From: Corythucha ciliata | Lineage: Eukaryota; Arthropoda; Insecta; Hemiptera; Tingidae | DNA: 64,000 nt | Assembly (NCBI GenBank): GCA_038030265.1 | Contig: CM075942.1 | Location: 65,910,926 to 65,974,925, forward strand | Direction: 5' to 3' | In this document: one piece after another, positions 1 through 64,000 of the stretch | Numbering within the stretch: the stretch's first letter is position 1 | How the letters are laid out: every line of letters begins with the position of its first letter | Made by a program: the position numbers and the translations under genes | Notes under the pieces: model-generated | Seen by the model: only the letters and a program-made list of their open reading frames with translations | What the model was told of the DNA's origin: nothing | The model's database searches: none

Positions 1-300
1 AATTGAGAACATTTTGCTATTTCACAGAAATAAATTGAGTAAATGGCAAATCGCGGTTTCCGGAGACAACTTCGTGGCTAAAATCAGAAAGTAGTAGCGC
101 TAATTCACGGCTAAAATCGCTCATTAATGGCTCAAATCAGGAAAAAACACAAATTCATTGCACGAAAAATCGCTAATTCACAGCTGAAAAGGAGATACAT
201 CGCTAATTCACTGAGAAAATTGTGAAGAAATGATGAAGTTTGGGGAAAAACACGCTAATTCGCGGATCGTGAAGGAAAATTCATTGCTATCTTGAATCCC
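1..300 (-). repeat. Degenerate ~30-bp minisatellite patch, reverse orientation
   Basis: Variants of CGCTAATTCACGGCTAAAAT recur about every 30 bp, with short A-rich connectors. This is the reverse complement of the unit seen at 835-1720. No coding potential was seen. The units are too diverged to count exactly by eye. Confidence 0.6.
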
Positions 301-834
301 GTGAAATATGACTTTTTAATGAGTCAACCCCGCAGATTTTGAGGGAATCAGACCGTCAAAATTGATTTTTCAAAGGGCGAAATCTTCGAAATTTGAGCTT
401 AAAGGGGTGAAAACTGTCAATTCTAGCCAAGACCATAAAGAAGAGGAATGTGACTATGGAATCAACTGTTTCGTCCTTCTGGTTGGTCTTTTTGGGTGAT
501 TATAATACCCGAGAAATTTGGTTCTTTGGGATCTAAATCCATCTTTCACACCAATTTTCTGCTCTGAATAGTGTGAATACGCCATTTTATGGCCGATGCA
601 GCCGATTTAGCTTATAACACGTCATTTATCTAGTAAAACGGTGTCTTTATAAGACTCAAGTTACCCAGGAAAATTAACCCAGAAATTTGGGCTTTGAAAG
701 GCTAACCCCCTCGAAAATGATATTTCAATGTGCTCAAAGGGCATTTTGGCTCAGAGTGTAAAGTACATTTCACAGCCCTGGCGGACCAACACCTATCGGG
801 GCGCGGGGCGGATAACTCAACGTTTGTTTGGATT
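301..834. other. Non-coding AT-rich stretch
   Basis: No convincing gene is present. Some phrases (gaaatttgagcttaaagg, caaaattgatttttcaaa) loosely resemble the second repeat family seen at 17331-17643. Confidence 0.4.
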
Positions 835-1720
835 TTTGTCAATTTTATCCGCGAATTAGCGCTTTTTTTCAATTTTTAGCAGAGAATTAGCACTTTTCTA
901 AATTTGAACGTAAAATAGGTAGTAATTATCTAAGTCATTATTCCATGAATTAGCGATTTTTATCAATTTTTGCTCAAAATTGGCGTTCTGCTCAATTTTT
1001 AGCCACGAATTAGCGCTTTTTCTTACTTTGAGCTATAATTTAGATTTTTCTTTAATTTTAGCCGCGATATTAGTGATTTTTTCAATATTAGCCCCACATT
1101 GGCCATTTAATTTCAATTTAGTTATGGATTAGCACTTTTTCTTAAGCCCTGTTCACACGATGCAATGTTTGAAGCTATATTGCATGCTGGTTTTTCAAAA
1201 ACATCCAGTCACTTACCAAGGAACATATGTTTTTAAAAAACTAGCGTGCAATACAGCAATAGGGCTTCTGTTTTAGCCACGAAAGTCCGCTAGTTTTAGC
1301 CGCGAATAAGTGATTTTTTTTCAGTTTTAACCACAAAATAACGTTGTTCGTTCATTCGCGGCTCCTGCTATTCCTACGATTCCTACTATTCGCGAATTAG
1401 CGCTTTTACTCAATTTCATCGACGGATGAGGAGTTAGAGCTTTTCCCTATAATTTTAGCCATGAGTTGGCGTGTTTTTGTTTCAATTTTAGCGGATATTT
1501 GACGCTTTTTCTCAATTTTTGCCGCGAATGAGCGATGTTTCCAACTTTTAAAAATGAATTAAATCGCTTTTCTCAACTTGTCTACTCACCACCAGCGTTT
1601 TTTTCTCAATTTTGACCAGGAAGTTGTATGAGAAACCACGAATTGACGCATTTTCTCAATTTTAGCCACGAATGAGCGCTTTTTCTTCACACGCCGGGAA
1701 TGTTAAGAGTTTTTCAAGAC
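835..1720 (+). repeat. Degenerate ~30-bp minisatellite, forward orientation
   Basis: The phrase TTTTCTCAATTTTAGCCGCG followed by AATTAGCGC is repeated with many substitutions across nearly 900 bp. Examples are near 845, 880, 980, 1010, 1060, 1380, 1500 and 1650. The same unit occurs at 7960-8400 and 20880-21260 in this orientation, and at 1-300 and 9155-9475 inverted. It behaves like an old tandem repeat or the internal repeat of a non-autonomous transposon. An unrelated insert with gaps between units lies around 1145-1270. Confidence 0.6.
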
Positions 1721-1793
1721 GTTTAGCCGGAATGGACAGCGAAAAATGAACGTGGCTTCTTAATTTCAGAAGTAGATATCCCCGTAAGCTTAC

Positions 1794-2298
1794 TCAGAGA
1801 AAAGAACTGCGCACATGGGTCTCGGTTTTTCCAATGTCTTCAAAACAGACATATGGGTCGATACGCCTTATAGCCAGTGCGTATGACGGGAGCCTCGGCT
1901 TAGGAATAAACACGACCCGTGCTTTCCGCTGCACCCATTCTGCCCATTGCCAGGCAAGCCCTGCAGGAGTTTGGAGATTATGCCGTCCGGTCCAGGAGCT
2001 TTGAAGGGGGAAAACGAGCCAATAGCCCACTCTTGTCGCCCTCCTTCGCGAGGCTCCAAGGGCAGAATGGACGTTTACCACCCCCACGGCCCCCGGAAAG
2101 TGCACCCGCATCGGGGTCGCCAACGTTTCCGACGGAACATTCCTGGTCGATGAGCGCGATCTCAAGGGAGTATTTGCTTGATACGAGGTTACCAGCGCCT
2201 CCTGCAAAATCCTCTGCGAAGCCGCCCCAATCAGTCTTACGAGGGTTGTAGTATGTCTCGCGTATCCTCTCCACCCCCCCGGATCTCCACGATGACAT
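1794..2298 (-). pseudogene. LINE (R1/LOA group) reverse transcriptase N-terminus, broken
   Basis: On the minus strand, reading frames covering 1868-2059 and 1794-2207 carry RT N-terminal motifs. One has a KAPGPDGI-type motif (F-K-A-P-G-P-D-G-I), and another has A-R-V-V-F-I-P-K-P followed by P-S-Y-A-L-A. Both are diagnostic of non-LTR reverse transcriptases, which copy element RNA at a nicked target. The frames do not join, so frameshifts are present. The element is cut off at about 1790, before the catalytic palm. It follows the endonuclease and ORF1 remnants at 2349-3407 in the expected order, so the three belong to one dead LINE copy. Confidence 0.75.
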
Positions 2299-2348
2299 AC
2301 CTGTGGTCCGAGAACGATGGAGCCTCGGTCACACTCCAGTTCCTGACC

Positions 2349-2918
2349 CTATACCGGCCAGTAAGGAAGTAGAGAGGGTGACGTCGGGAAGGTGGGCTTA
2401 TTGCCCCTGTTCAACACGGATAAATCACCAGGCGGCCAGGTACTCAAATAGGGACTCACCTCTGGAGTTTGTGTTGGTGCAGCCCCATGCCAAGTGATGG
2501 GCGTTGGCTTCCACACCGACAAGCAGTTGTTCGCCATTGCGCCTGCAGGCGTCGACCAGAGGTTGATCACCTCCCGCGGTAGCGGGCCCTGATCGCTATC
2601 TCCAGGGAAGTACGCCGAGGTCGCAACAAGCTGCTCTCTCGTGGCTCCCTCCTGGTAGGTCAGCCTGACAGCTACCATGTCCCTGAAACAGAACTCGTTA
2701 ACCGTCAGTGCTCTCACGTAGATATATGCACGTGGAGTATCGACAAATCTAGAATAAATAAACTCACCATCAATGCCGCCCAATCCCGCCACTCGTCCCC
2801 TTGAAATCAAAGGTTCTTGAATGAGGGCGACGTCGTAGCTGCCTGCTGCAAGCAGCCGGCAGAGGGTGGCGGATGCCACATTACTGTGCTGCAGGTTCAC
2901 CTGAATGACCCGCAGCAT
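2349..2918 (-). pseudogene. LINE endonuclease domain (EEP type), frameshifted
   Basis: The 189-codon minus-strand frame opens with a typical LINE endonuclease start: I-Q-V-N-L-Q-H-S near residue 5 and A-L-I-Q-E-P near residue 31. This Mg-dependent nuclease would nick target DNA for reverse transcription. From about 2510 the true reading moves to another frame, where an A-N-A-H-H-x-x-W-G motif and a R-G-E-S-L motif can be read; L-N-R-G-N-K-P-T-F then follows in the first frame. At least two frameshifts therefore break the domain. The N-A-H-H type endonuclease and the neighbouring ORF1 point to the R1/LOA group. Confidence 0.8.
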
Positions 2919-2957
2919 CAGAAATTTTCTCTCTGGAATGCGAATTACGGTTGCCCG

Positions 2958-3407
2958 TTATCCTTCAGCCACCCCAGAGTGTCTTTGCCGATACCGAGCA
3001 CCAGCCGAGCACACCGAGCAGCCCTTTATTCTGGGTCTCGAAAAGAGGGATGAGTTTCCTGATTCCCCAACGAGGTCTGTGGGCACCCACAAGAGCGCCT
3101 TGGTGACCTGAACCACTTGCCAACAACCAACAACAACAACCCAACAAGGTCCCACTCCAAGGTCCAACTCAACAAGGTTAGCCCCGTCCCAGGGTTTTAT
3201 TTTCTTGACGTGGGCCTCCAGCCAGGCTTTCGCCTCGCCATCAGCGCACGTCACATATTCCAGCCCACCGCTGGCGTAGCTATTCGAGAACTTGGGGCCC
3301 TCCCCCTTAGGGCATTTGAAAACGCTCATCAGGACCTCCCCAAGCACTTTCCTGCCCTCTGCTTCGGACAGCCTGGCCCTAGGGTACTCCCCATGGACGA
3401 TGGCCAT
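2958..3407 (-). pseudogene. LINE ORF1 remnant (DUF4780-like)
   Basis: The minus-strand frame of 149 codons begins M-A-I-V-H-G-E-Y-P-R-A-x-L, the pattern of the C-terminal part of ORF1 proteins of R1/LOA-type LINEs, often annotated as DUF4780. ORF1 proteins are RNA-binding partners of the element transcript. A W-L-E-A-x-V-x-x-I-x-P-W-D-G-A-x-L segment follows near residue 62, then the sequence degenerates where a GTT/AAC microsatellite (3117-3145) has expanded. Further ORF1 sequence (basic, K/R/P-rich) can be read in another frame on to about 3540. This lies immediately 5' of the endonuclease remnant, as expected for one element. Confidence 0.65.
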
Positions 3408-4648
3408 CTTGTTTGAGGTAAGAGCCTCTTTAAAGTCATTTTTTTCCGCCAGCCGCGGGTGTCTTAGGTCGGGTTCCCTGCCCTTCCTTGGGCCTCTTTA
3501 GAACCCTCTTCTGTTCACCCGTCGAGGGCGTAGATTGAGGAGTCCTACCCCCTCTTGCGCGGTGTTTCCCCACTCAATCAAGGTTTTGGGTGCACATCAC
3601 TGTGACCTTGCCGAGCATCCGTAGACGTCCCAGCACCTCCCCCCCCCCACCCCGCCGGGGTTCCGGGTATGCATTCCGCGGCTGCCCTTGCCCTCGCCAA
3701 CACACCGTAGCCTTGAGGGATGAAAGGGAAGGGGGAAAGGTTAATACAAGCGATTTAAGGACTGCTGGGAACGCTCGAATAGCTGGAGAGGTTCTGGTAG
3801 GCCACACCATCTTTCGTCCCTTGTCTCAGGACCACCCCGTGGTCCACGCTCGCGCCGTCCACGCTGAGGGATCACTCATCCGCCACCCGAGGGACGCGCC
3901 CGATAGGGGATCAAGACCCGGGTGAGGAGCTCAGTCCCCTCGCCCGGAACAAGTCCGACACGGGATAGTGGAACTAGGATTAGTGGCCCAGGCAGTTAGT
4001 TCTTCTTCTCCGTTATAAAATTTGGGTCCTTCTTTCGTCTGACAAAAATCTGGTCACCCTAGCTATAAGTGATCAGCAAGTGGTGATTTGGAAGGAATCC
4101 ATGAAGAATTCCGAGTGGGAGGTTATTTCGGAAGTTTAACTAAATAAATTTTGTATGCCCCACTTACTCCGGTTTACCTTAGGTCGCATAAAGATCATCT
4201 CCCGATAACTACGTTCTTTTTCGGTCCTTAAATTTAGCTCAGTTTTTCCTTTCATTCATAATCTTTTTTTTTTCTAGTGGTAGATTTCCGCTTACGATCG
4301 CTTGTGCTTCATCTTCTATCCTTTTTATTCTTGAGGAGGAAGTTTAGGAAGGCTGTAAGCTTATTATCAACCCACCCTTCCTTTCCTTTTCAATAAATCA
4401 ACGCTTTTTGAAATTCAGCAGCTACGTCATTTTTAGAATTCAATCGAGTTGTTGAAAACTCGATTTTAAAAAAGTCACACTTAATAGCTTAATTGCCGTT
4501 AATTATTGAGCGCTGAGAAAGCGTTAAAAAAAAAAAAAAAAAGAAAGATCAAGATGAACACTCTGAGAGCTCTTCCTTTCTTTTTGCACCCTCTTCTTCC
4601 ATAATAACCGCGTAATTATTTTTTCTTTCTTTCTTGTTTTTTCTATAG
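3408..4648. other. LINE 5' region, then non-coding AT-rich DNA
   Basis: From 3408 to about 3960 the sequence is GC-rich and probably the 5' part of the broken LINE (minus strand, basic ORF1-like residues in a shifted frame). From 3960 to 4648 it is AT-rich with poly-A and poly-T runs. It ends in a strong pyrimidine tract (4620-4646) that serves the candidate exon at 4649. No other gene was seen. Confidence 0.4.
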
Positions 4649-4751
4649 CTCCGTCAGCCACTGAAACAACAGAAGTGAGCTCGGTGTGTTCCAACAGTTC
4701 TCACGACGTTTCCGGAGATTTGGTCAACATCAACGATTCGCAAGGGCAGAA
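4649..4751 (+). CDS. Candidate internal exon of an unidentified host gene
   Basis: A 103-bp segment is preceded by a long pyrimidine tract ending in CTATAG and followed by a consensus donor, GTAAGT, at 4752. One frame (starting at the third base) is open throughout and reads a Ser/Thr/Asn-rich peptide: P-S-A-T-E-T-T-E-V-S-S-V at the start and D-L-V-N-I-N-D-S near the end. The other two frames contain stops. The exon begins after 2 bases of a codon and ends with 2 bases of the next. It is on the same strand as the GABA-B exon at 35247, but the phases do not join directly. Membership of that gene is unproven, and the peptide is not recognised. Confidence 0.4.
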
Positions 4752-5515
4752 GTAAGTAGGGGGAGGGGGGAGTTTTTCCGCTTTTTAATAATTTATTGAG
4801 GTTTATGCCCAAAATCCGTTTTTTATGGCCGCGAACAATACTGTTTTGATTGAAACTAGTAGGTAAATGAATTGGATGAAGAAAAAAATCGTTCTTCGAA
4901 GAAAAAAGTTCGTTTTTTGCTGAGTGCCCCTCTTCAAAGGACAAATTGACATTTTTAGAAAATAAAGATTCACGCAAATTAGTAGGGGTTTTTAACTAAA
5001 TTGAATAATCGCATTAGAGAGTCCGACGTGCCATTTCCATTTATGCACATTACTCGACTGTCTGTTTCCTTTCGATAGAATAGACCGGCATATCTCTAAA
5101 AGATGAAAGTGACAGTTCAATCTCTCCTGCGATGAGATTGAATCAGCCGGATTGACACGGAGATCGGAGTCGTAGACTAATGTATTATTCAGGGACAGCG
5201 CTAAACAGGATCATTTCGCAACGCGCATAAATGTTTATTAATTAGTAAACATTGACGTTCGGTATTATTGATTGAGAGGCTGAGATACTGCGATGTATCC
5301 ATTAAGGGCTTCACGATTTCCTAGAGTTTTTCAATTTCCAAAAGGTCTCACGACGGTCGGTTTCAAGGCGAAATTTGAACGAGGGGAAAGGAAGAGAGAG
5401 TGTCACACGCGTACTCACTTCGACACTTCTCAGATGAGCCTGAGATGAGAACTGGGAAAAGGTGGAGGAGGATGACAAGGAAGTGATGGGAGAGGGGGAG
5501 CAGGATGATGAGTCG
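4752..5515. other. Non-coding, probable intron
   Basis: No gene, RNA or clear repeat was recognised. It starts at the donor of the candidate exon and ends at the first palindrome array. Confidence 0.35.
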
Positions 5516-5716
5516 CTGTCATATTGGTGGGCGGACAAATTGGTGGGTGCGGTAATGGAAGGAATTCCCGCACCCACCAATATGTCCGTTGTGCATCGGA
5601 CAAAGTGGTGGGCGGTCATATTGGTGGATGAGAAAAATTCCCTCACCCACCAATTTGTATTGGTGGGCCACCAATATGACCGTAGTCGGTTCCGGACAAA
5701 GCGGTAGGTCCACCAG
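5516..5716. repeat. Cluster of inverted repeats built on ATTGGTGGG
   Basis: The motif ATTGGTGGGYGG and its complement CCACCCACCAAT alternate. They form one hairpin with ~21-bp arms (5532-5552 with 5568-5588) and a second, nested one (5614-5628 with 5669-5683, and the internal pair around 5640-5665). No protein is supported. Confidence 0.65.
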
Positions 5717-6100
5717 TATTATTGATCAGCAGGACTTCGATTCCATCTGAAATTGTCTTGAGCATCCATATCATATCAGTCAAATAATTGATAAATTAAA
5801 CAAAGAAGTAATTATTTCCGAAAAACCTGGCGAACTTAAAATCCTACTTTTGCAATTCATTTTCTTTCAAAGCAGACGCGAACAGGCCTTGAATAGTGGT
5901 ATATTTCTGAAATTTTAGGTTAAGCTATCTGGGTTGCAGAGAGGCAGGTAGGTAATTAATACTTATTATGCGTTAAAATTAATTTATTTCTTCCAAAAAA
6001 AAAAGTTTTGATAATTTTCAAGACGTCTGGTGCTCTAATTTTTAAAAGGATTAGGGTATAGAGATGCGCGTGGTAGAAGTATTTGGAAAGGGGACTTGGC
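5717..6100. other. Non-coding stretch
   Basis: Nothing was recognised apart from short poly-A runs. Confidence 0.3.
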
Positions 6101-6345
6101 AACTGGTCCACAAGCCTTGTCTTCTAACTGGTCTACAAGACTTGTAGACCAGTTGCTATACCGTGTCCTTCATTTGGTCTACACGTCTTGCGGACCAGTT
6201 GCAATGTAGAGCCACTGCAAGACCTGGCCGTTCAACTTGTCTACAAGTCTTGTAGACCAGTTTCCATGTGGACCAAATGCAAGACCGGGTCGTTCAAGTG
6301 GTCCAAATGTCTCTTGGGCCAATTGCAAGACTGTGGTTGTTTCAA
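6101..6345. repeat. Tandem array of palindromic ~63-bp units (CTGGTCTACAAG)
   Basis: The 29-mer at 6126-6154 has perfect 14-bp arms (AACTGGTCTACAAG) around one central base. Diverged copies occur at about 6101, 6171, 6234 and 6297. The last three are spaced close to 63 bp, with a second shared phrase (GCAAGACCTGGCCGTTCAA and variants) between them. It is a short tandem repeat whose unit contains a dyad. Confidence 0.7.
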
Positions 6346-7094
6346 CTGGTTCTCGAAGAAAAACTCTTATAAAAGTTCTTCCTTGAGAGTTATTTTTCGC
6401 CAAAGTCGCAACTATAGCTGTATTAGTGATTGGCAAATCGAATCACTGAGGTGAATCGGGGAGAATCGAATCACTCAGTAACGATTCAGTTGAGCGATTC
6501 ACCAACCCCCCCCCCCCCGGATAATAAATGTGAATAATGTGATATTGATACCTACTATTACTTAGTAATCTTAATTCTTTTTGTCTCGATGCCAAATAGA
6601 AGGAAATAAAAGATTGAAAGAAAGAGCTTTATTTTTTATGTTTATATTATTCACAATGTATTCATTTCGACAAAAACAATTCGTAACAACTTACAAACAT
6701 TTCTTTAAAAAGCAATTTATTTATTTCGAAATGTCGCTGAAGCTCAAATTAAATGACCGTTGCATTTTACAAATAAAATTTGGCTCAGTTTTGATGATGT
6801 GAGCCCTACCACTCCAGTTACCCCCCCCCCCTTCTAAGAAAAGAATCGCGATTCTTTTGAAAGAATCGAATGATTCTTCGAGTAGTTAAGTGAATCGATT
6901 CGTTGATGTATTGACCAGCGTAGGTAAGCTGTATAGCTATATAGCTATAAGTAAAGTAATCGTTGGTAAACCAACGGGGCTTTACGTCCAACTACCTTTA
7001 AAGGTGTCATGGACGAGGGCGAGCGAGAGCACACACGTTTCTTTTCAACTTTTTTTTTACACATAATTTGACCTTTGTTCAAATAATTCAGCCT
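6346..7094. other. Non-coding, with AATCG-rich ends of a possible small element
   Basis: GAATCACT/GAATCGATTC-like motifs cluster at 6420-6500 and again at 6840-6905. They are separated by an AT-rich centre and two poly-C runs. This could be a small element with degenerate inverted ends; no coding gene is supported. Confidence 0.3.
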
Positions 7095-7175
7095 GTAGTG
7101 GTGGGAATCGAACCCACTCAGCAGGCGATACCTGGACATGAGAGACGACGCCTTAACGACCTCTGCCACTCTGCT
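7095..7175 (-). repeat. tRNA-like SINE head (type II tRNA derived)
   Basis: On the minus strand an A-box-like segment (GTGGCAGAGGTCGTTAAGGC) and a perfect B box (GGTTCGATTCC, with its GTGGG/CCCAC stem) lie about 50 bp apart, and a long-variable-arm layout resembles tRNA-Leu/Ser. The anticodon stem does not pair, so a functional tRNA is unlikely. A tRNA-derived SINE or tRNA pseudogene fits better. Confidence 0.55.
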
Positions 7176-7336
7176 GGCCCGCTGTAAAGCTATTTATTTC
7201 ATTGGTATTACGTTCTGGTCCGAAGGTGCTTACATGATTATTGACAGACTTTTAGGCCTAGGCATATACCTATCGATGAAAAGGAAGTAATACCATAATG
7301 TCATCATTTTTTGTGAAGCCGGCACCATACGTACGG

Positions 7337-7524
7337 TGTGATAAATGGGCCACCGAGCCGAAATAACAGTTCAAACAACACAAGAACTTTATTTTTAGAA
7401 TATATTAGTGCAACAGGAACATGTGCTCTCTTTTCTTCATGGCACCATCTTCATTCTTGTATCCAATGATTTTCCCCTGCAGCCAACATCACCCTGAGTG
7501 CAGGGCTGCCAATATATTACAACA
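7337..7524 (-). mobile_element. LTR of a Gypsy element
   Basis: On the minus strand the sequence runs from TGTTGTAATATATTGGC to CATTTATCACA (TG...CA ends, 188 bp). It contains an AATAAAG polyadenylation signal and is directly preceded by a polypurine tract (AGGGGGGAAG). It lies just 3' of the Gypsy pol tail at 7657-7947, so it is the 3' LTR of that copy. No second LTR was found. Confidence 0.65.
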
Positions 7525-7656
7525 CTTCCCCCCTAAATTTGGTATGTCACACATTATAATTATTTTCAAAAACTTTTCCGCGCACAAAAAGATACATAAA
7601 CGAAAAATACAAAACACAAAAATTATCAAAATATGCGGAGTCTGCAAATGGATCAA

Positions 7657-7947
7657 TTAACCGTTATTCAAAATAAAATCATCGAATCTCTTCGGCACTC
7701 TCACACTTCTCTTTGGTCTCTGAGTTATAGGAGATGAACTTCTGCTTGGGATAGGTGAAGGAACTGTGATTGGTGTCAAAGTAGAACCCGGCTGGGACCT
7801 TCCTACCCGGTCCGACTCTAGTCTCTCTACGACATTGCATTTCTGCATTTGGTCAAAATGACGTTTCCATACTAAATTTGAATTTTCTACCTCACACTCA
7901 CACAAACGACTTCCCATTACTTTTTTAATTACGGCCGGAACTTTCAT
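7657..7947 (-). pseudogene. Gypsy pol C-terminal tail (integrase end), fragment
   Basis: A 96-codon minus-strand frame contains V-W-K-R-H-F-D-Q-M, the motif that closes the integrase C-terminal region of Gypsy polyproteins. It is followed by a Ser/Pro linker and an R-V-P-K-R-F-D-D-F-I ending typical of these tails. The integrase core and everything upstream are missing: the reading is replaced by minisatellite at 7950. It ends close to the polypurine tract and LTR, as expected. It is a remnant of an insertion, not a host gene. Confidence 0.7.
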
Positions 7948-7959
7948 TTTAGCAAACTT

Positions 7960-8400
7960 TTCTCAATTTCAACCGTGAATTAGCGTTTTTCTAAAATTTA
8001 GCCGAGAAATGCCTTTTTTTTTTCTATCGTCAAATGAGCGATTCTTCCAATTTCATTTGCAATTTATCATTTTTCTCAATTTTAGCAGTAAAGCCGCGTT
8101 TTCATCCCGTGCATTGGCGATTCTGTCATTTTATCAACTTTTCTCAATTTCAGCCGTGAATTAACATTTTTTGAAAAAACCGTGAATTAACGTTTTTTGA
8201 AAAAAAAAATCGTGAATTACCGACTTTTTTCACCTCCAAATGAGCGGCTATTCGCAAATTTATTAGCACTTTTTCTTCGCTCCATCCTCGAATTAGCTAT
8301 TTTTCTCCATTTTAGCAGCGTATCAATTAGCGATTTTTCTCAATTTCAACCGTGAATTAGCGTTTTTCTAAAATTTAGCCGAGAAATGCCACTTTTAGTG
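7960..8400 (+). repeat. Degenerate ~30-bp minisatellite, forward orientation
   Basis: Same unit as at 835-1720 (TTTCTCAATTTCAACCGTGA, ATTAGCGTTTTTC). One block (CTCAATTTCAACCGTGAATTAGCGTTTTTCTAAAATTTAGCCGAGAAATGCC) occurs twice, at about 7962 and 8338. Confidence 0.6.
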
Positions 8401-8652
8401 CATTTCATTCTGAAAAATGCACTATTGGTCTCGTCGTGATGGTGGCAAACATGGGTCATGTCATGTTTTTTTCACGTTTCAGAACCTCTAGAACACGAAT
8501 TCAGTGGTCTCCGGAATTCAATATATCTATATATTTCTTTATATTATTTATTATTATATATATATATATAATATTATGGCCGTTTTCTTGTTAGCACGAT
8601 AACTCTCGAAGAAATTAGTTTAGCGGAACGCGCTTTGGCACAAAAATCAGTA

Positions 8653-9152
8653 NNNNNNNNNNNNNNNNNNNNNNNNNNNNNNNNNNNNNNNNNNNNNNNN
8701 NNNNNNNNNNNNNNNNNNNNNNNNNNNNNNNNNNNNNNNNNNNNNNNNNNNNNNNNNNNNNNNNNNNNNNNNNNNNNNNNNNNNNNNNNNNNNNNNNNNN
8801 NNNNNNNNNNNNNNNNNNNNNNNNNNNNNNNNNNNNNNNNNNNNNNNNNNNNNNNNNNNNNNNNNNNNNNNNNNNNNNNNNNNNNNNNNNNNNNNNNNNN
8901 NNNNNNNNNNNNNNNNNNNNNNNNNNNNNNNNNNNNNNNNNNNNNNNNNNNNNNNNNNNNNNNNNNNNNNNNNNNNNNNNNNNNNNNNNNNNNNNNNNNN
9001 NNNNNNNNNNNNNNNNNNNNNNNNNNNNNNNNNNNNNNNNNNNNNNNNNNNNNNNNNNNNNNNNNNNNNNNNNNNNNNNNNNNNNNNNNNNNNNNNNNNN
9101 NNNNNNNNNNNNNNNNNNNNNNNNNNNNNNNNNNNNNNNNNNNNNNNNNNNN
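8653..9152. other. Assembly gap of 500 N
   Basis: Exactly 500 unresolved bases, probably a fixed-size placeholder. It is flanked by the same minisatellite in opposite orientations. Confidence 0.99.
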
Positions 9153-9154
9153 CA

Positions 9155-9475
9155 TCACTAAGAAGTGAAGGAAAACGCTAAAATTTGAAAATACGTCAAC
9201 TCACGGAAACTGAGACAAACCGCTAATGCCCGTCTAAAATGTAGATAAAGAGCTCAATCGCAGCTAAAATTGAGAAAATTCGCGGCTAAAGTGAACAAGA
9301 ATGCGCCCATTCGCTGCAAAAACGGTAAATAGCGGATCCATTTGAGAAAATCCGCTAATGCACGGCTAAAATTGAGGAAAAGCGGTAATTCACGGCTAAA
9401 ATTGATGAATAATTCGCAACTGAAATTGAGACAACGTATTTTACGGTTGCTTAGAGGCAAGTTTGTGACTGAAAC
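9155..9475 (-). repeat. Degenerate ~30-bp minisatellite, reverse orientation
   Basis: CGCTAATGCACGGCTAAAAT-type units follow each other from just after the gap to about 9470. They are the reverse complement of the units at 7960-8400. Confidence 0.6.
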
Positions 9476-9609
9476 TCAGAAAGAAAGAGTAAATCAGATT
9501 TACGGTAGAAGCCCACCCAAGATGAAATCCTTGATCCACCACTGATAGACGCCAAATCGCGACTTATTCTGAACGGTGAATTTATTGGAACGCTGACGAA
9601 AGAAGTAAC

Positions 9610-11273
9610 CGGAGCAGAAGTGGCATTATTCACAGACGTTTCTAATCACGCCATCGGACCTGTCATCCAGCAGAAGACCAATGACGCTTGGCAACCACTC
9701 GCTTTTTTCTCAAAAAAGATCTCTGCTCGTCAAGCTGCGTGGCCCGTCTACTACAGAGAACTTCTAGCGATTTATGAAGCGATTTATGAAGCGATTCATC
9801 ATTTTCGGCATTTTCTGGAAGGCCAAGTATTTACAACTTACACTGACCACAAACCCCTCACACATTTCTTCACACAAAAACATGACAAATTGCCCCCTGT
9901 CCAACGTAATCAGCTCACATACATTTCACAGTTCACAACCGACATCCAACACGTAGGAGGATCTGACAACGTCGTCGCGGACGCCCTATCTCGAGTACAA
10001 TCTGTTTCAACGGCTCTCGATTTCGAATCGTTGTCTCAATCGCAACAATTAGACCCCGAGCTTCAGTCTTGGGAATCAAAAACGTCTTCTCTTACTCTCG
10101 AAAAACTCATCGTTCCTGGCACGCGAATTGAGATAATTTGTGACACCTCAACAGGTCGTCCTCGCCCTTTTATTCCTCATCCTTTACGACGCTCAGTTTT
10201 TCTCAAGTTACACAACCTCAGGTGCTCGTGCGACTACAAGACTGATCACCGAAAGATTCGTTTGACCGTCAATGAAGAAGGATATTCCCGCATGGACACG
10301 TGCTTGTCTTGCTTGTCAACGGTCCAAAGTTTCGCGACACGTCCACTCACCGCTAGGACATTTCGACACTCCTACATCTCGTTTCTCTCACGTCCACATC
10401 GATTTGATCGGCCCACTTCCACTTTCGAATGGTTTCAGGTACTGTCTCACCTGCATCGATCGTGTCACTCGATGGCCAGAAGTAACTCCTCTTCCTGACA
10501 TCACAGCTAACACAGTTGCCCTCGCTTTTCTATCCACGTGGATTTCTCGTTACGGCGTTCCAGAAAAGATCACTACTGATCGCGGTATGCAGTTCATGTC
10601 TTCAGTTTTCTGCACACTTTCGAAACGTTTCGGAATCGATGTGTGTCACACAACGAGTTACCACCCGACATCCATCGGCTTGGTCGAACGCTTGCATCGT
10701 CAGCTAAAAACCGCCATCACTTGCCACGCTGACAGAAATTGGACCGAAAAACTTCCCCTCGTTCTGCTTGGAATACGATCCGCCTTCAAGGAAGATCTTC
10801 AAACCACCTCGGCAACCCTCGTTTTTGGAGAAAGTCTTCGACTTCCAGGAGAATTCTTGTCACCTCAACCCGAAACAAATTCTACTCCTGAGTTAATCGA
10901 ACACCTCGCTAAAATCATCAGTCAGATCCGACCAATACCGACTTCTCGACATTCGACACCTGGTAGTTTCGTCTTCAAAAATCTCGACTCTTGTACACAC
11001 GTCATGTTACGTGATGACAGCACTCGTCATCCCTTCCAAAATCGTTACTCAGGACCCTATCCCGTCGTTAAACGCGACAAAGTCTACAAGACCATCACGA
11101 TCAAGACCAGTTCTGATAAACACGTAACAGTCTCAATCGACCGTGTCAAACCGGCGTATTTTCTTCACGAAGACGTAGACTCTACCACCCTCACCCACCC
11201 GACAACTTCAGCCATAAACAAGAAGGTTCGCTTCGATCTGGGCGAGCTACGCTCTCCTCCTCCAAGGGGGTGA
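9610..11273 (+). pseudogene. Gypsy pol, RNase H and integrase half, broken
   Basis: The RNase H domain opens with F-T-D-V-S-N-H-A-I-G (9626 on) and includes T-Y-T-D-H-K-P-L and a D-A-L-S-R end. The integrase core is in another frame (10272-11273): H-I-D-L-I-G-P-L-P, then I-T-T-D-R-G-M-Q-F and G-L-V-E-R-L-H-R, giving the D,D,E triad. Near 10215 a small indel shifts frame, and a TGA at 10264 replaces an expected Trp codon. A 12-bp tandem duplication repeats I-Y-E-A at 9773-9796. Gag, protease and RT are missing upstream. The element would have made the nuclease that removes RNA and the enzyme that integrates cDNA. Confidence 0.85.
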
Positions 11274-11408
11274 TGTGGCGAAAATTTTCGACCACGTTGT
11301 TTTATAAGGAACATATGAATTTAGTGCCGTTCCGATTTTAAAATTACTACTTTTGAGTTTTTGGGTTCTGTCAAAAATAAAATACTTTTTGTCTCAAGCG
11401 CCTTATTC
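11274..11408 (+). mobile_element. Probable 3' LTR start of the preceding Gypsy element
   Basis: A polypurine tract (CCAAGGGGGTGA) ends at 11273 and is followed by TGTGGCGAAAATTTTCG, a plausible LTR start, with AATAAAA near 11377. The sequence passes into the LINE on the other strand at about 11407, so the LTR may be truncated. Confidence 0.5.
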
Positions 11409-12293
11409 AGAAGTGATAACCAAACCACTTCACTCTCTTAAAATAAGACGGAAAATGACCGGACTCCAGGCATCTGTTAAATATTCGCTCCAGGGGCATT
11501 GCAATAAAATCCTTTATCCTTATTAAAAGCTCATTAGTCATACCATCCTCATGATAAGAACATCTGGTTTTCAAATTACTAATTAAATTCATAATTTCCA
11601 TACTACAAACAGGTTTCAAAAAAATAGATTTAACATTTCGAAAATTACAAATCATATTAGGGTCACTATAGGGTCACCTTGCCTAATTTTTTGCCTCACT
11701 TGTTCTCCCACACTAACAAAATGAGAATTAAAGGCCTGTACAACATCAAAATCCTTCGTTAGTGTCGTATTCTCATTAATTTTAATATCAAATCTAGTAG
11801 AGGACTTCTTTTTTACTCCCGTTGTAGCTTCGTTTACAATTGACCACAATTTTTTTCCATCATGTTTTGCCTCATTTACCAACTTTCTATAATGCATAAC
11901 TTTGGCTGTTTTTATCACATTATTTAGAATATTTCGATACGTCTTAAATTTACCCCTTGCTTGTTCATCATCCCTATGTAATTTAGCCTTTTTAAATAAA
12001 TGATCACGCCTTCTAATAGAAGTAATAATTCCTTTTGAAACCCAATGTTTAATCTTCCGAAATTTACTGTTTGTCTTAATGCTATAATTAACCGAACATT
12101 CTTCAATTAATGATTTAATTTCGTTTATAAGACTAGCCACCAGAACATCTACGTTATTATGATCTAAGACTACGTCCCAATCAACATTCCTTAATTTAAC
12201 AAGAAACTTATCATAATCAATCTTATTCAAAACAATAGAATTACTAAATGTAGAACCACCGATATTATGATCAACTTTCTTTCTGAGTGCCAA
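11407..12293 (-). pseudogene. CR1-group LINE: linker and reverse transcriptase N-terminus, truncated
   Basis: Two overlapping minus-strand frames (11652-12293 and 11407-11655) cover the stretch between endonuclease and RT. The first is Lys-rich, with a W-x-S-K-G-I-I-x-S-I-R-R-R-D motif near residue 84 and A-F-N-S-H-F-V-S-V-G near residue 187. The second holds the start of RT (D-G-M-T-N-E-L-L, then P-L-x-x-I-F-N-R-C-L-E-S-G-x-F-P). The reading stops at 11407 before the catalytic palm, where it abuts the LTR of the Gypsy copy. A frameshift near 11655 and loss of the RT core make the copy inactive. Confidence 0.75.
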
Positions 12294-12870
12294 AGCCGGT
12301 GGTCGGTGATATCAGCATCCAAAATGAAACCGAAACACTCCGCAGATTCTGGACCCTTTACGAATATGTGATCAATACAGGATTTACTACTGCCACTAAT
12401 TCTAGTATAACCGCTAATAGCCGGATACAATCCAAATTCATACAGAACATTTAAACAGTCATTAGAAGTTACATTATTCACCAATATATCAACATTGGTA
12501 TCACCACAAAAAATTTGATAACTAAATTTATTTAGACTTTCCAGGTAAGCACTAAGACTTTGTACAAATGCATCCGTGTCCCTATCGTGGGACTTATACA
12601 CTGCCCTAAGTACAATAGGGCATCCCAACATCAGAAAAGAAATCTGCACGGAGTTACATGAATTCAAAGGGTCTACTATAAAATTTTGCAATTCGATCAA
12701 ATCGGATACAAAAATAGTCACACCTTCAGCCTTGTTTATCGATGAGGAGGAGTTGAACGTTCTATACCCGGGTAGATTAAATACAATTTCATTAGAGTTC
12801 CAGGTTTCCGTTAAAACAATGACATGGAACTGAACGTTGTGAGCATTTAAGTAGGCCCAATACTCCTTAT
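12227..12870 (-). pseudogene. CR1-group LINE: endonuclease domain
   Basis: On the minus strand the frame at 12227-12721 carries the apurinic-type LINE endonuclease C-terminal half. It has F-C-G-D-T-N-V-D-I-L near residue 68 (catalytic D-x-N), then G-Y-T-R-I-S and S-C-I-D-H-I-F-V-K, then D-A-D-I-T-D-H-R (catalytic D-H). The N-terminal half, on to about 12870, is in other frames and broken. Order and strand match ORF1 at 13189-14199 and the RT fragment to the left. Confidence 0.75.
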
Positions 12871-13188
12871 ATTACAACAAAACAAATTTAGCCCATTAAG
12901 ATCAGCTATATAGCTTTCAAATTCACTTAAAGTTCCTCCCGAACGACAATCAATTTTACCAGATAAGTCCACTAAGTCAGATAAATCTACCATAATATAA
13001 TACTAATTTTGATGCACACTGAAATCACCATAAATTACACGGAAAGGGGGGAAAATACAAAACAATAATTATCTTAAGAAACAATATGTTTTAACTTGCA
13101 ATCCGTATCCATACCCAGCAACTGGGCTTGACTACGAACAACAGTGTATTTAGCACCTTCCATTTTTTTCATGAAAATAACACCATTA

Positions 13189-14199
13189 TTAGTCCATACA
13201 ATAACGATAGTTGTATGATCTGGCAAACATTCTTGTTAGCCAAAATAAATGGCTTATTTCCTTGCTCAGCCTGTCATTAATGTAAATTTTCCTATCCGAA
13301 TTAGACTCGGGACAAATAGTTTTGACAAGAATATTCTTATTTTTTTTAGCCATCATTAATTTATTTTTAATTTCAAGCGACTTAAATTTTACAACAACCC
13401 TACAATTAACGATCTGCTGATCTTTATTTTTATTAGGAAGCTTGAAGATAAAACAATCAGATATAGCCTCAAGATTAATGTCCACCCCCAACGTCTTACA
13501 GATTTCCAAAACAACTTCAGGTAAATTTTTATCTAGGAGTTCATCGGCTCCTGAAATTACATCATTGTTCAAAGATTGTTGTTCAAGGGTCGATACTTTA
13601 AATTTCAATTCTTCCATCTCCTTCAAAAGATTAGCATTGGCAAGTTTTAGTTCTTTATATTCCCTTGATATTGTTTTAATTTCCGAGGTAAGCTTATCCA
13701 CTTTTGTCATGTAGTCATCAATCTTATTGGAACAATAATTGACTGACTTTTCGAGCTCCGCAACGCGATTATCCGTTGACCCTACTTTTTTTAGAATTTT
13801 AGCCACGTTCACATTCAGTTTCTTTAATTCCTCCTTATTATCATCAAGAGCATTGTCCCCCGAAGAGTCCGAAAAATTATTTTCATCTTCTTCATCCAAT
13901 TTCTCCGCTAGTTTCTTTTTGGAACGAGTAAATACCTTTTCATCACATTCCGAGCAATTCCACGCAGATTTTTTCGGATTTTCCTTCTTAAAATTTAAGA
14001 AAGACCCGAAAGGAGTGCACTTAGGGTGAAATTGTCCGTTACACCCACAACAATAGAGTTTGTACCGCTCACCTCGAATGCTATGAGAAAAACAAGAGCA
14101 ATGGAGTTGACGTTCTTTCTTTCCCTTGCGAACTCGTAGATTTATACGTAACTTAATTAATAAACCCGTGTAGCCGTTTCGGCACGTATAGTTGTTCAT
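13189..14199 (-). CDS. CR1-group LINE ORF1: PHD-like finger plus coiled coil
   Basis: A 336-codon frame on the minus strand without stops. Residues ~32-85 form a Cys/His-rich finger (C-x-C, C-C-x-C, F-H-P-K-C, W-N-C-x-x-C) of PHD type. Residues ~95-125 are acidic. Residues ~125-215 are heptad-rich coiled coil (K-L-x-x-x-I-x-x-x-x-x-E-L-K-x-L). Residues ~225-330 resemble the RRM-like or transposase-22-like C-terminal domain of LINE ORF1 proteins, ending in a Y-I-N-D-R-L motif. Such proteins coat element RNA. The start lies close to the element 5' end, and this is the only intact part of the copy. Confidence 0.8.
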   Translation of the reverse strand: MNNYTCRNGYTGLLIKLRINLRVRKGKKERQLHCSCFSHSIRGERYKLYCCGCNGQFHPKCTPFGSFLNFKKENPKKSAWNCSECDEKVFTRSKKKLAEKLDEEDENNFSDSSGDNALDDNKEELKKLNVNVAKILKKVGSTDNRVAELEKSVNYCSNKIDDYMTKVDKLTSEIKTISREYKELKLANANLLKEMEELKFKVSTLEQQSLNNDVISGADELLDKNLPEVVLEICKTLGVDINLEAISDCFIFKLPNKNKDQQIVNCRVVVKFKSLEIKNKLMMAKKNKNILVKTICPESNSDRKIYINDRLSKEISHLFWLTRMFARSYNYRYCMD

Positions 14200-14285
14200 C
14201 GAGAAGATGTTACCTGCGCGGTTGGGAGAGAGGGAGAAAAACCCATGTACATTTGCATTTTTTTAATTGATTAACTGCCTGTTTA

Positions 14286-14335
14286 TCGTTGCCTGATGAG
14301 GACGGCGAATTGACCGACGAAACGTCGGTTTATAT
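14286..14335 (+). ncRNA. Hammerhead-ribozyme-like motif
   Basis: The sequence CCTGATGAG, an 18-nt insert containing CGG...CCG, then CGAAACGTCGG reproduces the two conserved hammerhead boxes (CUGAUGA and GAAA) at the right distance. Stem II (GGACGG with CCGAC) has a mismatch and a bulge, and stems I and III are not obvious. Such motifs are known from retroelement ends. It lies just upstream of the LINE ORF1 but on the opposite strand. Activity is unproven. Confidence 0.4.
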
Positions 14336-14405
14336 GAAAAAAAACAGCTTAAATTTTTTTTTCACCTAATAGCCCTAATTGGTCGATAATTAGTATAAGA
14401 ATGAG

Positions 14406-14551
14406 GTCTATTCGTTTGTCGTCCGGAGCTGCACTATTAGCACTGAAAGTACTAACCTTTCATTATTTTTTCGCGTTATTTCACATGATAACCCGCGAGG
14501 TTGTAAAATTTCGTGCTGCTCGGAGTAGTCCGGGACGACAAACGAATAGAC
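14406..14551. mobile_element. Small inverted-repeat (MITE-like) element
   Basis: GTCTATTCGTTTGTCGTCCG at 14406 is mirrored by the complement at 14530-14551 with one extra base. Further pairing continues inside (AGCTGCAC with AGCAGCAC). No target duplication was identified. Confidence 0.5.
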
Positions 14552-15371
14552 AATAGAATAGAAACTGTAACGAAGGGACAAAAACACGATGAGAACAAGT
14601 AACGTCAGGAAGAAGAACGCCCAATTTTACAGCTTCTTTGGAGATGGTGTGGGGGGTTCCGACTCTCCCACTCAGAAGAAGTAGCCTCAGTAAGACCCTG
14701 ATCTTCAAACTTTATGTATGATTTCTGCTCTGCAGTTCACAAAGGGCTAAAATAAAGGAACCATGTGAACTGAACTTGAATAAAGTAAAGAACGCAGTGC
14801 TATCTTGTGGGATCAAAAATGAGAAATTTATTTGAGACCGCTGATTTAGGGTGGGAGGGGGTGGAGTGGTGCAACTTGTAATCCATATGACTTTGGGAGA
14901 AATCATGGGAGGGGAAGCTTCATTGTGTGAAGTTTGGTCCCTCATTAATTTTTTTACTCCCGTGACGTCAATTTTGACAAAAATTTCCTTAGTTACGAGC
15001 ATACCTCTGTAAGTCTATTTGCCTTGAGTTATACAGGGTGTAACGGGAAAACGGGGCATAATTGAAATGGGTGATTCTACATCACATGTGGGTCAAAAAT
15101 GACTATATGAACCATGGTCCGATTATTGACCGTTTCCGAGAAAATCGCAGTTTTCCTGACTGTCAATGCATCGGGCGTTTTTTTCGAAAATCGGTCGGTA
15201 TCTTAGCAACCATCAACCCTGGGGAAATTTATAGGACAGCATTGGAAAGAGCACAAAATTCTTCAAGAATCTGTCGCCGGTATTTTTAATTAATAAATTA
15301 ATTAAACTGATGTTATCCGGACGACGATGGAAGAACATAGCCCAACACGATTCGAGTTTCGAGAAAAAATG
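14552..15371. other. Non-coding; possible mariner-type end at 15029
   Basis: No gene was recognised. TATACAGGGTGTAACGGGAA at 15029-15048 resembles the end of Tc1/mariner-derived repeats, but no matching inverted end was found nearby. Confidence 0.3.
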
Positions 15372-15444
15372 GCTCCCCGGCGGGATTTGAACCCGCAACC
15401 TCTGGATTACCAGTCCAGCACGCTGCCAATTGCGCCACGGAGAC
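15372..15444 (-). tRNA. tRNA-like gene, anticodon GGT (nominal Thr)
   Basis: A 73-nt cloverleaf folds on the minus strand. Acceptor arms GTCTCCG and CGGGGAG pair except for G1-G72. The D arm is GCGC/GCGT, the anticodon arm CTGGA-CTGGTAA-TCCAG is perfect, and the T arm is GCGGG-TTCAAAT-CCCGC. A run of six T follows three bases downstream, which suits Pol III termination. The loop CTGGTAA gives anticodon GGT, which reads ACC. Eukaryotes normally read this codon with A34 (inosine) tRNAs, so this may be a pseudogene or SINE relative; the 5' half resembles tRNA-Asn. Confidence 0.65.
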
Positions 15445-15568
15445 GCCTTTGGGAGTCGTACTCCGAGGGATAAGCTAAGCCGAACCCCACCCAGGTCCAT
15501 TGTTTCTCGAAACTCTAGGCGCTTCTCCTGATCGGTAAACCACGCTGAATTTTATCTTATCTAGATGT

Positions 15569-15896
15569 AGTTCACTAAAAAATAAATATCACTTATTTAT
15601 TTGTCGCCAACAGACACATTTCGGAGGGCAGCTTCAATTCAGTGACCGAATTTGTTGATTTTACCGCACTGTAAAACAATTTTCGCAGGCTTGACTCACC
15701 AAAAAACAATTTATCGAATTTCACTCTCTAAGAAACTATATCCCCCCCCCCCGAAACCACGCGGACCGCCCTTCTCTGACAACGGAAAATCTTTGAGACT
15801 CCAACCTGACCCCAGGCAAGGGACTACTTAACACATGATGCTGTGAAAGCTTCCGAGCAGTAAGCAATGTTTCCACCGATACATGAGAAGCCAGCT
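15569..15896 (+). repeat. Left arm of a 328-bp inverted repeat
   Basis: It is nearly the exact reverse complement of 16943-17270, with scattered substitutions and small indels. The innermost ~30 bp correspond to LINE coding sequence. The two arms enclose 1046 bp holding the LINE tail. Confidence 0.8.
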
Positions 15897-16020
15897 CCGG
15901 AGTAAGAATATCGCACTGTTGAGCTAATCGTGGGATCAATATAATATATGTCGAGAACTTTGACCTTCTGAGAAGTATCAAAGCTCCCCAAATCTCTAAG
16001 CCCCAGAAGGATAGAGCATG

Positions 16021-16022
<2 letters not shown>

Positions 16023-16053
<31 letters not shown>
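16023..16053 (-). other. LINE poly(A) tail (T31 on the + strand)
   Basis: An uninterrupted run of 31 T lies just beyond the 3' end of the minus-strand LINE coding region. It marks the 3' end of that insertion. Confidence 0.8.
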
Positions 16054-16057
<4 letters not shown>

Positions 16058-16150
16058 GGGGAGGGAAGCCCAGAAGAAACTATCTTCTACCAAACTCGAC
16101 CTATAAGATCTATTGTGGTGTCCCCTCAGGTTGCCCTGCCAAGAAAGACG

Positions 16151-16996
16151 CTAGTTTTCAAGCGTCCTCCACCACCACTCCTCAACGAAGTTGAGGATAT
16201 TTCCCGTAGCCATCCTGGAGATGTCCTCCGGTTGAAGCACATCATTTCCAAGATGTTTAAAGCGTAACCGCCCCAGAGCCCGGCACTCACACAGTACGTG
16301 CTCTGCTGTTTCCACGGCCAAGTCGCAAAATCTGCAAATGTCCGTGTCAGACTTCTCCATTAGTCTGAGTGTATATCGAAGGGCACAATGTCCCGTTAGC
16401 AGTCCCACCAAGATCCTAAGGTCTCCTCGGCTCAGAGAGATCAGGCCCTTCTCCGATCGTCCCTTTGGAGTGACAAAGAGCTTGGCCTGTCTGAGACCTG
16501 GTTGTCTAACCCAGTGTTCACGATGCCTCTCGTCCAACCACGCCTGCACCTGCCTCTTCGTGACCCCGAGACTTGGCTCCGGGCCCACGTAAGGCATCTC
16601 TGATCCTCTCTTCGCGAGTTGATCAGCCATTTCATTCCCCTCAAACCCCTTGTGACCCGGCACCCAAATAAAAGTAATGCTGTTTGCCGTTGCCACAGGC
16701 CTGAGGGCTTCAAGACATCCCCAAACTAGCTTCGAATTCACGCTACTTGAGCCTAGGGCTTTAAGAGCCGCCTGGCTGTCAGACAGGATAAAGATATTCG
16801 CTTTCCGGAGACCCCTCTCACTAATCTTCCGCGCACAGGCTTCTATAGCATAGATCTCCGCCTGAAAGATGGTGGCGGTCGTCCCAAAGGACTCCCAATG
16901 CTGAAGCCTGGGGCCAAAGACCCCAATGCCAGCACCCCTGCGAGCTGGCTTCTCATGTATCGGTGGAAACATTGCGTACTGCTCGGAAGCTTTCAT
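16151..16996 (-). pseudogene. LINE ORF2 C-terminus: RNase H and Cys-rich tail
   Basis: A 281-codon minus-strand frame, open throughout. Residues ~48-135 are an RNase H domain: Q-A-E-I-Y-A-I (catalytic E), L-S-D-S-Q-A-A-L (D) and W-V-P-G-H-K-G then N-E-x-A-D-type N-E-M-A-D (D). The tail holds C-R-F-C and H-V-L-C-E-C, the zinc-binding signature after RNase H in R1/LOA and I-type LINEs. The endonuclease and RT are absent, so it is a 5'-truncated insertion, with its poly(A) at 16023-16053. The first ~20 codons overlap the right inverted-repeat arm. Confidence 0.85.
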
Positions 16997-17270
16997 AGCA
17001 TCATGTGCTAAGTAGTTCCTTGCCTGGGGTCAGGTTGGAGTCTCAAAGATTTTCCGTTGTCAGAGAAGGATGGTCCGCGTGGTTTGGGGGAGGGGGAATA
17101 TAGTTTCTTAGAGAGCCAAATTCGATAAATTGTTTTTTGGTGAGTCAAGCCTGCGAAAATTGTTTTACAGTGCGGTAAAATCAACAAATTCGGTCACTGA
17201 ATTGAAGCTGCCCTCCGAAATGTGTCTGTTGGCGACAAATAAATAAGTGATATTTATTTTTTAGTGAACT
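16943..17270 (-). repeat. Right arm of the 328-bp inverted repeat
   Basis: Reverse complement of 15569-15896, same length. It includes the start of the LINE RNase H frame and about 270 bp of non-LINE sequence. Confidence 0.8.
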
Positions 17271-17330
17271 CAACACGCAAAAATATCCCCAAAATCGATA
17301 TTAAGAGAGCGAAATCTGAGGAATTTGTTT

Positions 17331-17643
17331 GAACATTTCTTTTAGTTCAGAAAAATCCGCAAAGTTGTTTTTATAGAGAGAGTAATTCTCGGATTTTCGG
17401 AGTGAAATTTCTCGAAATTTGTTTGTCAGTGAGCCAGATCCAGGAAAATAGCTAATTTTTTAGCAAGAAAGATCAGGAAAATTGATTTCTCAGTGATTGA
17501 AATCCGTGAATTTTTTTTTTTTTAAGGGGCATAGCTGCAAAATTGATTTTTTATTGTGCAAAAAACGACGAAAGTGGCTTTTGAATTAGTCCACCCCGCA
17601 AAATTGGGCCTTTATTACAAAAAAGAGCCACGAAATTGGCGTT
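17331..17643 (+). repeat. Dispersed ~310-bp repeat, copy 1
   Basis: Nearly identical to 21342-21648 in the same orientation, starting GAACATTTCTTTTAGTTCAG and ending CACGAAATTGGCGTT. Internally it consists of loose ~40-bp units of the form CAGTGAGCC...AAATTGATTTTT. Confidence 0.8.
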
Positions 17644-19079
17644 CTCGCACCCTCGATCCCTCGAGCCAATGATTATGCGTTATTAATTATATATGTATGC
17701 ATCGGCAATTTTCCGCACAACTCAACGGTCTTGAGAGAATTGACCTACCTTCGTTCGACTAGAATGCTTCAATGCCCAATTACCACGGTTACACGGTTAA
17801 CTCTGCCTTCGGGCTATTTCTCTCTTTCGCTCCCCCCTCCCACCATCATTAACGATATGGAGATTAAATTAAGTAAAAATCCGGGTAAAATCTGTTCTTT
17901 TCCCATGAATGTGAGCGTTAGCACAATTGGGTCCCAAGCCGATTATAATTTAGCTACACCACCAGATTTTTTTTTTTTTTTTTCGCATCTATTAAAAAAT
18001 TAAAAATTCTCTTTACAAGAGTAGGTACTAATAATATTCTAAAAAATGCTACGGTTCCCTTTTAAGTACGCGCTTGTGATGGGAACAGGTGCCGCCGTTG
18101 ATTAAATCGTATGGGTTTTTAGGCTCATGTCACGTAATTTCTATAAACTCCAAAACAGAATAACAAACTGTACAGCCTAGTCTCTTAAAAACTGCAAAAA
18201 AGTCTTAATATTTTTAATAAAAAATGAATAAATGGAAGTAAAAACTTAAATAAAAATAATCAAACCATTAATTTTGCTCGTGAAAGCTCATAACATGTAT
18301 ATTGCATTTAGTAAAACGAATTTTCCCAGAAACTTCGCAAATACCAAACGGAGCCTGAAGGAAGTTAATTTATATTCTCACTGAAATTCGCCACCCTTTC
18401 TCCGTCAATATTTACTCTCTTTCGCCTTCTACTAGCTCCTTTCTTTTCATCACCATCACATATTCACACTCGTCCCTATCTGAAGGTGAACCAAGCAAGA
18501 CGGTCCATCGTCGAGGGAGGCTGAGCCTCCGTCGTGGGAAAATGGATAATCGAGAGAGAGAGAGTGAGAGAGTGGGTGAGAGTGAGAGGTCCCAAGAATA
18601 TAACTAATGCAAGACATTCTCAGAGTGACATTTTCATACACAACGATCGAATAGGAGACGATTCTAACACTGCATGAGAGACGGGATGATAGAGAGAGTG
18701 GGCTTATGAAATGGATGATGTTCCGCAAGCCATTGTGTTGTCAATGTGTGTGCGTATGGGAGGGGGTGGGGGAACACATAATGGTGGAAGTAACATCCAT
18801 CACTTATTCTTTTTTTTTTTTTGACTTGGTATTTTCACGCAGGCATTTATCGATATATACGGTTTTGTACACATCTCGCGTTCCTCCGGAGAAGCGGGTG
18901 AATAAATTAAGATGGCAGGCAATGCGTGCGCTCATTCTGCTCGCGGTTTGTAGGCTCCGCGGATATTTATTGGTTAGCAGTGTCGAAAATACTTATTACG
19001 AAGTAACGCACCAAAACTGGCCGACGATTTATAAAACGCCAATTCACATCTCAATTACAGAAATTTACGAAGGCTCAAT
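17644..19079. other. Non-coding stretch
   Basis: No gene is supported. It contains poly-T runs and a (GA)n-rich microsatellite at 18550-18595. A short open segment after an AG at 18842 with a weak donor (18896) was considered and not called. Confidence 0.35.
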
Positions 19080-19180
19080 TATAGTCGAGAATGAGTATTT
19101 TTCGCAATTTTAGCCACGAATATTATTAATTTTTAAAAACTTTCAGCAGCAAATTAACGTCCCTTCTCAATTTTAGCTCC
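19080..19180 (+). repeat. Short minisatellite patch, forward orientation
   Basis: TTTTTCGCAATTTTAGCCACGAATATT and CTTCTCAATTTTAGCTCC are copies of the ~30-bp unit seen at 835-1720. Confidence 0.5.
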
Positions 19181-20436
19181 TTAAAAGACGGAAAAAACAA
19201 ATTTGAATTCTGCCGACCAATAGCATTTAGGTCGTGTTTAAATAGGCCCGGCCCCACTATAGTAGAGAACCTTTAAAACACAGGTACTGCAACACGGATT
19301 TAACCGCCATATTTGGTCCCTCAGTCGTTAGGGTAAACACAATATCATGAATGAAAAAATTGTCATTGTAACAGCAAACAAACGCGGAGCGCGGTCGAAA
19401 TAAATAAAAATATCCTTCTTGTCAATGAGATCACGTGATAATTATAATCATACGAGGGACCAAGTATGGCGCCGATTTGCGTGTTGCAGTACTCGTGTTT
19501 TATAGTGCCTTAACTATAGGGGAGATTTTTGGCTCGCCTAAATGTTCTCTCGGGCATTTCCATATTATTTCTTCCTCCGTGATCGTATTTGATAAATATA
19601 GTAGCTGGCCAGCCCCGACTGTGCACAAACGCTTAACGAGTAGCCATCTAATTGCAACATTAAGCTCCAAGCATTGAGTTGGCAAGTCCAGGGTCCTAAA
19701 TTGATCGGAATTACAGGGGCTCAAACCCCAGCCCCGCCCCCACCCCCATTTTCTTTTACCCCGTGATGTACATGCTCGGGCACCCAGGCCTGTCGTGAGG
19801 CCCCGTCACCCCCCCTCCACTGATTGATGTGCGTCCCGCTGTCCCCGATTCTAGCTGTGAAAGCCCCGGCTATAGCTGTGAAACCCCCCCCCCCCCTAAC
19901 TATATAATTCCCCGGGTTTTATACTAAAACCCCAGGGACATGTGTTTGTAAAACCTTAATGCCCGTATTTATGAACGTTCCTTGACATTAAGGAACCCTT
20001 GAAATTCATTAAAACAGATGTTTTTGTTGTGATCAAAACTGTTCTCAACGGTTCCTTGACTCGAGGAAGCTTCAAGGAACGTTCATAAATGCGGCCCTAA
20101 GTGTTGTGGACAACAAGCAGTTTTCTGCTTGCTGCTGCTGCTGTTACAATTGATGCTATCGGGACATTCTCCCCCGTTCGACCCTGAGCTCGCCGGGATC
20201 ACTGACCGAGCGGCGAATAATTCCTTGGGTCGAGCTCCTTTTCTCTATAAAACCCTCGCACAACACAAAAGGGCGTTACACCCCCTTCCCACCGACACAA
20301 TTACAGCACAAATGGTACTAACAGTGACTGACAATTCGCGGCAGTGTGAGTTTCATGTCTTAATTTCAGTAAAATTGTGAGTTTCGGCTCTTTTTACTTC
20401 CATGTTCTCTTAGGGAAAGGAATTATGAAGCTGAAA
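19181..20436. other. Non-coding stretch
   Basis: No gene was recognised. A small inverted pair lies at 19970-20090 (GCCCGTATTTATGAACGTTCCTTGA with its complement near 20070), and C-rich runs occur around 19730-19900. Confidence 0.4.
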
Positions 20437-20617
20437 AAATAAAGAATTAAACTTTATTGAAGCTAAATACTTACTATTTTCACTTGTTTTGAGTTCAGAG
20501 AAAAAATTGCTCCCCTTGTGAGAAAAAAATCCCACCTTGGGAGCAATTTTTTCTCGGAACTCAAAACAAGTGAAAATAGTAAGTATTCAGCTTCAATAAA
20601 GTTTAATTATTTATTTT
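20437..20617. repeat. Large near-perfect hairpin, ~78-bp arms
   Basis: The left arm (20437-20514, AAATAAAGAATTAAAC... to ...AAAAAATTGCTCCC) is the reverse complement of 20538-20617 with few mismatches, around a ~24-bp loop. No ORF is inside. It could be a fold-back element, or produce a long hairpin RNA if transcribed. Confidence 0.85.
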
Positions 20618-20879
20618 CAGCCTCCCCACTCACTCGAATTCACAGGCGGGACTATGGTGGTGCGGTGAGGGGGGAGTAATCCCCTGAAAAAGTCCTAAGA
20701 CAAGGGCCGTCTAAAATTCAATTAAGGAATTATGAAGTTTTTTTTTTGGTGGGCGTGGACCCTGGGCTCGACTGCGCCAATACCCGGATTAATGGTTCTA
20801 TGGCCGAATCAGTGGCGGATCTAGGATTTTAACTTGGGAGGGGGTTCTACCATGAATCTCTCTCTTTTTTCGTGAGTTT

Positions 20880-21260
20880 CTGCCGCAAATATGCCTCTAT
20901 ACGAACCAATAATTGGCTTTTTCTCAAATTTAACCATGAATTAGCGGTTTTCCCAACTTTTGCCGCGATCTCAGTGCTTTTTCTCAATTTTAGCCGCGAA
21001 TGTTTTTCTTCATTTCAGACGCGAATCACCGCATTTTCTCAATTTTAGCTGTGAATTAGTGGATTTTCTCAAACTGATCCGCGATTTATCGTTTTTCTTC
21101 GTTTCAGCGGCGAATGAGCTCTTCCTCTACATTTTAGACGGCAATTAGCGGTTTGTCTCGGTTTTAGCTACAAGTTAACGTTTTATTCCTCTAATTTTAG
21201 CGTTTTTCTTCACATCTTAGTCATGCGAATCACCATTTTAGCAAGAAAATTAGCGTTTGG
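20880..21260 (+). repeat. Degenerate ~30-bp minisatellite, forward orientation
   Basis: TTTTCTCAATTTTAGCCGCG and GAATTAGCGGTTTTC variants run through this segment, as at 835-1720. Confidence 0.6.
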
Positions 21261-21341
21261 TTTTTTTCCGAAAACTGTCTCTGAATTTGAGCACGTTTGT
21301 TTGATAGCAACAAAAATCAGTTAATTTATTTTTTGCAACGT

Positions 21342-21648
21342 GAACATTTCTTTTAGTTCAGAAAAATCCGCAAAGTTTTTTTTTAGAGAGTGTAAGTCTC
21401 GGATTTTCGGTGTGAAATTTCTCGAAATTTGTTTGTCAGTGGGCCAGATCCAGGAAAATAGCTAATTTTTTAGCAAGAAAGATCAGGAAAATTGATTTCT
21501 CAGTGATTGAAATCCGTGATTTTTTTTTATGGGGCATAGCTGAAAAATAGATTTTTTATTGTGCAAAAAACGACGAAAGCGGCTTTTGAATTAGGCCACC
21601 CCGCTAAATTGGGCCTTTATTACAAAAAAAAAACACGAAATTGGCGTT
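21342..21648 (+). repeat. Dispersed ~310-bp repeat, copy 2
   Basis: Same sequence as 17331-17643 apart from poly-A and poly-T length changes and scattered substitutions. Confidence 0.8.
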
Positions 21649-21861
21649 TTTTAGTGGGTGACATCCGAGAAATTGGTTTATTGCTGAGCCAGAACCTGAG
21701 ACAATTTTGACGAAACAAAATGTAGTGAAACTGCAGTTGGATTTTAACTTTTTGATGGTATCTAGGGCCCTTGGTGAGGCAGCTGCCCCACGAATTCCGC
21801 GATTTCGAGTCTAGGAGAGGCCAACTGCACACCCCTTCCCCCCTCCGGCTACGCCCATGAA

Positions 21862-22888
21862 GTGACCTCGAATCCAAAGGAAGGGCAGTGGTCACTCTGT
21901 GCGGCCTTCCTCCCCTTTTACGGATCGAGGCTATTTCTCGCGGACTTCGTGGCCCCTTTTAGTGGAAATTCTTGAGAATTATACGGAAAAGTGCTAGAGA
22001 AATTCGGGACCGGATAGTGAAGTTTCTGATGGCAAAAACAGAGGCGCGGCAGAATATCTCATTTCAGTAATTTGTTAAGTTCAGATTCACCCAAAAAACC
22101 CGCGAGAACCCATTGATAAAAAAACTTCCTACACACACCCTTGAGCACCATTTGAGTGAACTAATAGTTCACTTAATGTCAAATACCGGGATAACTATAA
22201 ATAACGACGTTTCCCCTGCGTTTTAACGCAAATATCAAGAAACTGGGATATTGATCGCAAGTAAACTTGAATTTCCGATATATTCATTTTTGGCAGACTG
22301 CCTAAAGCTCAAAAATAGATACGGTTATATCCAAGTACGTGTCTTTCGTTTGTACGAAAAGAATTGATCATGAAATATCTACGGGGGAGTATTTTTCTCA
22401 AGAAATTAACGTGATCGAGATCGAGCATAAAAGCAATCAGCTTTTGACCTTTAGAGTAGCAGATACATTATTACGAGGCTTTTACAGCGATGTGGTCAAA
22501 CGCTTGAAACAAGGGATGTCCAAAAGATCCGAAATCATTTATTATTGGTCGTATTTTTAAGAATTTAAGCAAAAGTTCGCCTTGAAACACAGGATACCTT
22601 TAAAAGCACGCCTTGTAAATTATGCGTAATGCGGAAGATGAAACTGGTATTAATGACGTGCAGCGTTTCCGGTTCTATTACAAGTCAAAAGCCTTTCAAA
22701 GAGAAAACGTTTCATTTCTTATAAGACTACTATAGCCTCGCGTATTATTCTAAGTCACAGCTCTCTCACTCGACTCATTCTCGTTTGATCTGCGGCTTGC
22801 TAATGCCACCGGACCTCGGTATAATCGAGGGGGTTGCGAGAGAGGGTGAAAGAGAATGGGCAAAATGGCAAAGGAAATTATTACTCAC
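21862..22888. other. Non-coding stretch
   Basis: Only short unsupported frames are present. No repeat was recognised. Confidence 0.35.
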
Positions 22889-23014
22889 CAGGCTTAAGGT
22901 CTCTTGGAAATTTCCCTTTTGTGTCCTCGTAATACACTACGGGGCAGGGCGTGTAACTAATGATCGACTCTGCCTTGCTGAGTGCTGTTGAAGGGGTTTG
23001 CAAGGGATTGGTTG
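22889..23014 (-). CDS. Candidate internal exon of an unidentified host gene
   Basis: On the minus strand a 126-bp segment lies between an acceptor (TTGTTGTTGATTTCAG) and a donor (GTGAGTAAT). One frame is open across it and looks protein-like: N-P-L-Q-T-P-S-T-A-L-S-K-A near the start, C-P-V-V-Y-Y-E-D in the middle and G-K-F-P-R-D-L-K-P-G at the end. Both boundaries are phase 1, so the exon is symmetric (42 codons). It is antisense to the GABA-B receptor exon, so it would be a separate gene. I do not recognise the family. Confidence 0.4.
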
Positions 23015-23849
23015 CTGAAATCAACAACAAAAAAGTGCCTACCAGCCACTCAATACGTAATAATATTCCTAAAAACACAATAATAATGGTAAACTGTGGA
23101 AATAATCAAGAAAAAACGCAGTTCAGGTTGAGAAAACCGGAAAAATGAAAGTTCGACTTTATCCATCACAGCCTTGCAGTCTTGAACACCGTTTCATAAT
23201 TTTCTTGCATACGAACAAGCTGTAGGAAACTTTGACACTTTACAAATTGAGAAGCTTTATTGTGATTCTCACAACTCAGTAACGAAGAAACGTCTAATTC
23301 ATTAAATTGTTGACAGAACTACTGACAAATACATTGTAAAACGACAAGTTGACTGGTAGTGTCAGTGTAAACGGCTGGCGGGGGCAGAGGGGCCGCCCTC
23401 AAGGCAGTGGTGCGAGTAGGCAATTTGCAATTCAAGTTAAAGTTTAGTCGGGTGTGTCTGTTTTCGTGAGAGGGTTTGGCGATGGCGGGTGGCCGGAGGG
23501 GGGAGGGGTGTGAAGTAAGTTTCGGTTCGAGTGAGGGGTTAATTAGGTGAAGATAGCCTTCGGCCTGTCCGGAGGTCGGACGGTGAGATTGTTTTCAAGC
23601 GGATAAAGATTGTCTCGATTGGAAGATGTAATAGATTGCGGTTGACGTATAGCGGGAGCGTGACCGAGAAAATATCCGCCCATCAACCTTCTAATTACCT
23701 TCTAAGAGTCTTATAGTTTTTCCAAGTATTTTTATCCGCTATAGTGCGGGGGGTTAACGATTGAAACAACACAATTTTTAGGTTTTAATTAAAATTTCAG
23801 AGCTTTTCTTTACATTCTTAATATTCCCCTAAAAAATAGAGATGATCGA
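23015..23849. other. Non-coding stretch left of the Gypsy LTR
   Basis: No gene was recognised. GC-rich between 23370 and 23560, AT-rich elsewhere. Confidence 0.35.
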
Positions 23850-24028
23850 TGTCATGAATTTTCAAAAGACAAAAGATGATCGCCCTTAAGGCTCTCGTGT
23901 TCTCCCCTCTGAGATATCAGAAATCAGAAACGGGTTATCCTCGCCTTTTGATAACACTGTTAATTTTAATAAACGTTCAGTACTTCCGTAATGACTTTAA
24001 TCCTTTTTTTATAATCCAAAAAGTCACA
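23850..24028 (+). mobile_element. 5' LTR of the composite Gypsy element
   Basis: It starts TGTCATGAATTTTCAAAAGA and is identical to 33826-33988 for 163 bp. AATAAA lies near 23968. The end is placed at GTCACA (24028), where a primer-binding-like TGGCGACGAG follows; if the LTR really ends at 24012 the termini are atypical. Confidence 0.8.
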
Positions 24029-24034
24029 ACAAAT

Positions 24035-24044
24035 TGGCGACGAG
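24035..24044 (+). promoter_or_regulatory. Probable tRNA primer-binding site
   Basis: TGGCGACGAG lies seven bases after the proposed LTR end. TGG followed by a tRNA-complementary stretch is usual for Gypsy primer-binding sites; the tRNA was not identified. Confidence 0.4.
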
Positions 24045-24191
24045 TTAAAACAAAGTGAATCGAAGACTTTTATCCAATTTAATTGTTTTATTCGTCGGAA
24101 ATGAAAACTCGATAACGACCTCCGACTCTGACACTAAACAATGATTCTCTCCGTGAGTTTTTTTCTTTTTCTGAATTTTTGATCTTCCAAA

Positions 24192-25340
24192 ATGGACGCA
24201 GCCCAATTCGAACAGCTTTTAACGGCTTTTACCCAGGCCCAGTTAAATCTGGTGCAATCCCTTCGAACTCAGCAACACATTTCTCCAGTAAATAACGCCT
24301 CTACACCCCAGACAATAAATGTTCACCCCTTCGAACATTATGACCCAGCTAAAGAGGCATTCAGTTCTTATATCGAGCGGTTTGAAAACTATCCCGCAAT
24401 GCAAAATTTCTCAGACTCAGGAAAACAAGCCCAGCTATTCTGTGCGTCTATCGGCCCCGCTCATTATAACAATTTAAAATCATTTCTCGGCCCGGAGAAG
24501 CCGATCAAAGACATTCCATACGAAGAACTGAAATCTAACTTCATGGAAATGTTGGCTCCAAAACGCAACGTCCTAGTTAGTCAACATTATTTTCTCAGTT
24601 TAAAACAAACGGACAATCGAACTGTCACAGAATTTGTTGCCACGCTCCGCCAGTCTCTCTCGAATTGCGATTTTCTTATCCAGTGCTCATGTAAGTCACA
24701 AGTCTCAGCTTCTGAAATTTTTCTGCGAGCCCAATTTATTCGAGGGCTAAAAGACGACTGGATACGAGAGCAGCTGTTGCAATCGAACGCCACCCGATTT
24801 GATGATTTTGTCGCAAAAGCCATTGCCCTAGAGGCTTCGAGAATTGATAGTCGTAAAATTTCTATGCAACTCAGTACCTCAGATGACACTTTGAAAGTCT
24901 CTGGTCACACTTTTTCTCGCAGTGCCAGTCGAGATCGTCGCTCTCGGGTCCAAAACGGGCAATATCAAGGCCATGGCACCAATCATCGCTCACGGCACCG
25001 GTACCAGACCCCCTCACCCCGTCGAAACCCAGTATCTAATCATCGTCAGCGGATTGATTATCGTGTCCTTGGTATAGATAACCTGTGCCTAAACTGCGGG
25101 AAATCTAATCACCGATCCCGTGACTGTTTCACTGATCGTGATAAACTCAAATGCGACTCTTGCCACAGAAAGGGACACATCGCAAAGGTGTGCATCAAAA
25201 CCCTCCTCAAAGCCAAAAGAGGTGATGTCTCTGGTACACAGCACATTCGAGACGCTGAAGATAGCTCTTCAAGTCACATTTTTGGTCTAGTCAATCACAT
25301 CGAACCTAAATTAATTGACCTTTTTGAAGTAGTCTCTGTA
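24192..25340 (+). CDS. Gypsy gag, cut at its 3' end by the TIR element
   Basis: The frame opens M-D-A-A-Q-F-E-Q-L-L and runs about 380 codons before the inserted element begins at 25341; the frame then reads into the insert to 25532. It has a gag core with F-x-x-Y-I-E-R-F-E-N-Y, then an Arg/Ser-rich segment (residues ~245-290). Two zinc knuckles follow: C-L-N-C-G-K-S-N-H-R-S-R-D-C near residue 298 and C-D-S-C-H-R-K-G-H-I-A-K-V-C near residue 322. Gag packages element RNA into virus-like particles. Its natural continuation, the protease, resumes at about 30648. Confidence 0.85.
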
Positions 25341-25689
25341 GTACAGTCAAAAAATTTTTTAAAAAGCCTCCTAGCGGGCAAAACTCGTCCACTTCTGAAA
25401 CTTGGCTCAAAAATCCCTTATTATAGTAGAATACGAGATCCGATGAGTCCCGAGTTGAGGGAGGGGGGGAACCATGATTGCGGAGTGGAGGAAAGTTTGG
25501 AAAATTCCTTAAATTTGAGTTTTTATGTCTGACTTGAATTTAAGGTGGTTTCCGACGTATTTGTTCACGCTGAGTTGAATGAGACCACAGCCAGGTCGCT
25601 AGCACCAATATTGTCCGAGTTATGATGCAATTTGTACTAAAAAACACAGGTTTTTCAGGTAAAATCGCGACAATTTTTTATTTGAAGGA
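25341..25689 (+). repeat. Left terminal inverted repeat
   Basis: Reverse complement of 30308-30647. Compared with the right arm there is one substitution (near 25573) and one small difference in the last 20 bp, and about ten extra bases in the outer 60 bp (25355-25395). It contains the first 22 codons of the long ORF and one inverted copy of the 170-bp subterminal unit. Confidence 0.9.
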
Positions 25690-28600
25690 CAATTTGAGGA
25701 CAGAAGAGGCGTCCTATCATCGCAAGTGTTTTTTGGCTTTTCGTAAGATACCCGTAGACATGGGTGCTCCTGCTCATCGCCCTGCGTCCTCAGATGTGTC
25801 CCTAGCTATGGATGTGGTTTACCAGTGGATTGAAGAAAACGATGATTGCCAGTTCGCTATTAGGGATCTGCAAGAAATGGTAGCTGAGGTGTGCTCGATC
25901 GAAATCAGCAAGCGTACTTTGAAAAGGAAACTGCTTGAACGGTACGGGGACCAAATATTGCTGGGATATGCAAACAGGAAAGTCTCCATTGTTTGTTTCC
26001 GCTCTCACGCTGGCCGAATAATCTCTGAGCAATGGTATCAAGATCAAATGAAGCTAGAGGACGAAGGAGAAAAAGAACGGCAGATTATGATCAAAGCGGC
26101 TCAGATCGTTAGGAAACACGTCGAAAATAGGAAGTATGATCACACCACCTATCCGAGCAGCTATGGTTTCTTTGATGACGTGCAAGAGATGATACCGCAA
26201 CCCTTGCAGGTGTTTTTACAGCACGTCGCTGGGGAAAAAAACAAAGTTAACAAAAGAAAGAAATGCACGATGATTTCACATTGCATAATTTCTCTTATCA
26301 AACCAAATTCATTCATTTCTCCTCTTTTGTTAGGTATCGGATCATACATTCATCAAAATTTTGGATCAAAAACACTCATTGCACTGCTGTCAAACCTAGG
26401 TATTTGTGCTTCCTACCATGACGTAAAGACACTGGAGGCTTCACTCATCATGGGCCCCGCTCCAGTGATCAAAGAAGGGAGCTTCGAACAATTCGTGTTT
26501 GATAATTGTGACTTCAATGTTAACACCATCGATGGCAACGGAACATTCCATAACATGGCTGGGATAGCATGTGTCACTCCAGCTGACTCGATACTTAACA
26601 GAAAGGGCCGAATTGAAAAATCTCGTACAACATCTATTCCCCAGCAAAAGAAAGGGATGGTTCAGATACAGCCAGTTCCTTTCAAGCCTTTTGGTGGGCT
26701 TCAAGAGCTCGTAATAAACAATATTGATAATATTCTCGTTCCGTCCGATGGCTCTCCGTCCCCACACGATGTAACTTGGTTTATCGCTAAATTCTTGGGA
26801 CTTGAAGGCGTTCCTGGATGGCAAGGATTTCTGGAACAAATAACAAGTACTGGTTACAGTGAAATATCCACCGTTCTCCCTATGCCTTTCATCATGGCGC
26901 CTCCCTCTGATCAAGCAACAGTGTACACTTCATTGCTCATGGCTGTAGAACACGGAGAAAAAATTGGTCTCCGCACGATTTTTGTCACGTTTGACCTGCC
27001 ACTGTATATGAAGGCGCTAGAAATAACTTTATCGGCTCCTAAAGAATCACTGATGCAGAAGGTGGTGGTCAGAATAGGGGGATTTCATCTGCTGATGTCC
27101 TTTCTTGGAACCATTGGATACATCATGGGGGATTCTGGCCTCCGTGAATTATTTGAAATTGTATACGCTGAAAACACAGTCAAGCACATAATGTCTGGGC
27201 ATGCGTATTCTCGCGCAGTCAGAGCTCATAATCTTGTGGCTACTGCTCTTTTTAATGTTGTCCTGAACGACGCAAAACTCTCTCCACACGAGCTTGATGC
27301 CGTTAAAAATGTTATGTCTGAGTTCCATATCATGCCACCTTCGAAAGAAGAAATTGATTTGGACCCTAAAATCGTTGCAATTCAGAGAAAAGTCGTAGAC
27401 AAAATGAAAATAATTGAAAACAGGGGGCCGACAGCTAAACTTTGGGTGCAGTATCTCAATATGGTGATCCTGATCCGGCAGTTCATTGAAGCCGAACGGA
27501 CTGGTCAGTGGGAAATGCACCTTAGTACTGTGCGACTCATGGTACCGTTCTTCATTGTGAGTGGCCACATACACTACGCGAAAGCTTGCCTTGTCTATCT
27601 GCAGCAGATGTTAACGCTACAAGAGCGTATGACACCAGACGACTACGCAAGATTCACGGGAGGATACTTCACTGTGAGGAGAAGCAACAAGTTTTGCAGT
27701 GGCACTTCAACGGACATGGTCATTGAGCAAACAGCGAATCGTGAATTCAAAGTTAAGGGAGGAATCGTTCAAAGAGGATTCACTGACGATGTAATAAGTG
27801 CGTACGTGCTAAGGAAGCCGGCAATGGCCATGATCACAGAAGCACTTGAAGACTTCTCAGGTAGAGCATTCGTAACATCGGAGCAACACATTGATGCCCG
27901 AGAAAGCAGGATCAAAAAAGACAAATATGATATAGATAAGCTTCAAGAACGCCTAGAATTAATCAATCCCTTTGTTATCCCCTCAGAAGTTGTCATCTCT
28001 CTCGGAACAGGCATCAAGGGTACTGACAAAATCAATTGTCACATGGCTAAGGAGATGGGCGAAAAGCTCATGATACAATACGTGGGCAAGAAGTTCGCAG
28101 ACATAAAAATGAAGAAAGCAGACAAAGTTCTATCCCTCGCAGCCGTCAACTCGTTCATTAAAGTTAATGAAAAAATAATCAATATCGACCCATTGGTATT
28201 GTACCAGAGGATGCTTCTTTGGAGAAGTCCTGCTGATGATCTCAAAGAATATTTCAGATTTGAACTTTCCCCTTTTCCCATGTCATTATTTACAGTTTCC
28301 GGAATGAGAAAAAATGTCAAGTCACAGTTGTACGAGGAATTAATCACCGCCCCCGACAATGAATTGGAAAAAAGCTCCTGCTATGTTATTGATGGTGGGA
28401 ATTTACTGCATTCTGTTCGATGGGATAAATCAAAATGTTCTACTTACAGTGACGTGTGCGACGTGTACGTTAATTTCTTGATAGAGAAGTACAAAGACAA
28501 AACGGTGGTGGTGGTGTTTGACGGCTATGACGATCCCAACAGTATTAAAGAAAGTGAACATAGGAGAAGGTACAAACATTTTGCTCCAGACTTTACCATC

Positions 28601-29584
28601 ACAGCTACAACTCCTACATATGCCAACCAGGAGCAATTCTTGTCTAGCACAGTTAACAAGAAGCAGCTCATTGACTTACTTTCTCAGAAACTGTCAATTA
28701 ACAACATAGAAGTCGTGAAATGTGAAGGTGATGCTGATCTCCCAATTGTCGAAGCTGCAATTGCTAAGTCTGGGAGATACATCACAACAATTGTATCACA
28801 AGACATCGATGTTTTGGTGATTGCAATCGCAAGGGTCTCCCCTACTTTTCCCGTGCTATTCCTAAAGCCAAGAAAATCTCGAACAGGAAGAAAGGTATTC
28901 AACACAAAAACTCTGCAAGAGCAGCATGAGCACCTAAAAGACTTTATTCTTCTTGCTCATGCATTTGGTGGGTGCGACACAACAAGTGCCATTCATGGCA
29001 AAGGGAAAAAGCAAGTTTTCATGCTTCTGCGAAGCATGCCGAATCTTGTCGAAGTATGGAAAGCATTCTCCAAACCAAAGGCCAAGCACGAGGAAATAGC
29101 GAGCGCGGGAGAACGCTTGTTCCTCAACCTTTATGGAGCAAAAGACGAGACTTCCCTTGATGCGTTGAGATTCGGTATGTTCGAGAAGAGTCTCAAGAAG
29201 ACGATCGTCAAGCTCGAATCCCTTCCTCCCACTTCGGCGAGCGCGGCGCAGCACTCGTACCGCGTTTACCTGCAAGTTCAACAGTGGCGGGGTGAACAAC
29301 TGCGACCGGAGGACTGGGGTTGGAGGCGCCAAGAAGGGACCCTCGTCCCAATCAGGACAACGCTGGACCCAGCCCCCGATGCTATTCTTCGAGAAATTTC
29401 ATGCGCGTGCAGAAGGGGCTGTGCTACCCAGAAATGCGGTTGCGTGAGGACGGGCGTTAGCTGTTCCCCTCTGTGCAAGTTCTGTGAGGGGGTCACTTGC
29501 GACAACACAACCCGCCCAGAGCAAGAAACGGCACCGGTATATTCCAGTTCCAACTCCGAGGGGGAAGCCTCGGACGAGGAATGA
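25622..29584 (+). CDS. Large protein with PIN/FEN1-like nuclease domain and C-terminal tesmin/TSO1-type CXC domain
   Basis: An uninterrupted 1320-codon frame. Codons 1-22 lie in the inverted repeat; similarity to the relative at 54951-58952 starts at about codon 23. Y-H-R-K-C-F (~36) is a likely zinc-binding N-terminal motif, and a helix-turn-helix-like segment is at ~95-110. The long middle is conserved (N-V-N-T-I-D-G at ~300; G-G-F-H-L-L-M-S-F at ~490). A PIN/FEN1-type nuclease lies at ~918-1130, with acidic residues in V-I-D-G-G-N, V-V-F-D-G-Y, E-G-D-A-D-L-P, S-Q-D-I-D-V-L and G-G-C-D-T-T-S-A-I-H-G-K-G-K. The CXC domain at ~1261-1294 (C-x-C-x3-C-x4-C-x-C-x6-C) probably binds DNA. The end is acidic. 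The true start may be a spliced upstream exon or a later Met (25760). Proteins of this layout are multicopy and uncharacterised in many invertebrates; a transposase role is my inference. Confidence 0.85.
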   Translation: MMQFVLKNTGFSGKIATIFYLKDNLRTEEASYHRKCFLAFRKIPVDMGAPAHRPASSDVSLAMDVVYQWIEENDDCQFAIRDLQEMVAEVCSIEISKRTLKRKLLERYGDQILLGYANRKVSIVCFRSHAGRIISEQWYQDQMKLEDEGEKERQIMIKAAQIVRKHVENRKYDHTTYPSSYGFFDDVQEMIPQPLQVFLQHVAGEKNKVNKRKKCTMISHCIISLIKPNSFISPLLLGIGSYIHQNFGSKTLIALLSNLGICASYHDVKTLEASLIMGPAPVIKEGSFEQFVFDNCDFNVNTIDGNGTFHNMAGIACVTPADSILNRKGRIEKSRTTSIPQQKKGMVQIQPVPFKPFGGLQELVINNIDNILVPSDGSPSPHDVTWFIAKFLGLEGVPGWQGFLEQITSTGYSEISTVLPMPFIMAPPSDQATVYTSLLMAVEHGEKIGLRTIFVTFDLPLYMKALEITLSAPKESLMQKVVVRIGGFHLLMSFLGTIGYIMGDSGLRELFEIVYAENTVKHIMSGHAYSRAVRAHNLVATALFNVVLNDAKLSPHELDAVKNVMSEFHIMPPSKEEIDLDPKIVAIQRKVVDKMKIIENRGPTAKLWVQYLNMVILIRQFIEAERTGQWEMHLSTVRLMVPFFIVSGHIHYAKACLVYLQQMLTLQERMTPDDYARFTGGYFTVRRSNKFCSGTSTDMVIEQTANREFKVKGGIVQRGFTDDVISAYVLRKPAMAMITEALEDFSGRAFVTSEQHIDARESRIKKDKYDIDKLQERLELINPFVIPSEVVISLGTGIKGTDKINCHMAKEMGEKLMIQYVGKKFADIKMKKADKVLSLAAVNSFIKVNEKIINIDPLVLYQRMLLWRSPADDLKEYFRFELSPFPMSLFTVSGMRKNVKSQLYEELITAPDNELEKSSCYVIDGGNLLHSVRWDKSKCSTYSDVCDVYVNFLIEKYKDKTVVVVFDGYDDPNSIKESEHRRRYKHFAPDFTITATTPTYANQEQFLSSTVNKKQLIDLLSQKLSINNIEVVKCEGDADLPIVEAAIAKSGRYITTIVSQDIDVLVIAIARVSPTFPVLFLKPRKSRTGRKVFNTKTLQEQHEHLKDFILLAHAFGGCDTTSAIHGKGKKQVFMLLRSMPNLVEVWKAFSKPKAKHEEIASAGERLFLNLYGAKDETSLDALRFGMFEKSLKKTIVKLESLPPTSASAAQHSYRVYLQVQQWRGEQLRPEDWGWRRQEGTLVPIRTTLDPAPDAILREISCACRRGCATQKCGCVRTGVSCSPLCKFCEGVTCDNTTRPEQETAPVYSSSNSEGEASDEE

Positions 29585-29612
29585 TGAAAATAACATCCTT
29601 CTCCCAATTTGT

Positions 29613-29884
29613 TAATTGTTCCAATAAAGCATCAATAACAAACTTTCCATAATCTAATTCTCTTATTGTACCATTCTTCCCATTATCAATCTAACCAGGT
29701 AACCGCACTACCAAGCAAGAGGAGGTAGGTACCCAAAGGGAACCCTTTCGAATGCCCATTTTTTTGTAAATTGTTCGAGAAAAGCATCTCTGACGAGCTT
29801 TCCATAATCAAATTTGCCTTTTGTACCATTCTTCTCATTATTAATCTAACCAGGTAGCCGCATCACCAAGCAAGAGCAGGTAGC
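29613..29884 (+). repeat. Tandem duplication of ~115-bp blocks after the ORF, period ~155 bp
   Basis: The block from ATTGTTCCAATAAAGCATC to AAGCAAGAGGAGGTAG (29613-29727) recurs in diverged form at 29768-29884. The first copy includes an AATAAA polyadenylation signal 40 bases after the stop codon. Confidence 0.75.
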
Positions 29885-30019
29885 GGGCATTATATTGCTA
29901 AACCCTACTGTTATACGTGTCCAGCCCGAGTTTCGTTGACCTTATCCCAGAATTTCTAAGGCTTTTCAAGTGCCAGAAGACAAAACTTGTGATTTCAGGC
30001 TCAAAACTCGTGTCTTTTC

Positions 30020-30430
30020 GTACAAAATTGGCCATAACTCAGGAACTATTTGTGCTAGCGACTTGGCTCAGGTCCCATTGGATTCAGCACTAAAAAATGC
30101 ATAAGTGCTGAGAGAATCACACACTGATCATAAACTGGGACCACCACTTGGATAGTTTGAATATGAAAAAATAAAAACCTTGTTTTTTTATACTAATTTG
30201 GCCAAAACTCGAAAAGTATCAATCCTAGCGGGTTGACTTTGGTCTCATTCGATTCAGCATTGAAAACTACATAAGGAATTATATGAACGCTGACCAAACC
30301 GGAAATTTCCTTCAAATTAAAAATTGTCGCGATTTTACCTGAAAAACCTGTGTTTTTTAGTACAAATTGCATCATAACTCGGACAATATTGGTGCTAGCG
30401 ACCTGGCTGTGGTCTCATTCGACTCAGCGT
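30020..30430 (+). repeat. Subterminal repeats with exact 170-bp spacing
   Basis: Three units share the order TAC(A/T)AATTTGGCC-like box, CATAACTC, CTAGCG, GGTC(T/C)CATT(C/G)GA(T/C)TCAGC. The CTAGCG box ends at 30060, 30230 and 30400, exactly 170 bp apart. The third unit is inside the right TIR, so an inverted copy is present in the left TIR. Positioned like transposase-binding sites. Confidence 0.75.
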
Positions 30431-30647
30431 GAACAAATACGTCGGAAACCACCTTAAATTCAAGTCAGACATAAAAACTCAAATTTAAGGAATTTTCCAA
30501 ACTTTCCTCCACTCCGCAATCATGGTTCCCCCCCTCCCTCAACTCGGGACTCATCGGATCTCGTATTCTACTATAATAAGGGATTTTTGAGCCAAGTTTC
30601 AGAAGTGGACCTAGTTTTGCCCCCTAGAAATCATTTTTTGACTGTAC
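30308..30647 (-). repeat. Right terminal inverted repeat
   Basis: Complement of 25341-25689. It carries, on the minus strand, the same first codons as the long ORF, which here run into a stop, so it is a mirror copy and not a second gene. Confidence 0.9.
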
Positions 30648-31355
30648 TATGACCCTGATAAATACGTCGTCACAGTCATGGTTAACGACGTACCATGTCA
30701 CTTCGAAGTCGACTTAGGAGCTAAATATTCTCTTCTCTCAAAATCCGACTTTGACGCCCTCAACCTTGACGTGCGTCTGTTACCATCAAACGTATATTTT
30801 CGATCCTACTCAGACCACATTATTCAACCGCTCGGGAAAGTCAAAGTCAAAGTTTCATACAAGGCGACAGCCGTCGAAGAAGTCTTGTATATTGTACCGT
30901 CTGGACACCAGCCGCTCTTAGGAAGAACGTGGATCCGTCAACTAAACCACGATCTTGGTCAAATCGACCGCGAACGCCGTCTCAAGGCTTACCCTGCCCC
31001 AGTAAATTTCACCCAGCCTGAAGATTCAATTTTAAACGAGTTTGCGTACATCTTTGTTGAAAAAATCGGATGCGTCCCGAACGTGGAAATCAAACCACAC
31101 CTGAGAGAAAATGCAACGCCATGTTTCACCCGGGCTCGCGACGTCCCGTATGCCCTACGAGCAAAAGTAGAACAAGAATTAGACTCACTCGAATCATCAG
31201 GCATCATCACACCTGTCAATACAACTGATTGGGGTTCACCGATAGTCATAATTCCCAAGCCTGATGGAAATGTACGCATTTGTGTAGAGTCAACAAAAGG
31301 CTTGTCTCTGCAAATCACCCGATCCGTAGAATTGACGACGTTCTTCACAGCTTAA
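30648..31355 (+). pseudogene. Gypsy protease and start of reverse transcriptase
   Basis: The frame resumes right after the inserted element and encodes an aspartic protease (F-E-V-D-L-G-A-K-Y-S-L-L near residue 20). The usual D-T/S-G triad reads D-L-G, which may be damaged or a family variant. G-R-T-W-I follows near residue 87, then the RT entry (W-G-S-P-I-V-I-I-P-K, V-R-I-C). A one-base frameshift near 31287 moves the rest of RT into the overlapping frame at 31280-32713. The protease would mature the polyprotein. Confidence 0.75.
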
Positions 31356-32713
31356 GAGATTCCCGGTTTTTCTGCAAACTAGACCTATATAAAGCCTACT
31401 TGCATCTGAAAGTCGATCAGAAGAGCAGCGAAATTCAAACAATTGTCACTCATAGAGGAACTTATCGAATGAATAGGCTCAGCTTCGGCATAAAAACGGC
31501 CCCGTCCGACTTTAACCGAGAGTTGAATCAAATCCTCGGTGGTCTAACTAAAACGGAGGCCTATTTTGACGACATAATAGTACACGGAGCCACAATCGAA
31601 GAGTGCACATCAAATTTACGGTTCTGCTTGAAACGTCTCGCCGACAATGATTTACATGTCAACCGCAGTAAATGCTCGTTCTTTAAAACTCGAATTGATT
31701 ACCTCGGACATATAATTGGTCACAATAAGATACAAAAATCACCGGAAAAGGTTCGCGCCGTCACAGAAATGCCCCCACCATCAAATATCGAAGAACTCAG
31801 GAGATTTTTAGGCATGGTCACGTACTACGCACGTTTCATTCCGAACTTCTCATCCGTCACCTATCCTTTACGACAGCTTCTCAGAAAAAAGAACAAATTC
31901 TTCTGGTCCTCTGAGTGCCACTCTACCTTTCTCAAGCTCAAGCAAGAATTATGCAGCGATAGAGTCCTGATGCCCTTCAACCCGTCTCTTCCTCTCACAC
32001 TGGCTACTGACGCCAGCGCCTACGGCATTGCTGCAATCCTAAGTCACACAGTTGGTGACGACGAACGGCCCATCGCCTACGCTTCTCGGTCTCTTACTCA
32101 GTCCGAAATTAATTATAGCCAGCTGGACCGAGAAGCTTTAGCTATAATTTTTGGCGTGCACCATTTCTTCAACTATCTGTTTGGCCGTCATTTTAAACTT
32201 GTCACGGACAATGAACCGCTCTCGCGGATTTTCCATCAAAATAAGGCTCTTCCGCACATGACGTCTGCGCGCCTTCTCAGATATGCATCATTTCTCTCCG
32301 GTTTTGACTATAGTGTCGAATTTAAAAAAGGAGTGGATAACGGAAACTCCGATTGTCTATCACGGGCACCAGGGAAAACCGCTGGCATTTGTACCGACGT
32401 TGTTTTAAACAACGAAGTCTCTGAATTGGTTGGTCAAACAATTCTTCAAATCTCTGGTGATCACGTTACATATGAAACCATCAAGGCCGAAACACTTAAT
32501 GACCCCGAACTCGGACCGATCGTGCAACGTCTTCAGTCTCAGCGGTCTGACGAGCCGTACACTCTTAACGACGGAATTCTCTTGCGACTCGATCGTGTCG
32601 TCGTACCGGCCAAACTGCAAAGCCACGTTCTTGAAGAGCTGCACGCAACCCACCTCGGGGAGATGAAAATGAAACAATTGGCCCGAAGATATGTGTATTG
32701 GCCTTGCGCTTAA
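31280..32713 (+). CDS. Gypsy reverse transcriptase, RNase H and integrase zinc-finger start
   Basis: About 470 open codons. RT motifs include I-D-D-V-L-H-S-L, F-C-K-L-D-L-Y-K-A-Y and the catalytic Y-F-D-D-I-I-V near residue 95, then G-H-I-I-G-H. RNase H includes L-A-T-D-A-S-A-Y-G, R-E-A-L-A-I and T-D-N-E-P-L, and D-C-L-S-R-A ends the domain. The frame ends at Y-V-Y-W-P, the start of the integrase HHCC region, most of which is deleted. The upstream frame joins only through a frameshift, so this copy cannot make an unbroken Pol without ribosomal shifting or sequence correction. Confidence 0.85.
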   Translation: MCRVNKRLVSANHPIRRIDDVLHSLRDSRFFCKLDLYKAYLHLKVDQKSSEIQTIVTHRGTYRMNRLSFGIKTAPSDFNRELNQILGGLTKTEAYFDDIIVHGATIEECTSNLRFCLKRLADNDLHVNRSKCSFFKTRIDYLGHIIGHNKIQKSPEKVRAVTEMPPPSNIEELRRFLGMVTYYARFIPNFSSVTYPLRQLLRKKNKFFWSSECHSTFLKLKQELCSDRVLMPFNPSLPLTLATDASAYGIAAILSHTVGDDERPIAYASRSLTQSEINYSQLDREALAIIFGVHHFFNYLFGRHFKLVTDNEPLSRIFHQNKALPHMTSARLLRYASFLSGFDYSVEFKKGVDNGNSDCLSRAPGKTAGICTDVVLNNEVSELVGQTILQISGDHVTYETIKAETLNDPELGPIVQRLQSQRSDEPYTLNDGILLRLDRVVVPAKLQSHVLEELHATHLGEMKMKQLARRYVYWPCA

Positions 32714-33747
32714 GGGCTTGCGCCCTTATCCGGGCCAACCCTGTTAAAGCGCCTGTTCACCCCTGGTCAGACCCCGAGGACAATTGGGAGCGCATCCACT
32801 TGGACTATTTGGGACCCTACGGCAATCATCATATCCTGATTTGCGTGGATGCGAAATCCAAATGGACGGAAGTCCGGATCTCGAAAGAGGCTCCGTCAAC
32901 GGCTTCGACGATTGTACTCCTGGAAGACATATTTTCAACTCATGGTTACCCCGCTGTAATGGTCTCTGACAATGCCACCATTTTTAACAGTGAACATTTC
33001 AAGCGCTATTGTAAAATCCATGGATTTTTCAAAAGTTCATTGCCCCAGGACACCCCGCAACTAATGATTTAGCGGAGCGAAACGTAAAAACAGTCAAACA
33101 TCGACTTAAAGCAGCTGTCAACGATCCGACTCCACTTCGAGAAAAACTCAAATCAATCATGCTTCGACACCATGCCACGCCACTGGCATGTGGAAAGTCA
33201 CCCGCGGAGTTATACTTGCATCGACGTCTTCGAATTCGACTAGATGCTATTAAACCTAATTCGAAATTTAGAACCTCCTCTCCTCCCGTCGCGGGTTTCA
33301 TTCGATCATTTCACGTAGGAGAGAGGGTTCAAGTGCGCCTGCACATTCATAACCGTGACTGTTGGCAGTTTCGGTACGATTGATCAAAAGCTTGGTCGAC
33401 TTCATTACATTGTCACCTTGGACTCAGGACGAAGAATAAAACGCCACGTGGACCAATTACGCTCAACCTTAGTGCCTAAAAAGACCGTCACGTTCGCACC
33501 TTCAGTTGACAGTCGTCCTCACAATTTGCCACAGCCTTCGCACCAAGGTCCGATACTGGGCGTTCCCGGGCTTCAACGATCTGCGAATAACCGTCGTGCA
33601 AACTCTGCCGAACAAGCCGAAGACCAACATCAAGACATCGGGCCGGCGTCAAGTCCGCCGCCGCAAACAGACCTTTCGCAACAACTTACGCGAAACAGGC
33701 GGAGGCCTCAACGTTTCGATGACTACGAATGCTACTCATTCGATTAG
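32698..33747 (+). pseudogene. Gypsy integrase and C-terminal tail, frameshifted
   Basis: The first frame (to 33072) holds I-H-L-D-Y-L-G-P-Y (first Asp) and V-S-D-N-A-T-I-F (second Asp). A frameshift near 33040 moves the reading to G-H-P-A-T-N-D-L-A-E-R-N-V-K (catalytic Glu region), then to 33159-33383. Another shift near 33355 leads to the last frame, with H-V-D-Q-L-R, a low-complexity linker and a R-R-P-Q-R-F-D-D-Y ending. Three breaks in 1 kb contrast with the identical LTRs. Confidence 0.8.
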
Positions 33748-33812
33748 TTAATTATTTCCAATTTACATATTTTGTTCTTATGTTAAAAAAAAAAATTATT
33801 ATTTCTTCAATT

Positions 33813-33825
33813 AAGTGGGGGAGAT
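33813..33825 (+). promoter_or_regulatory. Polypurine tract before the 3' LTR
   Basis: AAGTGGGGGAGAT directly precedes TGTCATGAATT, the usual primer for plus-strand synthesis. Confidence 0.7.
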
Positions 33826-33988
33826 TGTCATGAATTTTCAAAAGACAAAAGATGATCGCCCTTAAGGCTCTCGTGTTCTCCCCTCTGAGATATCAGAAAT
33901 CAGAAACGGGTTATCCTCGCCTTTTGATAACACTGTTAATTTTAATAAACGTTCAGTACTTCCGTAATGACTTTAATCCTTTTTTTAT
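33826..33988 (+). mobile_element. 3' LTR of the composite Gypsy element
   Basis: Identical to 23850-24012 over 163 bp, then diverges (ATCCCAG versus ATAATCC). The last ~16 bp may be missing. No target duplication could be confirmed. Confidence 0.85.
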
Positions 33989-35246
33989 CCCAGAAGTTCC
34001 GTTTGCGAATGAAATGTCACGGTTATTTGAAATTAAGATTTATGACTTTTATAGGGCGCCATCTGTCATCTTCTTCGGAGTGCTATCCAGAATTCTGTAT
34101 AGACAACAGTGTACTAAACTGACATTCACAAAAGTGTAGAATAATTGAAGCCCATTGCTCTTTTCGTCGTATTATGTTCTTACGGGCTCAGCCATTACTA
34201 AATTCTACTCTTATTGTGTGTGGTTCATTCAAATTACGCTATAAGTAGACTGCTGCATCCTTTTTGAGTGTACAACGCCGTTCAAAATTACAGGCGGCAC
34301 TCTAACTCACCCGAGTCTTCGATGAAAATGGCGCACCGTCGCTGAAAACCATCCCAAACGTTAACCTCTGGAGCTAAGTTTCCTAATTTATAACGCCTAT
34401 ACCGGAACAACAACCGCGTTTTCGTTCATTTATCAAGTAGTTGTGCCAGCCCACGCGTGAATTGTGAGACCTTTTCTATACGTGTATGGAACGCCTCTTC
34501 AATCCTCCTAGTCCCTTCCCCCCTCCACCTACAAAAGTTGGTAATTAAGGCGAGAGATTTCAAATAGGAAAACACCTCGTTATTTAACCAAATACTGCGA
34601 TGAAATTTCACAGAATAAAGAGTAAATTTTGATTAATTTAACGCTTGAGGCGTATAAATATATAAGCATCCGCCCTTTCGAGCATCATCCGTCAGTTTAT
34701 CACTATTTTTCTGCCCAAGAAAAAAAAAATCCACGAGCTCAGAAATTCTACTAAAAACATTTTTTTGTACAAAGGATAAACAAGAGATTCTAGTTGGGTG
34801 CAGGGGTGAGGTACAAGGGTGCAGGTCAACAAAAAAAAGGATGAAAGATGGGAGTGGAATTTTCTCGAAAGAGAAAAGAACTTGGGGGTTTAAAGCTTAA
34901 GCATTAAACCATCATTAATCTTGCTACTCGCTTTGAATGAAAATCTGTGTTTAAAATATTGAAAGATAAAAATGACGATGAGACGGGGGACAAAAAGGAA
35001 AGGAAACAAGTTTTGAAAGCCCAGGATAAATCCCATCAAAACGTGAATGTGTAACCAATAAATAAGTTCCCATCGCTCTTTTTTGTATCGTACACGTGAA
35101 GCTGGTAACAAAAAAAAACTAACTGCCACGTGTAATAAAACTCTTATTCTTTGTAATGAGTCTTTCACACAAGTTTTGAACATGTTCAATTTTTGTTGTT
35201 TTTTTCTCGGAATTATCGTCATTATTATTTGTTTCCTTGTTTTCAG
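33989..35246. other. Probable intron upstream of the GABA-B exon
   Basis: No gene is supported. It ends in a long T-rich tract and TTTTCAG at 35246. A TATAAATA (34653) with a TCAGT 40 bp downstream was noted but is weak as a promoter. Confidence 0.4.
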
Positions 35247-35480
35247 ACTTCAGACGAATACAAAGAAGAATACGACTCAAGACGAGGGAACGAATACTCC
35301 AGGTTTCACGGCTATACGTACGACGGAGTGTGGGCAGTTGCCCTGGCCATTCAACACGTGGCCCATAGAGTTCGACATTTCAGGAAAAACGAAACAATCG
35401 TGGATTTCCGTTACAGAGATCCACTGTGGGAGGAGCTTTTCGTTGAAGCGTTGAAGAATACGAGCTTTGAAGGGGTCACG
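35247..35480 (+). CDS. Internal exon of a GABA-B receptor subunit 2-like gene
   Basis: A 234-bp exon (78 codons, phase 0 at both ends) lies between TTGTTTTCAG and a GTAAGC donor. It encodes part of the extracellular venus-flytrap domain: D-E-Y-K-E-E-Y-D near the start, then F-H-G-Y-T-Y-D-G-V-W-A-V-A-L-A-I-Q, and L-K-N-T-S-F-E-G-V-T at the end. This pattern matches insect GABA-B-R2 and, less closely, vertebrate GABBR2. That subunit pairs with GABA-B1 and couples to Gi/o proteins at the plasma membrane of neurons. Neighbouring exons were not found in the window, so flanking introns are long. Subunit assignment is from remembered motifs. Confidence 0.85.
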
Positions 35481-36319
35481 GTAAGCTTTTTTTTTTTTTT
35501 TTTTTTTATTGAACTTTTGTGGGACTTGATAACTTTGCGGTAACTTTTAGTTTGACCCTACGTGACGTGTCAGCGGTGTGATGACTGGGGTAGAAGAATG
35601 ATAAATTGTGGCGGTTATGAGGACTGTTCCTGTATAGAATGACTTAATAAGGCTCTTTTTTCGAATTCAACGCGATTTATTTCAATCAGAGCAACTCGTT
35701 CTCATTCATCCTCTCTTGATCTCTCCGCCTTTCATCTTTTTCTTTCTACTTTGTTAGAAAATTAGCATATAAATGAAAGTGAAGCTATAAATCGCCTTAT
35801 TCTCTCCATCTCTTTGACCCTCGTAGCACTCTTTTTTTTTAACATTTCCTACCGCAGACCACTACGAACTTGGAAATTTTTGCATAAAGAGGCGAAGTGA
35901 ATGTTATTTGGGAGTCACCTCCCTCATCCCCCCTCTCTTTACTGGAAAATGGCTCAATAACCCTCTGTCACTTAGCAACCTTGTTGAAAGTTACAAAAGA
36001 GCCATTGAAAAAATTGGAGGATGTCGAACAAAAGTGAGCTTTTTTTTTACATTTAAAGAGTTTAATGAGAACAATTTTGAAAATGGTTATTGTAAGCTTG
36101 ATTCCCTAAAATTACCAGTTGTATTCGATCGTTCGATCAGAGTCCAGAGTGTCAGAGTCCGTTCTTTCCTTTCGTCTACGAAACGCGTTGAATACGTTGC
36201 CCTGCGGCGGAATAATATTCAGAGAAGTTTTAATTTATTTTATTTTTATTATTTTTTCAAGTTAAATATTTAGAAGGATTCTATTATAATTTCCAATCAA
36301 CGTCGGTCATTTACTAAAA
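35481..36319. other. Probable intron, non-coding
   Basis: A poly-T tract follows the donor. No gene is supported. Confidence 0.4.
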
Positions 36320-36487
36320 ATGAACGGTAAAGTGACTGATAGCCGAAATGTACCGCCCGATAAGACACAAGACAACGAAAATCATATAGATGGTGGCATG
36401 GATGTGGTAGATCCCATTGAAAATAATCCAGGAATGAACGTAAATTTAAAGCTGGGCACACACATGCGCTACTTGCCAAGTTCCTAG
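36320..36487 (+). pseudogene. Possible LINE ORF1 N-terminal fragment
   Basis: A 55-codon frame starts M-N-G-K-V-T-D-S-R and contains P-P-D-K and a run of Asp/Glu/Asn residues. This loosely resembles the beginning of the intact LINE ORF1 at 37749 (M-G-E-K, P-P-D-K). It stops where a small palindromic repeat (36455-36545) begins. It may be the 5' end of the older LINE at 36940. Confidence 0.3.
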
Positions 36488-36939
36488 CCGCTACTCGCCG
36501 AGCTCCTAGTAGTGTGTAAGGATATTCGCTACTCGCCAAGTAACGAATATTCGTACTCGGGGATGCTCCATTTTTTTTCGATGTCGTGCAAGTACCGAGC
36601 CAAATAATAGTTTTCTTTCCGCTGATTTTTCCGTATCCCTTCTACACATCTCGAGTTTCCTGTGGTGGTTTATGGTTGTGTGAGATCAGGGGCGGATCCA
36701 CTGGGGGGGTAACGGGGGTAACTACCCCCCCCCCCCCCAGGATTTCAGAAAAGTTGATTTTTTAATAAAGATAGAGAGAACATCACGACGATTTCCTGAG
36801 GACAAGCAGTGGTTGGCAATCTTATCTGTCGATTCTCTCTTACAAATGCTAACCCCTCCCCAGCAATGCCAATTTCGTAGCCTCACCTTTTCATAAAGAG
36901 AATCTTCATGTATGAGATCGTGCAGAAGTCTTTTCATGT

Positions 36940-37605
36940 TGAGAAATGTATGGACATTTATACCTGCGAACAATTAAAATACTCTTCCCCAAATAACTAC
37001 AATGAATTGGTTAAAAATATGAATAGAGCATGTGAAAAAACCATACCAAAATATAAAGATATCAAAAACGCCAAAAACAGCCAACCTTGGTGGAATGACG
37101 AATGTAAAACAGCCACCTTAATTAGAAAAAATGCCTACCTTTTGTATAAAACCCAGCCCAATTACAATAACTAAATTTCTTACCAAATAGCCACAGCAAG
37201 AGCAAAAAAAAATAATAAAAAAAAGCAAAAAAATAACGTGGAAACAATATTGTGAAAATATTAACAAAAATACCAACATTTCAGAGATGTGGCGTGCTTT
37301 TAAACGTTTAAAAAACAGAAAATCCTCCAATAAACCTCCTATCAGGAATACGGACTTGGTAAATGATTTTTTCGATAAAATATGTCCTCCTATTGCCCAA
37401 GAAGACATTAAATTTGAAAACACGAACAATAATGAACACTTTATATTGAAACCTTTTACTGAAAAAGAGCTCGCCACTGCTATTAAGAGTAACAAGAATA
37501 CAGCACCTGGGCTGGACAATATACATTATCCCATGGTTTCCAACCTACCAAAAAATGCAAAACGGTTACTTTTGGAAGTTTATAATAATGTGTGTATCCA
37601 TAGTA
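36940..37605 (+). pseudogene. Older I/Jockey-like LINE: linker and RT start, broken
   Basis: Frames here encode the post-endonuclease linker (Q-P-W-W-N-D-E-C-K near 37085) and the RT entry (S-N-K-N-T-A-P-G-L-D-N-I-H-Y-P near 37495). Stops and frameshifts separate the pieces. The reading ends abruptly at about 37605 in the middle of RT, where the 5' end of another LINE begins. Sequence matching the rest of RT resumes at 43098, so this and 43098-45338 appear to be the two halves of one old copy. Confidence 0.7.
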
Positions 37606-37748
37606 CGCTCCTGTTTAATCCTTGTTTAGTCCCGCAAACCAAAGGTCTGGTTTTTTACTTTTATTGCCCCTGGTTCAATTTTATTTTTATTCAAAGAAAA
37701 AATCCATTTTTTTTTTTTTTTTTTTTAATTCCGTCGAAAGGCGAGAAC

Positions 37749-39026
37749 ATGGGAGAAAAAAGTGATGGGAATAAAGACCCTCCGGATAAGAACGAAACGA
37801 CCACTGACACGTCAATGGAAACCGATACCGAGCGCGCGAATGTTAAAAATACGAAAGAAAAAAGGTTCTATGAAGATATAGACCAGGGTCCTTTTTATGT
37901 TTTTATAGAAAGTGAGAGCGATGGGAAAGGTCTAGGGAGACTGCATCCCATGTCGCTTGGACATGTTTTGTTTAAAAAACACTCGAACATAAGCCACCAG
38001 GTGAAGGAAGTGAAAAGAATAGGACAGAACAGGGTCAAAGTAGAAATGAACTCAAAGGAAAGTGCCAATTTATTAATAAAATCAGATATTCTTGCAAACA
38101 AAAATCTTGTGGCTTATCCTCCTCGGTTCATGCTCGAAAAGCAAGGTATAATCAGAGGCGTTTTCTTAGATATGACAGAAGAAGACAAAACGAAAAGCGT
38201 TCGCCCTGGCGGTTACATGGCGATCAAGGTAACGGGGGCGAAAAGATTAAACCGCAGAGTTCAGGAAAGTGACGGCAAAGTAACTTATAAACCCACACAG
38301 ACAGTGGTATTGACCTTCAGAGGTTTAAAATTGCCAGAGTACGTAGTTCTCAATTATGTCAGGTGCCAAGTCGAACCATACATCCGACGGAACCCCCAAT
38401 GTTTTAGATGCTTGCGGTTCGGCCATTTAAATAAAAATTGTAAAAGCCAACTACGATGTGCTAAATGCGGAAAAGACCACGAAAGTAAGGAGTGCCCCAA
38501 TACAACTGACCTTAGGTGCGTGCATTGTGGAGGTCCCCATAATGCCTTAGACAGGAATAAGTGCCCCGAACATAATAAACAGACAACTATCCGTAATATA
38601 ATGGCAGAAGAGAACCTCTCATTTACCGAAGCGAGAGATAAGATAAATAAGGCCTCTTTCAGGACTGCTTTGTTGGCGAAACCCCCCGACGTAAACAATA
38701 GAGCGGCCTTTCCCGAACTTAAATTCACTAATAAAATACCACCCAAAAGACCTCGAACTGTGATATCACCAAATCAGACTGAAAAATCTCGTTCGGAGAT
38801 ATTAAAAAGTTTCAGCTTGGGGGATGGACCTGTCAGGCCCATTACCTCCAATCCCCATGCCACCTCAAGTGAAATGGCTTCCAGAGAAAAAAGGGTAGAC
38901 ATGAATACAATTTGTGAAGCTCTAGTCTCCGTTTTGAGGAGCATTACAAGTACTGAAAACAAATCTGAACAGGAACTGATAGTCGAAATTAAGGATAAAA
39001 TTGTCCATTTAGGGCTCTTAGACTGA
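37749..39026 (+). CDS. LINE ORF1 (gag-like, CCHC zinc knuckles)
   Basis: The frame from M-G-E-K-S-D-G-N runs 425 codons without a stop. It has an acidic N-terminus, then an RRM-like region, then clustered knuckles at ~218-270: C-F-R-C-L-R-F-G-H-L-N-K-N-C, C-A-K-C-G-K-D-H and C-V-H-C-G-G-P-H, as in ORF1 of I and Jockey clade elements. The tail is Ser/Lys-rich. It binds element RNA. The same frame is open for 154 more codons upstream to 37287, but those codons come from the older LINE and the 5' untranslated region, so 37749 is the likely start. The stop is 10 bases before ORF2. Confidence 0.85.
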   Translation: MGEKSDGNKDPPDKNETTTDTSMETDTERANVKNTKEKRFYEDIDQGPFYVFIESESDGKGLGRLHPMSLGHVLFKKHSNISHQVKEVKRIGQNRVKVEMNSKESANLLIKSDILANKNLVAYPPRFMLEKQGIIRGVFLDMTEEDKTKSVRPGGYMAIKVTGAKRLNRRVQESDGKVTYKPTQTVVLTFRGLKLPEYVVLNYVRCQVEPYIRRNPQCFRCLRFGHLNKNCKSQLRCAKCGKDHESKECPNTTDLRCVHCGGPHNALDRNKCPEHNKQTTIRNIMAEENLSFTEARDKINKASFRTALLAKPPDVNNRAAFPELKFTNKIPPKRPRTVISPNQTEKSRSEILKSFSLGDGPVRPITSNPHATSSEMASREKRVDMNTICEALVSVLRSITSTENKSEQELIVEIKDKIVHLGLLD

Positions 39027-39036
39027 ACATAAAAAT

Positions 39037-42000
39037 ATGAAAATTCTTCAATGGAATGCGAGATCAGCTGTTTCCAATAAAGAGAACCTCGAATTATGTT
39101 TGCACCAAGAAAATATAGAAATAGCTCTCATCCAAGAAACCTGGTTTAAGCCAGGATCGGGAATATCATTCAAAGGCTACAACTTAATACGGAAAGACCG
39201 AAGGGACGGAAAACGTGGCGTATAGCCATATTAATTAAAAGAAACATCCCTTACGATATAATTGATGACCTTCCAAATGACGACAAGTTGATGACAGTAG
39301 GCGTCAAAATAAACTATTACAAAAAGCACCTTACAATGATCTCCGCTTACAATGTCCCCAACAACGCTATACCATCTACAGTATGGGATAATTTTTTTTT
39401 CAAACTGACCTTCCCGTTCATAGTCGCTGGCGATCTTAATTCACACCATGCGCTTTATGGATGCACCAAAACAACAGAAATGGGGAAAAACCTTGTAGAT
39501 GCACTGAACAGTTGTCAATTGATTGTTCTCAATAATGGCTCACCAACTTTGGTGAATAACGCCGCTCAGTACAACAAATCCGCAATAGACGTCACAATTG
39601 CCTCGCCTGACATTGCCTCCGATTATGACTGGCAAGTTCTTCATGACCCCATGGGCAGCAACCATCTCCCAATCAAGGTAGTCTCCGGTATCAACAGCCC
39701 CAGCCACGCAGTTAAACACAACACGAGAAAATGGAACATCGAAAAGGCGGACTGGGGAAAGTACAAAGAAAGTATGGAGCGATTTATAGCAGATACAAAC
39801 GTAACGAACAATCCCATAAACTATGAAAAATTCGTCGATTTCATTAATGCTGCGAGTGAAAAAGCCATTCCAAAAGTCACTCCCCGGTCCACGGGCGGAT
39901 TAGGCAAGATGTGGTGGAACGATCAATGCAAACAGGCAATTAATGAAAGGAAGCAGGCATTCCTAGCGTATCAGAGGAACAGTTCAGCCAATACATACTG
40001 CGAGTATAAGAAAGCAGAAGCTAAGGCTAAGAAGATAATTAGTGAGAGGAAGAAAGTAACATGGAAAACTTATTGCGAAAGCTTAAATAGACATTCTAAT
40101 ATTAATTATGTGTCGCGCACATTAAAGAAATTAAGCAATAAATCGGACCAACCTCCAACTGCAGACTCGGCCGCAAAAGAGGAATGGATAGACGAATTCA
40201 TCCAGAAACAGTGCCCTCCCCATGTTACAGTTTCCGCCTTGCATGAACCCTATATATTATTCCCAAAAATTCTGAACAACACTTCCTACAACAAACCTTT
40301 ACCTTGCAAGAATTTCACTTGGCTGTACGCCGTAAGATAAATACATCCCCGGGGTTGGACAACATTCATTATCCCATGTTGACTAACCTTCCGGAAACGG
40401 CTCAGAAACTCCTGTTGCGCATATTAAATGAAATTTGGACAACTGAAAACTATCCGAAAAGCTGGAAAGAGTATTTGGTGGTACCGGTTCTGAAAAGTAG
40501 TAAGAAACCGAATAATTATTGCTCATACCGACCCATTTCGCTTTCGTCGGTATATTAAAGACGTTCGAAAGAATGGTGAAAAATCGCTTAGAATGGCACC
40601 TGGAGTACAACAATTTACTTCCTAAAACCCAGTATGGTTTCAGGAAGGGGAAGAATATACTATATGATTGCCACACAAACCTCGTCAGCGAAATAGAAAT
40701 GGCATTTACGACAAACAAAGTGCTAATGGGACCATTCCTGGACATTGAAAGTGCGTACGACAGCGTACAGTTAAACATACTCGTTAACAAAATGCTGACA
40801 TTGGGCCTCCCACCGGCCTTCTCCAGAAAAATAATTAAACTATTGATCGAACGGAAGGTCTTCGTCCGATATGACAATAAACTTTTCGGTCCCAGGATCG
40901 CCATGGTTGGACTGCCTCAAGGCGGAATATTGTCTGGTATTTTATATGCTATATACGTCGCTGATTTAGAGAAGAAAATTATACCGGAATGTAATATAAT
41001 ACAATTTGCTGATGACTTGTGTCTATTTAGTACCCAAAAAACTAAGGACGAGTGCATTGACAAGCTATCAGTAGCATTTCGTATACTTGAACAGTGGACA
41101 AATACGAACGGGCTAGCCGTGGCACGGGAAAAATCTGTGGTCTGTATGTTCACAAGGAAAAGAACTCTTCTAATGGAAAACGAAATAGAAATAGGAGGAC
41201 ACAAAATTACATGTTCCCGGGAGGTAAAGTTCCTGGGCCTTCATCTCGACTCAAAGTTGAAGTGGACGGCCCATCTTGATAATATTATTAGGAAATCTGA
41301 GAGATACATGAATGTTCTGAAGATGATAGCGCATAGCAAGTGGGGCGCAGACCCAAAAACCTGCTTAAGTTTTTACCGAGCAACCATCCGCTCAATTACG
41401 AATTTGCCTTGGGTATCTCAAAAGCACGCCTATCGACGTGATGCAGGTCGAAACAGCAGAAATGCCTCTTAGCTTGAGAAGGAGGATCCTAACTGACAGG
41501 TATACGATGAATGTCCTATCTTTCAAACCTCAGATATCAGGTAAATTGACTCAACTGGTCGGAATGGTAGCAACATATGCATACTGTAGAAATAAACCGC
41601 GGCCTCTCATGGTCGATAGTTTCAACAGAGTATCTGAATTTAGCATGATCACGTACAGATCCTACACCTATCCCATATATACGAACATGCCTTTACCACG
41701 GTAACCGAGGAAGTAGACACTATTTGTTTGCAAAATTATAAGGATACATTACCATACACCGTTAATGCTATATTCAAACAAGATATACACAGCACAATCC
41801 CTGACCACACTTTGATATTCACAAATGCCTCGAAGAAGGGCGACCAAGTGGGGGCAGCAGTGTACGATCCACTCAATGACGTTGTCAAACAATTTAAACT
41901 AAATCAATATATGTCAAGTGCTTCAGCCGAAATAGTCGCAGTAATCGAAGCGGTAAAATACATTCGAAGTCTTTCAGCAGGAAAATATGCAGTTTTAACT

Positions 42001-42617
42001 GATTCTCAGAGCCTGGTAGAATATATGGATAATACTCAGTACAGCTCGCATTCCAATCATCTGATACTAACCTTAAAAGCAGAAGTGCTAACACGTAACA
42101 AATCACAAGAGATCAAACTAGTTTGGGTGAAGGGACACGTCGGCATCACAGAGAACGAGGCAGCAGATAGGCTGGCTCAACAAGCTGCCATTCAAGGTGT
42201 TGCAACTCCTTATAGACCTCCACCATCCGATTGCGTGACAAGACTGGAACGAAGCACGTTGACAGCATGGGAAGACCAGTACAATACCGGTACAAAAGGA
42301 CGGTTCAACAAATCACTCTTAACAAGGGTCGGTGGGCATCCTTGGTTTTATTTAGCTTCACCAGGAAGTATAGAGAGATAAAGATAATGTGCAGACTAAG
42401 ATCGGGACACGCTCTGTGCGGGGCCTGCCTGGCAAAAATTGGCAGAAGAACGTCAGAAAAATGTAGTGAGTGTCTCGAAAAGGAGGACATGAAACATATC
42501 ATACTCACATGTAAGAAGTTTGACAGGCAGAGACAAGAAATGTTCGCTCAACTATCACCAATTTTAGACCTGCCATCTGCCATTCGACTACAATTCCATC
42601 CTCCAAAATCCAGGTAA
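39037..42617 (+). pseudogene. LINE ORF2: endonuclease, RT, RNase H, Cys-rich tail, several frameshifts
   Basis: Pieces in order: endonuclease start (M-K-I-L-Q-W-N-A-R-S, A-L-I-Q-E-T-W; 39037-39225); endonuclease remainder (A-G-D-L-N-S-H-H, S-N-H-L-P; 39288-40340); RT entry (T-S-P-G-L-D-N-I-H; 40304-40558); RT core (L-P-Q-G-G-I-L-S-G and catalytic F-A-D-D-L; 40519-41472); thumb (41438-41704); RNase H (41728-42381); and a C-x-x-C...H-I-I-L-T-C tail to 42617. The first RNase H Asp reads Asn (F-T-N-A-S), and at least five frameshifts occur, so the copy is dead. RNase H places it nearer the I group than Jockey proper. Confidence 0.85.
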
Positions 42618-43097
42618 AACAACGGAACACATAATCAAATTTATCAAGGATGCGAAAATAAGAATATTAAAAAAAAAATTAACTAAAGAAAATTTTTCCT
42701 TGAATACTCACTAATTAAAACAATAAATAGCAATAAAAACATCAAAGACATCAATAAACAATAAATAAAAACATAACCATGTATTAACATCAATAACTCA
42801 GTAAAACTCGATAACACCAATAAAAATATATATACACCTATATTCAATAATAATCAACATTCAACTATTATTTAACAAATATAACATAACTAAAACCCTA
42901 ACAGTATCACTACTCAATAACAAAATCCAAGAACCCACAATGACACATATCTAGGCAATAAGAATAGTAGGAAGAAGAAGCACAACAACAACAACAACAA
43001 CAACAGCAACAACAAACACACCAACAACGTAATATCTCACATAAATGCAATGGCTGTATGGCTCAATGCCAATGCCAAGAAGAAAAAAAAAAAAAAA
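42618..43097 (+). other. LINE 3' untranslated region with (CAA)n and poly(A)
   Basis: A-rich sequence, a CAA microsatellite (42980-43015), then GGCTCAATGCCAATGCCAAGAAG and a run of A to 43097. Confidence 0.65.
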
Positions 43098-45338
43098 TGT
43101 ATTGTCCACCTCACAATTTGGATGTCGAAAAGGAAGAACAATACACGACTGTCATACTCTTTTTCTCTCTGATATTGATTTATCCTTTACTTCTAATAAA
43201 AATGTTGTTGCAGTATTTCTAGATATTGAAGGAGCATATGATAATGTAAATTTTAAAATACTGAGTAAAAAGTTGAACTCTATAGGATTACCTAACACAT
43301 TTATAAGTAATATTCTAAAACTATTCAGCGGGAGAAACGTGTTTCTCCGAATAAATAATGAAATAATCGGACCCAAGATTTCACGATCTGGACTTCCTCT
43401 CTGAGACATACTCAGTTACCTTTTCTACGCCATTTACTCAGCTGATCTGGAAAATTACTCACGCACTGAAGTAAATATTATACAATATGCCGATGATATT
43501 TGCTTATATGCGATAAATAAAAGTATACCTACATGCATAGAATCTTTGGATAACGCGATTCAGAATTTACGGGTATGGACTAACGAAAACGGAATGACTT
43601 TCTCCCCAGCAAAATCAGTAGTGTGCCCTTTCACTAGGCGAAGAAATGTTCCCCTAGAGGAAGAAATAACGTTAGGAGGATTACGTTTCTCAGTAAGAAA
43701 TAATGTTCGATTCTTGGGCTTGAATTTAGACAGAAAATTAAATTGGAAAAATCACGTACAAGACATTATCGCTAAAACAGAATTTTTTTTTAATATTTTA
43801 AAAATGATTTGTTTCATCAATTACGGGACTGACCAAGCGACTTGCCTATTATTCTACAGATCAACAATAAGAGCCATAAATGATTTCGGTTGCATTTTTT
43901 ACAGCAGAGCCAACAAAACGACAATGCAAAAGCTAGATGGATTGCAGTACAAATGTATTATACTATGTGTATGGGATATTTAAAAAGCACACCAACCAAT
44001 GTTATCTTGGCTGAGGCCCATGAACCCCCTCTTAAATTTCGCCGTAAAATTCTGTGCGATAGATATGTATTAAAAACTTCAACAACATCACCACTCATTT
44101 ATCGTAAAATTGCCCATTTGGCAACTAAAGTACTTACGCATCATTACTGGAGAAAAAAACCCACACCACTAATAATTGATAGTTTCCTTGACACATCGAC
44201 ATTTCAATCACTAATAGCTTGCTCTAGCAAACTCCCGATATTTGATAAACAAGCTTACTTAGTACCAACTCAAATACCCATTTTGTACATGCCACATAAC
44301 AAAGACGACATATCCCCAATCACAACCTTCAACGAAAAAGTAATGCCATTATTAACCAACAAACATATAATTTACACAGATGGATCTAAGAAGAATGGCA
44401 ACGTGGGAGCAGCTTACATGGATAAAACTGATAATATAAAGAGACATTACAAGCTATCCAACTATCTTCATATCTTTTGGTTGAAATAATGAATATGTTA
44501 CACAACATCACTTCCACACAGAATAAAAGAATCTCAATAATTTGGATAAAAGGTCACGCCAAAATTCCTGGAAATGACGAAGTTGATCTACTAGCAAAAA
44601 GCGGTAGCACATCAAACAATATACTCCATTATAAAATTCCAGTTAGCGACATCCACACCACTTTCACAGAATTACTGAAAGATAAATGGCAGTCTGATTT
44701 TCAAGAACAAACAAAAGGCTATTTTTATAAAACCATAAATCCCCTTATACTACCAAAACCATGGTTTCACAAATTAAACTTATCTCGAAAAAACATTAAA
44801 AACATCAATAGAATCAGATCAAATCATGGTATATGTATGTAATGAATATTTGACTAAAATAGGACGAAAAACCAGTACAACATGCAACCAGACTGACAAT
44901 CTTGAACATCAAATAATGGAATGTACAAAATACAAAATACACAGATCAAAATTTTTGAATTTACTTTATAAAAATTTAATCGCTTCATTCAACTTTTACA
45001 TAATACTCACGAATATTAGAATTACACATACAGAATTAGTTAATTTCATGAACGATAGCAATATGGAACTATAGTAACTTTACCTACGTCTCAACACCAA
45101 TGAATTTGAAATAACTTATTGAAATAAATAGCAAGATATTAAATATTAAATAATCTGATGAAATAAAATATTATTTATTCTACTCTCATATTTGAACTAC
45201 AATACATAATTTACATTGCTACATACATTCTTTATTTATTACAACCTCTTATATTACAACTATTAAAAAATAAAAACGAACATAGGCAAATGGCTCTCGT
45301 AAGCATAAGTTTGAAAAAAAAAAAAAAAAAAAAAAAAT
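43098..45338 (+). pseudogene. Older I/Jockey-like LINE: RT core to 3' end
   Basis: Starting just after the poly(A) of the inner LINE, frames encode F-G-C-R-K-G-R-T (near 43120), F-L-D-I-E-G-A-Y-D (catalytic Asp), then a stop where an S-G-L-P-x-G-D motif is damaged (43402). Q-Y-A-D-D-I-C-L (catalytic pair) follows, then the thumb, an RNase H start with Y-T-D-G-S-K (44372), W-I-K-G-H-A-K, and a C-N-Q-T...H-Q-I-M-E-C tail to 45074. The 3' end is a 23-A run at 45316-45338. Many stops and frameshifts make it a pseudogene. It probably continues 36940-37605. Confidence 0.8.
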
Positions 45339-45419
45339 TGTGACAATCTTACTATACCGAATTCACCGAGAATGACCATCGAAACCTTTTTTTCACACTA
45401 CCACTACGGAAACTGGCAC

Positions 45420-46110
45420 CCCCACACACGGATTCCAGGCCTATTCCGTAGGTAGGCCGGAAACACCAATGGATGATGGGCTATAGCTTGGCTTCGGATG
45501 ACTTCGTCAACTGAAGGAATCTGAAGTTCTGTTTGAAGTCTGCCGGTTTCGATAGTACCGGTATGCATGTACGCAAGACCTCAGTACTTTGTTTTGGAAT
45601 CTCTGTATTATGTTTCGATTGCTCTGAGAGGTACAGCCCCATAGCTGTGCTCCATACGGCTGGTTTGATGACTTGTTTGTACAGCGTTCATGAACCAATA
45701 AATTTTTCGGAATTTAAAGTTCAGCTCGAATTTCTTTTTTTGAGGTTGGCCATGCCTAAGTAGTTGGCCTCATTGGCATGCAGGATTCTGTTATTGTTGA
45801 GGTAGGCCATTACATAACTGATTCTTCGGTTTTTCAAGTCAACGTGCACCGATTTACTCTCATTCATGCGAATTCTTCATCTCGATGTCCAACCAAGGAG
45901 CTGGGAGAGAGATCACTGGAGTTTGTTAACTGACTCACACTTTTTTTCACCGACAGCTAAAATGGACGTATCATCTTCAAATGTAGCTGTTATGGTACCT
46001 CCGTTTTCAGGTAGATCACTGGTTCAGGTGGGCCAAGTATACTTCCTTGTGGAACACCAGCTTGGACTTTCTTGCGTCCGAGTAGGCATCATCTTGCTTA
46101 ATCCGAAATA
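45420..46110 (-). pseudogene. Jockey-like LINE reverse transcriptase fragment
   Basis: On the minus strand the order is P-S-W-C-S-T-R-K (degraded P-Q-G-S motif), then T-F-E-D-D-T-S-I-L-A (variant of the F-A-D-D catalytic box, with E in place of A), then R-M-N-E-S-K-S-V-H-V and Y-L-G-M near 45780. I-I-Q-R-F-Q-N-K-V-L-R (45600) closes the RT thumb. The pieces are in several frames with stops. Only the second half of RT is present. It is unrelated in orientation to the LINEs on its left. Confidence 0.65.
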
Positions 46111-46867
46111 TCTGTCTGTTGGATGAGACTTCAGCAGTTCAAAGTACTGCGCAGTAGAGGTGAGGTGTGATTTCACTGTTGGTGATTTTGTCACTGTGAC
46201 TACTCCGTCACTGTTGACTCCGGTGACGACCACATTGAAATCACCCGTTCCGACCCTCTAACGGTGACATTCCTCTTCACTAATATCGCCTCTTCATTCG
46301 TCACTTCTATCGCTTCACTGCGCTAGAGTCTCTTGAATTAAAATATTGGAGCCGTCACCCAGATCATGTGATCTTTGAATGACTCGCTCACTTATCGTTA
46401 AGACGGCAGGCGAGTGGTCCGAATTAAGGTCCTGACAATCTTCCATCAACGCATAATTCGCCGGAACGGATCAGCAGGTCTTTATTTTCGTTGTTCGGTT
46501 CCAGTGGCGCCCGATACATGGGGGCTATACCTCTCCAAGGAGTGGGTGGTCCGTGATCAAGGAGGAGATAAATAACATGGAAGTAAAAAAGAAGGAAGAA
46601 AGGGTTGTCACAACAACAACAAAAAGGATGGGAGAATCGGATCAAAAAATCATATAGTTCACTAAACATTGGACTTAATAATCGGCCATTCTTAAGACCT
46701 ATAGATGCTTTCTGCCCGCGAAATGTGAATATCGCTTCGAGAAAGTCAGCAGGAATGCTCCCGACGAAACCACAGAACCAATCCACTGGTGAGGATTAAA
46801 AAGATCTTGGAAGCTTAGGGTTGATCTGATGAAGCGGTACCCCCCTCCCCACTTGCCCTGTGATGGC
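46111..46867. other. Non-coding stretch
   Basis: No gene is supported. CAACAACAACAA at 46610 is a short microsatellite. Confidence 0.35.
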
Positions 46868-46973
46868 AAGTACGAAGGGGCGTTATAATTTCCACACGGC
46901 GCTATCCTAACACGATTAAAATGGTTGTCACGGTGAACCCGTGTTATTTTCAAAAGACGCCCCTTCGTACTTC
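46868..46973. repeat. Small inverted-repeat element, ~16-bp ends
   Basis: AAGTACGAAGGGGCGT at 46868 is mirrored exactly by ACGCCCCTTCGTACTT ending at 46973. The ~105-bp length and perfect ends suggest a tiny MITE or fold-back element. Confidence 0.55.
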
Positions 46974-48189
46974 AGCTCTGGAACGGTTCCTCATTCCTCA
47001 GACCTGAGACACGCTCCTTTTTGGCTATGTTTCCTTGGAACTTTAATTTCGTAGTAGCCGCACCCCCCCCCCACCACCACCACACCATCAATTGATTGTG
47101 CGGCTCGTTAGCCGCCCGGATACCTGCAACCGGCAACTTCAATTTATCTCGGAATTTTGCAGATGATCCACCACGACAGAAAAGGCCCCAAAACTTTGCA
47201 ATTTTGCTTAAATTAACACCCGAAGACCCAAAACTTACAATTTTGCGGACTTTCTGCGTTTCTGCCAGAAAACTCGTAATTTTGTTCAAATTAGGACCTG
47301 AATTAGCAAAACCACAAATATTGTTTCTCTGATAGTTACCATTGTTCGGCTAATCGTGTATATGGGCGTATGCCGGAGCCGGCTAGCCCAGGATCCGCAT
47401 CTTCTAAAATCTAAAATTAGCCCCGAAACTTGCATTTCCGCAAAAATTGTGCCTGGAAGGATCCAATTTTACAGATATTTGCCCCCTGAATATTGCACAC
47501 GGGCCTTCGTTAGCCTACCACGCGTAATTTCGTCGTGGCCGGCTATAGTCCGTGGGGTCCGAGTCCACAATAAACAATTGCAAACTTGTCATTTCAAGGC
47601 CCAGATCTTGCAATTTAACTGAAATAAACACCCGGATTTCGTGGGTAATCGACAGGCTATGGCCTGAGTCAAACAAAAATGGCATCGAAACTGTAATTTT
47701 GCTTTAATAGCGTTTTCCATTTACATAAGGTTCTGGGGCGATTCATTTCCACTCGTCTTCTCCATTAATAAACGTTTAAATTCAGAGAGCGCGGTCGGAC
47801 ATGAATTTCTCCATCGAGATGTTTGTTGCCAATGGGAAACGCTATTATAGTGTTAAATTTAACGTTTGCAGAAGAGGACTTCTTGACAATTCATCGATAT
47901 ACAGATAATGCTTTCAGTAAAATGAGTTTTAAACCGGCATTTGAGTGATTACAGACTAAAAGCGAGTATCGCGCCCCAGACGAATACATTTTAATTCACC
48001 AGGCAAATAAGCACGGCCAACGATGAGTTTGTTTTACTTGCCCATTCCCTGCTTGATACGGGACCTCTCCCCTGTTCAAACATTCGTAAAATAAACTCAA
48101 AATTATTTTTTATGGAGTGAAAGCTCGTACATTTAAAAAAAAACATTTTAAATTATTCACTCTATCAACATATCTCTTCTGAAAGAAGA
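46974..48189. other. Non-coding with loose AACTTGCAATTTTGC repeats
   Basis: Phrases such as AAAACTTTGCAATTTTGCTTAAATT recur irregularly at 47140-47310 and 47405-47620, in degenerate ~55-60-bp units. No gene was seen. Confidence 0.35.
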
Positions 48190-49168
48190 ATCATTGCATT
48201 GTGCCTCTTTAATCTTTAATCTGATCGCTGACGATAGAGCCTTTTCGTATTCATCAGGTTTTTTTAATGTTTTGTTCAGCGCATTTTCCTTGATTTTGAA
48301 CTTATTTTCTCGCTTCGAAACGTTGAATAGAGAGAGAAAAACATTTTCCAAAGCTCATGAATTTCAAATGGATATACTCAAAACCGTCCCATATCTTTCT
48401 TGTTATCTTCGAAAACTATTCGATCCTGGAAAAGAAATGTCATTCGAAGTTTTCAACTCTTTTTACAGTGAAAAAGTTTAATCGCGGAGTAAAAGTTGAA
48501 AACAAACAAGATGTACCAGACAAAAGACTCCTTTAATGTTAATGCATATTTGACGAAAAAATCGGTATGGCGACGGATAAAAAGCAGGTCAGGTGCCCAT
48601 CAAAAATACGTTGAAAAAAAAAGACAGGTTTTTTCGTTAAGTGAGCACTTCGCCTTTATGGGTAAACGTCGCAAAATAAGGGCAGAAAAGCGAGGTCTTT
48701 TCCTTTCTACTTTATCCACAAATAAGACACACTTGAAGAAAATATGCTGTCATCCAACCTGGACTAAGACAAGTCCCATGGTAGAGAGAAACCAAACTGA
48801 GCCGCGAAGAGGTGATCACCATTACGAGACTTCGATTTCGAGAGAGGATCCGCTGGTGGCTGCGTGTAATGCGAAGACGGCCCCATCAACACACCTACAC
48901 ATGCAATACTGGAATGTCAGCAATTCCACGCACAAAGAAAGAAAATGATGGATGAAATCACAAAAGAAAACATAATAAGGCCTGTCGAGGTTATTGGTTT
49001 TGATCCCTCGATCAGAAGGTCTCGACTAAAATTAGAAAGGCGTGATCGGGAACGACAGGAAAACCGGTGCCGACGGGGTACGAGCCCGTCGAGCAGTAGC
49101 TTGAAGGTAGAGGATGAAAAGGGTACGAGCCTTTTCTTCCTCAGGGAGTGGCCAAAGTGGTACGAGCT
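48190..49168. other. Unassigned stretch with two short orphan frames
   Basis: Open frames of 95 codons (48194-48481, +) and 150 codons (48496-48948, +, Lys/Arg-rich) have no recognisable motif or splice framework. They may be chance. Nothing else was seen before the duplicated block. Confidence 0.25.
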
Positions 49169-49667
49169 AGAGGTGGGTAAAAAAGTATCTACTTGATACT
49201 TTGTCACTGATACTTCAATGTACCTAGTAGTATCAACTGATACTGCCCGATTGAACCGAGTACTTTTAGTATCAAGTATCAATATCAACTAAGAGTTCTC
49301 CTCTCCCCACGACTGACTTTATTCCCAAGCGGAAAGCGGAGGTATTTCGCAGTCAATTGTTGTTTCTCTATCCACCGAATGATGGCACCAACAAACGGGT
49401 ACTTTTTAGCCAATGAGAGAGCATGAAGTTAGTTGACTGGGTACTTTCCAACCAATAGCAAAGCAAGATGAGTATCTGATACAATTGTACTCGCTTGTAC
49501 TTGGTTTTGTTTCCTTTCAGTCACTGTCACTAGTGCCTCGGCTCGGACTTCCAGTGACAATTGAGTAGATAACGGAGTGGGTACATATTAATCATTGTTG
49601 AGTGACGGGGGTAGAAATAACGGGCATATCAGCGTTAAGACGTAACATTTCTCCTTTTAATCAACCC

Positions 49668-49815
49668 TTAGGTGGCGAACATACTAGAGCAATACGATAT
49701 CGTTTCGACATCGCCGACGCAAATTAACAGCATCTGGGACAGATAGAAACAACTGGAAATGTGTCTGAGTGATGTAGAAACGATATCGTATCGCCATAGT
49801 ATGAACGCCGCCTTA
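49668..49815. mobile_element. MITE-like element with ~45-bp inverted ends (copy in unit 1)
   Basis: TTAGGTGGCGAACATACTAG...ACGATATCGTTTCGACATC pairs with GATGTAGAAACGATATCGTATCGCC...GAACGCCGCCTTA. The core AATACGATATCGTTTC pairs almost perfectly. A second copy lies in the other duplicate at about 51270-51417. Confidence 0.6.
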
Positions 49816-50269
49816 GATTTACTTATTTAAAAAATTGTATGTTCACGTTTGCCAATCGTTCTTTTTCTTTCGAAAATGATTTTATAAATATACCTACCTA
49901 ATGAAGATATTTGATATCAACCCAAGATGTGAAACCGTTGTACTCAAAACTAAATAATCTAGAAATCTATACTCGGATCAGCGAAAGAATGTGCATGAGT
50001 GGTGGGAGGCCATAAGCCCGATTTTTCCCTCTCTTAATGTGGTTCTCTAACTCTCCACTTTTATCAAACAACTGCAACCAATAACAGAGAGTTTTACCGA
50101 TAAAATAGGAGAGGCTCCTCTCAGGTGATGGCGTGGTAGCAGTAAGTCATGTGGGTTTAGGGAAAAGAGAGATGGTAATTTCATGCACATTCTTTCACCG
50201 ATCCGACTATAGAGTACCTGCAGCAGTTGGATTTTATTTTCATAACTTTTTGACTCCTGCATTTTATTT

Positions 50270-50744
50270 TCATAAGTAACTCACTGCTTCGTAGATGGCG
50301 AGCAGTTCCCTGTCGTAAGTGCTATAGACGGTTTGTGCTTTACTTAGTGCACGTGAGAAAAATCCGAGTGGCTGAAATTCGCTGCCGTTTTTCTGTTGGA
50401 GGACAGCTCCCAGAGCTGAGGAGCTTGCGTCGCACTGCAGGAAGAGAGGAAGATGGTCCGCTGGGTGATTAAGCTTAGTTGCGTTTGCAAGTGTGTGCTT
50501 AGTTTGTTCCCAGGCTTGCACTGTCGTTGGAGACCATGGAGCGGTGTGGCGATCATTTTTCTTGGCGCCGTGTAGCAACTCGTTGAGAGGTTTTTGTATT
50601 TCGGCGGCGTGCGAATGTTTTTGCGGTAGAAGTTTACCATTTCCTAGGAAGCGTCGGAGATCCTTGATAGCTTTAGGTTGGTGGCATTCGAGAAATCGCA
50701 CGAATTTTCTTCCAGTGGTTGAATACCTTTGGCGTTCACTTGTT
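50270..50744 (-). pseudogene. Gypsy pol fragment (RNase H start), duplicated copy
   Basis: On the minus strand the pieces read L-R-R-F-L-G, then N-E-L-L-H-G-A-K-K, L-F-L-Q-C-D-A-S-S-S-A-L-G (RNase H, first Asp) and D-R-E-L-L-A-I-Y-E-A. It is the same as 51872-52345 but carries extra indels between 50545 and 50715 that break the frame. It ends at 50744, where 26 unrelated bases precede the second duplicate. Confidence 0.75.
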
Positions 50745-50770
50745 AAGCGGGTTAGGAGGACCTTCCAAGT

Positions 50771-52345
50771 AGAGGTGGGTAAAAAAGTATCTACTTGATA
50801 CTTTGTCACTGATACTTCAATGTACCTGGTAGTATCAACTGATACTGCCCGATTGAACCGAGTACTTTTAGTATCAAGTATCAATATCAACTAAGAGTTC
50901 TCCTCTCCCCACGACTGACTTTATTCCCAAGCGGAAAGCGGAGGTATTTCACAGTCAATTGTTGTTTCTCTATCCACCGAATGATGGCACCAACAAACGG
51001 GTACTTTTTAGCCAATGAGAGAGCATGAAGTTAGTTGACTGGGTACTTTCCAACCAATAGCAAAGCAAGATGAGTATCTGATACAATTGTACTCGCTTGT
51101 ACTTGGTTTTGTTTCCTTTCAGTCACTGTCACTAGTGCCTCGGCTCGGACTTCCAGTGACAATTGAGTAGATAACGGAGTGGGTACATATTAATCATTGT
51201 TGGGTGACGGGGGTAGAAATAACGGGCATATCAGCGTTAAGACGTAACATTTCTCCTTTTAATCAACCCTTAGGTGGCGAACATACTAGAGCAATACGAT
51301 ATCGTTTCGACATCGCCGACGCAAATTAACAGCATCTGGGACAGATAGAAACAACTGGAAATGTGTCTGAGTGATGTAGAAACGATATCGTATCGCCATA
51401 GTATGAACGCCGCCTTAGATTTACTTATTTAAAAAATTGTATGTTCACGTTTGCCATTCGTTCTTTTTCTTTCGAAAATGATTTTATAAATATACCTACC
51501 TAATGAAGATATTTGATATCAACCCAAGATGTGAAACCGTTGTACTCAAAACTAAATAATCTAGAAATCTATACTCGGATCAGCGAAAGAATGTGCATGA
51601 GTGGTGGGAGGCCATAAGCCCGATTTTTCCCTCTCTTAATGTGGTTCTCTAACTCTCCACTTTTATCAAACAACTGCAACCAATAACAGAGAGTTTTACC
51701 GATAAAATAGGAGAGGCTCCTCTCAGGTGATGGCGTGGTAGCAGTAAGTCATGTGGGTTTAGGGAAAAGAGAGAGGGTAATTTCATGCACATTCTTTCAC
51801 CGATCCGACTATAGAGTACCTGCAGCAGTTGGATTTTATTTTCATAACTTTTTGACTCCTGCATTTTATTTTCATAAGTAACTCACTGCTTCGTAGATGG
51901 CGAGCAGTTCCCTGTCGTAAGTGCTGTAGACGGTTTGTGCTTTACTTAGTGCACGTGAGAAAAATCCGAGTGGCTGAAATTCGCTGCCGTTTTTCTGTTG
52001 GAGGACAGCTCCCAGAGCTGAGGAGCTTGCGTCGCACTGCAGGAAGAGAGGAAGATGGTCCGCTGGGTGATTAAGCTTAGTTGCGTTTGCAAGTGTGTGC
52101 TTAGTTTGTTCCCAGGCTTGCACTGTCGTTGGAGACCATGGAGCGGTGTGCGATCATTTTTCTTGGCGCCGTGTAGCAACTCGTTGAGAGGTTTTTGTAT
52201 TTCGGCGGCGTGCGGAATGTTTTTGCGGTAGAAGTTTACCATTCCTAGGAAGCGTCGGAGATCCTTGATAGCTTTAGGTTGTGGCATTTCGAGAATCGCA
52301 CGAACTTTTTCTTCCAGTGGTTGAATACCTTTGGCGTTCACTTGA
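50771..52345. repeat. Tandem 1.6-kb duplication, second copy
   Basis: Second copy of 49169-50744. On its right side the Gypsy pol sequence continues without a break to 54155, so this copy has the original junction. Confidence 0.9.
51270..51417. mobile_element. MITE-like element with ~45-bp inverted ends (copy in unit 2)
   Basis: Same palindromic element as at 49668-49815, carried by the duplication. Confidence 0.6.
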
Positions 52346-52836
52346 TATCCAAGGAATTTGACGGTGGGCTGGCCCAGAACACTTTTCTTCAGGTTGAGCG
52401 TGAGACCGTGTTTGTGAAGAATGGAGAAGACTTGGTGAAGGTGCTCTTCGTGTTCCCTAGGATTTTTTGATGCGACCAGAACGTCATCAATGTAGGTGAA
52501 GACGAAGGGTGAATCCCGAAAGATGTGGTCCATAAAGCGCTGGAAAGTTTGCGCTGCATTGCGGAGACCAAATGTCATCCTGGGGAACTCAAAGAGACCG
52601 AACGGTGTGATGATGGCGGTCTTGGGTATGTCGTTCTCCGCGACGGGAATGTGATGGTACGCTCTGTTGATGTCCAGTGTCGAAAATACTTGTGCACCGT
52701 AAAGGTGATTGGTAAAATCGTGAAGATTCGGAACGCTGTAGCGGTCTGGCTGCGTGATTGCGTTTAGACGACGGTAATCGCCGCAAGGACGTATTGAGCC
52801 ATCCTTTTTTAGCACGACGTGAAGTGGGTTGACCAC
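51872..52836 (-). pseudogene. Gypsy reverse transcriptase and RNase H start
   Basis: The minus-strand frame at 51946-52836 has an RT with D-G-S-I-R-P-C-G-D-Y-R-R-L-N, V-F-S-T-L-D-I-N-R-A-Y (catalytic Asp) and T-Y-I-D-D-V-L-V-A (catalytic pair) near residue 110, then F-L-G-Y-Q-V. A one-base deletion near 52150 moves the RNase H start (C-D-A-S-S-S-A-L-G) to the frame 51872-52123. The pol reading stops at ~51872, where the repeat-rich block begins, so integrase and the 3' LTR are missing here. Confidence 0.85.
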
Positions 52837-53534
52837 GGACTGCGTGATGGGCGACAGATTTCTTCCTCCATCATGCGCCGGAATTCCTCTTTAGCAGCGC
52901 GGTACGTCTCGGGTGGAAGGCGTCGGGCTTTCGCTGAGACGGGTGGACCAGTAGTTTCGATATAATGCTTGATGTCTCCTTCTGCTTTCGCCTTAATAGG
53001 CGTAGGTAGAAGTAGGTTTGCAAACTTTTGAAGAAGGTGGCCGTATGGTGCTCCAATTGGCATTGTTGAAAGTTGTGGTGAGGCTTTTCTCGTCGTAATC
53101 CCGTGGATCTGAATTTGTGTGATTTCATCGATTAGTCGCTTCCTGGTTAGGTCTTCGGCTAAGTTGTGGTGTTTTAAAAAATCCGCGCCGAGTATGGCGC
53201 TTGAAACATCGGCTACCACGAAGGTCCATTTGAAAGGTCTGCGAAGTCCCAGGTCGAGAGTTCGGTGTTGATTGCCATAAGTTGCAATAGGAGAACCGTT
53301 TGCTGCGTACAGTTTGTAATTTTGATTCATGTGACTCGCTCGATTTTACTCGTGACTCGACTCTCGAACGGAGATGGCCGCGCCAGTGTCAATTAGGAAT
53401 TTCTCCTTGGTCTGGAGGTCGTAGACGTAGAGACGGGGAGATTGGACGTCGTTGGCGGTGGAGTCCGCCGGGGCTAGTTTCCCGATGACGTGGCGTTGTT
53501 GGTGCCTTGGGACCAACTGCAGGGCTGGGCACAT
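52809..53534 (-). pseudogene. Gypsy protease region
   Basis: The frame at 53346-53534 has L-I-D-T-G-A-A-I-S-V, a retroviral-type aspartic protease active site. After a frameshift the frame at 52809-53330 continues with Y-A-A-N-G-S-P-I-A-T-Y-G and L-G-A-D-F-L, which completes the protease. It then leads to the RT entry (P-E-x-Y-R-A-A-K-E-E-F). It lies between gag and RT of the same copy. Confidence 0.8.
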
Positions 53535-54155
53535 TTCCGAGCATTCGCCGCGAATTTTCGATGGTAGAAACAGAGGGTTGACGATCGAGATTTACTCCGT
53601 TGCCTAGGGCGTTTACTACCCCTGTTTCGTGAATTGGATCGGCCGCGTCTTTCAAAGGAGGTGCGGAGTTTTTGTAGCTCGGCGATGACCAGTTCCAGTG
53701 GGCTGAGTTGTGCGCTGACGACAGCGGCGACTGAAGAATTCCCTGTTGAATAGGAACTGTCCATTTCCATGATTCGGTCGGCTGCTTGTGCGAGCTTGTC
53801 GAGCGGTTGCTCGAGCACCGCGAGTACATTTTTGACTCGAGCGGGTAGTGCTCTCAACCATACCGTCTTCATGACATCGTCCGAGAGTGCTCCGTTCGAA
53901 ACACTCTGCATGTGCCGGAGTAGTTGCGATGGTTTGGCGTCGCCAAGTTGTGTTTCTTCCAGTAAGCGAAGTACTCTTCTCTCTTGGCTCTCACTGAACG
54001 CCTTGGTGAGTCGGTCCTTCAGTGTGGTATAGGGAGTAATTCCAGGAGCCTTGGCAAGATCCGCTACTTGTGCCATTATTTTGTACGGCAGTTGGCTCAG
54101 AATTTTAGACCCAACATTACCTCCATCGGTCCAGTTGGTGTCGTCTGAAAATCCT
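53520..54155 (-). pseudogene. Gypsy gag, N-terminally truncated
   Basis: The frame contains L-S-Q-L-P-Y-K-I-M-A-Q-V-A-D-L, then L-L-R-H-M-Q-S-V-S, then Arg/Ser-rich sequence. It ends in C-F-Y-H-R-K-F and C-A-Q-P-C-S-W, the Cys/His end of gag in a common arthropod Gypsy family. The first part of gag is missing. At about 54155 the same open frame passes into LINE RT sequence, so the frame up to 54361 is an accidental fusion. Confidence 0.75.
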
Positions 54156-54159
54156 CCCC

Positions 54160-54945
54160 GCAGAGTGGCCAGACGGGGTAACCTCTGCACCCTATCGAGC
54201 CTGGCAGACGAATTCCACAATTTATTAGCCGCTTTCCACCACACTACTGCCACCTGAAGAATCCTTGGGCGAATGACCCCCACATAGAGCCAGAAGGTCA
54301 TTTTGGGGTTGAGACCCCATGTTTTCACCACTACCCTCCTAGTCTGGTAAAACGTACTCAATGCCCTCTGATAAATATTCCTAATAATGCGCTTCCCATC
54401 TCAGCCGATGGTCCGGGTTCCACCTCCCTTCCTCTGATACTTATGGCCTGAAGCCCCTGCCTACTCCTTCTATTCATGAACAAACATAGTTTCACTTTAT
54501 CCGGGTTTATAGTTAACCCTCTTGGCTCAAACCAGTCCCCCACAAGTCTAATTGCCTCGCGCATTACCTCGCAAAGCGTTGACAAGTTCTTCCCCTTAAC
54601 GACTATGGCACCGTCGTCTGCAAAAAATTGCATATAAAAACCTTTTACCTCCGTCAACCTGATGAGCTCGTCTACAACGATTATGCATAACCCTGCGGGG
54701 CACCCCTCCACCGTTTCCCCTCCAAGCTCCACCATTACCCATCTATGCCTCAGGGCATGGCTAATCCATCTGACCATCAGATTGACCCTAAAGACTTTTA
54801 AAGTCTCACTAATTCAGTTAAACTTCACCTGGTTAAATGTCTCCTCAGTGTCTAAAAACAACAATAAGGCATACTATTTCAATTGTATCTTCCAACGTCT
54901 CCACCAACTCCTGCAGAGCGAAAACGGTGCACAAAGTTGAAACCC
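54160..54945 (-). pseudogene. LINE (R1/LOA group) reverse transcriptase fragment
   Basis: On the minus strand: A-L-Q-E-L-V-E-T-L-E-D (54905), F-L-D-T-E-E-T-F-N (catalytic Asp, near 54850), C-P-A-G-L near 54700 and Y-M-Q-F-F-A-D-D-G-A (catalytic pair, near 54620). G-L-N-P-K-M-T-F-W-L-Y and V-I-R-P-R-I follow near 54300. The frames are broken. It may belong to the same family as the LINE at 1794-3540, of which it covers the missing RT. It abuts gag on one side and the nuclease-CXC pseudogene on the other. Confidence 0.75.
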
Positions 54946-54950
54946 TCAGC

Positions 54951-57900
54951 ATGAAGGATTCAATTATAGAAATGGCTGCCCAGAGTGGGGAGAACAGATA
55001 ATACAGCGTCTTTCTTGTATTTCTGACCTTGTTGCTGCTATGGGCCAGTACCATCATGACTGTTACAATAAGCTGTGGGCCAAAAAGCGTGGCAAAGGAT
55101 TCAAGAGATCAGGGCGCCCACAGGATATAGACCTTGCGGAGGGTATGGAGAGGATTTACGAATACCTTGCAGAAAACGAACATGAGTGTCAATTTGCATT
55201 GAACGATCTATTATCACGAGGCTTCCCAGGGGATTACCAACCTGATATCAAGAGCGTCGAATTACACCTGAAGAGGTACTTTGGGGAGCAAGTCATGTTC
55301 ACAAAGACAGGTCAGGGCCGCATCTCAATAGTCAGCTTCGGGGGCATTGGGCAAAAGATCCTGTATGACAGTTGGTATCAAGAGAGAAAGAAAAACAAAC
55401 AAGAGGAGCGATTGAGAGTGGTCAAGGCTGCAGCTGAGATAGTACTGCAGGATATTCGCTCACAAATATATGACATTAGTGAATATCCTCCTTCTGACGA
55501 TTTTATGAAAAATGCTGAGGATGACATGCCGGAGACTTTAAAAGTGTTCCTTGAGACGATAGTCCTCAAAAACAAGCGATACTCCCTTGACTACTGGAAA
55601 AAAAAAATTACAGCATTTGGCCATGCAATCATAACAGCAGTCAGGCCCAGATCCTTCTTGTCCTCAGTTCAGGTCAGCTTTGGTGCTTATTTGTACAGAA
55701 AATTTGGCTCAATGCACCTTGTAAATCTCTGATATTCCATGGGATTTTCCTGCAGTTACAAGGAGGCTATGAGAGTAGAGAGTTCAGCCATCCTTCGGGG
55801 AGAACTTGCACAGCTGATTGAAAAAGGTGCTTTTATGCAGTTTGTTTGGGACAACGCTGATGTTAACGTCAACACATTGGATGGCCTCAACACATTCCAC
55901 GAGATGGGTGGAATCCTGATAATAACCCCTTATTCCTCCATCAACCCAGACAAAAATATCCCAAGGTTGAAATATGTTTCTGCAGAATCATTAACAGCGC
56001 ATACCCAATCAGAACTCATGTCGTCCACTGTCAGCAAGAATGCAGGCTTATCAGCTATTTCAATAGCTGATGCGAAAGCTTCGAGTGAAATTCTACCTTC
56101 AACCCCAGACCTCGTCTGGTTGTTTGGGAAAAGTCACAGCACACCAGGAATCCCAGGTTGGAATGGCTATATGGAACAGGTTACCCAAGACCTTCCCTAT
56201 CAACGCTCGAGGATAGTTTTCCTTCCATTTATCCACGCTCCCCCAACAGACTACGACACTGTTCTCACGTCTCTAGTTCAATCCTGTGAGAGAACACGAA
56301 CTCACGGACAGACAACGTGCTTCGTGACATATGACCAACCTTTATACATGAAGGCTAGAGATATTGTGGAGAGCTGCCAAAACCCTCAGCTGACAAATGT
56401 AGTGGTACGATTAGGGGGCTTCCACCTTCTCATGTCGTTTATGGGGGCCATTGGCGCCATAATGGCAGGGAGCGGGCTGAAAGAACTCCTGTCGACTATA
56501 TTTGCAGAGAATAGTGTCGACAAAATTCTACATGGGCATGCATATTCGAGAGCCATGAGGGCTCATATGTTGACGAATCTTGCACTTTCTCTCTTCATTT
56601 GGAACGATGAAGTAGATACCACAATAGGGGAACGAACCGAAATTGAAAACCTGCTGATAAAGATGTCGGAAAAAAATGCTGAAAAAGAGAGAAATATGAT
56701 TCTGCAACTGACAGAGAACAAAACTATCCAAATCCTCGGTGCCAAATTCAAAACTGCGATGGAAAAACTGGAAAACAGAGGACCAACATCAAAGCTCTGG
56801 ATTCAGTACTTGAAAAAATTCATTCAAGCAGAGAGAATGGGAGATTGGAACCTTCACCTGGAGACAATCAATAACATGCTCCCTTTTTTCCACTCAGCTG
56901 GCCATTTCCTCTATGCTAAGAGCGCTCGGCTGTACCTCCAGGATATGGGAACACTTCAACAGCGAATGGACCCAAAAGAGTTCCGCTCATTCACAGAAAG
57001 AGGCGAGTTTACCATTCGTCGCTCGCACAAATTTTGGTCTGGCCTGTGAACTGATCTGACTACTGAGCAGGTTCTAATGCGGTCCATGAAGAGCCAGGGT
57101 GGCTTGACCCATGGGCGAGGAATATCAAACAGCGTTCTTGCTCGATGGACGGGTGGAATGGTATTCATGCTAAACATTTGCGAGGGAGTTGAATACTACT
57201 GGACCGTTTCCAGCACCACCAGTGAAGAGCATGTTGACATGAGGCCCTCCCGCATCGGACGTGACACTGATGATGTGGAGAAATTGAAAAACTGGTTGGA
57301 TGTCCACGTTCCATTTTCTTCCACTGACAAACTGTTGTCCATAAGCAGTGGGATTGTTGGAACCTCAGAGGTCAACTGTCATCAAGCACAGGAATTGGGA
57401 GCTGAAGGGGTTAAACAAATCACAGGACATACGTACGGAAAAGTTGGTTTCAAACGAAAAGACAAAGTAAGAACTTTGGCTACAGCTGTCATCAACTTTG
57501 ACAACAAGAAAGTTGAGATTGATCCCCTCACCATATTTCAAAGGCTGTGCATCATCAAGCAATCAGAACATCACTTAAAGGAGCACTTCAAATACGAGTT
57601 GGCTCCCTACCCAACGGCTCTGTTTTCTGAAGAAGGGATGCGTAAAGGTACAAAATCGAGCTTCTATGCGGCTTTCACTCCCCTCGCAGAAAACATCCCT
57701 ATAACAGGCCCTAATTCTTTTGTAGTGGTTGATGGAGGTTTCCTACTCCACAGGGTCCAGTGGCGTCGCAATGATAGCATCAGAGTGATTGTAGCTGCCT
57801 TCATCAGCTACACATGTCACCACTATGGGCAGAATGTTACAATTGTATTTGATGGCTATCCTGAGGATGGGGCTTCGAGAAACACCAAAACAGCCGAACG

Positions 57901-58952
57901 CCTACGTCGATACGGAACCTCGGGATGTAGTGACATCATCTTCCATGAATCTACATTCATTGAAGTACCCCAGGAGAAATTTCTCTCCAGTGACAATAAC
58001 AAGCGTCGCCTCATCCAATTCCTCTGCTCAGGGTTCCAGCGAGAGGGGATCGAAACAAAAGTATCTGAAGAGGATGCAGACTCTACTATTGTTAGGACAG
58101 TCCTAGCCAAGAGCAGGTGTTACGAAAATGTTTTTGTCGTTGGAGAGGATGTTGACCTGGTGGTGCTACTCACTGGTTTGGGCTCATCCGTACGCAACGT
58201 GTACCTCCACAAAAGCGGGAGGAGTGACTCTACGCCATCGCAGTACTCCACAGCCTCGTTCAATCGCGGGGAGAATGTTTCTACACGCATTCACAGGGTG
58301 TGACACAACGAGCGCCCTTTTCTGGGTCGGGAAAATGAAGGTGCTGCGAGTCTTTCAGCTGAATAACAGCCTCATTGATGTCGCAGCCACCTTCTTGAAT
58401 CCCAACGCCACCCAAGAAGAGGTTGCCTCAGCTGGGGTGAAGTGCCTCCAAGCCATCTATGGAGGTAGAGAAACTGCGGAACTGCACGAGCTCCGCTATA
58501 AAAACTTCGTCCAGGCAGCAGCCAACGTGCGAGTTAATCTAGCACGTCAACCCCCAACCAAAGAAGCAGCAGCCTACCACTCTTATCGTACATACCACCA
58601 AGTACAGTCGTGGTTGGGGGTAGAAAAGCAGGCAACCACCTGGGGCTGGATGAAGAGCCAGCAGGGGCTCCTTCCCATCCCCTTCAGGCAGCCTCCAGCG
58701 TCACCTGAAATATTGAAGCTGATTTCATGCAAATGCAAGAAAGGCTGCATGGGTGGGTGCTCCTGCAGGAAAGCGGGACTTGTCTGCTCGAGTTTGTGCG
58801 GCTCATGTCGAGGCATAGCATGCTCTAACATTGCCCCAGTGGATATTGAAGAATCAGACGAAGAAGATGCCATGGACGAACCACTCCCAGTACCTCATCC
58901 TGTGGATTCAGAAACTATCTACGAATGTGGGCCCTCCAAAAGACGTAGGTGA
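54951..58952 (+). pseudogene. Diverged relative of the nuclease-CXC gene, with stops and frameshifts
   Basis: Similar to the protein at 25622-29584 along its length: D-L-V-A-A-M-G-Q-Y-H-H-D-C-Y (55025), N-V-N-T-L-D-G (55867), G-G-F-H-L-L-M-S-F (56418), nuclease motifs V-V-D-G-G-F, I-V-F-D-G-Y, E-E-D-A-D-S and G-E-D-V-D-L-V-V, G-C-D-T-T-S-A-L-F (58299), and a CXC domain C-K-C-K-K-G-C-M-G-G-C-S-C near 58730. Breaks: a frameshift near 55000, in-frame TGA at 55730 and 57047, and a frameshift near 58260. AATAAA follows at 59032. No inverted repeats were found around it. The left end is cut at a LINE. Confidence 0.85.
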
Positions 58953-59870
58953 TTTCTCCACAGACCGACACCCCCAACCATCTTCAATGTTATTTACATG
59001 TATATACTCAAGTACCTACCTATTACTGTTTAATAAATAAGATTTTAATAATCTTTTGTTGAGTAATTCATTTTATTTCCTCAAAAGTATAGCTTGGGGA
59101 GCAGAAGTCGACCAATTCAATTTCTCGAAAAATGCGACTTTTCCCATTTTTCTTTTTTTCAAGATAACAAGAGGACTATTAGGCCTAAATGCTTCGTTTT
59201 GGTCCTAAATTGAAGCCAAATAATTTCCCTATAACTTCATCCCTTATGACTTATTATGACTTGTTATTATTTAGGCCGATATTTCGCCCGAAAGAGAGTC
59301 AAAACTTAAATATTCGAATGTTAAGTTCTCACTTCCACTACTAAATTTTTTAAAAAACGAAATGAAAACAAACAAAAAAAACAAAAAAAAAAACAAAGTT
59401 TCGTCTCAACTTCTCAATTTTTTTTTTATTTAACTTCTCTTCTACACGACTCTTGATATTCTCTGTCTGCGCTTCTCAAAAACTCAAAAACATCTGATTC
59501 CTTTCTATAACAGCTTCATATTCCTCTTTTTTCATTATTATTAAGTAGAGTGACTTCTCGTGTCGTATAGCGTATTTTTTAACATTCGTCCATCCTGACG
59601 TCGGAGTCGTCCTCGATCCGCTCGTCCTTCGTCGAATCTTCTCTGGTAAACCTTCTCATCTTCTCGGGTAGACCGTCACAGGATTTCTCGCCACGTCGTC
59701 TCTTCTCTTCGCCAAAGTTTGCATATGAAAAGAATATGATATTTCACCCATACAGGGTATTTAGTTTCCAACTCGAGATAGACGTGAGAGGTGCCAAATT
59801 AAATCAATTTAAAAAAAAGTAAAACAACAAAATAAAAATTAAAAAAAGGCAAAATAAAAGTTTAAAAGCG
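58953..59870. other. 3' flank of the pseudogene and probable Gypsy 3' untranslated region
   Basis: No gene is supported. The minus strand beyond the Gypsy stop should contain its polypurine tract and 3' LTR, but I could not place LTR ends. A-rich runs are common at 59340-59440. Confidence 0.35.
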
Positions 59871-62800
59871 TCATTTCGTTACGAATTGATCCAAATATCT
59901 TGGGCGTCTTCTCACACGCGCCGGTCGCGTTGCCGTCGCGTGGTCGGGTGTTTTGTTTTCCGAAGCATCTTCAATGGCGGTGGCGTCGTCCTCTTCGGGG
60001 AGGGCTTTGACTTCTGACGAGGAATTAGGCTCTTCCAGTCGAAAGGGCTCTTCTTCGGCGGTCGGTCTTTCCTTATCGTCGTCAGCGTCGCTCACGAGTT
60101 GATAGTATCTGCGGCGCAATTCGTCTAGTTCAATTTTCTTATCTTCGTCTTCGGAAGTTGCTCCTGAGTCATTCGCTTCATCTTCGTCATATGCCTGAAA
60201 TGGCTTTAGTAAGGATACGTGTGCATTGGTTACATAATAATACCCCTGTCTGTTTCTCAGGGCGGCTACTTTATACGCATCGCCCGGAAACTTGGCTAGA
60301 ATTACTAGCGGACCCCTATACTTATTCTGCAACTTTGTGGGTTCTCCGGTCGCGACGGGGGGGCGTCGCAAATACACGAGTTGCCCGACTTCGAATTTCA
60401 CTTCGGGGCGGTTCTGATGGGTTGCTCTCCATTTCTCGTGTTCCCTTCTAATTTTTTCTCTTACCAGTGTCTGTAGTTCCGTTGGATGGGTGTAGTCGGT
60501 ATTTTCCAGTTGTTCAGTCAACGGCCTCCAATCCGCATCTCGGCGCCTGGAAACAAATCCGTATAACATTTCGAAGGGTGACTTACCAGTGGTCGCATTA
60601 GGGGCGTCGTTGAGGCAATGTTCGATATTTCTAAGATTTTTGTCCCATCTTCCTTCGCTCATATTTGCCTGGATTACTGGAATAATGGTTCTATTCACCC
60701 TCTCCACTTGCCCGTTGGCTCGTGGATGTCTGACGCTCACGTGGTGTAGGTTTATCCCTTTTTTGTCGCAGTACTCCGCAAATTCTTTCGACGTGAACGC
60801 TGTTCCTCTGTCACAAATGATTCTCCGCGGGACTCCGAAGTCGTCTATGAATCGGTCGAGGGCGGCGATGACGTATTTAGTCCGCGTCGATTTTGCTGGG
60901 AATAACCTGGAAAATTTGGTTAGGTTGTCGACAATAATGAGAAGGTGACAATTTCCACTAGGGCTTTTTTCAAACGGCCCCAGATGGTCAATGTTTATCG
61001 TTTCAAAAGGACGTCGTCCTGGCTCTATAGGGTGGATTCGACCAGCTCTTCGTCCTCCTGGTAATTTAGTTAGAAGGCAAGTTAAACACATATGGATATG
61101 TTGTTTCACATATCTCTTCATTTTTGGGAAATAATAGTTCTCGCGCATCATGGATAAAGTACGATCCAAGGCGAAATGACCAGCTTGGTCGTGAAATCTA
61201 ACCACCAACGATTTCCTGAAACAGTTTGGAATTACGAATTGAAATTTTTCACCTTCTTTCCTGCACAACAATCCATTTTTAAGCTGGTAGGATAATGATA
61301 CGTCTTTTTCCCCTTGAGTGCGTTGATCCAGCGGCTTCTCTAAAATGTCGATAATAGATCGTAAAGCGGCGTCGCTACGCTGTATTCCAGCGATGAAGTC
61401 ATTTTCCGGGGTTTCTTCTTCTACGGCACTTTCGGTCCAGTATACTTCAACTCGTCGTTCTAAAATCTCGTCGAGTGTATTTGTCGCATCCTCCACAGGC
61501 GCGCGGCTTAATGCGTCTACGTGAGCCATTCGCGCCCCAGGACGGTGTCGGATCTCAAGGTCGAATTCCGCCATCAGCTCACTCCATCTAGCTATCTGCG
61601 GATTTAAAGTTGTATTAGCCGACAAATATACTAACGCCTGGCAATCCGTGACAACAGTAAATCGAATGCCCAAAATCACAGGTCGAAGGCGGTCGAGCGC
61701 CCAAACGATCGCCATCAGTTCGAGTTTGGAAGAGTGATAATGCTTCTCGGCGTCTGTGAGTTTTTTACTCAAATATTGCACTGGTCGCTGTACCCCGTTT
61801 TCGTCTTTCTGTAACAAAATTGCAGCTAATCCATCAATGCTAGCGTCAGCGTGCAGCTCTGTTTCATCTGACGGATTGAAAACTTTCAGTACAGGTTCTG
61901 AAACGAGACAAATTTTAAGTTTTTCAAATGATTCTTCTTGCTTGTCGCCCCAGTTAAACGGCACGTCCTTTCTCGTTAAATCCGTCAGCGGTTTTCCTAT
62001 CTCAGCGTACTTTGGGATAAAACGGCGAAAGTATCCTGTAAGTCCCATGAAACGGCGAATTTCGTGCGCATTTTTTGGACGTGGAAAGTCTCGTACTGCG
62101 AGAATCTTCCTCTCTCCTGGTCGGATCCCGTCCTTTGAAAGTACATAACCGAGATATTCTACTTGTTTCAGACCAAATTGACATTTTGTTATCTTCAGTG
62201 TCAAATTATACTCCCTGAGTTTTTGAAAAACTAGTTTCAATTTGTGAAGCATGTCATCGAAATTTTTACCCGAAATGAGGATGTCATCAAAGAAAAATTG
62301 GATGGCGTTGCCCCTGAGTGGCCCAAGCACGATGGACATCAGGCGAGTGAAGTAATATGGGGCATTCTTGAGTCCAAACGGGACCCTGGTAAATTCCCCC
62401 GAATCATCTGGTGTGATAAATGCTGTCTTGAGTCGGGCTTCCTTCGACAAAGGCACCTGGAAATAACCATTAGCAAGATCCAGAGTACAGAATATCTCTC
62501 CACCAGCTAGGGAATATAATTGATCCTCAATATGAGGCAAGGGGTAGGTTTGTTTAACAGGTTGATTATTTAAATGCCTATAGTCACAAACCATACGAGG
62601 TTCTCCCGTCTTTTTCCTGACAATAAGTACAGGGCTGGCATAAGGTGAGGTGGTCGGTGCCACGATGCCACTCTCTCGGAGTTCTTTCACGATGTCGCGT
62701 AGCTCTTCTCTTTCTTTGGGCGTCGTTCGGTAGGGTTTCCTGCAAACAGGTACACTGCCCGGTTTTTCTATTATGTCCATCTCGATGGCAGTCGAACACC

Positions 62801-64000
62801 CCAAATCGGTCAGAGAACTCGAAAATCGGTCCTGGAACTCATCGAGTAAATTCGTTAATTTTACTTGATCCTGCGTGGAAACTTCATGATCGATGACAGC
62901 TGTAGGAAAAATCCGATCATCGGTTTTTTCGATGATTTTTGCGACAAAACTAGAGGATAAATCGGGGTTTTCGCTCTCGTCCGAAAAATACTCTTCCATC
63001 TCATGAAAAGGAGCGTTCTCCGTCTTGATGAACACTGAGGTGCCATCGAGGCGCACTAGCGCGGTACCCGGAGCGTCGATCCACGTTCGTCCGACGACGA
63101 TAGGCTGAGGAAGTGAATCATCCGTTAATATAAGTATTTTTACCGGATTACTTACGCCGTCGATGTCTATGGTGACTTCAGCACTCCCGAGACTTTCGGT
63201 GGCGGGTTCTTTCGAGCTGCCGATGCCGTAGATTGGCACGATTTTTGGGTCTCGCCGGAGGTTGAGTTGCTTGGCGGTGCTCTCCCTGATCAAACACTGA
63301 CTGCTGCCTGTATCTATCAAGGCAGGAAATTTTAAGTTATCAACAAAAATGTCTTTAACGCACGAATTTTCGTCCGAGCATTTTATTAAATAAGTCTTCG
63401 GCGGTTGACGGTAACTGTCTGGTTTCTTCGGACAGTCCTTTGCTATATGTCCCAATTGGTGACAACTAAAGCAAGTGTTCTGTCCATCAGGACACGATGT
63501 CGTTTTATGACCCTTTTTCCCGCATCGGAAACACCGAACAGGGGTGGCAGGGGATACACTAACCGGCAAAGGAATGCATTGACTGGAGGAAGGGGAAGGG
63601 GTTGAATCTTTTCCCGGCATAACAGGACGAGCTCGAGGGAATTGGGATTTTTCTCTCGCCACGATACGAGTACGTCGCGCTTCATCTATTCGTTCGAACT
63701 CCCGAATGTTCGAAACCAAGTCATCTTCGTCCTTTTGCTCCCGAGATAGCAGATGGTATGCCATGTCCCTCTGCCAAAGCCCTTCGATCACGGCTTCCCG
63801 AATGTCAGAGAACGGAAGGTTTAATTCTCTGCACAGCCTTACTTTCTCGTGAAAATATTCGAGAGAAGACTCTCCCTTACGTTGAACGCGCGCGGTCATC
63901 ATTTTCCAAAGTTCGGCTTTGCTTCTCACACCGACAAAAGTTTTCCGAAATTGTCGTGTAAAATCGTCCCAATCGGTGAAGTCGCGGCTGGCGTACCAGT
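59871..64000 (-). CDS. Gypsy gag-pol polyprotein, no internal breaks, N-terminus beyond the window
   Basis: One open frame of over 1370 codons that reaches the right edge (numbering from 63929). Gag end: two zinc knuckles, C-F-R-C-G-K-K-G-H and C-F-S-C-H-Q-L-G-H (~133-166). Protease: A-L-I-D-T-G-S-S (~206). RT: Y-P-L-P-H-I-E-D-Q-L (~461), catalytic box F-F-F-D-D-I-L (~546, in place of the usual Y-x-D-D). RNase H: H-A-D-A-S-I-D-G (~696). Integrase: N-I-D-H-L-G-P-F (~981), C-D-R-G-T-A-F-T-S (~1041), G-Q-V-E-R-V-N-R (~1079). The tail is acidic. It is the only pol in the window without stops or frameshifts, so probably the youngest Gypsy. No env-like frame was seen. Confidence 0.9.
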   Translation of the reverse strand, partial: WYASRDFTDWDDFTRQFRKTFVGVRSKAELWKMMTARVQRKGESSLEYFHEKVRLCRELNLPFSDIREAVIEGLWQRDMAYHLLSREQKDEDDLVSNIREFERIDEARRTRIVAREKSQFPRARPVMPGKDSTPSPSSSQCIPLPVSVSPATPVRCFRCGKKGHKTTSCPDGQNTCFSCHQLGHIAKDCPKKPDSYRQPPKTYLIKCSDENSCVKDIFVDNLKFPALIDTGSSQCLIRESTAKQLNLRRDPKIVPIYGIGSSKEPATESLGSAEVTIDIDGVSNPVKILILTDDSLPQPIVVGRTWIDAPGTALVRLDGTSVFIKTENAPFHEMEEYFSDESENPDLSSSFVAKIIEKTDDRIFPTAVIDHEVSTQDQVKLTNLLDEFQDRFSSSLTDLGCSTAIEMDIIEKPGSVPVCRKPYRTTPKEREELRDIVKELRESGIVAPTTSPYASPVLIVRKKTGEPRMVCDYRHLNNQPVKQTYPLPHIEDQLYSLAGGEIFCTLDLANGYFQVPLSKEARLKTAFITPDDSGEFTRVPFGLKNAPYYFTRLMSIVLGPLRGNAIQFFFDDILISGKNFDDMLHKLKLVFQKLREYNLTLKITKCQFGLKQVEYLGYVLSKDGIRPGERKILAVRDFPRPKNAHEIRRFMGLTGYFRRFIPKYAEIGKPLTDLTRKDVPFNWGDKQEESFEKLKICLVSEPVLKVFNPSDETELHADASIDGLAAILLQKDENGVQRPVQYLSKKLTDAEKHYHSSKLELMAIVWALDRLRPVILGIRFTVVTDCQALVYLSANTTLNPQIARWSELMAEFDLEIRHRPGARMAHVDALSRAPVEDATNTLDEILERRVEVYWTESAVEEETPENDFIAGIQRSDAALRSIIDILEKPLDQRTQGEKDVSLSYQLKNGLLCRKEGEKFQFVIPNCFRKSLVVRFHDQAGHFALDRTLSMMRENYYFPKMKRYVKQHIHMCLTCLLTKLPGGRRAGRIHPIEPGRRPFETINIDHLGPFEKSPSGNCHLLIIVDNLTKFSRLFPAKSTRTKYVIAALDRFIDDFGVPRRIICDRGTAFTSKEFAEYCDKKGINLHHVSVRHPRANGQVERVNRTIIPVIQANMSEGRWDKNLRNIEHCLNDAPNATTGKSPFEMLYGFVSRRRDADWRPLTEQLENTDYTHPTELQTLVREKIRREHEKWRATHQNRPEVKFEVGQLVYLRRPPVATGEPTKLQNKYRGPLVILAKFPGDAYKVAALRNRQGYYYVTNAHVSLLKPFQAYDEDEANDSGATSEDEDKKIELDELRRRYYQLVSDADDDKERPTAEEEPFRLEEPNSSSEVKALPEEDDATAIEDASENKTPDHATATRPARVRRRPRYLDQFVTK

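Follow-up and report, generated by a model that had tools for sequence, protein, structure and literature searches.

A FEN1-type nuclease gene of Corythucha ciliata lies in an internally deleted copy of what looks like an AcademX-type DNA transposon

The window, i.e. the whole 64-kb stretch of Corythucha ciliata DNA that was analysed, contains a mobile element with terminal inverted repeats (TIRs), which interrupts a Gypsy element and carries the single unbroken open reading frame of 1320 codons that had been reported for it (Table 1). The element reads TAGTACAGTC...GACTGTACTA at its termini, which lie two bases beyond the earlier limits at each end, and the end motif is found in the 64-kb window only at 25339 and 30640. 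The host Gypsy element is represented by a gag-like ORF starting at 24192 and by reverse transcriptase, RNase H and integrase sequences downstream. With 300 bases of the Gypsy flank as query, 19 matches were obtained, including the window, and all eight sister junctions that were fetched are uninterrupted and read CTCTGACCC; the window reads CTCTG-element-TGACCC. The insertion into the Gypsy element, which the original prediction had taken as evidence of movement, is thus confirmed by the empty sites that it had proposed to look for; it is clean and duplicated TG. The TA on both sides of the element was ruled out as the target duplication, since the empty site and the 19 copies with both ends place it inside the TIR. 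The inverted arms of about 340 bp described earlier are present and 99% identical (25387-25694 and 30303-30610; 91% in the outer 22 bp), but the left arm is the remnant of a TIR of about 930 bp. The outer parts of the arms differ between left and right throughout the family (as seen in the outermost 30 bases at 20 left and 20 right ends), and this shared asymmetry ruled out decay of the window copy as the cause of the difference. Imperfect direct repeats (74-84%) are located 3' of the gene as well as inside the right TIR, at 29608-29883 and 30003-30428; these are possibly subterminal binding sites of the transposase.

Table 1. Features of the element in the window. L020 is a full copy of the same family in the C. 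ciliata genome.
Feature	Position	Strand	Basis or remark
Entire element (copy with internal deletion), 5311 bp, in Gypsy element	25339..30649	+	Arms, ends, 8/8 empty Gypsy junctions
Target duplication TG, left copy	25337..25338	.	2 bp (family norm 3-4 bp)
Left TIR remnant	25339..25690	+	Outer ~352 bp of ~930
1320-codon ORF	25622..29584	+	Codons 24-1320 correspond to residues 242-1538 of the uninterrupted L020 frame (99.8%); codons 1-23 from TIR
Deletion junction	25686..25696	.	~1.99 kb absent relative to L020 (inner left TIR and N-terminal coding sequence); AATTT on both sides, one extra C
Winged-helix-like domain, residues 55-129	25784..26008	+	
DDE transposase-like region	26276..27862	+	Predicted model, fold matches, conserved residues
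FEN1/EXO1-type nuclease, residues ~915-1230 (limits approximate)	28364..29311	+	Acids D924, D967, D1037, D1039, D1061, D1063, D1119
CXC cysteine domain, residues 1261-1293	29402..29500	+	Nine conserved Cys; conservation; weak Pfam preSET_CXC match (E 2)
Right TIR, full length ~918 bp	29732..30649	-	Internal imperfect direct repeats
Target duplication TG, right copy	30650..30651	.	

A search of the genome with the arm gave 40 hits scored from 242 candidates, so that all copy counts are lower bounds, and 20 further copies were fetched; with the window copy included, 32 of the 40 hits are thereby covered. Fourteen of the 20 are full-size copies of about 7.3 kb; 13 of these have both ends and measure 7275-7313 bp, and the left end of the remaining one (L017) is incomplete, its outermost bases being absent. 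L021, L024 and L027 have been altered by insertions or by a small deletion, L019 and L028 are shortened to 3185 and 3140 bp, and only the left TIR of L023 is visible in the 8.5 kb read. Of the internal-deletion derivatives that had been suggested as a check, the window copy itself is one. The TIRs of L020 have lengths of 929 and 918 bp and are 98.4% alike over 898 aligned bases. Any two of the 14 full-length copies differ by 0.58% on average (range 0.27-0.92%), a mean that is slightly overestimated, as the compared stretches take in a few dozen flanking bases. The family is young and has spread recently. Target duplications were scored in 19 two-ended copies (18 fetched copies and the window copy, leaving out L017 and L023): 14 are 3 bp and three are 4 bp long, the window copy has 2 bp and L027 has none. 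Among mismatched flank pairs, 15 of 342 reach 3 bp.

The gene in the window is a 5'-truncated form of a longer frame that probably codes for a protein of about 1465 amino acids. At least 88 residues precede window residue 30 in 82 of 108 homologues, with conserved Cys and His residues in this part, and the ORF in the window is thus without its native N-terminus. One frame runs from a probable start, MTDRESPP, to the common C-terminus in L014, L018, L020 and L025, four of the 20 copies that were fetched, and comprises 1456-1465 amino acids; in L015 the frame is open but shifted before its end. The start is inferred from the alignments of homologues, which begin at about this position, and many of the homologues have a length of 1430-1500 amino acids. 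The 5' part of the window copy was lost through a deletion that shows short homology at its junction. Through this deletion the window copy is probably non-autonomous, and it would probably be mobilised, if at all, by protein made from full copies.

The presence of a PIN/FEN1-like nuclease and a CXC domain, on which the original prediction was based, was confirmed by fold matches of the nuclease region to EXO1, FEN1, XRN and XPG, by the seven acidic residues, conserved in 81 of 82 ungapped alignment rows, and by the nine conserved cysteines. Upstream of the nuclease, the protein appears to contain a hidden DDE transposase of RNase-H fold with a helical insertion. In the predicted model, residues ~199-747 have the RNase-H-type strand order, and D294, D458 and E702 are found at the expected places of the secondary structure and are retained by 102 of the 103 ungapped rows. 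The best fold matches of this region are the transposases of the P element, Hermes, ISCth4 and RAG1/Transib, with moderate Z scores and an aligned identity of 8-12% to the P, hAT and RAG1/Transib enzymes. When the window protein was compared with Pfam and with PDB sequences, there was no match at E <= 0.01 and no hit to a Pfam DDE family; within the transposase region, Pfam matched DUF6589 alone, a 'family of unknown function', and this in eight of 32 alignment members. DUF6589 was absent from the papers in the literature searched, which was limited in coverage.

The combination of a transposase with an accessory nuclease is reminiscent of the AcademX lineage of the Academ superfamily, which is reportedly treated by Kapitonov and Jurka in 2010 and by Kojima in 2020, the latter being said to assign its nuclease to the XPG type. 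In PMC10045372, AcademX elements are described as encoding a DDE transposase and a nuclease and as producing duplications of 3 or 4 bp, whereas AcademH elements produce duplications of 9 or 10 bp, and these lengths are linked to the encoded nuclease or helicase, respectively. The family described here shares the DDE transposase, the nuclease and the duplication length with AcademX (PMC10045372) as well as the long element, curated bivalve Academ elements having a mean length of 5565 bp (PMC10294476); no difference was found in this comparison of described features. Membership of the Academ superfamily and a DDE transposase with an accessory enzyme would also be shared with AcademH; AcademH, however, has a helicase and duplications of 9-10 bp instead of a nuclease and 3-4 bp (PMC10045372), and Pfam scans revealed no helicase in the window protein or in 32 alignment members. 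Kolobok D, E, H and P likewise combine a DDE transposase with an accessory nuclease or helicase, but these are DEDDh, PD-(D/E)xK or His-Me nucleases or a RecQ helicase rather than a FEN1-type enzyme, and KolobokP differs by its long terminal direct repeats and its His-Me nuclease, as against the TIRs and the FEN1-like nuclease here (PMC9587614). The window element is likely a copy, shortened by internal deletion, of an AcademX-type DNA transposon family that was active recently; its membership is assigned by architecture. Since the combination of DDE transposase and nuclease has already been described as AcademX, the element looks like a new member of this group and not like a DDE-free transposon.

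A sister superfamily that stands apart from Academ could have gained the DDE and FEN1 architecture independently, and the comparison with Academ by description as well as DUF6589 being the sole Pfam match in the transposase region leave some room for this; as the AcademX combination is matched in each testable feature, such an origin is nevertheless unlikely. The P element, hAT (Hermes) and RAG1/Transib transposases resemble the protein in fold; to our knowledge, they have no FEN1 or CXC domain.

The original prediction had put the nuclease in place of a DDE enzyme and had named a DDE fold in residues 300-800 as the finding that would speak against this. In favour of a nuclease that acts as transposase by itself are its conserved fold and acids, the lack of a Pfam DDE match in the window protein and the Foldseek search with residues 1-920, which gave no match at E <= 0.001 and hence no DDE fold by Foldseek alone; transposases ranked first solely in a second look with VIA-align. 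TIRs together with short target duplications of fixed length, however, usually point to DDE strand transfer, and with the DDE fold matches and the conserved D-D-E residues they make a DDE-free nuclease transposase very improbable and DDE cut-and-paste transposition with a 3-4 bp stagger highly likely. The claim of a new transposition chemistry is thereby removed. The original prediction also allowed for a non-autonomous carrier that captured the gene; on this view a TIR element would have taken up a FEN1-like gene of the host, and the true transposase would be encoded elsewhere. The window copy does seem to be non-autonomous and is probably unable to supply the full protein, but by deletion, and capture is largely refuted and hardly credible given that the count of copies that had been called for shows the arms flanking the gene, whole or in part, in all of the 20 other fetched copies except L023, i.e. 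in 19, that four of the 20 have one frame to the native C-terminus, and that a 37%-identical gene lies between related TIRs of its own in the same genome.

The latter was found in a search of the genome with the protein, in which 680 candidates yielded 47 scored matches; besides the close family, there are 11 or more loci that are 37-41% identical. Four of these were fetched (L029-L032), and long TIRs were seen in three of them. L029 and L030 are 99% alike and have TIRs of ~590 bp ending in TAGTCCAGTC and duplications, read by eye, of ACT and TAA, i.e. of 3 bp as in the description of AcademX; the gene lies between the TIRs in both of these second-family copies, and their layout matches that of the first family. 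L032 has inverted arms of ~610 bp with the right end GACTGGACTA and a missing left terminus, and the right end only is seen in L031, whose left end is beyond the fetched stretch. The terminal motif TAGTNCAGTC is common to the families with 37-41% identical proteins, and gene and ends are thereby linked to each other. The protein is thus very probably the transposase of the family, as had been proposed, whereas the group to which it belongs fits the described AcademX rather than an undescribed one.

The full element of ~7.3 kb, with TIRs of ~920-930 bp starting with TAGTACAGTC, would encode one protein, probably of ~1465 amino acids, in the order N-terminal Cys/His (zinc-finger-like) region, winged helix, DDE domain, FEN1/XPG-type nuclease and CXC domain. 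The DDE domain would cut the TIR ends and insert them into target DNA at positions staggered by 3-4 bp, and the Cys/His region, the winged helix and the CXC domain would bind TIR or target DNA. The nuclease would trim the 5' flaps or overhangs that remain at the ends of the transposon or at the donor break, otherwise a task of host FEN1; by analogy with the FEN1 family, there is about an even chance that it processes such structures where the ends have been joined or where the donor DNA is broken. A bolder and rather doubtful proposal is that the DDE domain requires the flap nuclease as its catalytic partner, which cuts the non-transferred strand or resolves 5' flaps in a two-nuclease division of labour independent of host repair, and that the CXC and N-terminal Cys-rich domains add a further mode of end recognition. 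If true, the obligatory partnership would also explain the difference in duplication length between AcademX and AcademH. In the literature searched, which was limited in coverage, neither tests of the role of a transposon-borne flap nuclease in transposition nor a description of such an end-recognition mode were found. Since the family is young and has several uninterrupted full-length copies, it offers a practical system for studying this role.

Among the 108 homologous proteins, 16 are listed with an organism name: 15 come from insects, including moths, butterflies, an aphid, beetles, ants, thrips, a wasp and a damselfly, and one from a rust fungus. A mantis shrimp homologue was obtained in addition from a profile search (best 120 of 133 matches). 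Some of the homologues are named 'Tesmin/TSO1-like CXC domain-containing' and some match DUF6589; a description of the protein was not found in the literature searched, with its limited coverage. This set of uncharacterised arthropod proteins would become probable AcademX-type transposases. The sole non-insect sequence among the 16, P0044 (39% identical), is filed under Austropuccinia psidii and may reflect contamination or horizontal transfer.

A second, diverged and broken DDE-FEN1-CXC relative is located in the window at 54983-58949 (+), with ORFs at 55739-57049 and 57077-58303; it is 49% identical to the homologue P0010 over one stretch, and no inverted repeats were found around it in 52501-62000. 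Other mobile elements in the window are represented by a Gypsy-type polyprotein (59871-63902, -), a LINE-type endonuclease (39291-40340, +) and an integrase core (10272-11273, +).
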